NCBI RefSeq assembly: GCF_002105755.1
Contig: NZ_CP020821.1
Span: 2,170,001-2,234,000 of the forward strand
Length of the DNA stretch: 64,000 bases
Reading direction: 5' to 3'
Source: Mycobacterium colombiense CECT 3035
GTDB lineage: Bacteria; Actinomycetota; Actinomycetes; Mycobacteriales; Mycobacteriaceae
Numbering within the stretch: the stretch's first letter is position 1; each line of letters begins with the position of its first letter. The notes beneath the pieces were generated by a model. That model saw only the letters and a list, made by a program, of their open reading frames with translations, made no database searches and had not been told where the DNA came from. This document shows positions 1 to 64,000 of the stretch, one piece after another. Both the position numbers and the translations under genes were made by a program.

Positions 1-1
1 C

Positions 2-280
2 ATTGCACACGGTTATCTGACATTGTCGCTGGTACCCATTCTCGTGCAACAGATCTACCGGGTGACAGGATTGGCGATGCAGGTCAATTACGGCAGCGAC
101 AAACTGCGCTTCCCCGCACCGGTACCGGTCGACAGCTGGATCAGGGCGGGCGCGGAACTCGTCAGGGTGGACCGCAATGACAAGGGCGGCAGGGCCACGG
201 TCCGCGTCACCGTCGAAGTCGAGGGCAGCGACCGCCCGGCGTGCGTCGTCGACACGATCGCCGCGATGGTCGACGCCTGA
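2..280 (+). CDS. MaoC-like enoyl-CoA hydratase, C-terminal part (cut by window edge)
   Basis: Only the last 92 residues are present; the reading frame is open to base 2. The fragment begins IAHGYLTLSLVP, the typical hot-dog-fold segment that follows the active site in MaoC dehydratases, and continues to a basic/acidic beta-sheet tail ending VDTIAAMVDA. The catalytic Asp/His region would lie upstream of the window. The protein is a clear paralogue of the MaoC protein encoded at 60657-61115, which has IAHGFLTLSLIP at the same place. The role is presumably hydration of an enoyl-CoA; the substrate is unknown. The next gene converges on it from the other strand with only a 24-base gap. Confidence 0.8.
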   Translation: MAHGYLTLSLVPILVQQIYRVTGLAMQVNYGSDKLRFPAPVPVDSWIRAGAELVRVDRNDKGGRATVRVTVEVEGSDRPACVVDTIAAMVDA

Positions 281-304
281 TCTGACGCGCGCGGCCATTC
301 GCGC

Positions 305-2701
305 CTACGCGTTGAGCACGCGTTCTCCGATGACTCGTTGTTCACGCAGCGAAGCAATCTCCTGGGCAGACAGGCCCAGTGCCCCAAGCACTTCGGAGTT
401 GTGCTGCCCGAGGGTCGGCGCCGCGGTCCGGTGCTGGTGCGCGGGTCCCGGCGAGATCCGGAATGGCCACCCGGGAAATCGATGTCGCCCAGTGATCGAA
501 TGGTCCAAATCCTGATAGAAGCCCCGCGCATCGAGCTGCTCGACGTCATACATCTGATCGGCCGGCAGGAGTCGTTCGGCCGGCACACCCCGCCGGCCGA
601 ACGTGGCGACGACCTCCGCCGCGGTTCGCCCGCACGTCCAACTCGTCAGAACCTCGTCGAAGTCGTCGTGATTCTCCCGGCGCGCTGCTGCGTTGGCAAA
701 TCTCGGATCGCCGCACAAGTCCGAGCGGTCGATGGCGTCCAATACCGCAAGCCAGTCCGCGTCATCACGCACGGAGAGCGCGACCCACTCGTCGGCATTG
801 CTCGTCGTGTAGACGCCCTGGGCGTACCAACGGTGACGATTTCCCTCGCGGGGCCGCACCGATCCCGTCAACGAGTATTCGATGACGGGTTCGGCGGTCA
901 CGGCCGCGCCGACCTCGATTTGCGCGACCTCGATCAGCTGCCCCGCACCGGTGGATCGCCGATGTTCGAGCGCAGCCAGCAGCGCCACACACGCGTGTAC
1001 GCCGGCGATCGGGTCGGCCGGCCCCTGCAGGTTGCAGGGCGGGCCTTCCGCATAACCGGTCGCGGCCGACATGCCTGATACCTGTTCGATATTCAGCGCC
1101 CAGCCCACGTAGTCACGCCACGGACCCTCCAGCCCGAATCCCGGCATCCGCACCATGATCACGCCGGGATTGAGGCGCACGATGGAGTCGTAGTCCAGCC
1201 CGAATTGTTCGACCACGCGCGGCGAGAAGTTCTCCACCACCACATCGGCTTCGGCGGCCAGACGCAACGCCAGCTCGCGGCCAGTCGCGGAGGTGAGGTC
1301 GAGCGTGATGTCGCGCTTGTTGAGATTGGTTCCCTGCCATAGTGGGCCCCGCTCGTACCAGTCGTCGCCCTCACGCAACAGCGAGCCCGAGTAACGATGT
1401 CCATCGGGTCGCTGGATGGACTCGACCTTGACCACGTCGGCGCCGAACGCACCGAGGTAGCACGTCAGATACGCGCCCGCCCAGAAAGTGCTCAAGTCGA
1501 ACACCTTCAAACCCGCGAACGGCAGCGAGATGTCGGGGACGTCGCCCGACCAGCGGGGTTCGCCGCGCTCGCTCCACGTCGGCTTCACATCCGTCCGGAC
1601 GGTGGGAGCGGGCAACGGCGGCGGGACCGGAGTCTTCGAAAGCCGGAACGGCGCACCTGGTCGCGTGAATCGCCATGCATCACAGGCCGACTCGATGAAG
1701 AATCCTCGCTCGGCATACTGGGGACAGCCCAGAATGGTGTCCCCCTCGGTGATCGGTGCCGCGGGGATTCGCATGGCTTGACTCAATTCGACCAGGTCAG
1801 CAACGGACATCGAGTCAAGGAAGGGCTGGGCCTTGGCGAAGAACTCGTCGCGCTCAGGGCCGCCGAGCATGATGGCGAGCTGATGGTCACCGAACTCGGG
1901 CAGCCCGACCATTGCGCACACGTCCAGCCAGTGCTGGCCGGTCAGGCAGTTGATCCCGATCCAACCGTCGGCGGCGTGCACGATACCCAGCATCGGCGCC
2001 GCTTTGGAATTTGTTGGCAGGCCGAGACTTTTCAGGCGTGCGGCCATCAGCATGGGGTAAGGCAGCGTCGACAACAGCGACTCGAACATCGACACGTCTA
2101 CCTCGACCGGCCCGTTCGTTTCTGCCGCAGCGACGCGGAGTGCGGTGAGCGCACCAAGGGCGGCGTAGCCGCCGGCGATGTATTCCGGGATGCGCGCACC
2201 CGCCTGAACGGGCGCCCGGCCGGGCTCGCGCACATTGACCCAACCCGCCGCCGCCTGCAGGGTCAGCGACGTCGTCACCCGGTCGCGCAGCGGCCCCTCC
2301 TGACCGAAGCTCGAGATGCGTACCACGACAAGGTTCGGGTTGATGCGGTCAAGAGTGTCCGTGTCCAGCCCCCACTGCCGGCGCTCGGGTGCGCCTGCGG
2401 GCAGGTCCTCGACGAGCACATCTGCCCGGGCGATGAGGTCGTGGGCCACGGCGATGTCATCTTGGTGTGCGAAACCGAGTGTGACGCCGCGCTTTCCAGC
2501 GTTGAGGTATTCAAACAGTCCGCTTCGGTCCGGATCAGGATGTCCAGACGGGAACGGACCCCAGCGCCGGAGTGGGTCGCCTGAGGGAGTCTCGATTTTG
2601 CACACATCGGCGCCGAGATCGACGAGTAGCTTCGTGCAATAGGGGCCCGCGATCTCAGAGGCCAGCTCGACGACTCGCAAGCCCGTCAGCGGCCGGTTCA
2701 C
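305..2701 (-). CDS. Tandem two-domain CaiB/BaiF-type (class III) CoA-transferase
   Basis: The 798-residue protein contains two complete CoA-transferase family III units in a row. Unit 1 starts RPLTGLRVVELASEIAGPY and unit 2, near residue 430, starts FAGLKVFDLSTFWAGAYLT. Single-unit members are about 400 residues, so this is a fused pair. It should move CoA between an acyl-CoA donor and an acid, without ATP. The catalytic Asp of formyl-CoA transferase-type enzymes appears to be Glu in both halves (VDVSMFES, IEVAQIEV). A GTG start is chosen because GTGA overlaps the stop of the upstream aldehyde dehydrogenase by 4 bases, a sign of translational coupling. Aldehyde oxidation followed by CoA activation is the likely joint job. 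The frame stays open further upstream, but that part is inside the dehydrogenase gene. Confidence 0.9.
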   Translation of the reverse strand: MNRPLTGLRVVELASEIAGPYCTKLLVDLGADVCKIETPSGDPLRRWGPFPSGHPDPDRSGLFEYLNAGKRGVTLGFAHQDDIAVAHDLIARADVLVEDLPAGAPERRQWGLDTDTLDRINPNLVVVRISSFGQEGPLRDRVTTSLTLQAAAGWVNVREPGRAPVQAGARIPEYIAGGYAALGALTALRVAAAETNGPVEVDVSMFESLLSTLPYPMLMAARLKSLGLPTNSKAAPMLGIVHAADGWIGINCLTGQHWLDVCAMVGLPEFGDHQLAIMLGGPERDEFFAKAQPFLDSMSVADLVELSQAMRIPAAPITEGDTILGCPQYAERGFFIESACDAWRFTRPGAPFRLSKTPVPPPLPAPTVRTDVKPTWSERGEPRWSGDVPDISLPFAGLKVFDLSTFWAGAYLTCYLGAFGADVVKVESIQRPDGHRYSGSLLREGDDWYERGPLWQGTNLNKRDITLDLTSATGRELALRLAAEADVVVENFSPRVVEQFGLDYDSIVRLNPGVIMVRMPGFGLEGPWRDYVGWALNIEQVSGMSAATGYAEGPPCNLQGPADPIAGVHACVALLAALEHRRSTGAGQLIEVAQIEVGAAVTAEPVIEYSLTGSVRPREGNRHRWYAQGVYTTSNADEWVALSVRDDADWLAVLDAIDRSDLCGDPRFANAAARRENHDDFDEVLTSWTCGRTAAEVVATFGRRGVPAERLLPADQMYDVEQLDARGFYQDLDHSITGRHRFPGWPFRISPGPAHQHRTAAPTLGQHNSEVLGALGLSAQEIASLREQRVIGERVLNA

Positions 2702-4158
2702 GCGGGTATCCCGATGGCCTTGGGTTCCATGTAGGCCCGCAGCCCCATCACACCGCCCTCCCGACCGATTCCGCTCTGCTTGAAGCCGCCGAACGGCGCG
2801 TCTCCGGGAATCGTGCCGTTGATCGAAACCTGTCCGGTCCTGATCCGGCGGGCGACCGCCACCGCGCGGTCGATATCGGTCCCCCACACCGCACCACCGA
2901 GCCCGTAGGACGAATTGTTGGCGATGGCCACGGCGTCGTCGTCGTCGCGATACCGCAACACCGTCAGCACTGGGCCGAACACCTCCTCCTGCGCGATGTG
3001 CGAATCGGCGGATGAATCGGTGAGTATCGTTGGCTCGAAGTAAAATCCGCTGCTCAGATCCTTCGGGCGGGCGCCGCCGGCCACCACGAGTGCACCGTCG
3101 GCTTCGGCGCGTTTGACGAATCCCTCGACACGGTCGAGGTGCTCGCGGCTGATCAACGGCCCCATGGTGACCGCCGGATCGACCGGATCGCCGATCACGA
3201 CCGCGCGGGACAGCTCCGCAAGCCGGCCCACCACCTGGTCGTGGAGCGTAGCGGGAAGCAGCAACCTGCTGTTGAGAATGCAGGCCTGACCCGCGTGCAT
3301 CGTGCAGCCCTCGAACAGCAGCCGCTCCAACAAATCGTCGCTTATGTCGACGTCGGGCAGCAGGATGGTCGCCGACTTGCCTCCGCACTCCAGCAGCACG
3401 CGCTTCATGGTGGTGGCCGCGCCCGCCATGACATCGCGGCCGACGGCAGAGCTGCCGGTGAAGCTCACCATGTCGACCCGGGGATCCAGGGTCAGGGTTC
3501 TGCTGGCCTCGACACCGGTCGGTGTGACCACGTTGACGACGCCGGCCGGGATGTCCGTGTCCTCGTCGATGATCCGCGCGAGGGCGAGTCCCGCCAGCGG
3601 CGTCAGCGGAGAAGGCTTGAGTACGAGCGTATTTCCCGCCGCGAGCGCTGCGCCCAGCTTCATGACGTTGAGCGTGTGCGGAAAGTTCCACGGCGTCATC
3701 GCCGCCACCACACCGAGTGGTTCATAGCGCAACAGCGTCGTGCCCGCCGCGCCCCACGCATCCATCGGTGCCTCGGCCGGCTCCGTGGCGAGCTCGGCGG
3801 CATGACCAACCATGAAGGCGGGACCATCGACGTGAATCAGCCGCTCATTTGCTGAACAACCCCATTCGGCCTGCGCCAGGGCATAGATCTCCTCGCTCCT
3901 GGCCAGCAACGCATCGCTGAGCTGTTGCAGGCAGCGGGCCCGTTCCGCGGGCGCGGCCGCCGGCCACGGCCCCGTGTCGAACGCCGACCTGGCGGCTGCG
4001 ATCGCCTGCTGGACCTGAGCCACGCTCGCATCGGGCGCCGTTTCGATCACCGTCTCAGTGGCGGGGTTGATGACGTCGTAGCGCCCACTGTCCGGCGCGA
4101 TCCATTGGCCGTCGATGTAGTGCGCGTAGCTGTCAAGAAGGGAACGCGACCCAGCCAT
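2698..4158 (-). CDS. NAD(P)-dependent aldehyde dehydrogenase
   Basis: The protein is 486 residues, the usual length for the ALDH superfamily. It shows the PWNFP cofactor-site motif (157-160), the general-base Glu257 in LLECGGKS, the FTGS cofactor loop (near 233-236), and catalytic Cys293 in HAGQACILNSR. The C-terminal APFGGFKQSGIGRE motif is also intact, so it should be active, oxidising an aldehyde to a carboxylic acid. Its stop overlaps the GTG of the CoA-transferase, and it is divergent from the P450-led operon with a 234-base promoter region between them. This suggests co-regulation and that it oxidises an aldehyde formed during the same catabolism. Confidence 0.93.
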   Translation of the reverse strand: MAGSRSLLDSYAHYIDGQWIAPDSGRYDVINPATETVIETAPDASVAQVQQAIAAARSAFDTGPWPAAAPAERARCLQQLSDALLARSEEIYALAQAEWGCSANERLIHVDGPAFMVGHAAELATEPAEAPMDAWGAAGTTLLRYEPLGVVAAMTPWNFPHTLNVMKLGAALAAGNTLVLKPSPLTPLAGLALARIIDEDTDIPAGVVNVVTPTGVEASRTLTLDPRVDMVSFTGSSAVGRDVMAGAATTMKRVLLECGGKSATILLPDVDISDDLLERLLFEGCTMHAGQACILNSRLLLPATLHDQVVGRLAELSRAVVIGDPVDPAVTMGPLISREHLDRVEGFVKRAEADGALVVAGGARPKDLSSGFYFEPTILTDSSADSHIAQEEVFGPVLTVLRYRDDDDAVAIANNSSYGLGGAVWGTDIDRAVAVARRIRTGQVSINGTIPGDAPFGGFKQSGIGREGGVMGLRAYMEPKAIGIPA

Positions 4159-4334
4159 CCTGTTTGCCTTCCTGACCGCTGATCGTCGAGCGGCGCATTC
4201 GACGCCTCGGAAGAACTTACATACTCAACCCGTGTGTACACGCTCGGCCGCAACGCCGTCAACGGCTAACACGCTTAATTTTCCGCTAGATATGCCCTGA
4301 TTGACAGATGATCGGGCTTTACTGTAGACAGCTT

Positions 4335-4350
4335 GAGAACGGACATTCTT
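4335..4350. promoter_or_regulatory. Operator-like inverted repeat GAGAAC-N4-ATTCTT in divergent promoter
   Basis: GAGAAC GGAC ATTCTT is a 6-4-6 inverted repeat with one mismatch. It lies between a plausible -35 (TTGAGA, 4333-4338) and -10 (AATATG, 4355-4360) element, 43 bases before the P450 start. A repressor bound here would block polymerase. The same arrangement recurs at 14975, 20901 and 21115, so it is probably a shared operator. The binding protein is not identifiable from sequence; the TetR at 10527 is the nearest candidate. The rest of the 4159-4392 gap shows no gene. Confidence 0.6.
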
Positions 4351-4392
4351 AGGCAATATGTCTGACGAGCTCAGCGTCAAGGAAGGCATGCT

Positions 4393-5586
4393 GTGCCCAC
4401 TACCACTGTTCCCTTGCACTCACCGGACTTTTACGCCGGCGACCCCTACCCGATCTACCGAGAACTCCGCAACACGACACCCGTCGTGTGGAATGACGTC
4501 ACGAACTTCTGGGCCTTATTGAAGTACGAGGATGTCCGCTACGTCTCGGGCCACCCGCTGGCCTTCTCGTCGACGAAGGGCATCACCATCCCGGATCCCA
4601 CCCAGCCTGAACCCGTTCAGGAGGGGAACCTGATTTTCACCGATCCCCCCCGTCACCGGCAGCTTCGCAAGCTCATCAACTCCGGCTTCACCCGACGCCA
4701 GGTGCAGTTGCTCGAGCCCAAAGTGCGCCAGATCGTGAAGGGCATCGTCGACGGTGTCGACCCGTCGCGGGAGTACGAATTCGCCGAGGAGATCGCCGCA
4801 CCTCTTCCCACCCGGATGATCGCGGAGATGCTCGGCGCCCCGCCCGAAGACTGGGAGCAGTTCCGAGCGTGGTCGGACGCGGCGGTCGGCACCGCCGACC
4901 CCGACATCGAACTGGACTCGATCGTCGCGCTCGGTGAGCTCTACGAGTACTTCACCAAGCTCATCGCCGCGCGGCGGTCGGGCGAGGTCAGCGGGCAGGA
5001 CGATCTGCTGAGCATCCTGGCCGCGGCCGAGGTGGATGGCGAGCGGCTATCCGATGCGGATCTGCTCAACTTCTCCTTCTTGCTACTGGTCGCCGGCAAC
5101 GAAACCACCCGCAACCTCATCGCATTGGGCACGTTGGCCCTGATCGACCACCCCGACCAGTTCGCGCTGCTGCGATCGAACCCGTCCCTGCTACCGAGTG
5201 CGGTCGAGGAGATGCTCAGATACACCAGCCCGGTTACCCACATGGCCCGCCGCGCCACCGAGAACATCGAGATCCGCGGCCAGCAGATCAAGGCCGGCGA
5301 CACCGTGGTCATGCTGTACGGCGCCGCCAATCGCGACGAGGAGATCTTCGGGTCCACCAGCGAAGAGTTCGACATCACCCGTAATCCGAACCCGCACATA
5401 GCATTCGGGGCAGGCGAACACGCTTGTCTGGGTGCGCAGCTCGCCCGCCTGGAAGCCAGAGTGATGTTCGAGGTGCTCCTGGGCGCCTACCCCACGATCG
5501 AGCTCACCGGCGACGTGTCCCGACTTCGCGCCACCATGGTGCCCGGGGTGAAGCGGATGCCAATCCGATTGGGGACGGGTACCTGA
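4393..5586 (+). CDS. Cytochrome P450, first gene of igr-like operon
   Basis: The 397-residue bacterial P450 has the I-helix oxygen-activation motif AGNETT (234-239), the ExxR pair in EEMLR (Glu273/Arg276), and the haem loop FGAGEHACLG with Cys345 as the thiolate ligand. No membrane anchor is present, so it is soluble and needs ferredoxin and a reductase. None is seen nearby. The GTG start is preceded by AAGGAAGG with 6-base spacing. Its TGA shares one base with the ATG of the following acyl-CoA dehydrogenase. In the M. tuberculosis igr operon the equivalent position is held by cyp125, which oxidises the sterol side-chain terminus. A similar first oxidation is inferred here, but the subfamily cannot be assigned. 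Confidence 0.93.
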   Translation: MPTTTVPLHSPDFYAGDPYPIYRELRNTTPVVWNDVTNFWALLKYEDVRYVSGHPLAFSSTKGITIPDPTQPEPVQEGNLIFTDPPRHRQLRKLINSGFTRRQVQLLEPKVRQIVKGIVDGVDPSREYEFAEEIAAPLPTRMIAEMLGAPPEDWEQFRAWSDAAVGTADPDIELDSIVALGELYEYFTKLIAARRSGEVSGQDDLLSILAAAEVDGERLSDADLLNFSFLLLVAGNETTRNLIALGTLALIDHPDQFALLRSNPSLLPSAVEEMLRYTSPVTHMARRATENIEIRGQQIKAGDTVVMLYGAANRDEEIFGSTSEEFDITRNPNPHIAFGAGEHACLGAQLARLEARVMFEVLLGAYPTIELTGDVSRLRATMVPGVKRMPIRLGTGT

Positions 5587-6782
5587 TGGACTTCGACTAC
5601 ACACCCGAGCAGGAACAGCTCCGAAAGGACTACCGCACCCGCCTCGAGGCGGTGATGACCCCGGAGCGCCGCGCTGCCGTGGCCAACCTCACCGAGGGCG
5701 GCGCTGCGATGACCGAGTGCAGGCGCGCGCTCGGCGAAGCCGGGCTGCTCGGCGTCGCCTGGCCGGTTGAATACGGTGGTGGCGGCCTGACCGCCCTGGA
5801 GCAGTACATCTTCTCGGAGGAAGCGCGCAGGGTCAACGCACCGTTGCCGTTTGTCACCCTGAACACCGTCGGGCCCACCCTCATTCAATACGGAACCGAC
5901 GAACAGAAGGCCAAGTTCCTCCCGGCGATACTCAAAGGCACGGTCGATTTCGCGATCGGCTACTCGGAGCCCGGCGCCGGCAGCGACCTCGCGTCGCTGC
6001 GTACCACCGCGGTACGCGATGGCGACGAATTCGTCATCAACGGTTCCAAGATGTTCACCAGCGGCGCGGAGTTCGCCGACTATATCTGGCTGGCGGCGCG
6101 GACCGATCCAACCGTCAAGAAACACAAGGGGATCACCCTGTTCATCGTCCCGACGGACTCACCCGGTTTCTCTTGGAAGCCGCTGCATACCATGCCGGGG
6201 GTTTCCACGTACTACACGTTCTACGACGACGTCCGGGTACCCGAGAGCGCCATCGTGCTCGGCGAAAACCAGGGCTGGACACTCGTGACGAACCAGCTCA
6301 ACCTCGAACGCGCCGCACTCGGCAATCTCGGCGCCCTGGAGCCGCTGTTCGCCAAGACGCTCAAATGGGCATCGACGACACCGCTCGACGACGGCATGGT
6401 CATCGATCAGCCCTGGGTGCAGCAGGCCCTGGCCCGAGTCGAGGCGCAAGTCGCGGCCTACCGGCTGCTGAACCTGCGCGTCAACGCCACCATGAGCTCT
6501 GGCGCCCTCGGGATGGGCGAGGCCTCTGCGGCAAAGGTATTCGGCACCGAGCTCACCCAGCAGGTCGCTCGCGAACTGCTGGAAGTGGTGGGACAGGCGG
6601 GTGTGCGCAAGGACTCAGCGGCCCCGCTCAAAGGAGAGCTGGAGAGCGCATACCGCCTGGCGGTCATCAACACGTTCGGCGGCGGAGCCAACGAGCTTCA
6701 ACGCGACATCATCGCCATGGCCGGTCTCGGGATGCCGCGCGCTCCCCGGGACATGCGGGCCGCATCGGAGAAAGGAGCCTGA
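5586..6782 (+). CDS. Acyl-CoA dehydrogenase (FadE family), subunit 1
   Basis: The 398-residue protein starts MDFDYTPEQEQLRKDYRTRL. It shows the acyl-CoA dehydrogenase flavin segment GYSEPGAGSDLASL and the C-terminal FGGGANELQRDIIA motif, which in this family contacts FAD and closes the subunit. Length and features resemble the longer partner of the alpha2beta2 dehydrogenases, such as ChsE1-ChsE2, that act on steroid-CoA substrates. A second, shorter FadE lies at 7773. The two are probably one heterotetramer; this is inferred from context. The start overlaps the P450 stop by one base. It would introduce the C=C bond that the MaoC proteins later hydrate. Confidence 0.92.
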   Translation: MDFDYTPEQEQLRKDYRTRLEAVMTPERRAAVANLTEGGAAMTECRRALGEAGLLGVAWPVEYGGGGLTALEQYIFSEEARRVNAPLPFVTLNTVGPTLIQYGTDEQKAKFLPAILKGTVDFAIGYSEPGAGSDLASLRTTAVRDGDEFVINGSKMFTSGAEFADYIWLAARTDPTVKKHKGITLFIVPTDSPGFSWKPLHTMPGVSTYYTFYDDVRVPESAIVLGENQGWTLVTNQLNLERAALGNLGALEPLFAKTLKWASTTPLDDGMVIDQPWVQQALARVEAQVAAYRLLNLRVNATMSSGALGMGEASAAKVFGTELTQQVARELLEVVGQAGVRKDSAAPLKGELESAYRLAVINTFGGGANELQRDIIAMAGLGMPRAPRDMRAASEKGA

Positions 6783-6787
6783 GACCG

Positions 6788-7339
6788 ATGACGGAGACAA
6801 CGAAGGACGACCTGCGCGAGCGCCTCGACGCGCTCATCGGGACGCCCACCGACGGAGTCGGCAGACCCTCCCGCGCGCCTGATCCGGTGAATGCGGCGAT
6901 GATCCGGCACTGGGCGTACGCGTTGGACGACATGAATCCCGCCTACCTCGATGCCGAGTTCGCGGAGAACTCCCGCTACGGTGCCCTGGTTTCCCCGCCG
7001 GTGATGCTCCAGAGCTGGACGATGCCTCCGCCCAAGCTCGCCGGCATCCATGAACGCGGTGGCGTGCCGATCGAAATCAAGAAGAACCCGCTGCAATTCC
7101 TGTCCGACGCGGGCTACACGGGCATCATCGCGACGAACTCGGAGTTCGAGATCGAACGTTATCCGCGCGTCGGCGACGAGATCACCGGTGAGACGGTTTT
7201 CGACTCGATCTCCGACGAAAAGACGACGGCGATGGGCAAAGGATTCTTCGTCACGTGGGTGACCACCTACCGCGATCAGAACGGGGACGTCATCGGCCGC
7301 CAATGGTTCCGCACGCTGCGATTCAAGACGGGAAGCTGA
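6788..7339 (+). CDS. MaoC-like N-terminal (FAS1-type) domain protein, ChsH2-N-like
   Basis: The 183-residue protein has the FAS1/MaoC N-terminal domain look: IRHWAYALDDMNPAYLD near residues 38-54, a SPPVMLQSW segment, and a second beta-sheet half ending EFEIERYPRVGDEITGETV. In active hydratases the motif is D-x-N-P-x-H; here the last position is Tyr, so the catalytic His seems absent and this may be the partner subunit of the MaoC at 8888. In M. tuberculosis this domain and the DUF35 domain are fused in ChsH2. Here they are separate genes whose stop and start share one base (7339). Confidence 0.85.
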   Translation: MTETTKDDLRERLDALIGTPTDGVGRPSRAPDPVNAAMIRHWAYALDDMNPAYLDAEFAENSRYGALVSPPVMLQSWTMPPPKLAGIHERGGVPIEIKKNPLQFLSDAGYTGIIATNSEFEIERYPRVGDEITGETVFDSISDEKTTAMGKGFFVTWVTTYRDQNGDVIGRQWFRTLRFKTGS

Positions 7340-7752
7340 TGGCCACCCGACTTGCCCCGTCGATCAGTCCGGACACCGAATTCTTCTGGTCGGGCCTCAA
7401 GGACGGCAAGCTTCTGATCCAGCGATGCGCCGACTGCAACACGTTGCGGGTGCCACCCCGTCCGATGTGCGGCAATTGCCAGTCGCTCAACTGGGATTCC
7501 ATCGAATCCACCGGCCGGGGAACGGTTTACAGCTTCGTGATGCCGCAGTACCCGCCGCTGCCCTTCCTCCAATACCCCTACGTGGTGGCCCTGATCGAGC
7601 TCGAGGAGGGTGTGCGCATCGTGTCGAACATGTGCGACATCGAGCCCGCCGCCATCGAGGTCGGGCTGCCCGTCGAGGTCTTCTACGAGAAGTTCCAAGC
7701 CATCCCGAGCGGCGACGAGCTGGTGCTGCACCAGTTCCGGCCCGCACGCTGA
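7339..7752 (+). CDS. DUF35 zinc-ribbon/OB-fold protein (ChsH2 C-domain-like)
   Basis: The 137-residue protein has an N-terminal rubredoxin-type zinc ribbon with two Cys pairs, RCADCN and MCGNCQ, about residues 34-55. An OB-fold follows, running from GTVYSFVMPQYPPLPF to the C-terminus. In steroid degradation the DUF35 domain of ChsH2 binds the thiolase-fold aldolase Ltp2 and is needed for its activity. An Ltp2-like gene lies two genes downstream, so the same complex is inferred here. TGATG couples translation to the preceding MaoC-like domain, and GGAAGC just upstream serves as ribosome binding site. The fission of a normally fused gene is the noteworthy point. Confidence 0.9.
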   Translation: MATRLAPSISPDTEFFWSGLKDGKLLIQRCADCNTLRVPPRPMCGNCQSLNWDSIESTGRGTVYSFVMPQYPPLPFLQYPYVVALIELEEGVRIVSNMCDIEPAAIEVGLPVEVFYEKFQAIPSGDELVLHQFRPAR

Positions 7753-7772
7753 ACACGAGGCACCAGGCGAAC

Positions 7773-8891
7773 ATGGACTTTTCCTTCACCGAAGAACAAG
7801 AAACCGTCGGCAAGGTAGCCCGGCAGCTCTTCGAGCACCGCGCCACGCCCGAACACCTGACCGACCTGGAATCAGGCGAGCACCGCTACGACCGTGCGCT
7901 GTGGCGTGAGCTGGCGTCCTCGGACTTGCTGGGCATCGCGCTGCCCGAAGCTGTCGGCGGCAGCGGTGGCAGCTTTCTCGACCTCGGCGTGCTACTCGCC
8001 GAAGTCGGCTGGAGCGTCGCGCCGGTCCCGGTCTACGCGACCCTCGTACTAGGCGCGGATACGATTGCGCGGCACGGTGACTCGAGTATTCAGCAGCGCT
8101 ACCTTCCGAGGGTGGTGGACGGCGACGCGATCCTGACCGCCGCACTCGCCGAACCCGGAAATTCCGATCCGGCCGCGCCGCGCACCATCGCACGTGCTGA
8201 TGGCGACGCCTGGAACTTGACCGGCGCGAAGGAACTCGTGCCCGCGGCGCAGCTCGCCGAAGCCATCGTGGTGTCGGCACAGGCGGATGACGGCCCGGGC
8301 CTCTACGTCGTCGATACGGCAAGCGGAGACAACAATGGCGTCGTCGTCTCGTCGGTAAGCACCACCAACGGCGAACCCTATGCCGACGTCGAATTCGCCG
8401 GCGCTATCGGCCACCGCCTCACCGGAACCGGCGGGCCGGACGCCGTCAGCTCGCTGTACACCCGCGCGCTGCTCGGACTGTGCGCCATGCAGGTCGGCGT
8501 GACCGAGCGGGCGTTGAAGATCGCCGCCACCTATACCAGTCAACGCGAGCAGTTCGGCAGACCGGTCGGCTCATTTCAGGCTGTGCAGCAGCGGCTGGCC
8601 GATGCGTTCATCGACGTCGAGGCGATACGGTGGACCACCTGGCACGCGGCCTGGCTGATCGCGGAAGCCCGGCCCGCGGCCCGCGAGGCCGCCATCGCCA
8701 AATTCTGGGCCGCCGAGGCCGGAGCGCGGGTCGTCGCGTCGGCCCAACAGGTCCACGGCGGTATGGGCATCGACGTCACCTATCCGCTTCACCGCTATTT
8801 CCTGTGGGCCAAGCAGATTGAGCTGTCGCTGGGATCGGCCCCTCAACAACTCGCCCGGCTCGGCGCAGCATACTCGGAAGGAAACAAATGA
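7773..8891 (+). CDS. Acyl-CoA dehydrogenase (FadE family), subunit 2
   Basis: The 372-residue FadE begins MDFSFTEEQETVGKVARQL. The C-terminal half carries TSQREQFGRPVGSFQAVQ, which holds the FAD-binding Arg/Gln region, and QVHGGMGIDVTYPLHRYF, the usual family signature. The middle flavin loop is weaker (ALAEPGNSDP), as seen in the shorter subunits of heterotetrameric FadE enzymes. It is the likely partner of the 5586 product. The gene begins 20 bases after the DUF35 gene, and its stop overlaps the next start by 4 bases (ATGA). The order FadE, ChsH2 parts, FadE differs from M. tuberculosis, where the two FadE genes are adjacent. Confidence 0.92.
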   Translation: MDFSFTEEQETVGKVARQLFEHRATPEHLTDLESGEHRYDRALWRELASSDLLGIALPEAVGGSGGSFLDLGVLLAEVGWSVAPVPVYATLVLGADTIARHGDSSIQQRYLPRVVDGDAILTAALAEPGNSDPAAPRTIARADGDAWNLTGAKELVPAAQLAEAIVVSAQADDGPGLYVVDTASGDNNGVVVSSVSTTNGEPYADVEFAGAIGHRLTGTGGPDAVSSLYTRALLGLCAMQVGVTERALKIAATYTSQREQFGRPVGSFQAVQQRLADAFIDVEAIRWTTWHAAWLIAEARPAAREAAIAKFWAAEAGARVVASAQQVHGGMGIDVTYPLHRYFLWAKQIELSLGSAPQQLARLGAAYSEGNK

Positions 8892-9340
8892 CCTCCACCG
8901 TCGACCGCACCACCACGCTCACTTGGAACTCCATCGTCGTGGGCGACGAAGTCACCCCGATGGACGTTCCGGTGACCACCACACTGATCGTCGCCGGTGC
9001 CATCGCATCCCGTGACTACATGCCCGTACACCATGATCGCGATTTTGCGAACTCCCAGGGATCCAAGGACATTTTCTTGAATATCCTGACGACCAACGGA
9101 CTTTGCGTGAAGTTCCTCCATGACTGGGCCGGCCCCGAGGCGATGATCAAGAAGCTGTCGATTCGTCTCGGTGTTCCGGCATACCCCAACGACCCGATGC
9201 GATTCACGGGGTCCGTCACGGACAAATCGTCGGCCGACGGCGAAGGGTTCATCGAGGTCACCTTCAAGGGCACCAACAGCCTCGGCGACCACGTCTCCGG
9301 GACCGCGGTGCTCAGTCTGCTCGAAGGCGTGGATGCATGA
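8888..9340 (+). CDS. MaoC-like enoyl-CoA hydratase, ChsH1-like
   Basis: The 150-residue single hot-dog protein carries RDYMPVHHDRDFA. This keeps the Asp-x4-His spacing of R-specific hydratases, so it appears to be the catalytic partner for the 6788 product, whose His is replaced. Downstream strands include LSIRLGVPAYPNDPMRFTG. It is expected to hydrate the double bond made by the two FadE subunits, giving the 3-hydroxyacyl-CoA substrate for the aldolase. ATGA overlaps couple it to genes on both sides. Size and position match chsH1 of the igr operon; identity of function is inferred. Confidence 0.88.
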   Translation: MTSTVDRTTTLTWNSIVVGDEVTPMDVPVTTTLIVAGAIASRDYMPVHHDRDFANSQGSKDIFLNILTTNGLCVKFLHDWAGPEAMIKKLSIRLGVPAYPNDPMRFTGSVTDKSSADGEGFIEVTFKGTNSLGDHVSGTAVLSLLEGVDA

Positions 9341-10506
9341 GCGACGGTATCGGCGGCAAGGCCGCCCTCGTCGGGATCGGCCAAACCGAGTTCTCCAAGG
9401 AATCGGGCCGCAGTGAGATGCAGCTGGCCTGCGAGGCAGTCAAGGCCGCCATCGACGACGCCGGCCTTCGTCCCGCCGACATCGACGGCATGGTCACCTT
9501 CAGCGTCGACGACAACGAGGAGATCGAGGTCGCACGCAATGTCGGGATAAGGGATCTGAGCTTCTTCACCAGGGTCCCGCACGGCGGTGGTGCGGCCGCG
9601 GGAACGGTGATGCAGGCCGCGATGGCGGTCGCGACGGGCGTGGCAGAAGCGGTGGTGTGCTATCGCGCGTTCAACGAGCGTTCCGGTTTCCGCTTCGGCG
9701 GCGCCGGCCGCCAGGCGGGCGTGACGCCGCTATGGATGGCGCCCTACGCGCCGTTTGGATTTATGACGCCGGCCGCCTGGGTCGCGTTGCACGCCCAGCG
9801 CTACATGACCACCTACGGCGTCACAAATGCCGATTTCGGCAAGATCTCGGTCATCGACCGCAAGCATGCCGCGAACAATCCCGACGCCTGGTTCTACCAG
9901 AAGCCGATAACCATTGAGCAGCATCAACAATCGCGGTGGATCATCGAGCCTGTGCTGAGATTGCTCGACTGCTGTCAAGAAAGCGACGGGGGCGTTGCCA
10001 TGGTGGTGACGAGCGTCGAGCGAGCGCGCGACCTTGCCAAGCCGCCCGCCGTCATTGCGGCGGCCGCGCAAGGCGCCGCCTACGACGGCGAGGTGATGAC
10101 CAGCTATTACCGAGAGGAGATCACCGGCCTGCCGGAAATGGGCGTGGTCGGCGACAAGCTGTGGCGGGATTCGGGCCTTAAGCCGCAAGACATTTCGACG
10201 GCCTTCCTCTACGACCATTTCACGCCGTTCGTCTTCACCCAACTCGAGGAACTCGGCTTCTGCGGTCGCGGGGAAGCCAAGGACTTCGTCTCGGTCGAGG
10301 AATTGTCGCTGGGCGGCAGGATGCCGATCAACACCAACGGTGGACTGCTCGGCGAGGCCTACATCCACGGCATGAACGGCATCACCGAGGGTGTCCGCCA
10401 GGTGCGCGGCACGTCCCACAATCAGGTGGACGACGTCGAACACGTGCTTGTCACGTCGGGTACCGGTGTTCCGACCAGCGGGCTGATCCTCGCGCCGGAT
10501 CACTGA
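9337..10506 (+). CDS. Ltp2-like thiolase-fold protein (probable side-chain retro-aldolase)
   Basis: The 389-residue thiolase-superfamily protein starts with GKAALVGIGQTEFSKESG. The usual nucleophilic-Cys loop reads VPHGGGAAAGTVMQAA, without Cys, and the later loop reads NTNGGLLGEAYIHGMNG, without the GHP histidine. Both losses are typical of Ltp2, which cleaves a steroid 17-hydroxy side-chain CoA ester by retro-aldol chemistry with active-site tyrosines. Tyr292 (FLYDHF) and Tyr342 (GEAYIHG) lie where I recall those tyrosines. Together with the separate DUF35 gene at 7339 it probably forms an aldolase that releases a short acyl-CoA from a ring product. It overlaps the MaoC stop by ATGA. Confidence 0.88.
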   Translation: MSDGIGGKAALVGIGQTEFSKESGRSEMQLACEAVKAAIDDAGLRPADIDGMVTFSVDDNEEIEVARNVGIRDLSFFTRVPHGGGAAAGTVMQAAMAVATGVAEAVVCYRAFNERSGFRFGGAGRQAGVTPLWMAPYAPFGFMTPAAWVALHAQRYMTTYGVTNADFGKISVIDRKHAANNPDAWFYQKPITIEQHQQSRWIIEPVLRLLDCCQESDGGVAMVVTSVERARDLAKPPAVIAAAAQGAAYDGEVMTSYYREEITGLPEMGVVGDKLWRDSGLKPQDISTAFLYDHFTPFVFTQLEELGFCGRGEAKDFVSVEELSLGGRMPINTNGGLLGEAYIHGMNGITEGVRQVRGTSHNQVDDVEHVLVTSGTGVPTSGLILAPDH

Positions 10507-10526
10507 GCGGGCAAAGCCAGTTCCAG

Positions 10527-11165
10527 ATGACGCACGCGACGGCTATCGACACCCGCGAGGTTCTCATCTCGGCCGCTTTCGCCTGCTTCCGAACGCAGGG
10601 GTTGCGGAAGACGACGATCGTCGACATCGCACGTGTCGCAGACGTGTCCCGGAGCACCTTCTACGAGTACTTCCGGGACAAGGAGACGATTGTCGAGGCG
10701 TGCGCGGAGGCGGCGTCTCAGGGCTTCTATCGCAGGCTGGCCAAGGCGATCGACCGCCACGGCGGTAGCACCCTGGAGGAAAAACTGGTTCGGGCAGGTG
10801 TTTTCGTGACTCAAGCCCGGCGCGTGGTGGAGCCCGAGTCATATTTCGACCAAGACGAAGTCAGCCTGATGTTGACCAAGAATGCGTCGACCCTGCTACG
10901 GGAATGCAGCGAGTTCCTCGCACCGTACGTCTCGGCCGCTCGATTGACGGGTGAGGTCCGCAATGACCTCGATATCCGGTCTGCAACCGAGTGGTTTGCG
11001 CGAATGTTGTTCTCGCTGTTCACCACTCCGTCGCCCTACCTCGACATGGGCGACGACCAAGTGGTCGCGGACTTCGTGCGGCCCTACGTTGTGCGCGGCT
11101 TCCTGGATGCCGGGCGTCGGAGCACCATGCGGGCCAACTTGGCCGGCGCGGGAGGATCAACCTAG
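10527..11165 (+). CDS. TetR-family transcriptional regulator
   Basis: The 212-residue protein has an N-terminal helix-turn-helix (about residues 10-55) reading DIARVADVSRSTFYEYFRDKETI, a textbook TetR recognition helix and following tyrosine-phenylalanine segment. The C-terminal ligand-binding half is unrelated to anything I can name. It lies 20 bases after the Ltp2-like gene on the same strand, so it is probably the last gene of the operon. That makes it the first candidate for the GAGAAY-N4-RTTCTC operators found across 4-21 kb. It likely represses and is released by a pathway CoA ester; this is inference from context. Confidence 0.9.
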   Translation: MTHATAIDTREVLISAAFACFRTQGLRKTTIVDIARVADVSRSTFYEYFRDKETIVEACAEAASQGFYRRLAKAIDRHGGSTLEEKLVRAGVFVTQARRVVEPESYFDQDEVSLMLTKNASTLLRECSEFLAPYVSAARLTGEVRNDLDIRSATEWFARMLFSLFTTPSPYLDMGDDQVVADFVRPYVVRGFLDAGRRSTMRANLAGAGGST

Positions 11166-11182
11166 TGTCCAGCGGCCGGACG

Positions 11183-11728
11183 TCAGCCGGCGATGCTACC
11201 TTCGCGCAGAAAGTTGACGGTGTAGTCCTGGTACGTCAGGCCGTCACGATCGAGGCCTATCAGGTCGACGAATGGGTACCACTCCCGTGAGTCGACGAAC
11301 CAGTCCCACCGACTTATGTGGCCCTCTTCGTTGGTCCACACGTAGTCCCATTCTTCGAGCCTGAGCACCGTCCCGTCAGACAGCGTTCCCGCATAGGTGT
11401 CGCGGACTGCGAACCCCCAATCGGCAGCCTTGCAGTCGAACGGGGTGACGATCCGAAAGTCGGGCATGTGCTTCCACCACATGCGCACTTCGCACGTGAG
11501 CATGTCACCGTCCGGCGCGAATTTCTGCATGGCCGCCAGCACCTGCTCGGATGCCAGGTCGGCCATGAGGTTCTCGGCACCATTGTTGAACAGGGGGCAC
11601 ATCATCACGGCGTCTGGTGCGTAGATCCACTCGTCACCGTAGGTAACCTTTCCGGTCTCCGGCGCCTTCGCATAGGCCTCCCATTTCGCGTGGGCCATTC
11701 TGCGGTGCCGGGCCGTACGGTCGGACAT
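11183..11728 (-). CDS. NTF2-like (SnoaL-type) hypothetical protein
   Basis: The 181-residue protein has the alpha+beta cone pattern of the NTF2/SnoaL group: an N-terminal helix (HRRMAHAKWEAYAK), acidic/aromatic strands, then WGFAVRDTYAGTL, LRLEEWDYVWTNEEGHISRWDWFVDS. Three consecutive ATGs occur; the last (11728) is chosen because GGAG sits 6 bases before it. Members of the fold include ketosteroid isomerases and polyketide cyclases, but no catalytic set is certain here. It is the third gene of the CoA-transferase/P450 unit, 49 bases after the P450, and its 3' end faces the TetR gene. Confidence 0.75.
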   Translation of the reverse strand: MSDRTARHRRMAHAKWEAYAKAPETGKVTYGDEWIYAPDAVMMCPLFNNGAENLMADLASEQVLAAMQKFAPDGDMLTCEVRMWWKHMPDFRIVTPFDCKAADWGFAVRDTYAGTLSDGTVLRLEEWDYVWTNEEGHISRWDWFVDSREWYPFVDLIGLDRDGLTYQDYTVNFLREGSIAG

Positions 11729-11783
11729 CATCATCTCCAGTTTCTCGAAGGGTTGAGGCGCCGTGTGCTATGTCGCCGACAAC

Positions 11784-13016
11784 TCAGTCCGCCTTGCGAA
11801 CCGGCACATTGGACCACCCACACACGTTGGACATCGCCACCCGGCGCAACCCGCTGCGATCGACTTCGTACTCGGGCAGCAGATCGAGCAGCGCCTCCAG
11901 CGCGATGCGGCTCTCCATCCTTGCGAGCGCCGCCCCCAAGCAGCTGTGCACGCCGTACCCGAACGCGAGATTGAAGCCCATCTTGCGGTCCCTGTCGATA
12001 TCCAACCGGTCGGGATCGGGGAACATCCGCTCATCGCGCGTCGCCGAGCCGGTGACCAGCAAGACGGCGCTTCCTTCGGGAATTACTCTGCCGTGCAACA
12101 TCACATCGCGGGTGGCGGTGCGGACCTGGTACTGCGACGGTGCCTCGTAACGCAACAATTCTTCGACCGCCGCCGGAATCTTGCGGCGGTCCTCCTTCAG
12201 TTTTCGCCACTGGTCCGGGAAGTCGGCGAAGGCGACCATGGCGTTGCCGATGAGCTTGGTGACGGTCTCTGCGCCGGCCCCCCCGAGCATGGTCGCGAAT
12301 CCGGTGATGTCCACATCGGTGAGCTTCTCCACCTGTCCGTCGCGCTCGATCTCGGTCTCGATGAGCCGGCTGATCATGTCGTCACGAGGTTCTGCGCGGC
12401 GCTGCTGCACCAGGTTGTAGTAGTAGATACCGGTTTTCGTCGATGCTTCGAAACCTTCTGCGGTGGTGGCGATCTGACCCGGACGACGTTCGAGCAGCAG
12501 ATCGAGCCAGCGCCGAATCTGTTCGCGGTCCTCCTTCGGCACTCCCAACATGGTGGTAATGACCTCGTTCGGGAACAGGGCCGAGAAGTCGGCCACCACG
12601 TCGAAGGACGTCGGGTCGAGCGCATCGATCCGCTCGTAAACCTTCTCGCGCACCATGTCTTCCAGCGCCGCGATGGCGCGCGGGGTGAAGACGTTGCTCA
12701 CCAGCCTGCGCATCTTTTGGTGTTCGGGGGGATCCATCGAGATGATCACCTTGGGCACCGGCAGCGCGTCGTCGTGCGCCTTGACCATGTCGAGCGTGGC
12801 CCCTTTGGCCGACGAGTAGGTTTCGTGATCCTTGGTGGCGGGCGCTACGTCCTCATAACGGGTCAGGGCCCAGAAGTCCCACTTTGCGTTGTAATAGACG
12901 GGGGCCGAGTCGCGCAGGCGCCGGTAGGTGTCGAACGCCCCGTTGAAGAAGTCGTCCGAAAACGGGTCAAAGTCGGCAGGGTCATCAGCCGTGATCTGTG
13001 CCGGAGTTGCACTCAT
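11784..13016 (-). CDS. Cytochrome P450 (second)
   Basis: The 410-residue soluble P450 has the I-helix GGAGAETVT (near 246-254), ExxR in EELLRYEAPSQ, and haem loop FGYGVHSCLG with Cys359. The residue before the usual Thr pair is Glu-Thr (AET), so the proton-relay Thr is present. It overlaps the stop of the upstream CoA-transferase by 4 bases (ATGA), so the two are co-translated. Acyl-CoA activation and hydroxylation are probably successive steps on one compound. It is more like the P450 at 19658 than that at 4393 (both share the HSCLGAALAR / HFCLGAALAR style). Confidence 0.93.
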   Translation of the reverse strand: MSATPAQITADDPADFDPFSDDFFNGAFDTYRRLRDSAPVYYNAKWDFWALTRYEDVAPATKDHETYSSAKGATLDMVKAHDDALPVPKVIISMDPPEHQKMRRLVSNVFTPRAIAALEDMVREKVYERIDALDPTSFDVVADFSALFPNEVITTMLGVPKEDREQIRRWLDLLLERRPGQIATTAEGFEASTKTGIYYYNLVQQRRAEPRDDMISRLIETEIERDGQVEKLTDVDITGFATMLGGAGAETVTKLIGNAMVAFADFPDQWRKLKEDRRKIPAAVEELLRYEAPSQYQVRTATRDVMLHGRVIPEGSAVLLVTGSATRDERMFPDPDRLDIDRDRKMGFNLAFGYGVHSCLGAALARMESRIALEALLDLLPEYEVDRSGLRRVAMSNVCGWSNVPVRKAD

Positions 13017-14245
13017 AGGATCGCTCCGGATTCCTTGTAGTTCGCGATGGTGTCCCAGTCCAAACCTGCCTCCATCAGTACTTCTTCGGTGTGCTGGCCG
13101 TGTTCGGGTGCGCCCGGCGGGACCACGGCCCGTTCGTCGAACTGGACGGGGTTGGTGGGCAGCGAATACGGCGAACCATTCATCGTCGTGGTGCTCGCGA
13201 CATAGCCGTTGGCGGTCACCGCCGGGTCATGGCACAGCTCTCCCGGTGTCTGCACCACCCCCCAGGCGCCGGAAATGCCGGCCAGCTGTTCGCGCCATTC
13301 GTCCAGAGTGCGTCTCGCAAACACCTCGTCCATGAGTGCGATCAGTTCCGTCCGATTGGCGAATCGCGATGCCGGATCGGCGAATCGCTCGTCACCGATC
13401 AATTCGGGGAGACCGATGGCACGCATCGCTTCCGCGTAGAACTTGTCGAGTTGCAACATCATCAGCTGGACGTAGCGGTTGTCCTTGGTGCGGTAGGTCC
13501 CCACCAATGGATTGGGTGCGTCGGCATGGCCGAACTTCGGGATCGAGCTACCACCGTGGATCTGGCTCACTGCGACATCGGGACTGAGGTTCCACGCCGC
13601 GAGCCCGAGCAGGGAGACATCCACCACCGACCCGTGGCCGGTCGTCGCCTTCTTGTACAACGCGGCCGCGATCCCGCCCGCGATCGCCATGCCTCCGAGC
13701 AGATCTCCGAACGCCGGGCGCGACCGCACCAACTCGTCTGCGCCTTCGGTGAGCACGGCGGCGATGCCGCCGCGGGCCCAATAGGAGACGCCGTCATAGC
13801 CAGGTTTGTCCGAATCGGGACCCTTCGGGCCGTGGCCTGACCCGCGCACGTAGACGATGCCGGGATTCGCGGCTCTGATGTCGTCGACGTCGATGCCCAT
13901 CTTCTTGCGGCGACTCGGCAGATAACTGGTGAGGAAAACGTCGCACGTAGCGGCGAGTTTACGGATGACATCCTGACCGTCGGAAGTGCTCAGATCGACG
14001 CCAATCGACTTCTTCCCCCGATTCGGGATCTCGATCATGTAGTTGACCGTGCCGCCGCCCTCATCCACGATGCCCATCGTGACGAGGCCACGCTGAGGGT
14101 CACCGCCCTCGCGCGGCTCGACCTTGATAACTTCGGCGCCCCACTCCGCCAGGACGGCGCCGGCCGACGGTACGAAGGTCCATGCGGCAACCTCCAACAC
14201 GCGGACACCATTGAGCACTTTGTCTACCGAAATGGTGGCCTCCAT
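13013..14245 (-). CDS. CaiB/BaiF-type (class III) CoA-transferase, single unit
   Basis: The 410-residue protein is the standard length for this family. The start LNGVRVLEVAAWTFVPSAGAVLAEWGAEVIKVEP is the conserved Rossmann-type N-terminus. The segment aligned with the catalytic Asp loop reads VVDVSLLGLAAW, where Gly stands where Asp (or Glu) is expected; activity is therefore uncertain or uses another residue. Other family features (NRGKKSIGVDLST, GPKGPDSDKPGYD) are intact. It is first in a three-gene operon with a P450 and an NTF2-like gene. An operator-like half site lies about 70 bases upstream. Confidence 0.88.
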   Translation of the reverse strand: MEATISVDKVLNGVRVLEVAAWTFVPSAGAVLAEWGAEVIKVEPREGGDPQRGLVTMGIVDEGGGTVNYMIEIPNRGKKSIGVDLSTSDGQDVIRKLAATCDVFLTSYLPSRRKKMGIDVDDIRAANPGIVYVRGSGHGPKGPDSDKPGYDGVSYWARGGIAAVLTEGADELVRSRPAFGDLLGGMAIAGGIAAALYKKATTGHGSVVDVSLLGLAAWNLSPDVAVSQIHGGSSIPKFGHADAPNPLVGTYRTKDNRYVQLMMLQLDKFYAEAMRAIGLPELIGDERFADPASRFANRTELIALMDEVFARRTLDEWREQLAGISGAWGVVQTPGELCHDPAVTANGYVASTTTMNGSPYSLPTNPVQFDERAVVPPGAPEHGQHTEEVLMEAGLDWDTIANYKESGAIL

Positions 14246-14311
14246 TGATCGCGGTGGTACGGGTGCGAGCGCACCGGCGGGTCAGCAATGGCGGAAACGC
14301 CTGCTTGCATT

Positions 14312-14331
14312 AAACGAGAATGTCAGTTTCG
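14312..14331. promoter_or_regulatory. Degenerate copy of the shared operator, upstream of CoA-transferase/P450 operon
   Basis: AAACGAGAAT at 14312-14321 repeats the left arm of the perfect palindrome at 14971, with 9 of 10 bases identical. After a 4-base spacer (GTCA) the right arm, GTTTCG, fits RTTCTC only if one base is missing. It sits 67 bases before the CoA-transferase start, on the promoter side. It may be a weak or decayed site. Confidence 0.35.
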
Positions 14332-14378
14332 GAAGGGTTTGTAAACCGCGACGGCAGCGCGGCAGCCCGCGCCGGATG

Positions 14379-14948
14379 CTATGGGCGCGTCGACAGACGT
14401 CCCGGAAGCCCAGGGTCGCCGTCGGCCCAAAAGGCCCGCCAGGTGGGCATGCGATGGGGCATGGCCGCAGGCAACGTGATGTCGGTCGGCCAGCGCATGA
14501 ACTCCGGTCCGGGGCGCTCGGTCACATCGACTGAGTACCAAGGGTGCTCCCGCCGTCTGACGAAACGCCACTGGCCGTCCCTACGCTCGTACACGTCGTC
14601 ATAGCGCATCGTGATCACGAACCACCCGTCGCCGTCCTCGTGTTCGGCTCGGCAATACACAGATCCGATGGCGTGGTCGTCGTCGACGAAGTCGAATTGA
14701 TGGCCGCAGATCAGGTGGATGCTGCGGTAAAAACGCCGAAGTACCCGGTCGTACCAACGCCTCAACGCATCCCTGCCGCGGCCCTCGGCTCCGGCGTCGA
14801 CATCGTCGACGAACAGCGCCACCAGCTCACCGAGATCGCGCGCGTCGAGCGCCATGGCGTAGCGGCTGGGCAGCTGACTGATTGCGAGGCTCGATTCCAG
14901 CCGGTCCAACCGATCGTCGCCGGCCCAACGATCCGCTTCGGTGACCAT
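14379..14948 (-). CDS. SnoaL/NTF2-like protein (ring-hydroxylating dioxygenase beta-type fold)
   Basis: The 189-residue protein has the pattern LAISQLPSRYAMALDARDLGELVALFVDDVDAG followed by GRDALRRWYDRVLR, HLICGHQFDFVDDDHAIGSVYCRAEHE and a C-terminal WRFVRRREHPWYSV. This is the common SnoaL_4-like layout of small isomerases, cyclases and hydratases. No catalytic residues are assigned. An ATG at 14948 is preferred to an in-frame TTG at 14972, because the latter falls in the operator. It is divergent from the acyl-CoA synthetase at 15021 and shares its operator. Confidence 0.78.
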   Translation of the reverse strand: MVTEADRWAGDDRLDRLESSLAISQLPSRYAMALDARDLGELVALFVDDVDAGAEGRGRDALRRWYDRVLRRFYRSIHLICGHQFDFVDDDHAIGSVYCRAEHEDGDGWFVITMRYDDVYERRDGQWRFVRRREHPWYSVDVTERPGPEFMRWPTDITLPAAMPHRMPTWRAFWADGDPGLPGRLSTRP

Positions 14949-14970
14949 GGCGAAATTGTAAGCCGTAGAC

Positions 14971-14994
14971 AAACGAGAACCTATGTTCTCGTTT
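14971..14994. promoter_or_regulatory. Perfect 10-4-10 palindromic operator between NTF2-like and FadD genes
   Basis: AAACGAGAAC CTAT GTTCTCGTTT is a perfect inverted repeat with 10-base arms, centred in the 72-base gap between divergent genes. It is the best copy of the GAGAAY-N4-RTTCTC motif seen also at 4335, 20901 and 21115. A TetR-type repressor dimer is the likely binder. The core AAC-N4-GTT resembles the KstR motif (AAC-N2-GTT) but is two bases wider, so it is probably not KstR. Confidence 0.75.
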
Positions 14995-15020
14995 TGCGCA
15001 AATCCTACTATCCTGCGGTC

Positions 15021-16631
15021 ATGCCCTTCCCGAACATCTTGCCCACGATTCCTGCTCTGGTGAGGTCCTCCGCGGCACGCTTCGGGGACAAGCCCTTCCT
15101 CGTCGTGGGCGGGCAGGAATTGACCTACCGCGACCTTGACCGCCGTTCAGCTGCGCTGGCGGTCGCCCTGTTGTCCGAGGGGATAGGCAAGGGGGACCAC
15201 GTCGGTATCTTGATGCCCAACAGCGTCGACTGGGCATTGACGTGGTTTGCCGCCACACGCATCGGCGCAGTCGCGGTGCCGCTCAATACGTTCTATAAGG
15301 CGTCCGAACTCGCCTGGACCGCGCGACACGCTGATCTGCGCGCGATCTTGGCGTCATCGCGGTTTCGCAACCACGACTTCGTGGACCGATTACAGGAAGC
15401 CCTGCCCGGGCTGGCCGAGCAGCGCGATCCTGGCCGCATCGCGGTACGAAAAGCTCCGTTCCTGCGGACCGTTGCGGTGTGGGGCGCATCCGATCAGCCG
15501 TGGATGACAGCGATCGACGGTGATCGCGAAATGTCGGCCAGCGACGCCGACTTCCTGGTCGACGTGGAATTGTGTGTGACGCCAGCCGATGACGGCGCCA
15601 TCATTTACACCTCGGGCAGTACCGGTGACCCGAAGGGGCCCGTGCACAGCCAGGGCACCCTCGTCCGGCACACCTACAATCTCACGTTCATGTACGGCCT
15701 CACCCACGATGACGTGATGTTCACAGCCATGCCCTTCTTCTGGGTGGGAGGACTGATCACGGGGCTGCTCGCGGTGATCCACCACGGCGCGACGCTGGTT
15801 ACCCAACCCGCGTTCGACGCGGCAGAAGCGCTGGAATTGATGGAGCGACACCGCGCGACGATCACGCTGGGCTGGCCGCAGCAGGGCAAGACGTTGGCCG
15901 AGCATCCCGAGTTTCCGGCACGCGACCTGAGCTCGGTGCGACGCACCAGCATGCCGGCGATGGTGCCACCCCAGCGTCAGCCCAAGGGCTCTAGTGGCCT
16001 GGGAATGACGGAGCTGTGTGGCAATCACATCGGGGTCGACCCGTACCTGCCGCAGCCGCCCGATCGGTCCGAAACCGGCGGTCCGCCAATCGAAGGGCTA
16101 CATCATCTGCTCGTCGACCCCCAGACGGGACAGCCGGTGCCGGTGGGTACGCCCGGCGAGATCTGGGTGCGCGGGTACTCGTTGATGCAACGCCTGCACA
16201 AGCGTGAGCGCGAGGAGGTGTTCACCGCTGACGGCTACTACCGCACAGGCGACTGCGGCGTCGAATACGACGACGGTTGGATCACATTCACCGGGCGGTT
16301 GGGCGACCTGATCAAGACGGGTGGCGGCACCAACGTCACGCCCAGCGAAGTGGAATTGGCGCTGGCCGAGTGCGATGGCGTACTCGAGGCGTACGTGGTC
16401 GGCGCCGAGACCGACGCCGGAACGGTAGTCGCCGCGGCCGTGGTGCCGTGCGGCGAATCGGCGCCAGACGGCGAGTCCTTGCGCGCGCAGTTGCGTACGC
16501 GGCTATCGGCGTACAAGGTACCGAGGTTCATCTGGGTCACCGCAAAACGCGACCTCCCGTTCACCGCGACGGGCAAGGTTAAGAAGTCGGAACTGGCGCA
16601 ACAGCTCAGCGAGATGCTGGCACGTCCCTAG
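15021..16631 (+). CDS. Acyl-CoA synthetase (FadD-like AMP-binding enzyme)
   Basis: The 536-residue adenylate-forming enzyme shows the P-loop-like motif YTSGSTGDPKGP (about 195-206), GMTELCG, the hinge region GYYRTGDCG with GRLGDLIKTGGGTNVTPSEVE, and the C-terminal catalytic Lys in TATGKVKK. It activates a carboxylic acid to its CoA thioester with ATP. The ATG at 15021 follows the operator by 26 bases, so the 5' untranslated region is short. It is the only CoA ligase in the first island and is a likely entry enzyme for an acid substrate. A 53-base gap separates it from a convergent hydrolase. Confidence 0.92.
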   Translation: MPFPNILPTIPALVRSSAARFGDKPFLVVGGQELTYRDLDRRSAALAVALLSEGIGKGDHVGILMPNSVDWALTWFAATRIGAVAVPLNTFYKASELAWTARHADLRAILASSRFRNHDFVDRLQEALPGLAEQRDPGRIAVRKAPFLRTVAVWGASDQPWMTAIDGDREMSASDADFLVDVELCVTPADDGAIIYTSGSTGDPKGPVHSQGTLVRHTYNLTFMYGLTHDDVMFTAMPFFWVGGLITGLLAVIHHGATLVTQPAFDAAEALELMERHRATITLGWPQQGKTLAEHPEFPARDLSSVRRTSMPAMVPPQRQPKGSSGLGMTELCGNHIGVDPYLPQPPDRSETGGPPIEGLHHLLVDPQTGQPVPVGTPGEIWVRGYSLMQRLHKREREEVFTADGYYRTGDCGVEYDDGWITFTGRLGDLIKTGGGTNVTPSEVELALAECDGVLEAYVVGAETDAGTVVAAAVVPCGESAPDGESLRAQLRTRLSAYKVPRFIWVTAKRDLPFTATGKVKKSELAQQLSEMLARP

Positions 16632-16684
16632 GAGGTGAGTCGCACGATTAGCCGTCAGCCCGGATTACCCTGACCGCCCGACTA

Positions 16685-17434
16685 TTAGGCGTCTTCGTGG
16701 TCATCAGCGTCAACGGTATGCCGTGCAGCGCCTCTGCGATCCCCTAAACCCAGCAGCACCGCGCTCAGTTCGGCCGGGCGGGAAAAGAAGGGTGAGTGGC
16801 CGCCGTCCAATTCGACGACCTGTGCCCCGATCCTGGCGACCGCATTGCGCCGGGCCCACGACTCCCCCACCGCGCGGTCGTCCCGCATCAGCACGTAAGT
16901 CGACGCCGTATCGGGCCAGCGGCTGATCGGACACCGCTCGGTGAACACGGTGAACGATTGGTACCTCAGTTCGTCGAATGCATGACGTGCCAACGATTCC
17001 GGGCAGTCATGGTAGAAACCTTCCCGCACCGACTCCCAGGTAAGGCCGAACGGGCCGTCGCCATGCTCGTGCGGCTCGGGAAATGTGATCGCGTCGGGGT
17101 TGGCGCCAAGGTGTTCGAGGAACGACTGGCCGGGGACGGGCAGTAGCCCACCGACGAACACCATGTGGCGCACCGGGTACAAGGTGGCGATGACGGGTGC
17201 GCACAACCCCGAGATGGAGTGTGCGACAACGACAACGTCCTCGGGAGCGCCGTCAACTTCTCGCTCGATCGCATCGATCGCCACTTGCGCCCACTTCAGC
17301 GCTCCCGCCGAGTCGTCGTCGACCGGAAGATCTGGTGCGATCGCGCGGTGGTCTCGCCGCCGCAACTCTGTACGCACCGCATCCCAGCAGGAGCCGTAGT
17401 GCAGCCCGCCGTGCAGCAGCGCGAATACGGTCAC
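16685..17434 (-). CDS. Alpha/beta hydrolase
   Basis: The 249-residue alpha/beta-hydrolase has the oxyanion motif LLHGGLHYGSCWD at the start, the nucleophile elbow AHSISG (Ser93 or nearby, a variant of G-x-S-x-G), and the catalytic His in DGGHSPFFSRPAEL. It resembles small esterases of the salicylate esterase/hydroxynitrile lyase group by length. It overlaps the upstream dehydrogenase-like gene by 4 bases (17431-17434) and ends the four-gene P450 operon. The substrate is unknown; ester or lactone hydrolysis in the same pathway is plausible. Confidence 0.88.
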   Translation of the reverse strand: MTVFALLHGGLHYGSCWDAVRTELRRRDHRAIAPDLPVDDDSAGALKWAQVAIDAIEREVDGAPEDVVVVAHSISGLCAPVIATLYPVRHMVFVGGLLPVPGQSFLEHLGANPDAITFPEPHEHGDGPFGLTWESVREGFYHDCPESLARHAFDELRYQSFTVFTERCPISRWPDTASTYVLMRDDRAVGESWARRNAVARIGAQVVELDGGHSPFFSRPAELSAVLLGLGDRRGAARHTVDADDHEDA

Positions 17435-18534
17435 CGTCGGGTGCGGGAGAGGCGGCTAACGATTCCGGCTCCGGCCAGCGGTGCTTCGATGACGCCCGGC
17501 GGCGCGGCCACCACGCACGGAATGGCGTTCACCGCAGCCATGGCGGTGGCCGTGATCCCCGGATTGATCCGCTGATCGCTCGACTGTTCCAAATACAGTT
17601 CCAGGCTCATACTGGGGTCGCCTTCAACACGAAAAACCATGCCGCCCTGTCCCTCGCGCGAAGGTTTGGGCCACCGTTCGGGCCACGGGGTGGAACTCAC
17701 GGTCGCGAAGTATTGCACCGCCACCACTTTTCGGTCACCGACCACTCCGGCCAGCCGCCAGCGGTGCCCACAGATTGTGCCCGCCGGCACCACGGCGAGG
17801 GCCGTGGGCAGATCGGCCGGGGCCAACACTGTCTCCCAGTCGAGCTCTACGCCGTCGAGTTCGATGCCGAGCAGGTCCGCGATATAGCGCACGACCGTCT
17901 CCCAGTCATGATTCACCTTGCCCGAGGCTATGCGGACCGGGACGTGGCCGTCCGGTTTGCCGAAACCCATCGACTCATGTAGCACATCCCAAATGGGATA
18001 GGCCTTGTCCAAGTCGACCGCGTATTCATCCATCCGGTACGAGGTCACCCTACCCGCGCCGGAGAGCAGGGCGGTCGGAAGATTGAGGCTGATGAAGCCG
18101 GGCTCACTACCGGTCGCGTAGAACGTCGAATGACCCTTTTTGGTGGCTGAATCGAGCAGTGCACGCCAGTGATGCGGCGCGGCGTCCGGGTACACCATCG
18201 GAATCGTGGAAATCGTCACGACATCGATCCCCGACTCCAGCAGCGCGGCGATGTCCGCGATTGCGTCTTCCTCTCGGCGAACCGCTGTTGCGCAGTAGGA
18301 CACGCAATCAGGCTTGAGCGCAATGATTTCCGCCATGTCTGCTGTTGCGGTCACTCCCACGGCGTCGACACCGCAGAGCAGGCCCGCATCGGCTCCGACC
18401 TTGCTCGGCGTTGAAACCTTGACGCCGACGAGATCCAGGGCCGGGTCAAGGATCGTTGCTCGCAACGCTTCTCTTCCTGTGAGCCCCGTCCCGATGTGGA
18501 CGACACGGTACCGATCGACGGCGTCATCAGTCAT
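17431..18534 (-). CDS. NAD(P)-binding dehydrogenase, dihydrodipicolinate reductase-like
   Basis: The 367-residue protein begins YRVVHIGTGLTGREALRATI, a Rossmann GxGxxG fingerprint, followed by GADAGLLCGVDAVGV and a long C-terminal dimerisation half with PWPERWPKPSREGQGGMVF. This is the family often labelled dihydrodipicolinate reductase or 2,4-diaminopentanoate dehydrogenase-like, common in mycobacteria but without a settled function. Two paralogues lie at 23905 and 26340, each beside a P450. It follows the AveC-like gene by 54 bases. A reductase or dehydrogenase role on a P450 product is inferred. Confidence 0.82.
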   Translation of the reverse strand: MTDDAVDRYRVVHIGTGLTGREALRATILDPALDLVGVKVSTPSKVGADAGLLCGVDAVGVTATADMAEIIALKPDCVSYCATAVRREEDAIADIAALLESGIDVVTISTIPMVYPDAAPHHWRALLDSATKKGHSTFYATGSEPGFISLNLPTALLSGAGRVTSYRMDEYAVDLDKAYPIWDVLHESMGFGKPDGHVPVRIASGKVNHDWETVVRYIADLLGIELDGVELDWETVLAPADLPTALAVVPAGTICGHRWRLAGVVGDRKVVAVQYFATVSSTPWPERWPKPSREGQGGMVFRVEGDPSMSLELYLEQSSDQRINPGITATAMAAVNAIPCVVAAPPGVIEAPLAGAGIVSRLSRTRR

Positions 18535-18588
18535 CGCCGCTCCTTCCGCTCACAATCAACCGAGCCCGTACGACTCGAACGAAGTGGA

Positions 18589-19656
18589 TCACTTGTAGAA
18601 AGGCCCCGGCTTGCCCGATTTCTCGAGATGTCCGTATGGGTCGTATACCTTGACATTCGGATACGGGTTCTGCTCGTACGCGGGTGACGACAGTCCCGCG
18701 GCGCGCAGGCCGGCCAGCACCGCCAGCGGTACGGCAAAGGACACCAGGCCCACCGCAACCGAAGCGAGCAGCTGGCGCGTCAGTGTCACCTCATTGCGGC
18801 CCGGTCGCGCCGGAATCCGACGGGCGATCCGGGTGATCAGCAACAGTTCGCCGCCGTCGTCGCGGACGCACATGACCGCGACCATCGCGAAGATGAACGA
18901 GTCGTACACCGCCATGACGATCGGGAAATGGATGTGGCCGATCTGCAGGGTGGGTCCCACCGCCTCGGAGTAGTAAAAGATCCCGAATCTCAACCAGGTG
19001 AACTGAACGAGCCCGTTGAGCGGTATAGAGATAAGGAACGCGCCGAGGAAGACCGCAGCGAGGCGTTGGTGCGCAAGCCAACTGGCGCGCCGGAACATCG
19101 GATCCAGGAAGCGGTCATGCAGTTGGAGGATTCCCAGCCCACTGAGGAGGTAATAGGCCGCATAGCCCCCGAGAAATGACAACGCGGGCTCGAGATTCGG
19201 CGCAATCCTAATATACGGCCACGACAGCGGGAAGTGCAGCATGCGCGGGTCGAAGATGGCGAATGTCGCCCAGTTGGCCAATGGATCCATAGCGCCGGTG
19301 ATCAGACCGGCGAACGCGATCACCACGGCCCAATGCACCCTGCGCTGTCGTACCGACAGCCACACCAACGATCCGATCAGACCGATCGCCAGCGGGATGG
19401 AACTGGAGGAGACCACCAACGGCCAGTTGTCGAACCCGAGGAACGGCGGATATGGCGCCGGGCCCGGAGTGGGGTTGGTAATCCGGGGATCCCCGTGGGT
19501 ACCGGTTTGAACGGTTGAGACGGTCAATATCGCGAACGCCAGGTAGGCGACGATGAAAAGACCCCACCCGGCCCGGGCCGGCAGCGAGGACGTCCCGGTC
19601 GCGTCAACCGGCCCCGTGCGGCCCGATTCAATCTCGGGGTCAACGGTATTCGTCAT
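18589..19656 (-). CDS. Multi-pass membrane protein, AveC-like
   Basis: The 355-residue protein has about seven hydrophobic segments, including GLFIVAYLAFAILTV, LVVSSSSIPLAIGLIGSLVWL, WAVVIAFAGLITGAMDP and LLASVAVGLVSFAVPLAVL. It resembles the family named after the spirocyclase AveC of avermectin biosynthesis, widespread in actinobacteria and often next to P450 genes. The C-terminus ends in a soluble YDPYGHLEKSGKPGPFYK tail. The ATG at 19656 is chosen because it leaves one base after the P450 stop (19658-19660), so the two are co-translated. Whether it cyclises, transports or anchors the P450 cannot be decided from sequence. Confidence 0.75.
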   Translation of the reverse strand: MTNTVDPEIESGRTGPVDATGTSSLPARAGWGLFIVAYLAFAILTVSTVQTGTHGDPRITNPTPGPAPYPPFLGFDNWPLVVSSSSIPLAIGLIGSLVWLSVRQRRVHWAVVIAFAGLITGAMDPLANWATFAIFDPRMLHFPLSWPYIRIAPNLEPALSFLGGYAAYYLLSGLGILQLHDRFLDPMFRRASWLAHQRLAAVFLGAFLISIPLNGLVQFTWLRFGIFYYSEAVGPTLQIGHIHFPIVMAVYDSFIFAMVAVMCVRDDGGELLLITRIARRIPARPGRNEVTLTRQLLASVAVGLVSFAVPLAVLAGLRAAGLSSPAYEQNPYPNVKVYDPYGHLEKSGKPGPFYK

Positions 19657-19657
19657 G

Positions 19658-20854
19658 TCATAGCCTCGCCGGTAGGGTGGCCCAGCCCCGGACGCTGGTA
19701 GTGTGCGCGCGCTGTGCCTTGTCATAGTCGACCTCCCAGTCCGGCCACCGTGACAGGACCTCCTCGAGCGCGACCCGCGCCTGCACCCGCGCCAGCGCGG
19801 CACCAAGACAGAAATGGATGCCCTGCCCGAAGGACAGATGCGCCGCCTTCCGGTGGATGTCGAACCTGTCCGCGTCGGGAAACTGACGTTCGTCGCGGTT
19901 GGCCGAACCGTTGAGCAACAGCATCACCGACCCCTCCGGAACCTGTTGCCCGTAGTGCTCCGCGTCACGGGCGACGTAGCGAGCCTGCACCGGTGACGGC
20001 GCTTCGTAGCGCAGAATCTCTTCGACCGCACCGGGTATCAGGCTGAAATCGGCCGCCAGCTCGCGGCGCTGTTCTGGATGGTCGGACAACAGCGCCCCGG
20101 CGAATCCGATCAACCGGGTCGTGGTTTCGTTGCCCGCACCCACAACGGTTCCGGTGTAGGTCAGCACCTCCTGACGGGTCAGTCGGCGCCGGGAGCCGTC
20201 GGGTTCATCGACCTCGGCATTGACCAATTCGGTCATCAGGTCGTCGGAGGGGTGCTCATAGCGCCAGTCGATGAATTCTTCGAGCATCGAGCCGGTTCGG
20301 GTGAGCATGTCCGCAGCGACGTCACCCGGTCCGTCGGCATCGAGTGCGAGCAGCCGATCCGTGCGTTGGCGGATGGCAACCTGACGGTCTTCGGGAATCC
20401 CCAGCAGGTAGCCGATCGTGCGCATCGGCATCCACGCCCCGAGGTCGGCGATGAAGTCGAATGTGTCTGCCCCCGTGAGGGGCTCCAGCGCGCGCCGACA
20501 GAACTCTCTGGCAAGCGGCTCGACCGCTGCCATACGGCGCGGCGTGAACACTCCCGACAACAGCCGGCGATGGGCGTCATGAATCGGAGGATCCTCAAAC
20601 AGAATCACCCCCGGTGGCACTTCGAGCCCATTGAGGATGACTTCGACGATGGTGCCCTTGCCCGATCGGTAGTCATTCCAATTGGTGAGCTCGCGCGCCA
20701 CGTCGTCGTACCGGCTCAGTGCGTAGAATCCGTATTTCTCGTTGTGGTAGAGGGGGGCCGCATCGCGCAGCCGCTTCCACACCGGGTAGGGATCATCGTC
20801 GATCTCGAAGTCGAAGGGGTCGTAGTACGGCTCGCCGCTCACGGTTTGCGTCAC
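19658..20854 (-). CDS. Cytochrome P450 (third)
   Basis: The 398-residue soluble P450 has I-helix VGAGNETTTR, ExxR in EEILRYEAPSPVQ, and haem loop FGQGIHFCLG with Cys349. N-terminal DPFDFEIDDDPYPVWKRLRD is the usual actinobacterial P450 beginning. It is first in an operon with the AveC-like, dehydrogenase-like and hydrolase genes, and a copy of the shared operator stands 47 bases upstream. It has its own strong resemblance to the P450 at 11784, suggesting these two act on related compounds. Confidence 0.93.
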   Translation of the reverse strand: MTQTVSGEPYYDPFDFEIDDDPYPVWKRLRDAAPLYHNEKYGFYALSRYDDVARELTNWNDYRSGKGTIVEVILNGLEVPPGVILFEDPPIHDAHRRLLSGVFTPRRMAAVEPLAREFCRRALEPLTGADTFDFIADLGAWMPMRTIGYLLGIPEDRQVAIRQRTDRLLALDADGPGDVAADMLTRTGSMLEEFIDWRYEHPSDDLMTELVNAEVDEPDGSRRRLTRQEVLTYTGTVVGAGNETTTRLIGFAGALLSDHPEQRRELAADFSLIPGAVEEILRYEAPSPVQARYVARDAEHYGQQVPEGSVMLLLNGSANRDERQFPDADRFDIHRKAAHLSFGQGIHFCLGAALARVQARVALEEVLSRWPDWEVDYDKAQRAHTTSVRGWATLPARL

Positions 20855-20900
20855 GCAGTGGCCCTTCCTACCTCGCGTCGAGACACACCCTCGACCTGTT

Positions 20901-20916
20901 GAGAATAGGTGTTATC
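20901..20916. promoter_or_regulatory. Operator-like repeat GAGAAT-N4-GTTATC before P450 operon
   Basis: GAGAAT AGGT GTTATC matches the 6-4-6 GAGAAY-N4-RTTCTC pattern with one mismatch in the right arm. It lies 47 bases upstream of the P450 at 19658-20854 and probably controls that four-gene operon. It is about 200 bases from a second, better copy at 21115 that faces the SDR genes. Confidence 0.5.
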
Positions 20917-21114
20917 GCGAAACGCAAACAAGCTTTGTGTCCGGTTTGGGTCCGACTTTTCCGCCACCTCGGCCGGTTTGCCCGCGTTCGCGTGCTGACG
21001 TGCCCGTTCGCCCCGAATCGTCGAGCCGCCCTATCCGCGCCGATCGGCGGAAGGCGGCACCCTTGCCGTTGCACCGGCCGACGTGCCCGAGTAGGACCTA
21101 ACCGACCCAGCCAT

Positions 21115-21142
21115 GAGAATAATAATTCTCGTATGCGAGAAT
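21115..21142. promoter_or_regulatory. Compound operator: two overlapping inverted repeats before SDR genes
   Basis: GAGAAT AATA ATTCTC (21115-21130) is a perfect 6-4-6 copy of the shared operator. Its right arm also pairs with a third arm to form ATTCTCG TATG CGAGAAT (21125-21142), so three arms alternate on one face. This may allow two dimers to bind or one to choose between sites. It precedes the SDR pair by 55-82 bases. Confidence 0.6.
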
Positions 21143-21196
21143 CGGGGTAACGTCGGCGCAGTCGTCCACCACGAAATCTCCCGAAGGAAGCAGAGT

Positions 21197-21975
21197 ATGA
21201 GCGACCGGCACTCCAGCATCGCGGGGACGCGGATGTTGATCATCGGGGCATCGTCCGGCATCGGACAGGCATTGGCCCTTGCGGCGCACTCCAGGGGCGC
21301 AACGGTGGCACTCGCCGCGCGGCGGATAGACCGCCTGACAGAACTGGCCGACCGACTCGGCGGATCGGCACACGAGCTCGACGTGTCCGATCCGCGCGCC
21401 ATCGAACACGTCATCAGCCAGGTCGTTGCCAATTTCGGGAAGATCGACGCTGTCGTATTCACCAGTGCCGCGGTGCCGTTCGCGCTGATCGAAGAGACCG
21501 ACGTGGAGACCTGGCTGCACGCGTACGCCGTCAACGCCGTGGGGGCCTCGCACGTACTGCGAACGGCCCTCCCCCACTTGGCCGACAACGCAACGGTCGT
21601 CATCGCGTCGAGCCACGACGTAGGCCGCCCCGCCCGGGTGTGGCGGCCTACCATGCGAGCAAGGCCGCGCTCGACGAGATCCTGCGCTCCTGGCGGGCCG
21701 AACATCCCGAGCTCGCCGTGATCCGCGTCAGCGTCGGCCCCACTTGTGACACCGAGATCCTACGCGGAGCAGACCGCGATCTGCTCGCTGATCTATACCG
21801 GTCTTGGGCGCGCGGTGGCCAGATTCCGGAAGAGATGTCGACCGTCGATGACGTGGCCAACGCAATGCTTTCTCTGATCGCCATGTCGCACGCCAACCCC
21901 ACCGTGGTCAGCGAGATCGTCCACCTGGCTCCCCGGATCATCAAGGGCCAGCAGGCATTCCCCGGTAGCCGGTAG
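21197..21975 (+). pseudogene. Short-chain dehydrogenase/reductase, frameshifted
   Basis: The first part starts at an ATG after GAAGGAAG and reads MLIIGASSGIGQALALAAHS, a proper SDR cofactor motif, up to VVIASSHDVGRP near 21630. The catalytic YHASK and the rest (EILRSWRAEHPELAVIRVSVGP to the end) continue in another frame from about 21635. A single-base loss in the C-rich stretch 21618-21637 explains it. If real, the protein lacks its Tyr-x3-Lys site and is dead; a sequencing error in a homopolymer is equally possible. It resembles the intact SDR at 30739 in size and the EAWRIEHPE-like helix. The next SDR starts 15 bases later. Confidence 0.75.
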
Positions 21976-21990
21976 AGGAAGGATTGCCCG

Positions 21991-22794
21991 ATGGACCTAG
22001 GCTTCCACGGCGCAACGGCGGTCGTGACCGGAGGCAGCAAGGGGATGGGGCTGGCGATAGCCGAGAGTCTCGGCGCCGAGGGCGCTTCGGTGGCGATCAT
22101 GGCACGCGGCCACGCCGCGTTGGACTCGGCTGCGAGGAGGATCCGCAGCGCGGGCGCTCCCGAAGTGCTGACGATCAGCGTCGACATGTCGGATCCCGAG
22201 TCCATCGTATCGGCGTTCGCGTCCGTTGGGCATGCCTGGGATAGCCTGAATGTGCTGGTGCACACCGTCGGTCCGAACGCGGGCGCGTTCGAAGATCTCG
22301 ACGACGACGACTGGTACGCCGCATTCGATCTCGGTACGCTCTCCGCTGTGCGCTCGGTGCGGGCCGCGCTGCCACTGTTGCGATCGGCGGATTGGGCTCG
22401 CATCGTCACCCTCTCGGCGCACTCGATCCAGCGCCAGAGCTCGCGGCTGGTCGCCTACACGGCCGCCAAATCGGCGTTGTCGAGCTTCACCAAGAACCTG
22501 TCTAAAAGCCTTGGCGCCGAGGGTATCCTGGTCAATTGCGTGTGCCCCGGTACGATAGTGACGGCTAGCTTCACCGAGGTCTTGCGGGATGTGCTTGCCG
22601 CCGACGGGCTCGACTCATCGGATCCGAAGCATGTGATGTCCTGGGTCGAGAAGACCTACGGCCATCCCTGCGACGTCGGTCGCGCCGGGTTGCCCGAAGA
22701 GATCGCATCCGCAACCGCCTATCTGGCGTCACGGCGAAACGGCTACGTGACAGGTGCCACCGTCAACGTCGACGGTGGCTCCGACTTCGTCTGA
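21991..22794 (+). CDS. Short-chain dehydrogenase/reductase
   Basis: The 267-residue classical SDR has the cofactor motif TGGSKGMG (about 13-20), a Val-Asn-type central strand (NVLVHTVGPNAG), the active Ser in TLSAHS, Tyr-x3-Lys in YTAAK, and the C-terminal NVDGGSDFV typical of FabG-like members. It oxidises or reduces a hydroxyl/keto group with NAD(P). The start is the ATG in the sequence GGAAGGATTGCCCG-ATG, with a clear ribosome binding site. It forms a two-gene unit with the frameshifted SDR under the compound operator at 21115. Confidence 0.92.
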   Translation: MDLGFHGATAVVTGGSKGMGLAIAESLGAEGASVAIMARGHAALDSAARRIRSAGAPEVLTISVDMSDPESIVSAFASVGHAWDSLNVLVHTVGPNAGAFEDLDDDDWYAAFDLGTLSAVRSVRAALPLLRSADWARIVTLSAHSIQRQSSRLVAYTAAKSALSSFTKNLSKSLGAEGILVNCVCPGTIVTASFTEVLRDVLAADGLDSSDPKHVMSWVEKTYGHPCDVGRAGLPEEIASATAYLASRRNGYVTGATVNVDGGSDFV

Positions 22795-22866
22795 CCATGG
22801 GCCAACCGTTCTCAGGTCCAGGCGAACTCGTAGGTGCACCCGATGCCGCGTTGCCGGCCAACGTCA

Positions 22867-23862
22867 TCAGTGGAGCCCGCGGGCCAGCGCGAACATGGCG
22901 GTGGCCGCATCGAGCAGCTCCGGTGTCAGCATACTTCCGGTGTACTCGACCCAGCACCAGCTTCGCGCCGGTCGCACACCCGATGACGTGCTTGTCACGG
23001 AACCGAAGACGTGCAGCGGGCTGCCGCTGGATTCGAAGGAGAAGCTGTACGAATCGGTGCCGATGGTCGCCTCCAGCGCTGTCATCCGTCCGGCGTTGTT
23101 GAACGTCGGCTCGGCGGCGATGTCCTTGTGCACCGTGGTGACACCGTCTTTGAGCTGATAGCCCGGACCGAAATCCACACCTTCGCGGCCCTGCCAGAAG
23201 CTACCACCGCCCAACTGTCCATCGTCGAACTCATGCAGCCAGGAAACCCACATACCTTGCAGGTGCCGGGCGATGGGAAGTTCGGTGTACACCTTCTTCG
23301 GCGGTCCGTACGCGAAGTCCTGATGGGCATAGCCTGACACCTCGATACCGTCAACCGTGCCGGTGGCGTACATCAGCTCGTGGCGGTAATACACGTCGTC
23401 GTCGATGCCGTCCTGTGCCGGCACGTGCGTGAGGACGATGTCGCTGACCGTCCGCCCGTGTATCTCCCATCGATTGCCGGCGTCATACCAGTGGAACTCG
23501 TTGGCATCGCGGTCGATCCGTCCACTCGGATACGACAGCTTCACAGCCTGGCCATCATCGACGTACTGCAGCGGTTCGAACCAGTCGACCGTCGAGTACT
23601 CGAGGTAAAGGTGCGGCGCCTCGACGTCAAGGCTTTTCGGCAGCGATCGAAATCCACACACCGGGGATACGACGTGGGTCATTCCGGTGAGGAAGTCGTC
23701 ACATCCCCGCACTCCCCAGTAGTTCTGGCCGGATGCGTCGGCGACGACTGCGCCGAGCCAGATTCCCGACAGCCCCATGCCAGGACGCGGGACCCATTCG
23801 CGGCGGTAATGGTCAAGGGTTGGTCGGTCGCGAACAACCTGGAAATCAACTGATTTGAGCAC
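22867..23862 (-). CDS. Hypothetical protein, lipocalin-like beta-rich (unknown)
   Basis: The 331-residue protein has no family I can name with certainty. It is rich in beta-strand patterns and aromatic residues: LSGIWLGAVVADASGQNYWGV, HLYLEYSTVDWFEP, QGMWVSWLHEFDDGQLGGGSFWQGREG. The layout resembles two-domain lipocalin-like proteins such as the carotenoid hydratase/AttH group, which bind hydrophobic ligands. No signal peptide is seen. A GTG start follows GAGGAGAG at a good distance. It lies 42 bases after a dehydrogenase-like gene and completes the P450 operon starting at 26223. The gene at 34947 is similar in style. Confidence 0.7.
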   Translation of the reverse strand: MLKSVDFQVVRDRPTLDHYRREWVPRPGMGLSGIWLGAVVADASGQNYWGVRGCDDFLTGMTHVVSPVCGFRSLPKSLDVEAPHLYLEYSTVDWFEPLQYVDDGQAVKLSYPSGRIDRDANEFHWYDAGNRWEIHGRTVSDIVLTHVPAQDGIDDDVYYRHELMYATGTVDGIEVSGYAHQDFAYGPPKKVYTELPIARHLQGMWVSWLHEFDDGQLGGGSFWQGREGVDFGPGYQLKDGVTTVHKDIAAEPTFNNAGRMTALEATIGTDSYSFSFESSGSPLHVFGSVTSTSSGVRPARSWCWVEYTGSMLTPELLDAATAMFALARGLH

Positions 23863-23904
23863 TCAACTCTCCTCGCGAGGTCACGGCGGACGCAGGCTAG
23901 GCGC

Positions 23905-24969
23905 CTATGTGGTGGGTAGGACGCCGCGCTCGGTCCAGTGCGCGACGAACGGGGTGATCGTCGACAAGTCGTAGAGTCCCGGCTCGGCCGCGATAACGGC
24001 GGGGATGGCGTTGATGGCGTGCATGGCGGTGGCCAGACAGCCCTGCTCGGCGTGATCCTGGTCGTGGGACCCGATCACGAGTTGCAAGGTCATATTGGGC
24101 TTGCCCTCGAAGGTCACCGCGTAACCGATCTCCGTCGGCCAGTCGGGGGCCAGGTCGTCGGCCATCCTGGTGAGGTGTTCGACGGCGAGTGTCGTCTCGC
24201 CGCAGTCGGCCACCACGCCGAAACGCATGGCGCCCACGGTTCCTGCCGGGATCTTTCCCGCAGCCACCGTCAGCGCCCTGGGCGTCGTCACGACCTCGCG
24301 AAAGCCCTCGATGGACCGGATATGGAGTCCGAGCGCCTGCGCGAGGACGGTCGCGCTGCCGAGCCATGCGCTCGCTGCATAGTCGGTGTTCGTCAGCAAC
24401 GGGGTGGGATCATCCGGCGCATGACCGAACCCCATCGCGTTGAAGATCAGGTCGTGGCTGGCATAGGTCGAGTAATTCAGTACCTCCCGCACACTGATCC
24501 GACTGGTGCGCTCGGTCAGCCGGGACAGCACAGGGGCGAGCGACTCAGCGACGAAGCCCGGGTACAGGCCCAGCCCGAGAAACGACGAACTGCCGGCGCG
24601 GCAAGCTTTTTCGATTGCATCTGCCAGCGATTCATGCAGAGAGCGGGGATGCACAAACCGACTTCCGGTGGCCACCACGTTTTTGCCGGAGGCCAACAGA
24701 TCACAGACATCGGCGAAGCAGCCCGGCGTGTCGGTCTCCACTTTGCCCATGTAGAGCACCACGTCAGCATCGGTAGCGATGATGGCATCGCGATCGGCAG
24801 AGGTCAGCACCCCTGTTTCGGGCATTCCGCACAGGGTGCCCGCATCGATCCCGGCTTTTCCCGGGTCGTAGACCCGTACGCCGGCCAGTTCCAGGTCCGG
24901 CCGACTCAGGATGTGCCGCAATGACATTGCTCCGGTCACCCCGGTAGCCCATTGGATCACGCGAGTCAT
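23905..24969 (-). CDS. NAD(P)-binding dehydrogenase, dihydrodipicolinate reductase-like (second)
   Basis: The 354-residue protein begins VIQWATGVTGAMSLRHILSRPDLELAGVRVYDPGKAGIDAGTLCG, the N-terminal Rossmann half and Asp-rich loop of the family seen at 17431 and 26340. The C-terminal half carries HAINAIPAVIAAEPGLYDL, the conserved AxNAIP segment shared by all three. The P450 stop is 15 bases upstream and the unknown lipocalin-like gene follows. It is most like the 26340 product in its start (QWATGVTG/QWATGAVG). Substrate unknown. Confidence 0.85.
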   Translation of the reverse strand: MTRVIQWATGVTGAMSLRHILSRPDLELAGVRVYDPGKAGIDAGTLCGMPETGVLTSADRDAIIATDADVVLYMGKVETDTPGCFADVCDLLASGKNVVATGSRFVHPRSLHESLADAIEKACRAGSSSFLGLGLYPGFVAESLAPVLSRLTERTSRISVREVLNYSTYASHDLIFNAMGFGHAPDDPTPLLTNTDYAASAWLGSATVLAQALGLHIRSIEGFREVVTTPRALTVAAGKIPAGTVGAMRFGVVADCGETTLAVEHLTRMADDLAPDWPTEIGYAVTFEGKPNMTLQLVIGSHDQDHAEQGCLATAMHAINAIPAVIAAEPGLYDLSTITPFVAHWTERGVLPTT

Positions 24970-24984
24970 GTCAGGCGATCCCCT

Positions 24985-26223
24985 CTAATCCCACACGACG
25001 TCGAGGCGTGGTGGGGAACGAAACATCGTGCCTGTTACATAGGGCGCCGGAGCATCGGGGTCGAGTCGCAGCCCTGGAAGTTCGTCGAGCAGCGCGTTGA
25101 AGATCTTGGTGCTCTCCAACCGCGCCAGGTGCATTCCCAAGCACACGTGCGCACCGTGGCCAAAACCGATGTGGGGCTTGCGGTCCCGAAAGATGTCAAA
25201 GGACTCGGCGTTCTCCCATCGCGTCTCGTCGTGGTTGGCGCTGCCGAGGTTGACCATCATCGTCGAACCCTTGGGGATATGGAGCCCGAAGAACTCGGTG
25301 TCGGCAGTGACCTCCCGGATGAAGTTGAGCAGCGGCGTCTCCCACCGGATGCCCTCCTCGATCGCCTGCGGCAACAGGCCGCGGTCGGCGCGCACCGCGG
25401 CGAGCTGGTCGGTGTGGGTCAACAGGGCCAACGCGAGGCTGGCCGTCGATCGCGACGTGGTCTCTGCCCCCGCGGGCAGGAGATTGCGCATGAATCCGTA
25501 GATTTGCTCATCCGACATTGTGACGCCGTCGATCTCGGCTTGGGACAGGATGGTCACCATGTCGTCCTTTGGCGACTTGCGCCGATCGGCAAGGACTCCG
25601 ACGAAGTACTCCTTCATCTCCGCCGAAGCCTTCATCGCCGTGTCCATGTCGGCGCGAAACCCAAGCAGGTCGATGGCCAGCCGGTGGAACTCACCGATAT
25701 CGGCCTCGGGCAACCCGAGAAGGGCGGCGATGATCCGGACCGGGATCGGCATGAACACCGCACTGACCAAGTCGGCGCGCTTGTCGTCACGGAATTTCGC
25801 GATCGTGCGATCCACGAGGGGTCCGACCAGTTCGGTGTCCCAGCGATTCATCGAGGACCTGGCAAAAGCGAATTCGTGCAGCCTGCGGTACGTCGCGTGC
25901 TCGGGCTCCTGCATTTCCAGGATCGTCGGGCCCTGCAGCGGTCGCACCATGTCCTCGTAGATTCGGGTGCTGAACGTGATGTTGTCGGTGAAGACGGCTT
26001 TGACCGCGTCGAACGAGTATGCAGTGAATGTCTTCGTGCCGTCGGATCCGTCCTCCGGAACGCCCATCTCCGGCCAGCCCGGGTGAACGGGCGCCTTCTG
26101 GCGCAGCTCGCGCAGCAGCGGGTACGGGGTCGCATCGCCGTCGGCGCCCATGCCGGCGTTGAACTTCTCCTGCGCCTCGCGGATGCGTTGCTCGATGTCG
26201 TCGGTAACCGCAGGCTCCGCCAC
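24985..26223 (-). CDS. Cytochrome P450 (fourth)
   Basis: The 412-residue P450 has I-helix LPAGAETTSR, ExxR in EEGIRWETPLLN, and haem loop FGHGAHVCLG with Cys361. The WETPLL segment after ExxR resembles other mycobacterial P450s acting on bulky lipids, but I do not assign a subfamily. The GTG at 26223 is chosen: GGGAGG lies just upstream, and the frame upstream of it runs into the operator region. It heads an operon with a dehydrogenase-like and a lipocalin-like gene, and is divergent from 26340 across a palindrome-rich gap. Confidence 0.92.
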   Translation of the reverse strand: MAEPAVTDDIEQRIREAQEKFNAGMGADGDATPYPLLRELRQKAPVHPGWPEMGVPEDGSDGTKTFTAYSFDAVKAVFTDNITFSTRIYEDMVRPLQGPTILEMQEPEHATYRRLHEFAFARSSMNRWDTELVGPLVDRTIAKFRDDKRADLVSAVFMPIPVRIIAALLGLPEADIGEFHRLAIDLLGFRADMDTAMKASAEMKEYFVGVLADRRKSPKDDMVTILSQAEIDGVTMSDEQIYGFMRNLLPAGAETTSRSTASLALALLTHTDQLAAVRADRGLLPQAIEEGIRWETPLLNFIREVTADTEFFGLHIPKGSTMMVNLGSANHDETRWENAESFDIFRDRKPHIGFGHGAHVCLGMHLARLESTKIFNALLDELPGLRLDPDAPAPYVTGTMFRSPPRLDVVWD

Positions 26224-26245
26224 GTGCCACCTCCCGAACGGCGGT

Positions 26246-26288
26246 TCAACATACAGCTTGTCGGTTGCAAACCTACATGATGTAGGTT
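26246..26288. promoter_or_regulatory. Double operator between P450 and dehydrogenase-like gene
   Basis: Two elements occur in the divergent gap. TCAACATACAGCTTG (26246-26260) is identical over 15 bases to a sequence before the TetR at 28702, and is followed by GTTG as there. A perfect 9-1-9 palindrome, AACCTACAT G ATGTAGGTT, lies at 26270-26288, with the same CAAC-x-TACA half in degenerate form on the minus strand. Both fit binding sites for one TetR dimer; the 28702 product is the obvious candidate. Confidence 0.65.
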
Positions 26289-26339
26289 GAATGAACCAGA
26301 ACCTCGGGGAAATCCGAAAGCGCAACACGGAGCATTCGA

Positions 26340-27413
26340 TTGGTCATTCGAGTCGTTCAATGGGCGACAGGCGCGGTCGGCCGCGCCGCACTGCAGGAGC
26401 TCATTGAGAACCCGCATTATCAGTTGGTGGGTGTGCTGGTGTACGACCCGGCGAAGGCCGGTCTCGACGCGGGCGCACTCTGCGGGTTACCACCAACGAC
26501 GGGTGTGATCGCGACCGCGGACAAAGACGAGATCATCGACCTGCGTGCCGACGTCGTTGTGCACGCGGCCAGCAAGGCCCATGCCGTCGAGACGAACGCT
26601 GAGGACATCTGCCGCCTCCTCGCGGCGGGCAGCACCGTCATCACCACGACGTCGTACAACCACCTGCCCACCTACGGCGCGGAGACCGAGGCAGCCTTCG
26701 CGAGGGCGTGCCGGCAGGGCGGGTCCCGCTTCCACGCGGCGGGCGAGAACCCCGGTTTCATGCTCGAGCGACTGGTCGCGACCGTGACCGGGTTGAGTAA
26801 ATCCATCGAACGCATCGACCTCTACGAGGCCACCGACGTATCAGCCGTAAGCAGTCGACCGATGCTCGTCGACCTCATGGGCATGGGCAGGCCACCAGAA
26901 GATGTCAGCATTGACTCCCCGATCATCACGAAGCTCGACATGGCCTACCGCCAGGCTCTCAATGCCACGGCTGACGTCTTTGGGATCACCCTGTCGCACA
27001 TCGATGTGGAGGTCGACGCCACCACGCTGCCCCACGACATCGAAGTCCTCGCCGGCACGATCGAGGCGGGAGCAGTTGTCGGGCAGCGCTTCTCATGGAT
27101 CGGTCACTGGTCGGGACGCCCATTGCTGGCCATTCACGAAGAGTGGGTTCTTACCCGCGACCTTCCCCAGTGGGGTATGACGCCACTGGGGCCCGGCGAG
27201 AAGGCGCCGCTGATCCGCGCGGTCATCAAAGGCGAGCCGAGCTTTGAACTACAGCTCGACGTGGCATTCGACGGCGCGACACCATCGGGCCAGCACGCCA
27301 TGCCTGGTCACCTGATGATCGCGATGGGCGCGGTTCGCGCCATTCCCTACGTGCTGGCCCAACCACCCGGCATCGTGACAGCACCGGTGTTCGGCGCGAT
27401 CCAACTAGGTTGA
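26340..27413 (+). CDS. NAD(P)-binding dehydrogenase, dihydrodipicolinate reductase-like (third)
   Basis: The 357-residue protein starts IRVVQWATGAVGRAALQELIENPHYQ and shares the AGLDAGALCGLP and PYVLAQPPGIVTAP segments with its two paralogues. A TTG is used as start here, since no ATG or GTG lies in frame nearby and GGAG is found 9 bases upstream. It is the first gene of the plus strand across the double operator at 26246. Its last 9 bases overlap the end of the convergent substrate-binding-type gene. Presumably it uses NAD(P) to oxidise or reduce a product of the neighbouring P450. Confidence 0.83.
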   Translation: MVIRVVQWATGAVGRAALQELIENPHYQLVGVLVYDPAKAGLDAGALCGLPPTTGVIATADKDEIIDLRADVVVHAASKAHAVETNAEDICRLLAAGSTVITTTSYNHLPTYGAETEAAFARACRQGGSRFHAAGENPGFMLERLVATVTGLSKSIERIDLYEATDVSAVSSRPMLVDLMGMGRPPEDVSIDSPIITKLDMAYRQALNATADVFGITLSHIDVEVDATTLPHDIEVLAGTIEAGAVVGQRFSWIGHWSGRPLLAIHEEWVLTRDLPQWGMTPLGPGEKAPLIRAVIKGEPSFELQLDVAFDGATPSGQHAMPGHLMIAMGAVRAIPYVLAQPPGIVTAPVFGAIQLG

Positions 27414-28550
27414 GACGCAAGCGACCGCACGCGCGATGTGGTCGCTGGGCGCCGCATGGAAAACGTGCGCGCTGCCGTCAGGCAACACCCGCCGGGCCAC
27501 GAGATAGTCCGACCCCATCCAGCCCTGTCGGATGTACCGGCCAAACCGCAAGAACGTCCCCGGCGCGCCGCTGGCCGACGGAACGAGCTTCACCTGCTCC
27601 ATTCCGTTCTTCACACCTTCGCCGGTCAACGGGCGCGCCGCCGCGAGCGCACGCACGATTACGGTGGCTGCGTCGTGCGACAGGCCCGGCATCGAGTGCT
27701 GCGGACGGCGGCCATATCGTGCCTCGAAGCGGTCCAGGAAGGCCTGGCAGACGGTATTGCGCTCGTCGTAGCTGTCCAGGCCGATCCAGCCGGACAGGTG
27801 CCGCATCCACTCGGCGTTGATATGCGCCATTTCGAATGCCGTTGTCGTGTATCGCGGCGGATCCCAGCCCGCGGCCAACAGCGCATCCGTGAAACCCCAC
27901 AAGCCATGTCCGAATCCGACGTGCACCAGCGCGTCGGGTTGCGACGCGCGCAACGCCGTCACCGTCTCTGACTTATCAGCCTCGACCTGGGGAATCGCGA
28001 CGGTCGCAACGACCTTCAAACCCGCTGCATCATAAGCTTTTTGAGCGAAAGCGAGATACTCTTTGCCAATGAGCGACGACTCGTAGGCGATGGCGATGCG
28101 CGACCGACCATCGCCGATCATTACCGCGGCCAACATCACCGGCTCTTCAGGCATCGAGCCGTTGTTCAGCGCGAAACACCAGTCGCCGAGAGCCCCCTCC
28201 GAACCCGACAGGGTGACGATCGGAACCCGCGCGGTGGCATCGACGTGGGATCGCAGCGGCACCACGTTGTCCGACACCCAGGGCCCGAAAATGGCCAGAC
28301 AACCCTCCGCCACGAGCTCGTCGAAGGCCCGTTCGACCGCAAGATAGGTACCGTTGGGCAAGCCCACCACATCGCGGATGACCAGTTCGATGGGCCGGTC
28401 GATCAACCCGGAGGAAAGGGCTTCGTCCATCACCAGCCGCAGCGCGTCGCGGCTGTCGTTGTCGGTGTCGCCCGTGGTCGGATAGTCGTTGAGCAAGCCG
28501 ACTTTCAGGGGGGCGACCGACCCGTACGCGCGAACGTCATCGTCTGCCAT
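27405..28550 (-). CDS. Branched-chain amino acid-type substrate-binding protein without signal peptide
   Basis: The 381-residue protein shows the periplasmic-binding fold of the LivK type: PLKVGLLNDYPTTGDTDNDSRDALRLVMDEA, then AIFGPWVSDNVVPLRSHVD, IVTLSGSEGALGDW and RIAIAYESSLIGKEYLAFAQ. It is full length for the family, but the ATG at 28550 (MADDDVRAYGS) gives no signal peptide or lipobox, and no ABC permease or ATPase genes are near. It is divergent from the TetR at 28702. A cytosolic ligand sensor or chaperone role is possible, but this is inference. Confidence 0.85.
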   Translation of the reverse strand: MADDDVRAYGSVAPLKVGLLNDYPTTGDTDNDSRDALRLVMDEALSSGLIDRPIELVIRDVVGLPNGTYLAVERAFDELVAEGCLAIFGPWVSDNVVPLRSHVDATARVPIVTLSGSEGALGDWCFALNNGSMPEEPVMLAAVMIGDGRSRIAIAYESSLIGKEYLAFAQKAYDAAGLKVVATVAIPQVEADKSETVTALRASQPDALVHVGFGHGLWGFTDALLAAGWDPPRYTTTAFEMAHINAEWMRHLSGWIGLDSYDERNTVCQAFLDRFEARYGRRPQHSMPGLSHDAATVIVRALAAARPLTGEGVKNGMEQVKLVPSASGAPGTFLRFGRYIRQGWMGSDYLVARRVLPDGSAHVFHAAPSDHIARAVACVST

Positions 28551-28665
28551 AGCGGCAACATACCGGATGAAGGTTGTCGAGATCGATGGGCGCGCAGCAT
28601 TCCTGCGCGGTGGAAACAGACGTTTACGGAAAACGACGCGATTTGAGGCAATCCCGGCCCACCAC

Positions 28666-28687
28666 TCAACATACAGCTTGAATGTTG
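28666..28687. promoter_or_regulatory. TetR operator candidate CAACAT-N9-ATGTTG
   Basis: TCAACATACAGCTTG at 28666-28680 is an exact copy of 26246-26260, and here the second arm ATGTTG completes a perfect 6-9-6 repeat (28667-28687). It sits 15 bases before the ATG of the TetR at 28702 and in the divergent gap facing the substrate-binding-type gene (151 bases). Autoregulation of the TetR is the simplest reading. Confidence 0.65.
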
Positions 28688-28701
28688 CTACGATCATCGG
28701 C

Positions 28702-29334
28702 ATGGCGCAACGCGGTGGGGCGGACGACGATCGGCGCGCGCGTGGCGAGCGGACCCGTCGCGACCTGATCGAGGCGGGCCGGGAATTGTTCGTAGAACGC
28801 GGATTTTTCAATACGAGCATCGGCGACCTCGTGACGAAGTCGGGCGTCGGCACGCGCGGCGCCTTCTATCACCACTTCAAAGACAAGGCCGAGCTGTTTC
28901 GCGCCGTCTTCGAAGATGTCGAGAACGACCTCACGCTTCGCTCCATCGCCGCTCCCCCGCCCGGCGCCGACCCATGGGAGCGGCTCACGAGCGGCCTGCA
29001 TGGATTTCTCGAGGCGGCGACCGAACCCGCAGTGCAGCGGGTCATGCTGATCGACGGACCGGTGGTGTTGGGCTGGCAGACTCTGCGCGAGATCCAGGAG
29101 AACAACAGCATCGCCCTTATCAACGACGTTGTCCGCGAAGCGATCGCCGCGGGCATCATCGACGACCAACCCGTCGGAGAGCTGACCCACATGTTGGTCG
29201 CGGCGCTCGAGGAAGCCGCACTCTTGGTTGCGCATGCGGCAAACCCCACCAAGGCGCGCCGTCGAGCCGCCAAGGTCCTCGACCGGCTGTTGCTCTCGTT
29301 TGCCGTCGAGCCCCGAAACTCATTGCGGCGGTGA
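28702..29334 (+). CDS. TetR-family transcriptional regulator
   Basis: The 210-residue TetR has the HTH segment LFVERGFFNTSIGDLVTKSGVGTRGAFYHHFKDKAELFRAVFEDVE (about residues 27-72). The C-terminal domain has helices RVMLIDGPVVLGWQTLREIQ and LTHMLVAALEEAALLVAH, matching TetR members that sense hydrophobic ligands. Upstream lies its probable operator (28666). The same sequence is found in the gap at 26246, so it probably controls both the P450 operon and the dehydrogenase-like gene. A 121-base gap precedes the amidohydrolase operon on the same strand. Confidence 0.9.
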   Translation: MAQRGGADDDRRARGERTRRDLIEAGRELFVERGFFNTSIGDLVTKSGVGTRGAFYHHFKDKAELFRAVFEDVENDLTLRSIAAPPPGADPWERLTSGLHGFLEAATEPAVQRVMLIDGPVVLGWQTLREIQENNSIALINDVVREAIAAGIIDDQPVGELTHMLVAALEEAALLVAHAANPTKARRRAAKVLDRLLLSFAVEPRNSLRR

Positions 29335-29455
29335 TCATCCCAGTCAACGCAGATGGCCTAGCGCCGCGGTGGTGAAAATGTCCATTTCCATAAATTGTAT
29401 ATAGATCCTCCGCCTAGCTGATAGCCTCGCTCTCAACCTCTGCACAAGGAGACCC

Positions 29456-30736
29456 ATGCAGCCCGAAGACATGATCCTGGTCAGCGTCGACGACCATCTG
29501 GTGGAGCCCCCGGACCTGTTCAAGGGCAGGATCGCCGCCAAATACGCCGACGAGGCGCCGCGAGTCGTCCGCCAGCCCGACGGCTCCGAGGTCTGGACCT
29601 TCAACGGCGCGATCATTCCCAACATCGGCCTCAACGCCGTGGCGGGCCGCCCACGCGAGGAGTACGGCATCGAACCCACCGCTTTCGACGAGATGCGGCC
29701 GGGGTGCTACGACATCCACGAGCGAGTCAAGGACATGGACGCCGGCGGTGTGCTCGGTTCGATGTGTTTCCCGTCCTTCCCCGGTTTCGCCGGCCGGCTG
29801 TTCGCCACGCATCCCGACAAAGACCTCGCCCTCGCCGTCACCCGGGCGTACAACGACTGGCACATCGATGAGTGGTGCGGCTCCTATCCGGGACGGTTCC
29901 TGCCGATGGGACTCCCGGTGCTGTGGGACCCGCAGCTGTGCGCCGCGGAGATCCGCCGCAATGCCGAGAAGGGCTGCCACTCGGTGACTTTCACCGAAAA
30001 TCCGGCCACCCTGGGCTTCCCGAGCTTCCACGACGAGTACTGGGATCCGATGTGGCGCGCGCTCGCGGACACCGACACGGTCCTCTCGGTTCACCTGGGG
30101 TCGTCGGGCAAGATCACGATGACGGCGGACAACGCTCCCATCGACGTCATGATCACGCTGCAGCCGATGAATGTCTGCTCGGCGGCCGCCGACCTGCTGT
30201 GGTCGCGCGTCATCCAGGAATTCCCCCAGGTCCGGTTCGCCCTCTCCGAGGGCGGCACGGGGTGGATCCCGTATTTCGTCGACCGGCTCGACCGCACTTA
30301 CGAGATGCACCACCTGTGGACGGGCCAGGACTTTGGCGACCGGCTGCCCAGCGAAGTCTTCCGGGAACGCTTCCTGACCTGCTTCATAGCCGATCCAATC
30401 GGTGTCAAGCTGCGCCACGACGTCGGCATCGACAACATCGCTTGGGAATGCGATTATCCACATTCGGATTCGTCGTGGCCCGGGGCCGCCGAGGAACTTG
30501 CGCTCGTCATGGCGGGTGTGCCCGACGACGAGGTCAACAAGATCACCTATGAGAATGCCTGCCGGTGGTATTCGTTCGACCCCTTTGAACATCGAACTCG
30601 CCAGCAGTGCACGGTCGGCGCCCTGCGCGCCGAGGTCGGTGACCACGACGTCGAGATCCGCAGCTTCGACCACGGCCGGTTCGAACGCACCGCGGGCGCG
30701 ACCCTCGCCTCCGTCAGCGCCAAACTCGATGTCTGA
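29456..30736 (+). CDS. Amidohydrolase-family (TIM-barrel) hydrolase or decarboxylase
   Basis: The 426-residue protein belongs to the amidohydrolase-2 (COG2159) group: SVDDHLVEPPDLF at the start contains the metal-binding HxE/HxxE type motif, the middle has CFPSFPGFAGRLF and VHLGSSGK, and the end carries WECDYPHSDSSWPGA, with the conserved Asp/His. Members hydrolyse C-C or C-N bonds or decarboxylate aromatic acids, using Zn. The ATG follows AGGAGA at a normal distance. It leads an operon with an SDR (2-base gap), an ALDH and a Zn-alcohol dehydrogenase, so oxidation of a released fragment is likely. Confidence 0.87.
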   Translation: MQPEDMILVSVDDHLVEPPDLFKGRIAAKYADEAPRVVRQPDGSEVWTFNGAIIPNIGLNAVAGRPREEYGIEPTAFDEMRPGCYDIHERVKDMDAGGVLGSMCFPSFPGFAGRLFATHPDKDLALAVTRAYNDWHIDEWCGSYPGRFLPMGLPVLWDPQLCAAEIRRNAEKGCHSVTFTENPATLGFPSFHDEYWDPMWRALADTDTVLSVHLGSSGKITMTADNAPIDVMITLQPMNVCSAAADLLWSRVIQEFPQVRFALSEGGTGWIPYFVDRLDRTYEMHHLWTGQDFGDRLPSEVFRERFLTCFIADPIGVKLRHDVGIDNIAWECDYPHSDSSWPGAAEELALVMAGVPDDEVNKITYENACRWYSFDPFEHRTRQQCTVGALRAEVGDHDVEIRSFDHGRFERTAGATLASVSAKLDV

Positions 30737-30738
30737 CA

Positions 30739-31533
30739 ATGGCTGACAAGGCACAGCCACCGTTACGGGTCGCGGTCGTCGGCGCCTCCGCCGGTCTTGG
30801 CCGATGCATCGGCACCGGACTGGCTCACCGAGGCGCGCGTGTTGCTCTGCTGGCGCGCCGATACGACAGGTTGGTCGACGCCGCCAGGGACGCCGGTAAC
30901 GGCGCGGTGGCCGTCGCCTGCGACGTCACCGTGACCGACGCATGCCAAAAGGCCATGTCCGAGGTGGTCGCCGCGCTCGGCGGCCTCGACGCCCTGGTGT
31001 ACACGACCGGCATGGGCGTGCTGGCGCCACTGCGTGAGGTGACCGCAGAACAATGGGCGCAGTTGTTCGCGACCAATGTCACCGGCGCCTCGCTGGTCAC
31101 CGCCGCCGCCGCGCCGTACCTGGCCACGGCGGCCGGCTCGGCCGTGTACCTGTCATCGCTGAGCGCCTCCTACACGACACCGTGGCCGATGCTGGGGGCC
31201 TACGCCGTCACCAAGGGTGCGCTGGACAAGCTCGTCGAGGCGTGGCGCATCGAACACCCGGAGATCGGCTTCACCCGTCTTGCCGTGGGCGACAGCCTCG
31301 GCGGCACCGGCGACGCGCAGACCGAGTTCAACAAGAGCTGGGACCCCAACGCGCTGGAATCGGCCATCAAGTACTGGATGGAGAACAAGTACATGCTGGG
31401 CGGTCTCGTCGACGCCGAACACCTGACCGAAGTCGTCCATTCCGTCATCCGTTGCGGCAACAGCAGTTTCATCCCCTCCCTCACACTGGCCCCGCGCGCC
31501 TCCGACGCAGTGAAGGAACTCCGGCAATGGTGA
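30739..31533 (+). CDS. Short-chain dehydrogenase/reductase
   Basis: The 264-residue SDR has the cofactor motif VGASAGLGR (near 14-22), the active Ser in LSSLSAS, and Tyr-x3-Lys in AYAVTKGALDK. It shares the AYxxxKxALD...W-RIEHPE pattern with the frameshifted SDR at 21197, so the two are paralogues. Its stop overlaps the following aldehyde dehydrogenase start by 7 bases. It likely acts on a hydroxyl of the amidohydrolase substrate or product. Confidence 0.9.
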   Translation: MADKAQPPLRVAVVGASAGLGRCIGTGLAHRGARVALLARRYDRLVDAARDAGNGAVAVACDVTVTDACQKAMSEVVAALGGLDALVYTTGMGVLAPLREVTAEQWAQLFATNVTGASLVTAAAAPYLATAAGSAVYLSSLSASYTTPWPMLGAYAVTKGALDKLVEAWRIEHPEIGFTRLAVGDSLGGTGDAQTEFNKSWDPNALESAIKYWMENKYMLGGLVDAEHLTEVVHSVIRCGNSSFIPSLTLAPRASDAVKELRQW

Positions 31534-32999
31534 ACCACGAATCCCGAATGCTCATCGACGGCAAGCTCGTCGAGTCCGAAACCGGGCGGCAGTTTGACAA
31601 CATCAATCCGGCGACGGAAGAGATCCTTGGCGCCACCAGTGACGGAACCCGCGCCGACATGGAACGCGCAATCGCCGCGGCGCGGCGCGCGTTCGACAAC
31701 ACCGAGTGGTCACGCAGCGGCGAAGCGCGCGCCGCCGCACTGCGTCAACTCCAGACGGCGCTCGAGGAGGAACGTGAGGCGCTGCGCACCGAGCTCGTCG
31801 CCGAAGTGGGCTGCCCCGTGTTGTCCACGTACGGACCACAGCTCGACGTGCCCCTGAACGAGGCATTGACCTGGCCCGCCGACATGATCAGTGAATTCGC
31901 TTGGAAGCGAACACTTCCCGACAAAGACGCATTCGGTATGGGCAGCCTCACGACGCGCGAGGTCTGGAAAGAGCCGGTCGGTGTCGTCGGTGTCATCACG
32001 CCGTGGAACTTCCCGTTCGAGATCATCCTCAACAAGATCGGCCCCATCCTCGCGATGGGCAACACCTGCGTGCTCAAACCCGCCCCGGACACGCCGTGGA
32101 ACGCCACCAGGATCGGCCGCATCATCGCCGAGCGCACCGACATCCCGCCCGGCGTGATCAACATCGTGCCATCGTCCGATCACCTCGTCGGGGAGGTGAT
32201 TTCGACCTCACCGTTGGTCGACATGGTGGCGTTCACCGGATCGACGGCCACCGGCAGGCGCATCATGGCCGCCGCCGCCGAGACCGTCAAACCCACCTTT
32301 CTCGAGCTTGGCGGAAAGTCCGTGTACCTCGTCCTGGACGAGGACGGCGATATCAGCGGCGCGGTCGGCGGTAGTGCCTTCATCTGCATGCACGCCGGCC
32401 AGGGCTGCGCAATGCCCACCCGCCTGCTGGTGCCGAACTCGCGTTACGACGAAGCGGTCGAAATCGTCACGGCCGCGATGGAAAACAACAAATACGGCGA
32501 CCCCACCGATCCCTCGGTGCTGCAGGGCCCGGTGGTGTCCAAGAAGCAGCATGACCGGGTCCTGGGATACATCGAGAAGGGCAAACAGGAAGGCGCCCGT
32601 CTGGTTACCGGGGGCGGCGTGCCCAGACACCTGCCGAAGGGCTATTTCGTCGAGCCGACCGTGTTCGCGAATGTCGACAACAAGATGACCATCGCGCAGG
32701 AGGAGATCTTCGGACCCGTGCTCTCGGTCATCGGATTCGACGGGGACGACGACGCCGTGCGGATCGCCAACGAATCGATCTATGGCCTGTCGGGAGTGGT
32801 GTTCGCCAACGACCTCGACCGCGCCAAATCCGTGGCCGGCCGGATCAGAACCGGCACGCTCGGCATCAACGGCGGCCTCTGGTACGGCGCAGACGCGCCG
32901 TTCGGCGGCTACAAGCAGTCGGGCGTCGGTCGGCAATGCGGCATCGAGGGACTCGAAATCTTCACCGAGACAAAAACTGTCGGCTGGCCGGCTTCCTGA
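31527..32999 (+). CDS. Aldehyde dehydrogenase (second)
   Basis: The 490-residue ALDH has VITPWNFPFEI (PWNF 159-162), FTGSTATG, Glu260 in FLELGGKS, and catalytic Cys294 in HAGQGCAMPTR. The APFGGYKQSGVGRQ end motif is intact. It differs clearly from the ALDH at 2698, which makes parallel pathways rather than recent duplication likely. The start ATG lies inside the SDR stop region (7-base overlap). With the alcohol dehydrogenase that follows it could convert an alcohol to an acid. Confidence 0.93.
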   Translation: MVNHESRMLIDGKLVESETGRQFDNINPATEEILGATSDGTRADMERAIAAARRAFDNTEWSRSGEARAAALRQLQTALEEEREALRTELVAEVGCPVLSTYGPQLDVPLNEALTWPADMISEFAWKRTLPDKDAFGMGSLTTREVWKEPVGVVGVITPWNFPFEIILNKIGPILAMGNTCVLKPAPDTPWNATRIGRIIAERTDIPPGVINIVPSSDHLVGEVISTSPLVDMVAFTGSTATGRRIMAAAAETVKPTFLELGGKSVYLVLDEDGDISGAVGGSAFICMHAGQGCAMPTRLLVPNSRYDEAVEIVTAAMENNKYGDPTDPSVLQGPVVSKKQHDRVLGYIEKGKQEGARLVTGGGVPRHLPKGYFVEPTVFANVDNKMTIAQEEIFGPVLSVIGFDGDDDAVRIANESIYGLSGVVFANDLDRAKSVAGRIRTGTLGINGGLWYGADAPFGGYKQSGVGRQCGIEGLEIFTETKTVGWPAS

Positions 33000-33024
33000 G
33001 CGGACCCCTAGCGAAAGATGCGCG

Positions 33025-34188
33025 ATGAAATCGAAGGCAGCAGTCCTGCGCGGTGTCGGTGAAGACTGGGAAGTCGCCGACGTAGAACTCGATCCGCCGC
33101 ACGCGGGTGAAGTGCTGGTCAAGATGGCCTATGCGGGGATCTGTCACTCCGACGAGCACTTCTATACCGGCGACAGCGTGCCGACCGCGGAGATGGAAGA
33201 GATGATGCGGGCATCCGGCCTTGCGGTGCCTGAATGGTTTCCCATGCTGGGCGGGCACGAGGGCTCCGGCATCGTCGAAGCGGTTGGCCCCGAAGTGAAG
33301 ACGCTCAAGCCCGGCGACCACGTGGCCGTCTCGTTCCTGCCCGCCTGCGGCAATTGCCGATGGTGTACCAGCGGCTACACCTACCTGTGCGATGTCGGCG
33401 CCGACATCTACGACAAGGCCATGACCACCGACGGCACACGCCGTCGACACCTGGGCGGCGAAGACCTCATGGCCATGATGCAGGTCGGCACGTTCTCCGA
33501 GTACGTGGTGGCCTCTGAGCGCTCGCTGGTCAAAGTTCACGACTGGATCCCCCTGGAGGCCGCCTCCCTGGTGTCCTGCGGCGTGACGACTGGATTCGGG
33601 TCCGGATCGGTGGCGGCAGGCACCCAAGCGGGCGACACCGTCGTCGTCGTCGGCGTCGGTGGAATCGGCATGAATGCCGTGCAGGGCGCGAAAGTTGCCG
33701 GCGCCAAGCACATCATCGCCGTCGATCCCAACGAGTTCAAACGCGAGATCGCACCGACGTTCGGTGCAACCCATACCGCTACCGACACCGGCTCCGCGCT
33801 GGAACTGGTCAAGGAAATCACCTGGGGCGTGATGGCCGACCGGGTCGTCCTGACTCCCGGGATCGTGCCGGCGGACATGGTGATGATGGCGATGATGTTG
33901 CTGCGCAAGGGTGGAACCTGTGTGCTGACCGGGATGCCGAAGATCACCGACCTGATGGTGCCGATGGTACTGACGGACATGGTCAGCTCGTGCAAGACCT
34001 TCAAGGGTGTCCTCTACGGAGAGATGAACCCACGGGAGGCCATGCCGAAATTGCTGTCGATGTATGAGGCGGGGTTGATCAAGCTCGATGAGTTGGTTAC
34101 GCAGAAATACAAGCTCGACGACATCAACGAGGCCATGAAAGACCTTCGCGCCGGCAAGAACATTCGTGGGGTGATCGCCTTCGAGTGA
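33025..34188 (+). CDS. Zinc-dependent alcohol dehydrogenase (NDMA-dependent type)
   Basis: The 387-residue medium-chain dehydrogenase has catalytic-zinc motifs GICHSDEHFYTG and GGHEGSGIVEAVG, a structural-zinc set of four Cys in ACGNCRWCTSGYTYLC, and the cofactor fingerprint VGVGGIGMNAVQGA. Length and the split AMTTDGTRRRHLGGEDL insert match actinobacterial NDMA-dependent enzymes with tightly bound NAD (the AdhD/AdhE-like group). It begins 25 bases after the ALDH and is the last oxidoreductase of the operon. It should oxidise a primary alcohol to an aldehyde for the preceding ALDH. Confidence 0.9.
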   Translation: MKSKAAVLRGVGEDWEVADVELDPPHAGEVLVKMAYAGICHSDEHFYTGDSVPTAEMEEMMRASGLAVPEWFPMLGGHEGSGIVEAVGPEVKTLKPGDHVAVSFLPACGNCRWCTSGYTYLCDVGADIYDKAMTTDGTRRRHLGGEDLMAMMQVGTFSEYVVASERSLVKVHDWIPLEAASLVSCGVTTGFGSGSVAAGTQAGDTVVVVGVGGIGMNAVQGAKVAGAKHIIAVDPNEFKREIAPTFGATHTATDTGSALELVKEITWGVMADRVVLTPGIVPADMVMMAMMLLRKGGTCVLTGMPKITDLMVPMVLTDMVSSCKTFKGVLYGEMNPREAMPKLLSMYEAGLIKLDELVTQKYKLDDINEAMKDLRAGKNIRGVIAFE

Positions 34189-34293
34189 CGGCGTCCATCA
34201 CGTGGCGCGTTGCAACAGCGCGAAGCGGGACGGCACTCCGCGACCCGTGCCCCGGCGCCGGAGAGCACCGCCTCAAGAAAGGGGAACGACGCG

Positions 34294-34683
34294 ATGAGCA
34301 TGCCGGACATGGAGGCGCAAGGACCATTTCGGATGGATCCAGCAGTTGCCGTATGGTCGCTCGTGCGAGAGTTGATTGAGCAGCAACGCTCACTCGCCCA
34401 ACTGGAGCAAACGCTCGCCGCCGTCAAAGCCGAGCATGCCGATAACCTCGACGAAGTCGTCAGCCTCAGTTACGACCTGAAAAACCTCAGCGATCTAGCC
34501 GGCCTGCGGAGGCTTTGGTACTCGAAACGCCTACCCAGCATCCTTGCCAAACTTGCGGTAGCACTCGAGGCGCACGAAAGGTTCGGCGATCACGCGTTGT
34601 CCATCGATGACCCCGTCGACGCCGAGCTATGGAGAAGCAAATATTTCGTCGCCATGGATGACTTGACCGTCGCCATGCCCTGA
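34294..34683 (+). CDS. Hypothetical coiled-coil-rich protein
   Basis: The 129-residue protein is predicted mostly helical: LVRELIEQQRSLAQLEQTLAAVKAEHADNLDEVVSLSYDLKNL has a heptad-like repeat and LRRLWYSKRLPSILAKLAVALEAHE a second helix. No known domain is recognised. AAAGGGGA lies upstream of the ATG, supporting a real start. It is 105 bases after the alcohol dehydrogenase; separate transcription is possible. Beyond its stop the sequence enters an insertion-sequence-like remnant. Confidence 0.55.
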   Translation: MSMPDMEAQGPFRMDPAVAVWSLVRELIEQQRSLAQLEQTLAAVKAEHADNLDEVVSLSYDLKNLSDLAGLRRLWYSKRLPSILAKLAVALEAHERFGDHALSIDDPVDAELWRSKYFVAMDDLTVAMP

Positions 34684-34762
34684 AACGGGTCACCGACGAG
34701 CGGAACCTCGTCTGCTGCCGGTGCTTGGGTGGCGATGCACTGCGTTGATCATCGCCTGTAGG

Positions 34763-34859
34763 TTCTCAAACTACGTGGCGGATCGCGTTGCCTCTACCTG
34801 CATGCCTTCACGATTCTCATCAAAATGGCGGATGCGTTTTTCTCATCTTCGTGGCGGAT
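34763..34859. repeat. Three direct repeats TTCTCA-n6-9-TGGCGGAT (IS-end-like remnant)
   Basis: TTCTCA followed by an A/C/T-rich 6-7 bases and (G/A)TGGCGGAT is repeated at 34763-34783, 34814-34833 and 34840-34859 in direct orientation. Multiple short terminal repeats of this kind are found at ends of IS21-type elements, where they bind the transposase. No transposase gene is nearby, so this would be a relic. It is not a CRISPR, since spacers are 6-30 bases and irregular. Confidence 0.45.
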
Positions 34860-34906
34860 CCTAAAACCAGCACCGTTTTGGAGGACCCACCGATCTCCAT
34901 TCTCGA

Positions 34907-34923
34907 CCGGGGACACCCCCCGG
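34907..34923. terminator. GC-rich hairpin between convergent genes
   Basis: CCGGGG ACACC CCCCGG gives a 6-base stem and 5-base loop between the plus-strand gene ending at 34683 and the minus-strand gene ending at 34947. No T-run follows, as is common for mycobacterial terminators. It is assigned by position and structure only. Confidence 0.3.
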
Positions 34924-34946
34924 GGCGGCTCGGTTGAGAACAACCC

Positions 34947-36119
34947 TCACAGGAATGAGTTCTCCGCGGTCAGGCCGCGCTCGGGAAACGCGCCCAGCGC
35001 GAACGTCTCGGCGTTGCCGAAGCCTGTTCCTCCGCCCACGGGATCATCAACGCGCACAAGCAGATCGCGCAACTGGTGTAGCTTGCGGGCGTTCTCGGGC
35101 TTGTCGGCGTCGGTGACGTGGCTACCCTCAACCCTCTCCTCACCGACCCACTGGCCATACACCCAGTCGTTCCACCCGTAGTAACCCGCGGTGCCCAGAT
35201 GAAAGCCACCCGCGCCCGCGGCGGTGACGGTCAACGGCCGCCGGGTCCCGTCGCTGTCGATGAGGGTGACCGTTCCGTGCGTGAATCGGCGAGTGTCGTC
35301 CTGAAAGTGCAGATCCTGTTCGACCGACACGAACCGGTGCGAGGCGCCGTCATCGTCCTGCTGCTCTGCCTGACAACGGATCTCGAGGAAGCCATCGCCC
35401 CGCTCCTCCTGGTACATCACGAACAGCGAGTAGCGTGAACCGTCGGGCCGCGTCATGGTCATCGGCAGCCAGGTCATGAACATCTGCTTGATCTTCCGCC
35501 CGCCGCGCGGCAGCCCGGGTATCGGCTTGCCGACTCCCGGCCGCAGACCCCACGAGTGATCCCGGAACGAGATCCACTCATCGGCCTCGATCTCGGTGCG
35601 CGTTCCCTGAACCTCGACCCAGCCCGAGGCGACGCCGATCTGGTGATAACGCAACACATTGTGCGTCACGCGGTAGCCGTCGGGGCTACGGTCGGGCCAG
35701 GGATCCTCCAGCGCGGGGGCGAAGCTGCCCCGCAGCTCCACGTCGAAGGCGATCGGGGCGTGCTCAGTGTGATCGAGACTCACCTGGATCGCTCGCAACG
35801 GCTCCACCACGCGGTAGTGGACGGGGCCGACGTCGGTGCTCGCAGGATTCGACGACAACCGCCGCCCGGCACGCACCGTCCACTGTTCGGTGCCGCGGCA
35901 CACACCGGCCGCCCCGTCGAACACTCCGCGGTTGGTGTACTTGCCGACTCCGAGGACGACCTGCAATGAGTTGTCGCGGGCGTGCGCGATCGTCCAGATC
36001 TTCTCGGTCCACGAAGGGTCGGACTGGCTGACGGTAGCGAACGTGTCGACGATCTGGTGGGTCAGCAACTCGTCCTCGGGAACCAGGGCGCCGTAATTCG
36101 TTGACAGCAAGGCGGTCAT
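34947..36119 (-). CDS. Hypothetical protein, lipocalin-like beta-rich (second)
   Basis: The 390-residue protein is of unknown function. It contains EWISFRDHSWGLRPGVGK, GRKIKQMFMTWLPMTMTRPDGSRYSLF, then FVSVEQDLHFQDDTRRFTHGTVTLIDSDG, a pattern of repeated strands and a conserved D-H-S-W-G segment. This is found in a family of mycobacterial proteins distantly like AttH/carotenoid-hydratase (tocopherol-cyclase-like) beta-barrels. No signal peptide or membrane segment is seen. Its ATG overlaps the upstream metal-binding gene's stop by 4 bases, so the two are co-translated and probably work on the same hydrophobic substrate. Confidence 0.72.
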   Translation of the reverse strand: MTALLSTNYGALVPEDELLTHQIVDTFATVSQSDPSWTEKIWTIAHARDNSLQVVLGVGKYTNRGVFDGAAGVCRGTEQWTVRAGRRLSSNPASTDVGPVHYRVVEPLRAIQVSLDHTEHAPIAFDVELRGSFAPALEDPWPDRSPDGYRVTHNVLRYHQIGVASGWVEVQGTRTEIEADEWISFRDHSWGLRPGVGKPIPGLPRGGRKIKQMFMTWLPMTMTRPDGSRYSLFVMYQEERGDGFLEIRCQAEQQDDDGASHRFVSVEQDLHFQDDTRRFTHGTVTLIDSDGTRRPLTVTAAGAGGFHLGTAGYYGWNDWVYGQWVGEERVEGSHVTDADKPENARKLHQLRDLLVRVDDPVGGGTGFGNAETFALGAFPERGLTAENSFL

Positions 36120-37057
36120 GCTCCTTCAGAGGGCGGGGCCGGCCGAGCCCCTGCGAACGAGGTCATATCGGTGCCGCGGGCGTACTCGCGCATCCAGGTG
36201 CCGGCCCAGTCAGGCAACGGTTGGTCGGCGGGATTGTGGTAGGGCGTCTGCGACAGCCAGAGCCGCCAGACCATCGAGATCAGCTGACTGGTCGGCACCG
36301 CATGAAACAGCGTCGGCGGGCCATCGCGCCGCGCTCGTCGACGGCGACCGCCCGGCGCACGGTACTTGAACTCGTCATACAGGAGATTCGACAGCACGTC
36401 GCGAGCCGACCCGCCACGGTCCTCGATCGGAACGACCTCGTCGAATGTCGCCGCGACCTTCTCAGCCATGGACCCGACGTGGGCGAAAGTACGCCGGATG
36501 TGTTTGACCCGGTACCACGGACCGGGAGTGATGTGCCGGCACAGCATCAGACCGGAACTCCGGTGCTCGATCTCTTCGACGAAATGCCACATCATCAGCG
36601 ACGCCACCCGCGGGTCCCCACCGCCGAAGAGCGAATCCCGGTTGTCGAGAATGACTTTGAACAACGGCGTGAACGTGGCCTCGAGATTGGCGATGTAGGC
36701 GGCGTGGAACTCGACTGGCTCACGCTCGACCAACTCGTCGTAGGCGGTGCAGGCGTCTTGGTAGCAGCGTTCGAGGTCGGGGTAGCGCTGCACCAGGGCG
36801 AGCATGTGCTTGCGATGCGCTGACGCGTGCTGGGCCTCCTGCCGCAGAAAGGCATCCGCCTCGGCCGCGACGGCGGGATCCTCGCCGAGTCTGTCCGCCG
36901 CCTTGCGGACGACGCTGACGATATAGCGCTCAAATGGCACCGCGATGAAAGTGAAGGCGTTGCAGAACAACCCGAAGTCGGGATTGGCGGGCTGCCACAT
37001 GAACGGCACCGGCGCCTCGAAGTCCCACGGGATCTTGCGGATCACGAGGTTCGTCAC
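36116..37057 (-). CDS. Predicted metal-dependent hydrolase, ferritin-like diiron type
   Basis: The 313-residue protein resembles the PF10118 metal-dependent hydrolase family. It starts VIRKIPWDFEAPVPFMWQPANPDFGLFCNAFTFIAVPFERYIVS and contains two helix-borne metal motifs, FLRQEAQHASAHRKH and WHFVEEIEHRSSG, each with Glu-x2-His, as expected for a di-metal centre in a helical bundle. It heads the two-gene minus-strand operon with 34947 and is divergent from the TetR at 37193 over 135 bases. Substrate unknown; an oxygenase role is also possible given the diiron-like motifs. Confidence 0.82.
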   Translation of the reverse strand: MTNLVIRKIPWDFEAPVPFMWQPANPDFGLFCNAFTFIAVPFERYIVSVVRKAADRLGEDPAVAAEADAFLRQEAQHASAHRKHMLALVQRYPDLERCYQDACTAYDELVEREPVEFHAAYIANLEATFTPLFKVILDNRDSLFGGGDPRVASLMMWHFVEEIEHRSSGLMLCRHITPGPWYRVKHIRRTFAHVGSMAEKVAATFDEVVPIEDRGGSARDVLSNLLYDEFKYRAPGGRRRRARRDGPPTLFHAVPTSQLISMVWRLWLSQTPYHNPADQPLPDWAGTWMREYARGTDMTSFAGARPAPPSEGA

Positions 37058-37192
37058 CGGAGACCAACACCTCCCCCGTCAACCGTCTGCACGGGCTTAA
37101 CATTGCTGCATCGTGTGTCTCGCACTAGCGTGCGGACACAACGAGAACGAATAGCCGTTAGTGTGACATTTGGTCCCATATATGTAAAGTAG

Positions 37193-37762
37193 GTGACCGT
37201 GCCATCTCGCCCGTCTGTCGACGCGGAGCAGTCGCCGCGCCGCCGGATCCTTGCGGCGACGTTCGTCGTGCTGGCGCGCGACGGGCGGCGCAAGTTGCAA
37301 CTGTCCGATGTCGCCGCCGAGGCCAAGGTGTCGCGCCCGACGCTGTACCGGTACTTCGGGTCCAAGGACGGCTTGCTCGAGGCGTTCGGACTTTATGAGC
37401 AGGACAACTTCGATTCGGGGATCGCGGCGGCGATGGCGGGGCTGACCGGCGACGATCGATTGGACGCCGCGCTGAGGTTCATCGTCGAGTTTCAGAGCAC
37501 CTACTCGCTGGGATCGCTCGCCGATACCGAACCCGAGCACGTGCTGCACCAGATGAAGCGGGTGCTGCCGATCATGCACGACCGTATCGCCCGCATCATT
37601 CCCGGCGAGGACAACGACGTCGCCGCCGCGGCGGTGGTGCGTATCGCGGTGTGCCACTACATGATCGCCGGGGGTAGCCCCGGGCAGTTCCTCGCCGAGC
37701 TGCGCCACGCCGCGGGCCTCGGCGCGTCGCGGCGGCGCCTGCGACCCGCTGCGGCGGGCTAG
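37193..37762 (+). CDS. TetR-family transcriptional regulator
   Basis: The 189-residue TetR has the HTH RRKLQLSDVAAEAKVSRPTLYRYFGSKDGLLEAF (about residues 32-66). A GTG at 37193 is used; a second GTG lies two codons on. An ATGTAAA box (37182-37188) lies just before it, and four such half sites occur at 38611-38671 between the hydrolase and phosphotransferase genes. That suggests it autoregulates and controls those genes. Its last 4 bases overlap the 3' end of the convergent hydrolase. Confidence 0.87.
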   Translation: MTVPSRPSVDAEQSPRRRILAATFVVLARDGRRKLQLSDVAAEAKVSRPTLYRYFGSKDGLLEAFGLYEQDNFDSGIAAAMAGLTGDDRLDAALRFIVEFQSTYSLGSLADTEPEHVLHQMKRVLPIMHDRIARIIPGEDNDVAAAAVVRIAVCHYMIAGGSPGQFLAELRHAAGLGASRRRLRPAAAG

Positions 37763-38598
37763 CCTGCGAGCCAGCCGGTGATCGTGTCCGCGATCGCCCG
37801 CGGCCGCTCGAGATGCAGGAAATGGCCTACCCCGTCGATGATTTCGAATGACGAGCCGGCGGCGGGAAGATGCGCTTCGACGTCGGTGAGCAGCTCCGCA
37901 CCGAGGGCGCCGTCGACGGCGCCGTGCAGGTACAGGGTGGGTACTGGCGGCGGCTGCATGCTCGCGGCCGCTTCCACCTCCGCCGTCGGATCGGCAAAGT
38001 CCGGGTTGAAGGACGCCCGGTAAGGGGCGATGACGTCGGCGATGTTGTCGGCGTTGACATATCGGCGTAGCTCGGCGACGTCTTCGGTGTTGTCGTATCC
38101 CGGCGACCAGTCCGCCCACAGCGACTCGAAGAAGCCGGGCCCGATGACCACGCCCTCGGCGAGGCCCACCTGTTGGATGAACCAGATGTAGAACGACCGC
38201 TTGAGCTGGGCATAGTCGAAGATCCCGGTCGCCAGCGCGGCGGTGGGCGGAACCGCCAGCGCGACGAAACGGCTGAACGCCGCGGGGTCAGCGGCCACCG
38301 CGGCATAGCCCGCGATCGCACCCCAGTCGTGTCCAATGAGGACGGCACGGTCGTCGGCGCCGTGTTCGCGACGCACGTCACGGACGGCCCGCGCATAGGT
38401 CCCGACACTGACCGGCTTCCCGACCGGCCGGTCGTAGCCAGGCAACCACGGAGCCACCACCCGATACCCGTGCCGCACCAATTCCGGGCCGAGATGCCGC
38501 CAGGTATGGGGCGTGTCCGGAAAGCCGTGCACCAGGACGGCCAGCGGAAGCGACGTGTCCGTGATGTCGCCAAAGGTGCGCGGTGCCGGTGTGGTCAT
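37759..38598 (-). CDS. Alpha/beta hydrolase with Asp nucleophile (epoxide hydrolase or dehalogenase-like)
   Basis: The 279-residue hydrolase has oxyanion motif VLVHGFPDTPHTWRH, elbow LIGHDWGAIAGY with Asp as nucleophile, and catalytic His in DGVGHFLHLERP. An Asp at the elbow marks epoxide hydrolases and haloalkane dehalogenases, as opposed to Ser esterases. HGFPD and WGA motifs favour the epoxide hydrolase group. It faces the phosphotransferase gene across the ATGTAAA boxes and converges with the TetR gene. Confidence 0.88.
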   Translation of the reverse strand: MTTPAPRTFGDITDTSLPLAVLVHGFPDTPHTWRHLGPELVRHGYRVVAPWLPGYDRPVGKPVSVGTYARAVRDVRREHGADDRAVLIGHDWGAIAGYAAVAADPAAFSRFVALAVPPTAALATGIFDYAQLKRSFYIWFIQQVGLAEGVVIGPGFFESLWADWSPGYDNTEDVAELRRYVNADNIADVIAPYRASFNPDFADPTAEVEAAASMQPPPVPTLYLHGAVDGALGAELLTDVEAHLPAAGSSFEIIDGVGHFLHLERPRAIADTITGWLAG

Positions 38599-38610
38599 CC
38601 TGCGAGCGTA

Positions 38611-38671
38611 TTACATACCACCCACGCAATGTAAATCTGAAATCGTTTACATCTGACGCTTTGTATGTAAA
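38611..38671. promoter_or_regulatory. Array of TTTACAT/ATGTAAA half sites in divergent promoter
   Basis: TTACAT (38611-38616), ATGTAAA (38629-38635), TTTACAT (38646-38652) and ATGTAAA (38665-38671) alternate in orientation at centre spacings of about 17-19 bases. They fill the gap between the hydrolase (38598) and phosphotransferase (38682). A fifth box is at 37182 before the TetR. Repeated half sites in phase fit cooperative binding of TetR dimers. Confidence 0.6.
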
Positions 38672-38681
38672 TGTGGTCAGC

Positions 38682-39746
38682 ATGGCTGGCATCGCCCTCG
38701 CACGACGCGACTTGGCCGCTACCCGGGCACAACTGCAGGCGTGGTTCGCGCACAGGTTCACCGGCAACCCTGCGGTTTCGGAACTACGCGCCGCCAACAA
38801 AGCCGCGGGATGGTCGAGCGAAAGCCTTCTCTTCACCGCCGAGATCGACGGTGAAGACAACGAGTACGTCATCCGCATACCGCCCTCCGGCGGTGGCATC
38901 TTCCCTACCTACGACTTAGGCGCACAAACCCTCACCCAGAGTCTCCTTCATGAGCACGGCATCGCAACACCGTCGCCGATCTTCTATGAACCAGACCAAA
39001 AATGGCTCGGCTCAAAATTTCTCGTGATGCCGCGCATCGTCGGACACACGCCCTCGGACACGTCCTACGCGACGCGCGGGTGGCTGCATGACGCCGGACC
39101 CGACATTCAAAGGCGCGCGCACGATTCATTCCTCGGAACGCTTGCACGCCTTCATCACGTCCCGATAGGCGAGGCGACCTGGCTGGAAAGGCCTGGCGGA
39201 GTAGGAATCGCTGCCGAGTTGGCGTGGTGGCGCGACTACATGAAGTGGGGAACCGATAACCAGGTTCCCGACCTCATGACGGAAGCTTTCGAGTGGCTGA
39301 GCCGGCACCGGCCTGACGACGCCGCGGATCTATCGATCTGTTGGGGTGACGCCCGACTTTCGAATGCGATCTTCGACGACGCCGGCGAGGTCGTCGGCGC
39401 GCTGGACTGGGAGCAGGCCTGCATATGCCCGGCCGAAACCGACTTCGCGTGGTGGCTTGCCACCCGCAAACAGATGCTGGAGATCAATGGTCTCAACCTC
39501 GACCCGGAGTTGCCCGGCTTCGATGCCCGTGCAGAAGTGATTCGACGCTACGAGCAAATGATCGGTCGACCACTCGTCGACCTGCACTGGTACGAAATCT
39601 TCGCGATGGTGCGCATGGGGTGTTGCATCCTGCGGACACAGGCGCTACTTCGCGCCATCGGGCAAAGCGATCACTTTCTGACCCGGGCGCCATTCCTGCC
39701 GGCGTGGACAATCGAAGCCATAAGAGATAACTCGCGGGGTCGATAG
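38682..39746 (+). CDS. Aminoglycoside phosphotransferase-family kinase
   Basis: The 354-residue protein of the APH/choline kinase family has the Brenner motif ICWGDARLSNAIFDDAGEVVGALDWEQA (about 225-252), where the catalytic Asp and Asn are in WGDARLSN and the metal-binding Asp in DWE. The N-terminal lobe has SSESLLFTAEID and the Lys region YVIRIPPSGG is weak. In actinobacterial catabolic clusters such proteins phosphorylate small molecules other than antibiotics; a resistance role is not supported. ATG 38682 follows the operator boxes. Confidence 0.85.
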   Translation: MAGIALARRDLAATRAQLQAWFAHRFTGNPAVSELRAANKAAGWSSESLLFTAEIDGEDNEYVIRIPPSGGGIFPTYDLGAQTLTQSLLHEHGIATPSPIFYEPDQKWLGSKFLVMPRIVGHTPSDTSYATRGWLHDAGPDIQRRAHDSFLGTLARLHHVPIGEATWLERPGGVGIAAELAWWRDYMKWGTDNQVPDLMTEAFEWLSRHRPDDAADLSICWGDARLSNAIFDDAGEVVGALDWEQACICPAETDFAWWLATRKQMLEINGLNLDPELPGFDARAEVIRRYEQMIGRPLVDLHWYEIFAMVRMGCCILRTQALLRAIGQSDHFLTRAPFLPAWTIEAIRDNSRGR

Positions 39747-39789
39747 TGATCCGATAGAGGGTTGTTAGCCCGCGCGGCGATATTCATCT

Positions 39790-41047
39790 GTGGCTGAACT
39801 AAGGACATGCGGTAGAGCGATAAAGCAATGGCCTGTCAGTCGGAAGCCACCAAGTCTTCGTCAGGGACGAACCGTCCCGGAGCAGTTCGCCGATCGGGTG
39901 GATGAGAACGGGCGGCGGTTGGTGGTGCGCAACGGCTATCACGCCGAACGGACTGTGCTCACTGCGGCGGGCGGGGTCCAGGTGCGTGCGCCACGGGTCA
40001 ACGACAACCGTGTCGATCCGGAAACCGGCGAAAGTAAACGGTTCTCTTCGACGATCCTGCCCGCGTGGTGCCGACGTTCGCCGCAGATCAGCGAGGTGTT
40101 GCCGCTGCTGTATCTGCACGGGCTGTCCACCGGTTATTTCGCGCCGGCCCTGGAACAGTTCCTCGGCACCGGGTGCCGGGTTGTCGGCCTCGGTGATCAC
40201 TCGGTTGACAGCGCAGTGGCAGGACGAGACCAACGCCTTCGCTGCCCGTGATCTTTCGAGTGTGGACTACGTCTATTTGTGGGTCGACGGGATTCACTTG
40301 AAGGTCCGGCTGGAGCAGGAGAAACTGTGTTTGCTGGTGATGATCGGGGTCCGCAACGACGGACGTAAGGAACTCACCGCGCTGATCGACGGGTTCCGGG
40401 AATCGCATGAGTCCTGGGCGGATCTGCTGCGTGATTGCCGCCGTCGCGGCATGCGGGCTCCTGTGCTGGCGGTTGGTGACGGGGCGCTGGGGTTCTGGAA
40501 GGCGGTGCGGGAGGTGTTCCCCGAGACCCGCGAACAGCGTTGTTGGTGGCATAAGCAGGCAAATGTCCTTGCCGCGCTGCCGAAATCGGCGCATCCAGGC
40601 GCGATTGCGGCGATGAAGGAGATCTACAACGCCGAGGACGTCGACAAGGCACAGCTGGCGATCAAGGCATTCGAGATCGACTACGGCGCGAAGTATCCCA
40701 AAGCGGTCGCGAAGATCACCGGCGACGCCGATGTGCTGCTCGCGTTCTACCGTTATCCGGCCGAGCACTGGATCCATCTTCGGACAACGAATCCGATCGA
40801 GTCGACCTTTGCCACCGTCCGGTTACGGACCAAGGTCACCAAAGGCCCCGGCTCTACCCCCGCCGGGATCGCCATGACCTACAAGCTGATCGAGGCCGCG
40901 CAGAACAGGTGGCGAGCTGTCAACGCTCCACACCTGGTCGCGCTCGTCCGCAACGGCGCCGTCTTCCACAAGGGCAAGCTGCTGGAGCGGCCCATCGACA
41001 TCACACCCTCCGGCCGAGAGGCGTCACACGCCACGTCGGTCGCGTAA
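39790..41047 (+). mobile_element. IS256 (Mutator)-type element remnant with frameshifted transposase
   Basis: Two frames together give most of an IS256-family transposase. VPEQFADRVDENGRRLVV to ALEQFLGTG runs in one frame, then AGLSASVITRLTAQWQDE onward in the next, joined by one extra T near 40174. The DDE residues are all present: LWVDGIH, VGDGALGFW and NPIESTF. About 60 N-terminal residues appear missing and no terminal inverted repeats were recognised, so it is likely inactive. The transposase stop is only 6 bases before a broken GNAT gene, which suggests loss of the right end. Confidence 0.85.
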
Positions 41048-41053
41048 GCACCA

Positions 41054-41207
41054 TGAACAGCGATGGGATACTCCTGCGGCGCGCCGTCGACATCGACGCG
41101 CCGGCCGTTGCCGACCTCTGGCTGCGGTCCTTCGCGGTCGCTCTGCCGACCGTCCGCGCGCCCACGACGACGAGCAGGTCCGCCGTTGGTGGCTTCAATC
41201 TGCGTAA
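41054..41207 (+). pseudogene. GNAT acetyltransferase, N-terminal fragment
   Basis: LLRRAVDIDAPAVADLWLRSFAVALPTVR is the start of an actinobacterial GNAT. After a one-base slip in GCGCGCCC it continues AHDDEQVRRWWLQSA and stops (41205-41207). Homologues have AHxDDEVRxW followed by the acetyl-CoA-binding half, which here is found at 43866. This fragment lacks the acetyl-CoA loop, so it cannot be active. Confidence 0.7.
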
Positions 41208-41320
41208 CCGAATGCTTCATGGATTCAGTGATCCGACAGTCCGGTCGAGGCGGTGGTACTGATCCACGCCGCGCTGATGGTCGGCACGTTGCAGCGCCGA
41301 CCGCCGATCACGCCAGAAAG

Positions 41321-41557
41321 CTAAGAAGGCTGGTGCCAGAGGAGCGTTCCTTCGGACACGGGCCTTAGCCGGCGGCAGCGTGATAAGCCTTCTACCAGCT
41401 CAGCAGCAATCCGCCCGCGGGCAGATACCTCATGCCCGTTGGCTTTGGCCCATTCTCGAATCGCTTGGCTCCGGAACCGGATTCTCGCCCAGTGGTCCGA
41501 TCGTCGCCTCGACGAACCCACCGCCATCGACGTCGAGGCCTTGGCAGCACACTGCAA
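41321..41557 (-). pseudogene. Lsr2-like DNA-binding domain fragment
   Basis: The segment SQAIREWAKANGHEVSARGRIAAELVEGL matches the C-terminal DNA-binding domain of Lsr2, the mycobacterial xenogeneic silencer, including the minor-groove hook RGR. The N-terminal dimerisation domain is missing and the flanks (MQCAAKASTSMAV, RCRRLRPVSEG) look unrelated. Lsr2 homologues are common on plasmids and phages of mycobacteria, so this may be debris from one. Confidence 0.6.
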
Positions 41558-41666
41558 GAACCACGCTGTGGTGTGCCGGCGATTAGCCGGTCCGATTCGC
41601 TACCCGGAAGGCCCACTGTCATAAGGTCTTCGGGCACCCCAGCCGGTATTCCGGCCAACGTGTTGT

Positions 41667-42485
41667 CTATTCGAGTGCGCGGGCGAGACTTCGGGCGAGA
41701 GCAGCACAGTCCTCGAGCATCGCGATATGTCCGACTCCGCGGAGGTATTCCAGCTTGGCGCCCGGAACCGCTTCGTACTGGTGCGCCGACGCCGGGTCCC
41801 AACGAGGGTCGGAGTCCCCGAAGATCACGAAGACGGGCTTTCCGGCGTCGATGAGGCGCTGTGGCACCGACCGGGTGGAGATGTAGTCGCCGTTGGCGGC
41901 GAGAATCGCACGAAAAGCTCGATAGGACGTCCTTCGCAAGTCGGCGACAACCTCGTCGGACACTGTGATCGGGGCTGCCGCAGTCGCCGCCAGTCCGCGC
42001 CGGATCATCGAGTCGGTACGGATCGACCAGATGAGCGGCCCGATCGGCGGCGAGACGAGCGCCCGGATGATGGCCGGCTCGAGGAGAAGGGCTGCAAGAC
42101 TCGGCCCGGTGCTGACCAGTATCAACTTGCCGACCAGGTCGGGACGACGCTCTACGAGGGCTGTGCCGACGTAGCCTCCACTGGAGTGACCAACGACTTT
42201 CAGATTTCGGACGCCGAGTTCGTCCAATACCGCGGCCGTCCGATCCGCCTGCTGCGCAACGGCATACGTCGAGGCCGGCTCGGACCGGCCGCATCCGGGA
42301 AGGTCGATCGTGATCACCCGATGTTCCCTGCTCAGGGACGGCACCACCCCTGCCCAGGTAGAACTGGCTGCGCCCGAGCCGTGGATGAGTAACAAGGGCG
42401 GTGCCGCCGGGTTCCCGTCGATGACGACGTGCAACCCGCGGACCGTCGTCGAGCGTCGTGTCTGCGCTGGCGTCGATTCGGTCAT
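41667..42485 (-). CDS. Alpha/beta hydrolase (serine type)
   Basis: The 272-residue hydrolase has oxyanion HGSGAASSTWAGV, nucleophile elbow VVGHSSGGYVG (Ser in G-H-S-S-G), charge relay Asp in IFGDSDPRWDP and catalytic His in GVGHIAMLEDC. These are all in normal spacing for carboxylesterase or meta-cleavage-product-type hydrolases. It is divergent from the AraC regulator at 42594 with 108 bases between. The two probably form a simple regulated pair, but this piece sits within the broken GNAT region. Confidence 0.88.
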   Translation of the reverse strand: MTESTPAQTRRSTTVRGLHVVIDGNPAAPPLLLIHGSGAASSTWAGVVPSLSREHRVITIDLPGCGRSEPASTYAVAQQADRTAAVLDELGVRNLKVVGHSSGGYVGTALVERRPDLVGKLILVSTGPSLAALLLEPAIIRALVSPPIGPLIWSIRTDSMIRRGLAATAAAPITVSDEVVADLRRTSYRAFRAILAANGDYISTRSVPQRLIDAGKPVFVIFGDSDPRWDPASAHQYEAVPGAKLEYLRGVGHIAMLEDCAALARSLARALE

Positions 42486-42593
42486 ATCCGACAGCGTCGT
42501 CGCAGGCCGCCACGCCGTATTGGACGAATGTCACGCCATCCGCTCCGAAAGCACGCCCGCCGATCATCCGGAAACACCGTCTAACCTGGATGC

Positions 42594-43418
42594 ATGACCG
42601 CAACGGGCCGATTGGACTGGCGTCGGGTCGATGTCGCGGTTCCGGTCCGACGACCCACTCCGGGGGTCCGGATGGCGGGTTTCCGATACCACGACAGTGC
42701 CTCGGTCGACATCACGATGATCCCGCATCCCATGGTCACGCTCCTGTTCGATCTCAGCGAGCAGGGAGTCGTCTACGATCTGCTCGGGCGCTCGGTCACG
42801 GGTGACACGATCGTCGGCCTCCATGCAGGCGCCTTACGCGTCACCGGTGCGGGCGCCGGTGACGTCCTACAGATCCGTGTGTCCCCGGTTGTCGCCGCAG
42901 CGATTATCCGCGACACCGACATCATCGGCGGCACCGTGACATTGCTGCGGGAACTGTGGGGCAGCTGCGTTGCCGCCCTGACCGCGCGGCTGCGTGCGAC
43001 GCCGTCATGGGACGACCGGTTTGCTATCGCCGCAGAGTTCCTTCGCAGCCGGGCAGCCCGCGGATTCGGCGTCGCACCCGAGATCGCGTACGCCTGGGAT
43101 CAGACCGTCCGCAGCAGAGGGCTGCTCCGCGTCGAGGACCTCGCCCAGGAGACCGGCTGGACGCGCCAGCGCCTGTGGTCTCGCTTCCGGACCCATATCG
43201 GAGTCTCGCCCAAGCGTGCATGCGAACTCGTACGCTTCGATCATGCCGCCCATCTCCTCGCGGCAGGGCACCCGCCTGCGCATGCGGCCGCCGAGGCCGG
43301 CTACGCCGACCAGTCCCATCTTCACCGTCGAATCAAGTCGATTGCCGATATGACCCCCACCGGTGTGGCCAGGGCGCCATGGCTTGCGATCGATGAAGTT
43401 GCCTGGCCGACAATCTGA
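42594..43418 (+). CDS. AraC-family transcriptional regulator
   Basis: The 274-residue protein has a C-terminal AraC/XylS double helix-turn-helix: LRVEDLAQETGWTRQRLWSRFRTHIGVSPKR and ACELVRFDHAAHLLAAGHPPAHAAAEAGYADQSHLHRRIKSI (residues about 175-255). The N-terminal half, starting LDWRRVDVAVPVRRPTPGVRMAGFRY, is a cupin-like sensor seen in regulators of this subgroup. It is divergent from the hydrolase at 41667 and probably activates it. Confidence 0.88.
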   Translation: MTATGRLDWRRVDVAVPVRRPTPGVRMAGFRYHDSASVDITMIPHPMVTLLFDLSEQGVVYDLLGRSVTGDTIVGLHAGALRVTGAGAGDVLQIRVSPVVAAAIIRDTDIIGGTVTLLRELWGSCVAALTARLRATPSWDDRFAIAAEFLRSRAARGFGVAPEIAYAWDQTVRSRGLLRVEDLAQETGWTRQRLWSRFRTHIGVSPKRACELVRFDHAAHLLAAGHPPAHAAAEAGYADQSHLHRRIKSIADMTPTGVARAPWLAIDEVAWPTI

Positions 43419-43457
43419 TCCCCAACGACGAGCGAACACGGGGCCGGTTCGGTTCGT

Positions 43458-43664
43458 TCAGACTGCCGCGCTCTGCGCCGACAACACCCCGAGCGCACGT
43501 ATTGCTTCCGCGGTCTCCCGCTGGGCTTCCGCCTGTGCGAGGGCGGCGTGCGCCTGCGCCTGAGCGATCACGTTCCGTCGCTCCGCTTCGCTGACCGCCT
43601 CCGCGGCGGTCAGCCCATTGAGCAGCGCCTCGGCCCGTTGCTTGTGGGTGGTGTAGTCGTCCAT
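43458..43664 (-). CDS. Small hypothetical protein, helical
   Basis: The 68-residue protein is strongly helical with many Ala, Glu and Gln: KQRAEALLNGLTAAEAVSEAERRNVIAQAQ and HAALAQAEAQRETAEAIRALGVLSAQ. It looks like a real small protein by composition, but no family was recognised. The gene converges with the AraC regulator. The 200 bases after it, toward the GNAT fragment, hold no gene I can support. Confidence 0.45.
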   Translation of the reverse strand: MDDYTTHKQRAEALLNGLTAAEAVSEAERRNVIAQAQAHAALAQAEAQRETAEAIRALGVLSAQSAAV

Positions 43665-43865
43665 CGGGCGATTCTCGCATCTTTCCCACTGCTTGAGACA
43701 TCGTCCGGCTGACCCGACTGCACGTCAGACTCTCCGATCGATGCCGGAGGGATTTGCCATTTGCCAAGCCGGTGCAGCATGTCGGTGGCGAACCGGAGGT
43801 CTCGCCGGCGCGAGTCTCGGCCGAGTCCGCGCGCGGTGACCGTGTTGCCGGTCACCGCCGCCTCG

Positions 43866-44194
43866 GCGACGATCGCCGATCTCCTCATCCCGCACCATGA
43901 GACCTGGGTCGCGGTCCTCCCAGGCTCGGTGGTCGGGCTGCTCGCGCTCGACACAGAGGAGTTGGAACAGCTCTACCCCGAACCAACCTGGCGTGGCCGC
44001 GGCCCGGGCGACCGACTCGTCGAGCTGACCAAGCAACGCCGACCACATGGCTTGCGACTGTGGACTTCCAAATCAATACCACAGCGCAGCGGTTCTACCT
44101 ACGGCACGGCTTCATCGAGGCCGATCGCACCAACGGCATACGCGACGAAGAACACCAGCCCGACATTCGCCTGATAGGGCAACAGGCACACTGA
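43866..44194 (+). pseudogene. GNAT acetyltransferase, C-terminal fragment
   Basis: HHETWVAVLPGSVVGLLALD and the acetyl-CoA loop region PTWRGRGPGDRLVELTKQRRPHGLRLWT match the second half of the GNAT whose first half is at 41054. After a one-base slip the end continues FQINTTAQRFYLRHGFIEADRTNG to a stop at 44192. The Gln/Arg-x2-Gly-x-Gly/Ala pyrophosphate loop reads RGRGPG, close to normal. Separated from the N-part by about 2.7 kb, it is surely non-functional. Confidence 0.7.
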
Positions 44195-44293
44195 TCCGCA
44201 AGTCTTGACAATATCTCCGGCTTAGTCGTCGTTTCGTTACCCGGACTCCGGGCACCGACCGATGACAAACCTGACCCACCTCATCGCGGGTGC

Positions 44294-44659
44294 TCATTCT
44301 CCCGGGGGCTGGTAGTGCGCGGCGGAATTTCGCAGCTGCCAGATTTCCGCCGGGCACAGTATGTTAACCGCGTACGAGACCAAGTAATTAGCCGCATACT
44401 CATCGCTGGGGGTAACGTCGCGTTTCACATCACCCATGATTTGACCGTAGCTTTCGCCCCGCGTGACGCTGTCGCAGATCCCGCGGCCGTAGCTGAGCGC
44501 GTCGTTGTTCGGAAAGTTGTAGTGCCGCCTCACCGTCACGTCATACAGGTACTCCACCTCGGGCGCTGGAGCGGCACGCGCTAGCGGAACTGGTATCAGC
44601 GCAGCCGCGCCGAGGACAGTTCCTACGACCGATGCGATCGGTACGCTGCAACGCTTCAC
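44294..44659 (-). CDS. Small exported protein, DUF732-type
   Basis: The 121-residue protein starts KRCSVPIASVVGTVLGAAALIPVPLARAAPA, a Sec signal peptide with cleavage likely after ARA (about residue 29). The mature part contains ALSYGRGICDSVTRGES and NILCPAEIWQLRN, with two Cys likely forming a disulfide. This is the pattern of the mycobacterial DUF732 secreted family, whose function is unknown. It follows the CAP-domain gene by 60 bases at the far end of the mce operon direction. Confidence 0.75.
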   Translation of the reverse strand: MKRCSVPIASVVGTVLGAAALIPVPLARAAPAPEVEYLYDVTVRRHYNFPNNDALSYGRGICDSVTRGESYGQIMGDVKRDVTPSDEYAANYLVSYAVNILCPAEIWQLRNSAAHYQPPGE

Positions 44660-44719
44660 AGCCAGCTCCTTCCATCAGATGGCACGGTGCGTGCACATCC
44701 CAGTTGTCCCTTCGCTTGG

Positions 44720-45391
44720 CTATTGCGGTGGGTAAGCGGGCGGTGGGTAGACGCCCCTGAGGATCCAGGCGAACCAGTTGGTGCCGAATTCCAGCTCATC
44801 GCTGGCGTCATAGTCGGGGCTGGGGTCGATCGCAGACGGGCCGGAGGCGAGGTCGACCGCCGGCGGCGCCTTGGGCGGTTGACCATAGACGGCTACTAGC
44901 ACGCTGCGGTCCAGACTGTTTTCCGACCACACGCCGACTTGGCTGTAAGCGCAGTCAGACATGGTGGCCTTGTACACGGGATTGCCGTACCACTGATTGA
45001 CTATCTCGACGCCGTTGATCGCGAGAGCGGGGTTGATCGCAACGGTCTCGGCTACTTTGCCCTGGTACCCGGCGGCATTGGCGCGGTCTTGGGGGCTGGA
45101 GCCATCCGAACCTAGCTCTCCGTCGAGGGCTCGGTTGTTCATGAGGTCGTCGGCATGGCGCCGGGCGGCAAGTTGAAGCTGCGGATTGCTGTTCACGTCG
45201 TGAGTGCAACCTGCTTGCCGCTGTGCGGTGTATATGTTGGCAAGCACCCCGTCGTTGAGTCGCTTGTTGTTCGGGACGAGCGTGTTGTTGTCGCCGTCGG
45301 CGCGCGCCATAGGCATCGTTAGCGCCGTTCCCGCGGTCAGGGCCAATACAACGGTCGCTGCAGGCAGTATGCGATCTAATGGGTGGATCAT
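44720..45391 (-). CDS. Exported CAP-domain protein
   Basis: The 223-residue protein has a signal peptide (ILPAATVVLALTAGTALTMPMARAD, cleavage near 32) and a CAP/SCP-like fold: LNDGVLANIYTAQRQAGC, LQLAARRHADDLMNN, and WYGNPVYKATMSDCAYSQVGVW, the last being the family signature. The C-terminus is Pro-rich and ends PPPAYPPQ. CAP proteins in mycobacteria are secreted, with unclear cell-envelope roles. It lies 343 bases after the last Mce-associated gene, so it may be transcribed separately. Confidence 0.82.
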   Translation of the reverse strand: MIHPLDRILPAATVVLALTAGTALTMPMARADGDNNTLVPNNKRLNDGVLANIYTAQRQAGCTHDVNSNPQLQLAARRHADDLMNNRALDGELGSDGSSPQDRANAAGYQGKVAETVAINPALAINGVEIVNQWYGNPVYKATMSDCAYSQVGVWSENSLDRSVLVAVYGQPPKAPPAVDLASGPSAIDPSPDYDASDELEFGTNWFAWILRGVYPPPAYPPQ

Positions 45392-45734
45392 CCGGTTGCC
45401 CTCTCTGCGGTGATTGACGAGCTGCCGTGGTAAAGCTGCGAAGTTGCGCGATTGCGAAAAACAATGGAGGACATCATCGTTGACCAGCTGCCCGTCGCGG
45501 CGCGACTGTTAGTGGTGAACGATATCGAGAATGAGCTGGTCTTGCGTATGGTTTGCGCTAGATTCGGACCGACAAGCCTTGTCGCGAAAATTCTGCCTTT
45601 CGGTCTTTTTAGTGAATTACGCGCATGACATGATGCAGTGGCGTTGACCGGGGCTATCGAGGTGATCCCTTCGGGATAACTCGCATGTCTCAAAATCCGC
45701 AGCTTCATCGCGATTCACACCTCATGTGGCTAAC
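45392..45734. other. Gene-free interval between mce operon and CAP gene
   Basis: No coding region is supported: the one long minus-strand frame (45388-45708) has an unnatural composition. A small hairpin ATCCC-TTC-GGGAT lies at 45665-45677, shortly after the stop of the Mce-associated gene, and might act as a weak terminator. The CAP promoter would be expected near 45400-45500. Confidence 0.4.
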
Positions 45735-46406
45735 TCAGATGGGTGTGAAATCGGATATGAGCCAACGGTTATCGTGCCTGTCCATCGAAACCCTAACGGT
45801 GGAGGCGGTACTCGATGGCGGGTCATTGCCAACCACGATGGTCTGATTCACGAACACCATCACCACCGCGTGGCTTGGGTTCGCTGATACCGATGTCGCG
45901 GCGGGCACGGTCGCTACCGCCGAGATTTTCTTTTGCTTTGCGCCGGGAATCACCACGTCATGGGTCAACTGGGTATAGGCGTCACGGAACTTTCCCGTGA
46001 GCCTGTCGCGCGCCGCGTCAAGGTCGTGGTCGACGGTGTCGGGGTTGTAGGACAGGATTTTGATGGTGCTTTCCGTAGCCGTCTGTACCGATTCGATTCG
46101 CGCGATTCGCGTTTCGCTTAGGTTGGTCTGCTCCCATTTCAAGTAGCCAACGGCACCCGCGAGCAGCATGACCAGGCCCGGCAGCACCCCGAACACCAGA
46201 GTCCGGCGCCACCCCAGGCGCTTGGGTCGCTTTTCCGACACGACCGCAGCGACTTCATCGTCTACCGGAGAGTCCTCGACCGACTCCTCGATATCGTCAA
46301 CCGATTCACACTCCTCGTCGGCGTCGACAATTTCAGGCGCCTCATCGGGGATTCCGTGCTCATCTTGCTTGTCTTCTTGCGCCTGGCGGCGCAGCAGTCG
46401 GATCAC
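45735..46406 (-). CDS. Mce-associated membrane protein (second)
   Basis: The 223-residue protein has a long acidic cytosolic N-terminus (EAPEIVDADEECESVDDIEES), one transmembrane helix (TLVFGVLPGLVMLLAGAVGY, about 70-90), and an extracytoplasmic NTF2-like domain containing KFRDAYTQLTHDVVIPGAKQKKISAVATV. This is the standard layout of Mam proteins that follow mce operons and help the importer. It overlaps the previous gene by 4 bases. Confidence 0.85.
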   Translation of the reverse strand: MIRLLRRQAQEDKQDEHGIPDEAPEIVDADEECESVDDIEESVEDSPVDDEVAAVVSEKRPKRLGWRRTLVFGVLPGLVMLLAGAVGYLKWEQTNLSETRIARIESVQTATESTIKILSYNPDTVDHDLDAARDRLTGKFRDAYTQLTHDVVIPGAKQKKISAVATVPAATSVSANPSHAVVMVFVNQTIVVGNDPPSSTASTVRVSMDRHDNRWLISDFTPI

Positions 46407-47146
46407 GGCACAAACCCCACGTTCGACACCTTCACCGTGTCACCCACTTTCTGTACATCGATTCGCATTCGCCAATGCCGAGGCGACTGATCGGCGGCAC
46501 CGGCGTTGGACGTGTCCACCGCCACCGCCACAAGGACCCGGGCCGAATCCCCGCTGATCGACTCCACGCCGGCCTCGGTGATGCTGCCTTGGGTCTTCGC
46601 CTGCGCTTGTTTGACCACATCGATGAAAGCCGGTGCGCGCTTCGAGAAGTCGTCGTAGAACTGCCCGGTAGCCGAGTCCAGGATGCGCTGAACGTCGGCG
46701 TTGGCCTGGGTGTAATTGATGGTCGTCAGATTCAGCGCGCCTTGCTTACCCACCGCTAGGAATCTGTTGCGCTGCAGTTCCGCCTGACGGCCCTGGTAGG
46801 TGTCGTAACCGAGCCAACCGGCCAAACCGCCAAGAGCCAGGATGGCGCCCAATCCCACCGCGACTGCGAGCCGAAAGCCCGACGTTCCGATACGCGCCGA
46901 AGCCTCGTCGCGCCTATCGACGTCGCTGTCGGCGTCGTCGTCTTCAGCCGTCGGCTCGGCGTCGGCGTCTTCAGTCGTCAGCTCCGCGTCGACGGCTGCT
47001 GCGGTATCAGCGTCGTCCATGGCCTCACGCTCCCCCGGCGCATCGTCCGGTTCGCTGGATTCCTTCACGGATCCAGTGACCGTTCGCGTCGAGGCACCGT
47101 TCGGCCCGTCTACTGTCGAGTCGGCGGCATCAGCATCGTCTGCCAT
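46403..47146 (-). CDS. Mce-associated membrane protein (first)
   Basis: The 247-residue protein has an N-terminal cytosolic stretch of Asp/Glu/Ala (DADAADSTVDGP, DADTAAAVDAELTTEDADAE), a transmembrane helix LAVAVGLGAILALGGLAGWLG (near 95-115) and a C-terminal domain with SATGQFYDDFSKRAPAFIDVVKQAQAKTQG, as in Mce-associated proteins. The ATG at 47146 lies within the end of mceF (37-base overlap). Members stabilise or assist the Mce complex at the cell surface. Confidence 0.85.
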   Translation of the reverse strand: MADDADAADSTVDGPNGASTRTVTGSVKESSEPDDAPGEREAMDDADTAAAVDAELTTEDADAEPTAEDDDADSDVDRRDEASARIGTSGFRLAVAVGLGAILALGGLAGWLGYDTYQGRQAELQRNRFLAVGKQGALNLTTINYTQANADVQRILDSATGQFYDDFSKRAPAFIDVVKQAQAKTQGSITEAGVESISGDSARVLVAVAVDTSNAGAADQSPRHWRMRIDVQKVGDTVKVSNVGFVP

Positions 47147-48564
47147 TTCTGCTCCTTCGGTGCGGTGGCAGCCAGATTGGCCTGCGTGTAAGTCTGACCA
47201 TCCGGGCCAACATAGGTACCCGTCGCGGGGTCGTAATCGGCAGCGGCGATCGCGGGTACCGGGGGTGGTGGCAGCGACTGTGGTGGCGAGCCAGGCGGCA
47301 ACTGCGGGATATCTTGCCCCGACAGGGTGGCGTTGGGGTCGCCTTTCCAGTTGTCGCCGTTGTTGAGCGGCACGTACGATTCGTCGCTTTCGCACAGTTT
47401 TACCGTCGGTGCCCGCTTCCCTGGGACCGTTTCGCATGGGATGTTGCGTGCCCCACGCACGTTGAACATTGCATCTTGGGGTATGCGACAGTACACGTCG
47501 CCCGCAATCCGGTCAGGGTAGTCCTGGAGGGATGCGTCGCGGCGCTGCTGCGCGGGCAGGAATCCCGTGGTGCACGGCCGCGGCAGGTTCAGGTTGAGGT
47601 GGAAGCTCAAATAGATCCCTCGATATGCCGTCTTGAGATCTTGGTTTGGCACGCCGCTTCCCGCAATCTCAGAGATTCCCACTGGGAGCAGGACCAACAC
47701 TTGCTCCAGGTCGTTTTGATACGTCACCGCGACCTGTCCGACGCTGACGAGGTTGGCCAGCAGGGTCGGTAACGTCGGGTTGAGACGATCGAAGAGCGCC
47801 CGACCCTCTGCCGCGGCTGACGGACCGTTGTCGAGGATGCCGGCAACCGCACGGTCTTTGTCCTTGAGCTGGGCGGTGATACGGGCCAGATGTGCGGCCC
47901 ACCCCTGCACCGCGTTGCCGGTATCGGTCTGGGTGTCCAGCACCGGCTTTACTCCGTCGATCAGTGAGGTGAGATCGTTGATGTTCTTCCCCGCGTCGAT
48001 TGCTACCGAAGTGGATCCCTTGATGAAGCGGGAAAATTCGGGTCCGAGGCCCGCCAAGGCCGTATTGCTCTCGTCTATGACGGTCTTGAGGTTGTCACGA
48101 GGAATGGCCTGTAGACCGCGATTAGCTGCGTCGAGCACGCCGTTGATGTCGGGGGGCACCGAGGTACGGCTGCGCGGGATCACGTCACCGTTCCTCAGCG
48201 GCCGCGCCGTCGCACTACGCGGCACCAGAGCGACGTATTGTTCGCCCACCGCAGTCTGGCTATGCACCTGGGCGTCCAGATCCGACGGGATGGCGATATC
48301 CGAATTGAGCGACAGTTCAGCCTCCACCCCGGTGTCCGTCAGGTGCACGGCCGTGACTCGGCCGACCTCTGTGCCGCGATAGGTGACGTTGCCGGTCGCA
48401 TACAAGTTGGCTGCCTCAGGAAGCTCAATCTTGATGTTGTAGTGGCCGATACCGAATAACAGCGACGGCAGCCGCATGTAGCCCAGGCCGATAATGGTCA
48501 TCGCGGTGATCGAGACGGCGGCGAAAACAGCCAGCTGGATCTTGATTTTTCGAGTCATATTCAT
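47110..48564 (-). CDS. mceF: MceF-type substrate-binding protein of mce operon
   Basis: The 484-residue protein has a short cytosolic start, transmembrane helix IQLAVFAAVSITAMTIIGLGY, and an MlaD-like Mce domain (about 35-115) with VTYRGTEVGRVTAVHLTDTGVEAELSL. A long helical middle and a Pro-rich C-terminus (QLPPGSPPQSLPPPPVP) follow. Mce proteins form a hexameric tube for lipid import. The ATG at 48564 begins one base after the mceE stop. As in most MceF proteins, it lacks a lipobox. The exact mce locus number cannot be assigned from sequence. Confidence 0.88.
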   Translation of the reverse strand: MNMTRKIKIQLAVFAAVSITAMTIIGLGYMRLPSLLFGIGHYNIKIELPEAANLYATGNVTYRGTEVGRVTAVHLTDTGVEAELSLNSDIAIPSDLDAQVHSQTAVGEQYVALVPRSATARPLRNGDVIPRSRTSVPPDINGVLDAANRGLQAIPRDNLKTVIDESNTALAGLGPEFSRFIKGSTSVAIDAGKNINDLTSLIDGVKPVLDTQTDTGNAVQGWAAHLARITAQLKDKDRAVAGILDNGPSAAAEGRALFDRLNPTLPTLLANLVSVGQVAVTYQNDLEQVLVLLPVGISEIAGSGVPNQDLKTAYRGIYLSFHLNLNLPRPCTTGFLPAQQRRDASLQDYPDRIAGDVYCRIPQDAMFNVRGARNIPCETVPGKRAPTVKLCESDESYVPLNNGDNWKGDPNATLSGQDIPQLPPGSPPQSLPPPPVPAIAAADYDPATGTYVGPDGQTYTQANLAATAPKEQKWQTMLMPPTRQ

Positions 48565-48565
48565 T

Positions 48566-49708
48566 TTACGGCCCCTGGTCCCATCGATACGGCGCAACCA
48601 ACGGATCGCCGGCCGTGTAGGGGCTGGGCATCTGGCCGATCGTGCGGCCCCACTGCATCTCGAGCTCGGTAAGATTGCCTTCCCACCGAGTGCCTGTGAA
48701 CAGGCTGGCGTCAATTCGACTCAGAGTCAGATCGATGACCGCCGTCAGATTGGCGTAGTCACCACGAATCCACTTGTCCAGCGTTTCGTTGGGCCATGGG
48801 TAGGTGGCCAGTTGGCTCAACGAGCGGGTCAAGGCCGGGCCGGAGTTGGCCAACGATTCCAAAACTGGTGCCAGTTGCCGTAATTCGGAAACCAGGCTGG
48901 TCTTGGTTTGGTCTACGGCCTTTGCAGTAAGCGCCGCGAATTTCCCGAGCCGATCGACCGCGTCGACGAGTTGTGCCCGCTGGCCGTTGAGCACCGCGAG
49001 CGCGTCGGGGATTGTCCTCAGCGCGCGGTCGACCACAGGTTTATCCGCGGCGAACTGGCCGACCACATTGTTGAGTTTGTCTGTGGCGGTGATGATGTCG
49101 CCGGATTGATCGTTCAAATAGGTGACGAACTTATCTAGTTGAGCGATCAGGCTCCTGAGATCTTGCGCGCGGCCGGCGAATGCGGTGCTCAGCGCCTGGG
49201 TGATGTCCTGAATCTGACCCAGACCTCCACCGTTGAGCAACAGCGAGATAGCCGACAGCGTCTGTTCGGTGGTCGGGTACATGCCCGCGGAAGCCAGTGG
49301 GATGAGTGAACCTTGGTGCAACTTTCCCCGTGGAGCTACGCCGGTCGGGGCTGCCAGCTCGACATAGACCGATCCGAGCAGGCTGGATTGACCGAGCTTG
49401 GCGGTGGCGTTTGACGGCAGGTCGACGTCCCCGGCGAGCTGCAATGTCAGGAGGGCGTGCCAGCCCTGACGCTCGACCTTGGTGACATTACCCACGGTCA
49501 CGTCACCGACGCGGACGCGCGAATTCTGTTGCAGCGTACTGATATCGGGTAATTGAGCCTGAACCGTGTAAGAGCCCGGCCCTCCTCCGGCGGTACCCGG
49601 CAGAGGTAACGAATTCAGGCCTCGCCAGCCGCAGCCCGACGGGATGACCGCAAGCACCGCGGCCAGCAGCACTGTGACCGCGATTCGGTTTCGACCAACG
49701 CTTGTCAC
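48566..49708 (-). CDS. mceE: MceE-type lipoprotein of mce operon
   Basis: The 380-residue protein has a lipoprotein-type signal: TVLLAAVLAVIPSGC with Cys26 followed by GWRGLNSLPLPGT, the conserved MceE start. The residue at -3 is Pro, so the lipobox is not perfectly canonical. The Mce domain follows (NSRVRVGDVTVGNVTKVERQGWHALLTLQL). It is joined to mceD by a GTGA overlap (49705-49708). It probably anchors the Mce tube in the membrane by its lipid. Confidence 0.87.
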   Translation of the reverse strand: MTSVGRNRIAVTVLLAAVLAVIPSGCGWRGLNSLPLPGTAGGGPGSYTVQAQLPDISTLQQNSRVRVGDVTVGNVTKVERQGWHALLTLQLAGDVDLPSNATAKLGQSSLLGSVYVELAAPTGVAPRGKLHQGSLIPLASAGMYPTTEQTLSAISLLLNGGGLGQIQDITQALSTAFAGRAQDLRSLIAQLDKFVTYLNDQSGDIITATDKLNNVVGQFAADKPVVDRALRTIPDALAVLNGQRAQLVDAVDRLGKFAALTAKAVDQTKTSLVSELRQLAPVLESLANSGPALTRSLSQLATYPWPNETLDKWIRGDYANLTAVIDLTLSRIDASLFTGTRWEGNLTELEMQWGRTIGQMPSPYTAGDPLVAPYRWDQGP

Positions 49709-51093
49709 GAGCCTGCTCCCGAAGGCACCATCAGTCCTTGCAGTCCAGCGGCGGGATTCGTCGCCTCGCCCTGCGCAGGAAGCACACTCGACATGGCGTT
49801 TGGCGGCGTAGTGGTGTCGGCAGGCGGCGCAACGGGGGCCGCCACCGGTGGCTGTGTCCCCGGCGGCACCTGACCTTCGTCGGGAAGGGCGCCTTCGTAG
49901 TGGTCCCTGACGCGTCCGGGCTCCGTCAGTGGGCGAAGCCAATCTTCGCTGAAGGTAACTTCATTGGGCCGGGCAATGGGACCGACGAAGGGGTTGCCGC
50001 CGAGCGGAAAGAAGTTGTATTGACGGTTTTTCACGATTGGTGCCAAATACTGTACGCAGAGCTTGGCCGCCTTCTCATTGTTGAGCCGGGACGCCGCCTG
50101 AATCGCGCCGCAAAGAAAGCTGATCGGGTCAGAGAAATTGTTCGCCGCCAGGCTGCCGGTGAACGCGCCGTAGGCCGGGTGGTAGATGTTAACGAAGTTT
50201 TGGAATGCCGTCGGCGAAATGTGCAGCGTTTGCTTGATGTCGTCCAGGCTCTCCGTCAACGCCTTGGAGATCGAGGTGAGCTTGTCAAAGGTAGTACCCA
50301 GCGGCTCGCGGTGCTCCGCGACAAACGACTGCACGTCGCGCACAGCGGTATTCAGGTCTCGAGCGGCATTAGCGATCGCATCGGGATCGTCGGCCAGCAG
50401 CCCCGTCACCGAGGCGAGATTGCGGTTCAGTTGCCGCATCAGGTCGGTACTCGACTGCAGCGCGGACACCAGGGTCGCCAGGTTTTTGACGGTGCCGAAG
50501 ATATCGTTACTGTGATCGCCTAACGCCGAAAATGCCTGCGAGACTTTGATCAATGTGTCGCGGATGTTTGATCCTTGACCGCGCAGGTTGTCAGCGGCGG
50601 TGTTGATGAACTCGCCGAGCGTGCTGGTGCCGCCCGGCTGGGTTGGCTGCAGGGTTGCGGTCAATTTCTCAAGTTGTTTGCGTAGGTCGTCGAATTCCAC
50701 TGGCACGGCGGTGCGTTCCTGCGGGATGACCGCCCCGTTGCTCATCGTGGCACCACCGGTATAGACCGGGGTGAGTTGAATTGCTCGCGCCGTCACCAAG
50801 GTAGGCGAAACCACGACGGCTTTTGCATCGGCCGGAATCTTATATGTGTCGTCGACGTCGAAGGTGATCTTCGCCCGCATCGGCTCGGGCTCGATCTTTT
50901 CGATCTTTCCTACCGGTACGCCGAGAACCAGTACGTCGTCACCCGTGTAAACGCCGTTGCTGTTGTCGAAATACGCGACTATGCGTGTCTTTCCGACACC
51001 GCTGAGGTTGAGCGCTGCCGTCGTGACGCCGCCCACCAGCACCACCGCGAGCAGCACGCCCAACGCCGCCCTGACCTTGCGAGACGATGTCAT
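49705..51093 (-). CDS. mceD: MceD-type substrate-binding protein of mce operon
   Basis: The 462-residue protein has an N-terminal transmembrane helix (ALGVLLAVVLVGGVTTAAL), Mce domain with DDVLVLGVPVGKIEKIEPEP, and a long helical region. The C-terminus is Pro/Ala-rich (PVAAPVAPPADTTTPP). Its ATG overlaps the stop of mceC when mceC is read in its restored frame, which supports that frame. Fourth of six Mce genes in order. Confidence 0.88.
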   Translation of the reverse strand: MTSSRKVRAALGVLLAVVLVGGVTTAALNLSGVGKTRIVAYFDNSNGVYTGDDVLVLGVPVGKIEKIEPEPMRAKITFDVDDTYKIPADAKAVVVSPTLVTARAIQLTPVYTGGATMSNGAVIPQERTAVPVEFDDLRKQLEKLTATLQPTQPGGTSTLGEFINTAADNLRGQGSNIRDTLIKVSQAFSALGDHSNDIFGTVKNLATLVSALQSSTDLMRQLNRNLASVTGLLADDPDAIANAARDLNTAVRDVQSFVAEHREPLGTTFDKLTSISKALTESLDDIKQTLHISPTAFQNFVNIYHPAYGAFTGSLAANNFSDPISFLCGAIQAASRLNNEKAAKLCVQYLAPIVKNRQYNFFPLGGNPFVGPIARPNEVTFSEDWLRPLTEPGRVRDHYEGALPDEGQVPPGTQPPVAAPVAPPADTTTPPNAMSSVLPAQGEATNPAAGLQGLMVPSGAGS

Positions 51094-52425
51094 TGGCTCG
51101 CTCCCGCGGACGGCGCCGGTATCTCACCTGGGGCGGGCACATACACCGGCGACGGAGTCGGCTCGGGCACCGAAGCCATGCCCGGGGGTGCGGGCGCGGG
51201 CGGGCCCGGGGCGGACCGCCCGGCGCGGGGCCGGGGGTGGTTCGCGATAGGGATAGCAGCCCGGGCCCGGCAGTGGACACGGATGGTCGCCCGGGTTGCC
51301 GGTGATCGCATCGGGCAGGGTACGGCGCGGTTCGCCGCCTTGACCGGTACGCGGGTAGGGCATGGGAAGCGGAGGGGTACCAGCCTGACCGGTGGGCGGA
51401 TCGGTGCGCTGCGACGGCAATAGCACGTGGGGATCTACGCCGAGATCGGAGAAAGCGGAATCGATGAATGGCTGAACGAACTGGCCGGGCAACAGATTGA
51501 CGACGTAGGCGTTGAAGAACGGGCCGGATGACACCGACTCTCCCAGTGACATCGCATACGCGTTCAGCAATTTTACGGACTTCTGGATGCGATCCTTGCG
51601 GTTGTCCAGGATCGTCAGGACCCCGTTGAGCTTGTCCAGCGCCGGATGCAGCTGTGTTTGGTTCTCGGCGATCAGACCCGACAGCTGCTTACTCACTGCT
51701 GAGAGATGGTTTGCGATTTGGTCTAGTGCGCTGCCTTGGGTCAGCAAAGATGCCAGTAGCGCGTTCGTGTTGCCGATCAGACTGACGATTTGGTCGCTGC
51801 GGTGGCCCAGTACCGTCGTCGCCTTGTTGGCGTTGGTGAGTAGGTTGCGTAGCTGCTCATCTCGTGCATTGAGGGATTGGGAGAAGCGCGAGACCCCCTC
51901 CACGGCGATCTTCAGATCGGGTGGGCTGTCTTTGAAGGTCTGCGCCAGCGTGGCAAGCGAATCGGATAGCTGGCCGGTGTCTAGACCACTGATCGTTTTC
52001 GTGAGGTCGCCCAGCGCGTCCGAAAGCTGGTAGGGGGAGGTGGTGTGCGCGAGCGGGATGGTCTGGCTGAGCCGGCCTGGTCCGCGCGGAGTGACCTCGA
52101 GAATCTTCGTGCCCAGCAAGGCATTCGTCTTGATGGCGGCCTCCGTACGATCGCCCATCCGGATGTTGTCGGCAACCTTGAAGGTCACAAGCACTTTGGA
52201 CCCGTCGAGTTTGATGCCGGAAACTTGTCCCACCCGATAGCCCGACACCTGGACGGCCGCGTTGTTCTTCAGCCCTCCGGCTTCGGCGAAATACGCGGTG
52301 TAGGTCTTGCCTTCGGAGAAGAACGGCAACTTGTCGTATTGCAATGCCGCGAGGACTAGTACGAAGACGCCGGCCAGTCCCACGGCTCCGATGATGAAGA
52401 GGTTGCGTTCGGAGAAGCTTTTCAT
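51090..52425 (-). CDS. mceC: MceC-type substrate-binding protein, C-terminal frame disrupted
   Basis: The N-terminal part (TM helix LFIIGAVGLAGVFVLVLAAL, Mce domain AVQVSGYRVGQVSGIKLDGSKVLVTF) is intact. In the continuous frame the protein runs 433 residues to a stop at 51124, but its end (RRAVRPGPARARTPGHG) is Arg-rich and unlike a Mce tail. A one-base shift in the G/C run near 51215-51240 would give the expected Pro-rich tail (GRSAPGPPAPAPPGM, PSPVYVPAPGEIPAP) ending at 51090, overlapping mceD by ATGA. A sequencing error is likely, though a real mutation is possible. The start ATG at 52425 overlaps the mceB stop by 4 bases. Confidence 0.8.
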
Positions 52426-53453
52426 TTCGGTGTGCACCTGCCGGTGGACTGCCCGGCCACCTTCACGTACACCGGCTGGCCGCCCTTCCCGTTCAATTTC
52501 AGGATCGCGTCACACAGGTAAAAGCTGAAGAAGTCCCCGTGCAAGCCCTGGCGCGCGAGAATCGCGTACTTCTCCGGTAGGTGGTCCAGCAAGTTATCTA
52601 GGTAGTCATGGTCGGCCATGATTTGCCCTGCGGTTCGGTCGGTTTGGTGGACGGTTTCCTGCAGCGGCGGACGTGCCTGCGCCAGCAGGTCGGCGACCGA
52701 CCCGGAGGCCGCGTTGAGGTAGGCCACGCCATTCGTGATGTCACCGCGATGGTCCGCGAGGCCCTTTGTCAACTGCGACAGCGACGTTACGGCCTTGTCA
52801 AACTGGTTGGTCTGGTCGCCCAGTGAACCCAGCAGCGTATTGAGGTTAACGATTACCTGGCCGATCAGCTGGTCGCGATCGGCCAATGTGTTTGTCACCG
52901 AGGCTGTTTGCGCGAGAAACGAGCCGATAGTAGCCCCTTGGTCTTGGAATACCTGGATGAGCTGGCCTGTCAGGGCATTGACCTGCTCCGGGTCAAGGGC
53001 GCGCAACAATGGGCGGAAGCCACCAATAAGGGCCTCTAAATCCAAAGCGGGCTGCGTTCTTTCGATCGGGATGGTTTGCCCCTGCTGGAGCTGCCGGACC
53101 GACCCGGTTCCCTCCTCGAGAGCCAGGTATCGATCGCCGACCAAGTCTGCGTAGCGGATGACAGCCCGGCTGCCCTGGGTTAGCACAACCGAATCGTCAG
53201 CGGAGAACTGCACGGTGACGGTGGCGTCGTCGTTGACGGCGATTTTCTTGACCTTGCCCACCTCCACACCGGCGATGCGCACGAAGTTGCCGCCGCGAAG
53301 ACCGGTGACATTGGCGAAGACGGCGTTATACACCTTCTCGTGTTGATACCTCAATTGACCGAAGACCGCGATGATCCCGACGATGCCCAGGACACATACC
53401 AACATGAAGATGCTGAGACGCCACAGGATGCCGGAGAGGCTTTGTCTCATCAC
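52422..53453 (-). CDS. mceB: MceB-type substrate-binding protein of mce operon
   Basis: The 343-residue protein starts MMRQSLSGILWRLSIFML with a transmembrane helix (VCVLGIVGIIAVFGQL). The Mce domain contains LRGGNFVRIAGVEVGKVKKIAVNDDATV, then a helical section. The C-terminal FSFYLCDAILKLNGKGG...GRCTPK contains two Cys that may pair. It lacks the Pro-rich tail of the others, as is normal for MceB. A 41-base gap to mceA precedes it. Confidence 0.88.
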   Translation of the reverse strand: MMRQSLSGILWRLSIFMLVCVLGIVGIIAVFGQLRYQHEKVYNAVFANVTGLRGGNFVRIAGVEVGKVKKIAVNDDATVTVQFSADDSVVLTQGSRAVIRYADLVGDRYLALEEGTGSVRQLQQGQTIPIERTQPALDLEALIGGFRPLLRALDPEQVNALTGQLIQVFQDQGATIGSFLAQTASVTNTLADRDQLIGQVIVNLNTLLGSLGDQTNQFDKAVTSLSQLTKGLADHRGDITNGVAYLNAASGSVADLLAQARPPLQETVHQTDRTAGQIMADHDYLDNLLDHLPEKYAILARQGLHGDFFSFYLCDAILKLNGKGGQPVYVKVAGQSTGRCTPK

Positions 53454-53494
53454 GGATTCCTTCGGTTAGAAGCGGTTACGGGGCGGTGAGATTT

Positions 53495-54802
53495 TTAGGG
53501 CGCCGGTCCGGGCGGCGGCGGTTGCGGCAGCGGCAGCGGCAGCGGTCCGGGTGCGGGAACTGCGAGCCCGGGTGAAGGTGGCCCCTGGCAGCGAACGCTC
53601 GGCGGTTGGGGGGTGGCCCTGGTCACCTGGAAGTATTGGATATAGCAAGGATGGCCCAGCCCGACATTGGGCCGGATGTCCATGCCCGTGCCCCAGCCGG
53701 TGTTTGTCACCAGGTAGCGCACCGGGTAGTTCTTGGCCACGTCGGGCAGCGATCCGCAGCTCGGTTTGCCCCCAGGCCCGCCCCGTGCAGCGACGATTGG
53801 CAAATTGTCTGGGTACGCATAAGGGTCTTCGCCGAACATCAATGCGGAGTCGGTGATCAGGCTGTAGCCGTTAGCGCCACCGGTGGCGTTGTAACCGATG
53901 GTGTCAAGGAAATGCTTTGTTCCCACTAGCAGGCATGTGTATTCGGGGCTGTACTTCATCAGAAGGTTCGTGGTGGGCTCAAGGATGTTTACGGCACGAA
54001 TGAGGTTGTCTTCGTTGGGACCAATGGTATCGATACCGGACTGTGCGAGCCCAATAACATTGAGCAGCAAGGATTCCAGGGATTTTTCGTGGCCGGCCAC
54101 CGTCGCACTGGTTGTGCTGGCGGCATCGAGGGTAGCCAAAATGTTCTGCGCGGCCGCGCCGTAGGTATCGCTGAGCGCGCCCACGGCACGCCAGTCCTGC
54201 CGGATGATATCGCTGCGAGAGTTCACGGCCGTGAGCACCTCATTGCCGGCTGTGATCGCTTCACCGATCCGCTGCCCCTGGCCGCGCAGTCCCTCGGCGA
54301 GCGTGGTGAGTACCGCGTTCAGCTTGGACGGGTCAATCTGGTGCAGGAGGCCTACCAAATTCCCAAAGACAGTATTGACCTCAGTAGCGACGTTGCGAGA
54401 GTGCAACACATCACCCGCTGAAAGCCTTCGGGGACTAGGGTTTTCGGGATAAACCAGTTCGACGAATTTGTTGCCGAAAGCACTCGTGGCCTTGATTCGT
54501 GCCTCGACGTTGGCGGGAATATATTTAACCTGGTCCGAGTCGATCTGCAGCCTGAGACTCACCGGCTGCTTACCGCCGGAAATGGCCGCGACCTGTCCGA
54601 CATCGACTCCACGCAGCTTGACCTTGCTGCCCGCCTCCATCATCAGGCCGGCGCGGTCCGACGTAAGTGTTACCGGCACATAAGAATTGAACGATCGGTT
54701 GAATAGTGCCATACAGAGCACGATCGTCGCGACCACACCGACGACGAGGGCGGCGGTCCACCACGCCTGATGTATCCGGTACTCGCCAGGTTTACGTTTC
54801 AT
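53495..54802 (-). CDS. mceA: MceA-type substrate-binding protein of mce operon
   Basis: The 435-residue protein begins KRKPGEYRIHQAWWTAALVVGVVATIVLCMAL, with one transmembrane helix. Its Mce domain includes DRAGLMMEAGSKVKLRGVDVGQVAAI and DQVKYIPANVEARIKATSAFGNKFVEL. A long helix-rich middle and a Pro-rich end (PLPLPLPQPPPPGPAP) follow. The ATG at 54802 lies just after the second YrbE gene (stop 54807). It is first of the six Mce components. Confidence 0.88.
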   Translation of the reverse strand: MKRKPGEYRIHQAWWTAALVVGVVATIVLCMALFNRSFNSYVPVTLTSDRAGLMMEAGSKVKLRGVDVGQVAAISGGKQPVSLRLQIDSDQVKYIPANVEARIKATSAFGNKFVELVYPENPSPRRLSAGDVLHSRNVATEVNTVFGNLVGLLHQIDPSKLNAVLTTLAEGLRGQGQRIGEAITAGNEVLTAVNSRSDIIRQDWRAVGALSDTYGAAAQNILATLDAASTTSATVAGHEKSLESLLLNVIGLAQSGIDTIGPNEDNLIRAVNILEPTTNLLMKYSPEYTCLLVGTKHFLDTIGYNATGGANGYSLITDSALMFGEDPYAYPDNLPIVAARGGPGGKPSCGSLPDVAKNYPVRYLVTNTGWGTGMDIRPNVGLGHPCYIQYFQVTRATPQPPSVRCQGPPSPGLAVPAPGPLPLPLPQPPPPGPAP

Positions 54803-54806
54803 GACG

Positions 54807-55658
54807 TCATTCCGCGAGGTGAAAGTTGCCAGTGTGGCCGTAGATAGCCAATGAAGCGAACAGGATGACAAACACTGCGACGACCAATGAAGCGCGCACT
54901 GCGCGCCCGACCGCTTCACCCACGCCGGCCGGGCCTCCCGTGGCCGTGTATCCGTAATACGTGTGCACCAGCATCACCACGACGCCGGAGACGATCACTA
55001 GCAACACCGACCACAGCATGTCGGTGGGGTTCAAGAAGGTGTTGAAGTAGTGGCTGTAGACACCCGATGATTGTCCATACACCGCGACAACGGACTGAGA
55101 GGCTACGAAAGACGTCAGTAGCGCAACACAGTAAAGGGGTATCACTACCACCACGCCCGCGAGCACGCGTGAGGACGCCAGATAGGAAACCGACCGAACG
55201 CCCATCACCTCCAGGGCGTCGATCTCTTCGTTGATGCGCATGGCGCCCAGCTGCGCGGTCGCGCCGGCTCCGATGGTGGCCGCTAGGCCGACGGTGGCGA
55301 TCAACGGGCCGGAAAGGCGAACGTTGACATAGGCAGACACGAAGCCCACGAGGGCGTCAACGCCGACGTTCGCCAAGGCGTTGTACCCCTGAACCGCCAC
55401 AAGAGCACCAGCGGATAATGTCAAAAATCCGACGATTACCACCGTCCCGCCAACCAGGACCAATGCACCTGTGCCCAAAGCCATCTGGGCGATGAGACGC
55501 AATACCTCCACCTTGTAGTTGCGCAACGCGTCACTGGTGCTGCGCAGCGTACTGGCATAGAACTGTGTCTGCAGGCCGACAAGGTTCCACTCCGCCGCAA
55601 ACCTCTTGACTGACAGCGCAATACGCCCAAACAAGGGGCTGGGCACGGCATGGCTCAT
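54807..55658 (-). CDS. yrbEB: YrbE-type permease B of mce importer
   Basis: The 283-residue MlaE-like permease has about five membrane helices (MALGTGALVLVGGTVVIVGF, GPLIATVGLAATIGAGATA, LLVIVSGVVVMLV, ASLVVAVFVILFASLAI) and the conserved EEIDALEVMG loop, which couples to the MceG-type ATPase. That ATPase is not in this window and is usually encoded elsewhere in mycobacteria. It overlaps YrbE A by 4 bases. Confidence 0.92.
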   Translation of the reverse strand: MSHAVPSPLFGRIALSVKRFAAEWNLVGLQTQFYASTLRSTSDALRNYKVEVLRLIAQMALGTGALVLVGGTVVIVGFLTLSAGALVAVQGYNALANVGVDALVGFVSAYVNVRLSGPLIATVGLAATIGAGATAQLGAMRINEEIDALEVMGVRSVSYLASSRVLAGVVVVIPLYCVALLTSFVASQSVVAVYGQSSGVYSHYFNTFLNPTDMLWSVLLVIVSGVVVMLVHTYYGYTATGGPAGVGEAVGRAVRASLVVAVFVILFASLAIYGHTGNFHLAE

Positions 55659-56440
55659 TTCACGCTCACCTTGACCCCGACGGCGGTGGCGACGACGTCG
55701 ATGGCAAACAGCGCCATAAACGTGTAGACCACCGTTTCGTTGACCGCGTTACCGACGCCGGCTGGGCCGCCAGCCACGGTTGTGCCCTTGTAGCAGGCGA
55801 TCAAACTCGCCGCCAGTCCAAACAGAGTGGCCTTGACCATCGCGATGATGACGTCAGCCAGACCGACGATGAGGGTCAGACCGGCCACCCATGCCCCCGG
55901 CGTGACATGCTGAATGAACACCGAGAACCCAAACGAACCGGTCAGCCCGACCAGCGTCACCAACGCTGAAAGCATCAACGCGACAAGGGTGCCGGCCAGT
56001 ACCCGCGGCACGACCAGAGCCTGGATGGGGTCGATTCCCATCACCCGCATCGCGTCTAGTTCTTCGCGGATCGTGCGAGCGCCTAAGTCAGCACACATCG
56101 CGGTCGCTCCTGCCCCGGCCACGACTAGCACGGTGACAATCGGTCCGATCTGGTTGACCGTGCCAAGCGCGGCCCCGCTGCCTGAATAGTCGGCCGCGCC
56201 GATCTCGACAAGTAGCACGTTGAGGACGAACACCACCAAGGTGGTGAACGGGATCGACAGCAGCATCGTCGGCAGCAGCGATACCCGAGCCACGAACCAG
56301 GTCTGCGTGAGGAACTCGCGCAGAGCGAACGGCCGCCTAAAAACTGCCACGAACGTATCCAGGCTCATCGCGAAGAGTCCACCGACAGCGCGCACGGGCT
56401 TGCCGACGAGACCACGCGCAACGGAACTTAAGGCGGTCAA
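55655..56440 (-). CDS. yrbEA: YrbE-type permease A of mce importer
   Basis: The 261-residue MlaE-like permease has REELDAMRVMGIDPIQALVVPR as coupling loop and several membrane helices, including LLPTMLLSIPFTTLVVFVLNVLL and TLVALMLSALVTLVGLTGSFGF. It is the first gene of the operon. Together with YrbE B it forms the inner-membrane translocator on which the Mce tube sits. The gap to the divergent TetR (56441-56697) contains an inverted repeat. Confidence 0.92.
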   Translation of the reverse strand: MTALSSVARGLVGKPVRAVGGLFAMSLDTFVAVFRRPFALREFLTQTWFVARVSLLPTMLLSIPFTTLVVFVLNVLLVEIGAADYSGSGAALGTVNQIGPIVTVLVVAGAGATAMCADLGARTIREELDAMRVMGIDPIQALVVPRVLAGTLVALMLSALVTLVGLTGSFGFSVFIQHVTPGAWVAGLTLIVGLADVIIAMVKATLFGLAASLIACYKGTTVAGGPAGVGNAVNETVVYTFMALFAIDVVATAVGVKVSVK

Positions 56441-56514
56441 CCAGCACCTCCCTTACAGCGTATTGGACGTGGCAATAATTAACCCCGTCTTCAATCTCAG
56501 TGGGCGTATTCCAA

Positions 56515-56546
56515 GGCGACTGTGATCCTGAATACAAACAGTCGCC
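56515..56546. promoter_or_regulatory. Inverted repeat GGCGACTGT-N14-ACAGTCGCC before mce operon
   Basis: Perfect 9-base arms with a 14-base loop lie 75 bases upstream of the first YrbE gene, between it and the divergent TetR at 56698. It may be the operator of that TetR or an mRNA hairpin. The direct repeat GCGTATT occurs at about 56458 and 56504 as well. Confidence 0.45.
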
Positions 56547-56697
56547 GCTGAACGTTACACCACACAATTCCTGGGGAGCAACAGTTCGAGCGTCGGTTCC
56601 GATTGCCAGTTAGAGAGACCTAGTCGATACCAGGTGCTGTTTGCTGTTACTGCCAACAGCTGCCCCGATGCCGGCTTCTCTGAGGCTGAGCACTCGC

Positions 56698-57396
56698 ATG
56701 GCGCTGCGCGCCTATGACAGACTGTGCCACGTGACTCGCCGTCGATCGGCCGCCTCCCTGCCCAGTTACCGGCCGGTGCCCACGCGGGATCGGATCGAAG
56801 CGACGCGGCGAAAGATAACCGCAGCGGCGGTACACGCGTTCCGCGTCCGGGGGTACTCGGCGACCACAATGTCGACCGTTGCTGCGATTGCAGGAGTGTC
56901 GCCACGCACGCTTTATCGATATTTTGGCAGCAAAAGCGAACTATTCATGGCCACTATTGCAGAGGCCACGTCAGAATTTCTTTATCTGCTATCCATCGAA
57001 ATGCATAGCTTATCGCTACGTAATGCCATTATTGCGGCCTTTGAACACGCGCAAATCGATATCAACGAGGAAAGCCGCGAAATGATGCGCCTGGCCTCGG
57101 CCGACGAGAAGATCTGGCGGTTTTTCCTCGGCGCTACCGGGCGCATTCAACCCAAGCTTGCAGTGACGCTGCGGTCCGCGACACCCGGGCAACAAGGCGA
57201 AGGTTCGGCCGACGAGATGTTCTTCTACGACATCGCGGCGAGCGCCCTAACAGGCGCGATTGCCACCGCATACCGCCGGTGGGCAGTCACGCCCGGCTCG
57301 GAATTGCCCGAACTCGTCGCGGCAGCGATCGACATCGTTTTACCCATACTTCCGACGCACGCGCCACCGAGATACCCCGCGGGCAGCTCGTCATAA
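56698..57396 (+). CDS. TetR-family regulator divergent from mce operon
   Basis: The protein (232 residues from ATG 56698; a GTG at 56731 is equally possible) has HTH AAVHAFRVRGYSATTMSTVAAIAGVSPRTLYRYFGSKSELFMATIAE. The C-terminal domain includes SALTGAIATAYRRWAVTPGSELPELVAAAID, similar to TetR regulators with a WAV-T-P loop. Location opposite the yrbE-mce operon suggests local control of lipid import. The N-terminus is uncertain because neither start has a convincing ribosome binding site. Confidence 0.82.
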   Translation: MALRAYDRLCHVTRRRSAASLPSYRPVPTRDRIEATRRKITAAAVHAFRVRGYSATTMSTVAAIAGVSPRTLYRYFGSKSELFMATIAEATSEFLYLLSIEMHSLSLRNAIIAAFEHAQIDINEESREMMRLASADEKIWRFFLGATGRIQPKLAVTLRSATPGQQGEGSADEMFFYDIAASALTGAIATAYRRWAVTPGSELPELVAAAIDIVLPILPTHAPPRYPAGSSS

Positions 57397-57770
57397 GCAG
57401 TGAATAAATCTAACTGATTTTGCTCACGCTTCACATTTGCAGGTCATACCGTTTACTCGCCCAGCCAGACGGCAAACGCCCTAAGCCGTCCCGCGGCGAT
57501 GCCCACGTATTCCGGGCGGACAACTTGTTGGTGATTGGCTACCAAGCGACGCTTAAATGTATATCCATTTATCTACTTCCTGCGGTGGTGCCGAGAGGGG
57601 TCGGACAAGCTGCGCTCATGGTGATTGTGCCGCCACCGCGGGCGGACGACTTCACCACTCAGCCGGCCGGCCATCCCAGGTCGCAGTAATCGGTGGCTGA
57701 TCCCCTAAACGCGTCGCTCTCACGATCGTGGACCGCATCCAGTGACAACCTGGCCGCGTGCCGGCCCGTC
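57397..57770. other. Interval without a supported gene
   Basis: Some 374 bases lie between the ends of two facing TetR genes. It starts A/T-rich (GAATAAATCTAACTGATTTT). No open frame has a natural composition and no clear inverted repeat was found. Possibly it holds terminators for both genes. Confidence 0.4.
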
Positions 57771-58379
57771 CTACTCCCCTCCCCGGAGAGTGCACAGAAA
57801 CGTCGTTATGATGCGGCCTTGCGCTGCCGCCGACAGCGGTCGTTGGCCGCGAGAGGCGACAGACCTCATGAACACGACACCCACCAGCGCGTCGGACGCC
57901 CAACGGCAGTCAATGTGGGCTGGCAGCTCACCGTCGTCAACGGCACGTCGCAGGAGCCCCGAAAGCCGGGAGGCCGCCTTTGTCATCACCTTGTCCTGGT
58001 ATGCGGCGAACAGTTCGGGGTGCTTGGGAGCATCAGCCACAATTCGCATTTGGAGCGCCAGTAGGGTTGGGTCCATCAGTTCGACGATCCGCGCGACGAT
58101 CGCCTTCAGCTCGCCCTCGAACGGTGCCTCGGGATTGGGGCGTGGCCATTCCAGGATGCGCTCGACGGTCTCAAGGATCAGCGCATCACGCGTCGGCCAA
58201 CGCAGCAGCAAACTCGGACGGGCCACGCCTGAGCGTCGTGCCACGCTGCGCACACTGAAACCCTCGAACCCCGATTCGGCTAGCTCTATGGTCGCGGCCT
58301 GAAAGACGCGCTCTTCAACCGACGGGTCGCGCGGCCGGCCGCGCTGTTGCCCCTCATCGACGTAGGGCTTCGACGGCAT
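57771..58379 (-). CDS. TetR-family transcriptional regulator
   Basis: The 202-residue TetR has the HTH ATIELAESGFEGFSVRSVARRSGVARPSLLLRWPTRDALI, with RWPTR rather than the usual YFGSK turn, and a helical ligand domain. The ATG at 58379 (MPSKPYVDEGQQRGRPRDPS) is chosen for the typical GRPRDPS lead-in. It sits 25 bases beyond the stop of the FadD at 58405, on the same strand, so it may be co-transcribed with it. Confidence 0.85.
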   Translation of the reverse strand: MPSKPYVDEGQQRGRPRDPSVEERVFQAATIELAESGFEGFSVRSVARRSGVARPSLLLRWPTRDALILETVERILEWPRPNPEAPFEGELKAIVARIVELMDPTLLALQMRIVADAPKHPELFAAYQDKVMTKAASRLSGLLRRAVDDGELPAHIDCRWASDALVGVVFMRSVASRGQRPLSAAAQGRIITTFLCTLRGGE

Positions 58380-58404
58380 GGTGGCAACAGTACCGGCGGG
58401 GCGC

Positions 58405-59970
58405 CTAGTTACCATCGATCGCCCCGAACCATTCGACGATCGCAAACTTCTTCGGCTTGCCCGATGCGGTCATCGGTAGTTCGTCGACAAAACGCCAACT
58501 TGTTGGGCGCTTGTAACGCGCAAGGTGTCGCTCCACCCACGCCGAGAGTTCGTCCGCGGATACCGTCGCGCCCGTCCGGGGGACCACCGCCGCCGCGACG
58601 ATCTCCCCCCAATCCGAATCCGGCAACCCAACCACCGCCACTTCGGCCACTCTTGGATGAGACTCGATGACCTCCTCGACCTCGCGCGCGTAGATATTCT
58701 CCCCGCCGCGCACGATCATCTCCCGCAGCCGGCCATGGAAATACAGTCGCCCCTCGACATCCAGCGCCCCCAAATCTCCGGTGTGTAACCAACCTTCATC
58801 GTCGATGGCCTTGGACGTCGCATCCGGCAAGTTGAGATAACCGACCATTCTCACCGGCGTGCGCACGCAGATTTCGCCGATCTGGCCCACATCGGCGGGC
58901 GATCGCGTTGCCACGCCCAGTATTTGTATTTCGCGGTGCGGTAGGGCGCGACCGACCGTATGGGCCTTCATCCAAGCCGGATCGTCCAGGCGGGTCGCCG
59001 TGATCACGGGCGCTTCACTTTGCCCGTACATGACGGCCACCCGTGCCCCGAAGTGACTCTCGAGGCGTGACACCAAAGTCACCGGAATTGATGCTCCCCC
59101 AAGCATCAATACGCGGACATCGGGCAGCTTCACGTCAGCGAAGCTCGGATCGTCGAGGACTCTCGAATACATTGTTGGCACGCCCGCAAGGATCGTTGCG
59201 CGGCTCGATGCCGCGGCCTCGACGAACCCTTGAGCCGAGAATTCATTCATCATCACGTAGGTGGCACCGATGCGTGCGAGGGCGAGGGCGTGGGCAATCA
59301 ATGCCCCGACATGATGTAGCGCCGAAGGGCTGCAGCATGTCTCGTCGTCGCCCGGTTCGAGCGTGGCGATGAGTGTCGACGCGGCGTTTACACACGCGCG
59401 GTGCGCAAGCATCACGCCTTTGGGTGTTCCCGTTGTACCCGACGTGTACTGGATGACGAAGGTGCTCTGCGGTGCCACCGCGCCGATAGCACCGGTGGCC
59501 GATTGTGTCGCGGAAATCCAGTCGTCGACGTCCCAGAGGTGTTGGATATCAACGATGTTTAACCGAGCGACGGCCTCAAGTAGGTTGCGGCCGCGGTAGT
59601 CGCGCGCCGCCAGCACGATGCTTGCGCCGGAGTCCATGAGGATAGCCCGCACCTCTCGCTCCGTCAGGGCGGGATTGATCGGTACGAGCGGGCGACCCGA
59701 CAGGGCCACCGCCCACAGCGACAAGTACCAACCCTCGCTGTTGGGCGCGAAAATTGCGATGGGGGTGGGGTCGTCTGCCCGAAGTTGCGCGGCGCCTGAC
59801 GCCGCGCTGTCCCAGACCTGCTTCCATGTCAACGTTTTCAGGCCGGTCGGGGTTGGCCACCGAATTGCTGCGCGATCAGGCCAGCGATTCAGCGCCTGGG
59901 ACAGCAATGATCCCACCGTGGCCTCTTGCCACTGGGTTAATGCCTCGACGGACACACCATCGCTGATCAT
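58405..59970 (-). CDS. Acyl-CoA synthetase (AMP-binding), second
   Basis: The 521-residue enzyme has YTSGTTGTPKGV (about 178-189), YGQSEAP, hinge GWLHTGDLG with GRLREMIVRGGENIYAREVEEV, and the C-terminal Lys in TASGKPKK. It is a standard FadD-type ligase making an acyl-CoA with ATP. Genes across the divergent gap to 60080 and the mini-cluster beyond suggest it supplies the CoA ester degraded there. The ATG 59970 is chosen; no clear ribosome binding site is seen. Confidence 0.92.
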   Translation of the reverse strand: MISDGVSVEALTQWQEATVGSLLSQALNRWPDRAAIRWPTPTGLKTLTWKQVWDSAASGAAQLRADDPTPIAIFAPNSEGWYLSLWAVALSGRPLVPINPALTEREVRAILMDSGASIVLAARDYRGRNLLEAVARLNIVDIQHLWDVDDWISATQSATGAIGAVAPQSTFVIQYTSGTTGTPKGVMLAHRACVNAASTLIATLEPGDDETCCSPSALHHVGALIAHALALARIGATYVMMNEFSAQGFVEAAASSRATILAGVPTMYSRVLDDPSFADVKLPDVRVLMLGGASIPVTLVSRLESHFGARVAVMYGQSEAPVITATRLDDPAWMKAHTVGRALPHREIQILGVATRSPADVGQIGEICVRTPVRMVGYLNLPDATSKAIDDEGWLHTGDLGALDVEGRLYFHGRLREMIVRGGENIYAREVEEVIESHPRVAEVAVVGLPDSDWGEIVAAAVVPRTGATVSADELSAWVERHLARYKRPTSWRFVDELPMTASGKPKKFAIVEWFGAIDGN

Positions 59971-60079
59971 GAGCCGACGACCACTTGTATATAGTCCATA
60001 CTGGAACATATTATCGGCCAGTGTCCTTCGTCAATGAACCAAAAGCGGCCCGGTTTGTCGATGGTGGTTGCGCGCCCGG

Positions 60080-60571
60080 ATGCTGATTCCTGAACCGACG
60101 GCAGCAACCGCCGCAGATATGATGGCCATCCAGCAGTTGGCTGTCGGCTATGCAGAGGCCATCTCCCGCGGCGACATCGACGAAGCCGTACAGGTCTACG
60201 CGCCAGACGGGGTCTTGGCCTCGCCCACAACCGAAGACGCGGTCGGACACAGCGCGATCGCCGCGGTACTGAGAAGGACAACCGGTGATCTCGAACTGGT
60301 CTTTCAGACCGTCCATCTCGGACTGGTGTATGTCGACGGCGACCACGCGGCCGCCCGGTTCCCCATCACCGAGTGGGCCCGGCGGCGCGGCGACCAACGC
60401 CCCATTCAATTTCTCGGACTCTACGAGGATGATGCGGTACGGCTCACCGAGGGATGGCGATTCAGCCGCCGCCTGTTGGTGCCGCGAACTCTGGGCAGGC
60501 CGGACGGGCTGTCTGGCCGGATCGTCCCATACGACGGGCTGCGGCCGCCGAGCGCGTTCGGCGCGCCTTAG
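60080..60571 (+). CDS. SnoaL/NTF2-like protein
   Basis: The 163-residue protein has MMAIQQLAVGYAEAISRGDIDEAVQVYAPDGVL, then GHSAIAAVLRRTTGDLELVFQTVHLGLVYVDGDHAAARF, the usual SnoaL-like small domain. A C-terminal tail ends LRPPSAFGAP. A few residues of start uncertainty remain. It faces away from the FadD at 58405. Role unknown, perhaps isomerase or dehydratase-like. Confidence 0.75.
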   Translation: MLIPEPTAATAADMMAIQQLAVGYAEAISRGDIDEAVQVYAPDGVLASPTTEDAVGHSAIAAVLRRTTGDLELVFQTVHLGLVYVDGDHAAARFPITEWARRRGDQRPIQFLGLYEDDAVRLTEGWRFSRRLLVPRTLGRPDGLSGRIVPYDGLRPPSAFGAP

Positions 60572-60656
60572 TTGCTACCGCCTGCGACCCGCGCCGCCGG
60601 ACACCCGCACGGCATCGGTCGTGACTTTCATCGCCGCATCGGTGGCACCCGTGACT

Positions 60657-61115
60657 TCAGAAGACCAATCGGGTGACCACTTCGGCGACCGCGGCGGGCT
60701 TTTCGGAACCTTCTAACTCGATGGTATGGCGGACCGTCATATCCACGATGTTCTCAGCTGCCCGTTTCGTATCGATCACCTCGCAGCGGTCCCGGACGCG
60801 CGATCCCGCCGTAACCGGTGCCAGGAACCGAACTTTGTTCAGGCCGTAGTTGATGCCCATCTTGCGGTTGACGACGGAGTAGGTCTGTGTGCTCAGGACG
60901 GGTATCAGCGACAAGGTGAGAAATCCGTGCGCAATGGTCGTGCCATAGGGGCTTTCGGCGCTGGCCCGGTCGACGTCGATATGAATCCATTGCAGGTCCT
61001 CGGTGACCTCGGCGAATGCGTCGATGCGCTTCTGGTCGATTTCCTTCCATTCGCTGACGCCCAGCTCTTGACCGACCATGGCGATCGCATCGTCGATGCC
61101 GTTGATCACCTTCAC
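60657..61115 (-). CDS. MaoC-like enoyl-CoA hydratase
   Basis: The 152-residue hot-dog protein has VTEDLQWIHIDVDRA, with Asp-x4-His as in active R-hydratases, then GTTIAHGFLTLSLIPVLS and NRKMGINYGLNKVRFLAPVTAGSRV. It is a paralogue of the truncated protein at the start of the window. A GTG at 61115 is used because GGGGGAG lies just before it. It is divergent from the OB-fold gene at 61199 across a short palindrome. Confidence 0.88.
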   Translation of the reverse strand: MKVINGIDDAIAMVGQELGVSEWKEIDQKRIDAFAEVTEDLQWIHIDVDRASAESPYGTTIAHGFLTLSLIPVLSTQTYSVVNRKMGINYGLNKVRFLAPVTAGSRVRDRCEVIDTKRAAENIVDMTVRHTIELEGSEKPAAVAEVVTRLVF

Positions 61116-61149
61116 GTGCGACTCCCCCTCCAGGTACGGGTCAGTTATC

Positions 61150-61165
61150 TGTATAACTATATACA
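61150..61165. promoter_or_regulatory. Palindrome TGTATA-ACTA-TATACA between MaoC and OB-fold genes
   Basis: This perfect 6-4-6 inverted repeat lies centrally in the 83-base divergent gap. It may bind a TetR-type dimer or simply hold two overlapping -10 boxes. No exact second copy was found in the window. Confidence 0.45.
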
Positions 61166-61198
61166 TCACGAGTCCGGTACTAACGATGGGCGGCAGAT

Positions 61199-61624
61199 AT
61201 GAGTGCACTGATTGCGCAGGACTTGTTCCGGGTGGAGGGCGAACGGGCCGTGTTGCTCGGGTCCCGACGAACATCCGTTGGCGTGGTGAAGTTTCCCGCG
61301 GAGAGACCCGAGTTGTTCGATGCCAGGCCGGAAATACAGCGAGACATCGTTCCAGTCGAGTTGTCGACAACGGGAACCCTTTTCACGTATACGACGCAAG
61401 AGTTCGCGCCGCCTCTCCCCTACCGGGGCGACCGTTCGCCGGAGCATTTTCAGCCCTACATCGTCGGGTACATCGAGCTGCCGGAAGGACTACTCGTCGA
61501 GACGCTTATCGTCGGGGTCAACGCGGGTGATCTGCGGATCGGTCAACCGATGCGCTCCACCACCACCACGGTGCGATTCACCGACGGGCAGGACTACCTG
61601 ACGTACGCGTTCACGCCGGCGTAA
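61199..61624 (+). CDS. OB-fold (DUF35-like) protein lacking zinc-ribbon cysteines
   Basis: The 141-residue protein matches the DUF35/OB-fold layout: LLGSRRTSVGVVKFPAERPELF in place of the zinc ribbon, then GTLFTYTTQEFAPPLPY, YIVGYIELPEGLLVETLIV and a GQPM turn. No Cys is present at all, so the zinc ribbon is lost, while the OB-fold remains. It probably partners the thiolase at 61738, as DUF35 domains do. A GC-rich hairpin follows its stop. Confidence 0.78.
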   Translation: MSALIAQDLFRVEGERAVLLGSRRTSVGVVKFPAERPELFDARPEIQRDIVPVELSTTGTLFTYTTQEFAPPLPYRGDRSPEHFQPYIVGYIELPEGLLVETLIVGVNAGDLRIGQPMRSTTTTVRFTDGQDYLTYAFTPA

Positions 61625-61627
61625 GCG

Positions 61628-61646
61628 CCGGCCGGCTGCCGGCCGG
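61628..61646. terminator. GC-rich hairpin after OB-fold gene
   Basis: CCGGCCGG CTG CCGGCCGG can form an 8-base stem with a 3-base loop 3 bases after the stop. No T-run follows. It may terminate or attenuate before the thiolase gene, which has its own palindrome upstream. Confidence 0.4.
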
Positions 61647-61696
61647 ACTCCGATTCCAGTCCCGGCCTAGACCGCTGCAGCAAAATAGATATATAA

Positions 61697-61708
61697 TTAA
61701 CGTGTTAA
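61697..61708. promoter_or_regulatory. Palindrome TTAAC-GT-GTTAA before thiolase gene
   Basis: TTAACGTGTTAA is a perfect palindromic core AAC-N2-GTT, the core of the KstR operator (TnnAACnnGTTnnA), but the outer T and A are not matched. It lies 30 bases before the thiolase start. KstR or a related regulator might bind; this is tentative. Confidence 0.4.
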
Positions 61709-61737
61709 CGCTCGCAATGGAGGGTGCAGGGTTCGCC

Positions 61738-62892
61738 ATGGGTAACCAACCAGAAGTCGCCATCATCGGAGTCGGGATTCACCCGTTTGGCCGTTACGCC
61801 GACCGGTCCGCTCTGGAAATGGGTGCCGTTGCGGTGTCCAGAGCGCTCCGCGATGCGGGTGTTGATTGGGACAAGATCGGGAGCCTCTACGCGGGCAGTC
61901 TCGAAATCGCGAACCCGGAAGCGGTCACGGGCCTCGTCGGCATGACGGGCGTGCCCGCGCGCTCGGCCCTAACTGGCTGCGCCACCGGCAATACGTTGTT
62001 GACCCTCGCTGCTCGCGACATTCAACTAGGTGAGTCCGAACTGGCGGTGGCGGTCGGGCTGGACAAGCATCCACGGGGTTCGTTCGGTGCAGACCCGGCG
62101 AACGCGGGACTGCCGCAATGGTACGGCGACCAGGGAATGTTCCTCACCACCCACTTTTTCGGTCACAAAATCACCCGGTACATGCATGACCACGGCATCA
62201 GCGAGCGAACCTTGGCCAGGACCGCAGCGAAAAACTTCGCAAACGGTGCGCGCGCGCCGCACGCTTGGCGCCGCAAGCCGATAAGTGTCGATGAGATTCT
62301 GGCCTCGCCGACGGTCAATGCGCCGCTACGGCAATACATGTACTGCAACCCGAACGAAGGCGCTGCAGCTGCCGTGCTGTGCCGCGCCGAAGTGGCGAAG
62401 CGTTACACCGATACACCGATTTACTTGCGCGCCAGCGGATTCCGGAGTCGTCGCGACGGGGCATTCGAGCTGCTTAGGACATCGATCGAGCTACCGCTGG
62501 TCGAAGGCACAACCGCTCGGGCCGCGGCCGCGGCTTACGAATCGGCGGGCATCGGCCCCGAGGACATCGACGTCGCGCAACTGCAGGACACCGACGCCGG
62601 CTCAGAGATCATCCATCTGGCTGAGACCGGGCTGTGCAAGGACGGTGAGCAGGAGGCGCTGCTTGCCGATGGCGCCACCGAAATAGGCGGCCGCATCCCG
62701 GTGAACACTGATGGTGGCCTCATCGCAAATGGCGAGCCGGTTGGCGCGTCCGGGCTGCGACAAGTCTATGAGCTAGTCCACCAGTTGCGGGGCACCGCGG
62801 GCGACCGCCAAGTCCCGAACGGGCCCCGGGTGGCGTTGGCGCAACTGTACGGATCACCGGGAAGCGCGGCGGTTGCGATCTTGAGCCGATGA
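61738..62892 (+). CDS. Thiolase-family (lipid-transfer/SCP2-thiolase-like) protein
   Basis: The 384-residue thiolase has the Cys loop LTGCATGNTLLTLAARDI, so the nucleophilic Cys is kept, unlike the protein at 9337. The second loop is NTDGGLIANGEPVGASG, where the normal GHP histidine is replaced by GEP. It could still form an acyl-enzyme. The ATG at 61738 follows GGAGGGTGCAGG; an in-frame GTG at 61702 lies in the operator and is rejected. The stop overlaps the acyl-CoA dehydrogenase start by 4 bases. Confidence 0.85.
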   Translation: MGNQPEVAIIGVGIHPFGRYADRSALEMGAVAVSRALRDAGVDWDKIGSLYAGSLEIANPEAVTGLVGMTGVPARSALTGCATGNTLLTLAARDIQLGESELAVAVGLDKHPRGSFGADPANAGLPQWYGDQGMFLTTHFFGHKITRYMHDHGISERTLARTAAKNFANGARAPHAWRRKPISVDEILASPTVNAPLRQYMYCNPNEGAAAAVLCRAEVAKRYTDTPIYLRASGFRSRRDGAFELLRTSIELPLVEGTTARAAAAAYESAGIGPEDIDVAQLQDTDAGSEIIHLAETGLCKDGEQEALLADGATEIGGRIPVNTDGGLIANGEPVGASGLRQVYELVHQLRGTAGDRQVPNGPRVALAQLYGSPGSAAVAILSR

Positions 62893-63995
62893 GCGCATTG
62901 TCGCTCGACGAGCGCCAAGAACTCGGCCAGGCGGTGCGTGCTGCGTGCGCGCGATTGTGCTCCGAGGAGCGGGTGCGCCGAGTGGCGTATGAATGCGGCG
63001 GGTTCGACGCGGAGCTGTGGACGGTGTTGTGCGGGCAGGTCGGTGTTGGGGCCATCGGCATGCCGGAAGATCTGGGCGGCGCGGGTTTCGGCGCGTCGGC
63101 GCTGGCAATTGTGGCGCATGAGCTCGGCCGGACGCTGGCGCCCGTTCCGTTTCTGGCATCCGCGGTGCTGGCCACGGGATTGCTCGTCGAGGCGGGTGCA
63201 TCGCCGGCGCGGTTAGAACAGCTTGCCGAGGGTAAGCGCGTGGCGGCTGCCGTGATCACGGGTGACGGTGGATTCTCGGCTCGACCTGGGGCGACATTCG
63301 AGGCACGCCAACGGTCCGGCGAATGGCGAATCGACGGCAAGGCACGTCATGTTCTGCATGGCACGGCCGCGGACGATCTGGTGGTCGTTGCAATGGTCGA
63401 CGGGAAACGGGCGATCTTTTTGATCGATACCAGCGCAGCCGGCGTGGTAATCGAGCCCGAGGAGGTCTTGGACTCGACCCGCCCAATGGCATCAATAGCG
63501 TTGTGTGATGTAGCCGCCGAAGAACTCACCGCCAACGGGCCAGTGGACGGCTTAATCGACCGGTGCCTGCGCCGCGCGCTCGCCGTGCTGTCAGCCGAAC
63601 AGGTGGGCGCGTGTGAACGCATCCTCGAGATCGCCACCGAATATGCAAGGACGCGAGAGCAATTCGGGCGTCCTATTGGTTCGTTCCAAGCGATCAAGCA
63701 TCGCTGTGCTGACATGCTGGTCGAACTCGAATTCGCCCGTTCGGCCTCGCAGGCGGCCGTCGAATGGGCGGATGGCGGTGGGGACGATTCCTGGCGGGTA
63801 AGTATGGCCAAGGCCGTGTGCTCCGAGGTGTTGCGCAACGCCGCGCATTCCAACATGCAGATTCACGGCGGCATCGGCTTCACCTGGGAAGGCTCCGCGG
63901 GCCTCTACATGAAGCGCGCGCGGACCGACGAGGTTTTGTTTGGGTTGCCGGGCGAACATTGGGATCGGGTAGCGACCGAAGCCAAGCTCTTTTAA
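62889..63995 (+). CDS. Acyl-CoA dehydrogenase (FadE family), third
   Basis: The 368-residue protein has TREQFGRPIGSFQAIKHRCADM (FAD site) and QIHGGIGFTWEGSAGLYMKRAR (family signature near the end). The front half is less conserved (MPEDLGGAGFGASALA is recognisable), as for shorter FadE subunits. The partner subunit, if any, lies beyond the window. It is translationally coupled to the thiolase by ATGA. It is complete: the TAA ends at 63995, 5 bases before the window end. Confidence 0.9.
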   Translation: MSALSLDERQELGQAVRAACARLCSEERVRRVAYECGGFDAELWTVLCGQVGVGAIGMPEDLGGAGFGASALAIVAHELGRTLAPVPFLASAVLATGLLVEAGASPARLEQLAEGKRVAAAVITGDGGFSARPGATFEARQRSGEWRIDGKARHVLHGTAADDLVVVAMVDGKRAIFLIDTSAAGVVIEPEEVLDSTRPMASIALCDVAAEELTANGPVDGLIDRCLRRALAVLSAEQVGACERILEIATEYARTREQFGRPIGSFQAIKHRCADMLVELEFARSASQAAVEWADGGGDDSWRVSMAKAVCSEVLRNAAHSNMQIHGGIGFTWEGSAGLYMKRARTDEVLFGLPGEHWDRVATEAKLF

Positions 63996-64000
63996 TCGTC

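Follow-up and report, generated by a model that had tools for sequence, protein, structure and literature searches.

Gene content of the locus

The window analysed here is a stretch of 64,000 nt from Mycobacterium colombiense CECT 3035 (NZ_CP020821.1, positions 2,170,001-2,234,000), and feature coordinates refer to it. Each gene was delimited by its start and stop, and the genes of the genome were taken from a codon-usage caller, longest-ORF calls being misleading at high GC. On the (+) strand, genes for a P450, a FadE, a MaoC, a DUF35 protein, a second FadE, a second MaoC, an Ltp and a TetR follow each other head to tail. The features are the following:

305-2701, (-) strand: two-domain class III CoA-transferase of 798 aa, proposed acyl-CoA former (Pfam CoA_transf_3, two stretches)
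2698-4158, (-) strand: aldehyde dehydrogenase, divergent from the operon (Aldedh)
4340-4364, no strand: putative operator, palindrome CGGACA-N13-TGTCTG before the P450 gene (positional conservation)
4393-5586, (+) strand: cytochrome P450 (p450; nearest solved relatives CYP125MRCA, CYP124 and CYP142)
5586-6782, (+) strand: ChsE2-like acyl-CoA dehydrogenase, catalytic subunit (4x28_A, 390 bits)
6788-7339, (+) strand: ChsH2 N-domain-like MaoC, non-catalytic half (4wnb and 4w78, 84 bits)
7339-7752, (+) strand: DUF35 protein, the ChsH2 C-domain as a separate gene (zf-ChsH2 and OB_ChsH2_C; 6ok1_B, 124 bits)
7773-8891, (+) strand: ChsE1-like acyl-CoA dehydrogenase, partner subunit (6wy8_A, 282 bits; 4x28_D, 241 bits)
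8888-9340, (+) strand: ChsH1-like MaoC hydratase, catalytic half (4wnb_B, 116 bits)
9337-10506, (+) strand: Ltp2-like retro-aldolase (6ok1_A, 576 bits)
10527-11165, (+) strand: TetR regulator, proposed local repressor (TetR_N)
11784-13016, (-) strand: second P450, a neighbour seen in type A loci only (family match)
13013-14245, (-) strand: second CoA-transferase, a neighbour seen in type A loci only (family match)
14673-16631, (+) strand: acyl-CoA synthetase, a neighbour seen in type A loci only (family match)

Profile searches assign the eight operon genes, in order, to p450, Acyl-CoA_dh, FAS1_DH_region, zf-ChsH2/OB_ChsH2_C, Acyl-CoA_dh, MaoC_dehydratas, Thiolase_C_1 and TetR_N. By profile and structure matches, all five enzyme families of the igr operon and a P450 are present, as originally predicted, and the structure matches identify the upstream FadE as ChsE2-like and the downstream one as ChsE1-like. 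From the P450 to the TetR gene, the junctions are an overlap of 1 base, a gap of 5, an overlap of 1, a gap of 20, two overlaps of 4 and a gap of 20; the gene starts and stops confirm the close packing first noticed, with overlaps of 1-4 bases and gaps of at most 20. The original prediction was right to count a TetR gene in the operon, but the extent that it gave (4393-10506) ends before that gene. The operon is also larger than first described, as the conserved unit takes in 305-4158 on the (-) strand.

Conservation and putative control region

Comparison with 58 named loci, chosen solely by the similarity of their MaoC to that of the window (49 type A and 9 type B), revealed all eight genes in the window order and on one strand in 52, two of which have one gene matched in two pieces (the MaoC in L083 and the Ltp in L094). 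The other six comprise two reduced type B copies (L089 and L092), three loci that reach a contig end (L078, L081 and L095) and one without a TetR match (L063). Since only the MaoC was used for selection, the recurrence of the eight-gene arrangement in 52 of 58 loci indicates that it is not due to chance. The two-domain CoA-transferase is full length in 49/49 type A and 7/9 type B loci, and the aldehyde dehydrogenase in 47/49 and 9/9; both belong to the conserved unit in the two types. A TetR was matched in 46 of the 49 type A loci (44 full length) and in seven of the nine type B loci (three full length). The second P450, the second CoA-transferase and the acyl-CoA synthetase, counted within at most 10 kb of flank, accompany 41, 35 and 33 of the 49 type A loci, respectively, and none of the nine type B loci; a recount without L039-L041 gave unchanged numbers. 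All eight genes are under purifying selection (dN/dS of 0.04-0.18, six comparisons each). Type A or B is carried by 66 of the 148 genus genomes sampled, with type A in the environmental fast grower M. vanbaalenii (L080), and a reduced second copy of the unit lies elsewhere in the same M. colombiense genome.

A site of the form NNNACA-N13-TGTNNN is found upstream of the P450 gene in all 56 loci having this gene. All six arm pairs of the palindrome are kept in 28 loci, five in 22 and four in 6, three of the pairs being fixed by the search form. Genome-wide, patterns of this type are not enriched, with 3 strand matches compared to 4 for the reversed control; since they are no commoner than this control, the operator candidate is proposed from its conserved position and not from enrichment. 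The full KstR-type motif, which we take to be TnnAACnnGTTnnA, has no match in the window, hence none before the P450 gene, and two matches lie where cyp125 begins in this genome. Bare AACNNGTT cores occur 14 times in the window, four of them within 3.9-11.3 kb and none with both flanks. The neighbouring TetR would probably repress the unit by binding the palindrome before the P450 gene, so that the inducer of the unit would not be the KstR ligand. The missing KstR motif is still compatible with sterols, because the accessible portion of PMC6593523 reports phytosterol-induced genes without KstR sites.

Enzyme signatures and relation to known gene sets

With 656 bits, the Ltp scores above the NF005892 threshold of 469, and the best solved relatives of the Ltp and of the DUF35 protein are, respectively, the Ltp2 and the ChsH2-DUF35 of 6ok1. 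Catalytic residues were read from alignments compared with those given in the available parts of PMC12329534 and PMC11321319. Residues 292-295 of the Ltp read YDHF, and its GEAYIHG stretch contains a second catalytic Tyr; this is the Ltp2-type C3 aldolase signature, as opposed to YDCY and Gln in Sal, and these C3-type residues exclude a Sal/HBC-type C5 aldolase. The ChsE2-like FadE carries a Glu in LNLERA, aligned with LNNERV of igr, and this Glu is absent from the catalytic site of the ChsE1-like FadE. The Asp/His dyad is present in the ChsH1-like MaoC and Tyr replaces His in the ChsH2N-like one, as in the heteromeric ChsH1-ChsH2 hydratase. The DUF35 protein retains four zinc-ribbon cysteines. 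At the sequence level, the best solved match of the P450 is CYP125MRCA, with CYP124 and CYP142 outscoring M. tuberculosis CYP125, and its identity to CYP125 from two mycobacterial igr loci is 35-37%. The best NCBIfam match of the aldehyde dehydrogenase is TIGR04284 (Rv0768 type), with a score under the cut-off of that family.

The igr operon of M. tuberculosis (cyp125-chsE1-chsE2-chsH2-chsH1-ltp2), whose substrate is 3-oxo-pregnene-20-carboxyl-CoA derived from cholesterol, resembles the unit in its five enzyme families, in the P450 at its head and in the predicted dehydrogenation, hydration and retro-aldol steps. In contrast to igr, the unit has another gene order, a ChsH2 split in two genes, zinc-ribbon cysteines that the three igr loci aligned do not have, and its own TetR, aldehyde dehydrogenase and CoA-transferase, with no full KstR-type motif. 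A separate true igr exists in the same genome, and its Ltp2 and ChsH2 are 68% and 37% identical to those of the window. In concatenated trees of five proteins, the unit forms its own clade (support 100/100) apart from igr and casLMNOP; in the final tree, the L185 row is a cut-down stretch and the L163 and L194 rows fill less than half of the columns. This clade, together with the separate igr, supports the original view of an igr-type set that is not the orthologous igr. AU tests, for which groups were named after a tree had been inspected and whose trees drew a long-branch warning from treekit, rejected a recent copy of, or union with, mycobacterial igr (p 0.003) and did not reject a deep sister relation to igr (p 0.13). 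A recent igr duplication is thus ruled out by the tree and this test, and in the tree without cas-order rows the unit is sister to igr.

The order was first described as rearranged from igr, which the wider comparison does not support. The order chsE2-chsH2-chsE1-chsH1-ltp2 is common to Rhodococcus casLMNOP, Novosphingobium ES2-1 and seven sets of other actinobacterial genomes, whereas the igr order with fused ChsH2 (chsE1-chsE2-chsH2-chsH1-ltp2) was found in 10 mycobacterial and 9 further loci, all inside the igr clade, and not in the window operon. Among the matches listed in the open-access literature, no description of a paralogous igr set in mycobacteria was recognised, which is no proof of absence. 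It is fairly likely that the unit represents an old third branch of the ChsE1E2-ChsH1H2-Ltp2 side-chain machinery, equipped with its own activation enzymes and regulator.

Other systems share parts of this organization. The casLMNOP set of Rhodococcus jostii RHA1, for the C3 side chain of cholate, has the same enzyme set in the same ACAD-ChsH2-ACAD-ChsH1-Ltp2 order, but belongs to a separate clade and has a fused ChsH2, no P450 and a CoA ligase, CasI, according to the available text of PMC8399759. The interleaved order also occurs in the plasmid set of Novosphingobium ES2-1, whose Ltp is 62-63% identical to that of the window; unlike the unit, this set and ORF40-44 of Comamonas testosteroni TA441 are proteobacterial, with a fused ChsH2. 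In TA441, the MaoC and DUF35 domains work when expressed separately, as stated in the accessible part of PMC12502768. The ibuprofen retro-aldolase ipfDE likewise places an Ltp beside a separate OB-fold (DUF35-type) gene, the Ltp of the plasmid matches that we take to be ipfD being 51% identical to that of the window. It releases propionyl-CoA from ring-CH(CH3)-CO-CoA (excerpt of PMC9195938), but its substrate is a diol formed by a dioxygenase, and no ChsE/ChsH steps are involved. As described in the available portion of PMC10398937, the M. neoaurum HBC operon atf1-chsH4-chsE6-kstR3 shares a stand-alone DUF35 gene and a TetR with the unit, and is set apart by its C22-C24 stage and by four genes without a ChsH1/H2 pair or a P450.

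Proposed pathway and competing readings

We favour, as reasonably probable, a cassette combining local regulation, oxidation of a branched methyl, CoA activation and removal of propionyl-CoA to leave a ketone. The P450 would hydroxylate a ring-borne, branched C3 group at a terminal methyl, the aldehyde dehydrogenase would carry the hydroxylated methyl on to the acid, and the two-domain CoA-transferase would form the CoA ester, although class III-type CoA-transferases usually shift CoA between small acids. ChsE1E2 would desaturate the bond that joins the alpha carbon to the ring carbon, water would be added at the ring carbon by the ChsH1/ChsH2N pair, and Ltp2 with the separate DUF35 protein would release propionyl-CoA, leaving a ring ketone. 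These last three steps are proposed because of strong homology and kept catalytic residues. A different side chain, as first suggested, was not borne out, since the aldolase has the C3 signature of Ltp2; it is therefore probable that the same propionyl unit is removed, and the difference would lie in the ring part or in the source compound. Rather than cholesterol itself, the probable substrate is another isoprenoid or a C22-type steroid with ring-CH(CH3)-R. A sterol is possible, judging from the proximity of the P450 sequence to sterol and methyl-branched-lipid hydroxylases.

More tentatively, and with rather less than even likelihood, the unit may be a stand-alone isopropyl-removal cassette acting on a non-steroid isoprenoid (e.g. 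a terpene or hopanoid), in which an isopropyl or 2-substituted propyl group attached to a ring would be converted to a ring ketone and propionyl-CoA. This fits the complete type B copies, because they stand without the type A neighbours. If true, all genes of the unit would serve one short path without further beta-oxidation cycles, unlike those of igr.

It seems unlikely that the unit supplies back-up isozymes that work alongside the igr enzymes in the final cycle of side-chain removal from cholesterol or phytosterols. The same reactions as for igr are predicted, the Ltp is 66-69% identical to the Ltp2 of three igr-clade loci, and the sterol-induced genes without KstR sites mentioned above (the same portion of PMC6593523) provide a precedent. 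A second set could also explain why, as cited in the accessible part of PMC12409849, androstenedione was still obtained from M. neoaurum ATCC 25795 after deletion of ltp2; however, the deletion in that paper's own strain blocked it. Further arguments against a back-up role are the window's lack of a full KstR-type motif, an old divergence maintained in parallel with igr, the unit's own P450, aldehyde dehydrogenase and CoA-transferase, and the occurrence of types A and B in 66/148 genomes. Salvage of C22 steroids leaked from sterol breakdown (e.g. 4-HBC), with the aldehyde dehydrogenase and CoA-transferase reactivating the C22 alcohol or aldehyde, appears improbable. M. neoaurum makes such products (available part of PMC10398937) and the gene set suits entry of a C22 aldehyde or acid at ChsE1E2, but a P450 would be required only if the path began from a methyl or an alcohol. 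Despite the identical gene order, a mycobacterial counterpart of casLMNOP that acts on bile acids at the C3 stage is very improbable: union with cas is rejected by the AU test (p 7e-8), which rules out cas membership, the Ltp is 60% identical to the putative RHA1 CasP compared to 66-69% for igr-clade Ltp2, ChsH2 is split in the unit and fused in cas, and a P450 heads the unit, whereas bile acids already have a carboxyl.

The breakdown of side chains in mycobacteria is usually interpreted in terms of a single igr operon controlled by KstR. With a second, older and apparently separately controlled machine, similarity-based annotation would mislabel the unit as cholesterol catabolism. The unit could also bear on the conflicting reports of what happens when ltp2 is deleted in production strains of M. 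neoaurum, if these strains carry it. Many related mycobacteria retain the unit intact, and its genes offer a directly testable route for studying how other branched ring lipids are degraded.

Gene content, conservation and distribution

The eight genes of the original prediction, seven of the types found in the M. tuberculosis cholesterol side-chain (igr) operon and a final TetR, were borne out by their starts, stops and family matches. The conserved unit exceeds them by two divergent genes upstream of the operon, identified by family match.

4393-11165, plus strand: P450, ChsE2-like, MaoC (ChsH2N-like), DUF35, ChsE1-like, MaoC (ChsH1-like), Ltp2-like and TetR genes
305-4158, minus strand: aldehyde dehydrogenase and two-domain class III CoA-transferase (798 residues)

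Among matches to solved structures, the window Ltp scores highest, with 576 bits against Ltp2 of Thermomonospora curvata. For the ChsE2-like acyl-CoA dehydrogenase, 4x28_A scores 390 bits and Tcur3483 376 bits, whereas the ChsE1-like one matches Tcur3481 (282 bits) better than 4x28_D (241 bits). One MaoC protein corresponds to the ChsH2 half and the other to the ChsH1 half of a single solved hydratase. For the P450, the matches are CYP125MRCA (346 bits), CYP124 (270), CYP142 (250) and CYP125 (219).

Patterns from the window MaoC retrieved 58 named loci, which are therefore close relatives only. Type A comprises 49 of them, including a Williamsia locus (L088), with MaoC 75-97% identical to that of the window, and the more distant type B the other nine (64-68%). 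A full-length CoA-transferase is present in 49/49 type A and 7/9 type B loci, and a full-length aldehyde dehydrogenase in 47/49 and 9/9. Within flanks of up to 10 kb, type A loci often carry another P450 (41/49), another CoA-transferase (35/49) and an acyl-CoA synthetase (33/49), none of which occurs in the nine type B loci. Between the window and six type A loci, dN/dS is 0.04-0.18 for each of the eight genes.

Across 148 genomes of the genus, type A MaoC was found in 32 (76-100%) and type B in 46 (63-68%), with both in 12 and at least one in 66; beyond these types, identity did not exceed 39% among the matches listed. Outside the genus, an Ltp of at least 80% identity occurs in the Williamsia genome only (G190; 301 family genomes), and one named protein of Nocardia vaccinii is 73% identical to the window MaoC.

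Phylogeny and gene order

The unit is a separate lineage. The trees drew on a subset of the loci: the window with three to seven other type A loci, three to six of type B, and the Williamsia locus. These form one clade in single-protein trees (SH-aLRT 100 for Ltp, 94 for ChsH1 and 99 for ChsH2N). In every five-protein concatenated tree the clade, separate from true igr as predicted, has 100/100 support. Without rows of cas order (that of the cholate genes of Rhodococcus jostii RHA1), the unit's clade is sister to the igr clade; with them, three actinobacterial clades appear: one of igr, which takes in Nocardia and Nonomuraea (100/100), one of cas, which takes in the putative RHA1 set (100/100), and the unit's clade, which weakly joins three cas-order sets of other actinobacterial genomes (91/79; 90/96 in another concatenated tree). 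Long-branch warnings concern Vibrio, Novosphingobium, Nonomuraea, L163, L188 and L194.

In constraint tests, whose groups were named after a tree was seen, grouping the unit with cas was rejected (cost 105.5 log units, p 7e-8), as was grouping it with mycobacterial igr (404.6 log units, p 0.003). Union with the whole igr clade, at a cost of 12.1 log units (p 0.127), was not rejected, and the unit may thus be a deep sister of igr.

The unit's order is chsE2-chsH2-chsE1-chsH1-ltp2, with ChsH2 as two genes. The same order is found in the putative RHA1 cas region, in agreement with the locus tags in PMC8399759, in Novosphingobium ES2-1 and in sets L181, L182, L184-L186, L188 and L189. Among the loci examined, igr order is confined to igr-clade loci (10 mycobacterial, nine others, and L165 and L166), and Vibrio L162 has an order unlike either. 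MaoC and DUF35 are also separate genes in Rhodococcus sets L163 and L194. In an actinobacterium of another family (L181:8813-14893), a split MaoC pair (57-58% to the window's) lies divergent from a fused cas-order set, and is possibly a relative of the unit's split form.

Catalytic residues and promoter palindromes

The ChsE2-like subunit has the catalytic Glu at its expected place, and the ChsE1-like protein lacks it. PMC8399759 describes a catalytic Glu on just one of the two subunits. The ChsH1-like MaoC has the Asp/His pair and the ChsH2N-like one a Tyr in place of His, as reported for ChsH1-ChsH2 in PMC11321319. The window Ltp retains YDHF and the second Tyr of C3 aldolases, versus YDCY and Gln in Sal, of the C5 stage (PMC12329534). 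Directly before the second catalytic Tyr, Ltp of the unit's clade (window:9337-10506) reads PINTNGG, versus N-T-H-G-G in the igr and cas rows shown; the Ltp of a related set (L182:6800-7960) shares this Asn and has YDPF in place of YDHF. The unit's putative substrate would follow a route from P450 to aldehyde dehydrogenase to CoA-transferase.

A putative operator lies at a conserved position, where TetR is predicted to bind:

4340-4364, upstream of the P450: palindrome CGGACA-N13-TGTCTG

An NNNACA-N13-TGTNNN site precedes the P450 in all 56 loci having this gene, with six arm pairs in 28, five in 22 and four in 6, three of the six being fixed by the search form. Two five-pair cases (L074, L077) have it elsewhere, at -160. 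The window's own site has five pairs, and no perfect six-pair site occurs within the window. In Williamsia, both arms are altered together (CGTACA and TGTACG). The pattern occurs at one other place in the genome, and a reversed control is equally frequent. A second palindrome, GTGTACAC (window:4234-4241), near the aldehyde dehydrogenase start, is found in 13 of 15 aligned type A and B promoters.

The window contains no full KstR-type motif (14 bare cores are present); two full motifs lie at the start of the genome's own cyp125, and the motif precedes cyp125 in all three other igr loci tested.

Gene island and other igr-type loci of the genome

About 39 kb, from L043:1365 (outside the window) to window position 34188, has genes in common with a Williamsia region. 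Identities are 80 and 81% for two amidohydrolases, 73% for a periplasmic-binding protein, 69% for an NDMA-dependent alcohol dehydrogenase and 68% for a luciferase-type monooxygenase; dehydrogenases, a P450 and a CoA-transferase are likewise shared. An MCE operon is close to both regions. Stretches shared with Williamsia G190:C3 are L043:1365-6001, window:1-34188 and window:47110-56395 (amidohydrolases, NDMA-dependent alcohol dehydrogenase, P450s, CoA-transferases, MCE operon). No steroid-ring gene was recognised among the 36 of 62 called window proteins scanned against family libraries. These observations point to a catabolic island acting on a lipid-like compound, and the shared genes may form a pathway.

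The genome has two further igr-type places, including the separate true igr that the original prediction had called for:

about C1:3511970-3517925: true igr operon with cyp125, chsE1, interrupted chsE2, fused ChsH2 (320 aa), ChsH1 and Ltp2
from C1:2808541 (L039:6542-9808): reduced type B copy with MaoC, DUF35, MaoC, ltp (frame interrupted) and TetR, without P450 and dehydrogenases

This reduced form recurs in L092 with an open ltp frame, and also in L089, where the contig end falls inside ltp. Since L092 keeps ltp open, hydratase and aldolase without the rest of the unit may be retained for a reason. The genome also holds an igr-like array (L041:3667-10205) of two acyl-CoA dehydrogenase-like, two MaoC-like, Ltp, DUF35-like and acyl-CoA synthetase-like genes, with roles assigned partly by eye; its Ltp is 30-32% identical to that of the window.

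The match to the genome's own igr chsE2 (fadE29; L040:8501-9660, C1:3514500-3515659) is broken into two parts that lie in different frames, reflecting either an interrupted gene or a sequencing error. If the gene is truly interrupted, the intact ChsE2-type source left to this genome might be the window unit.
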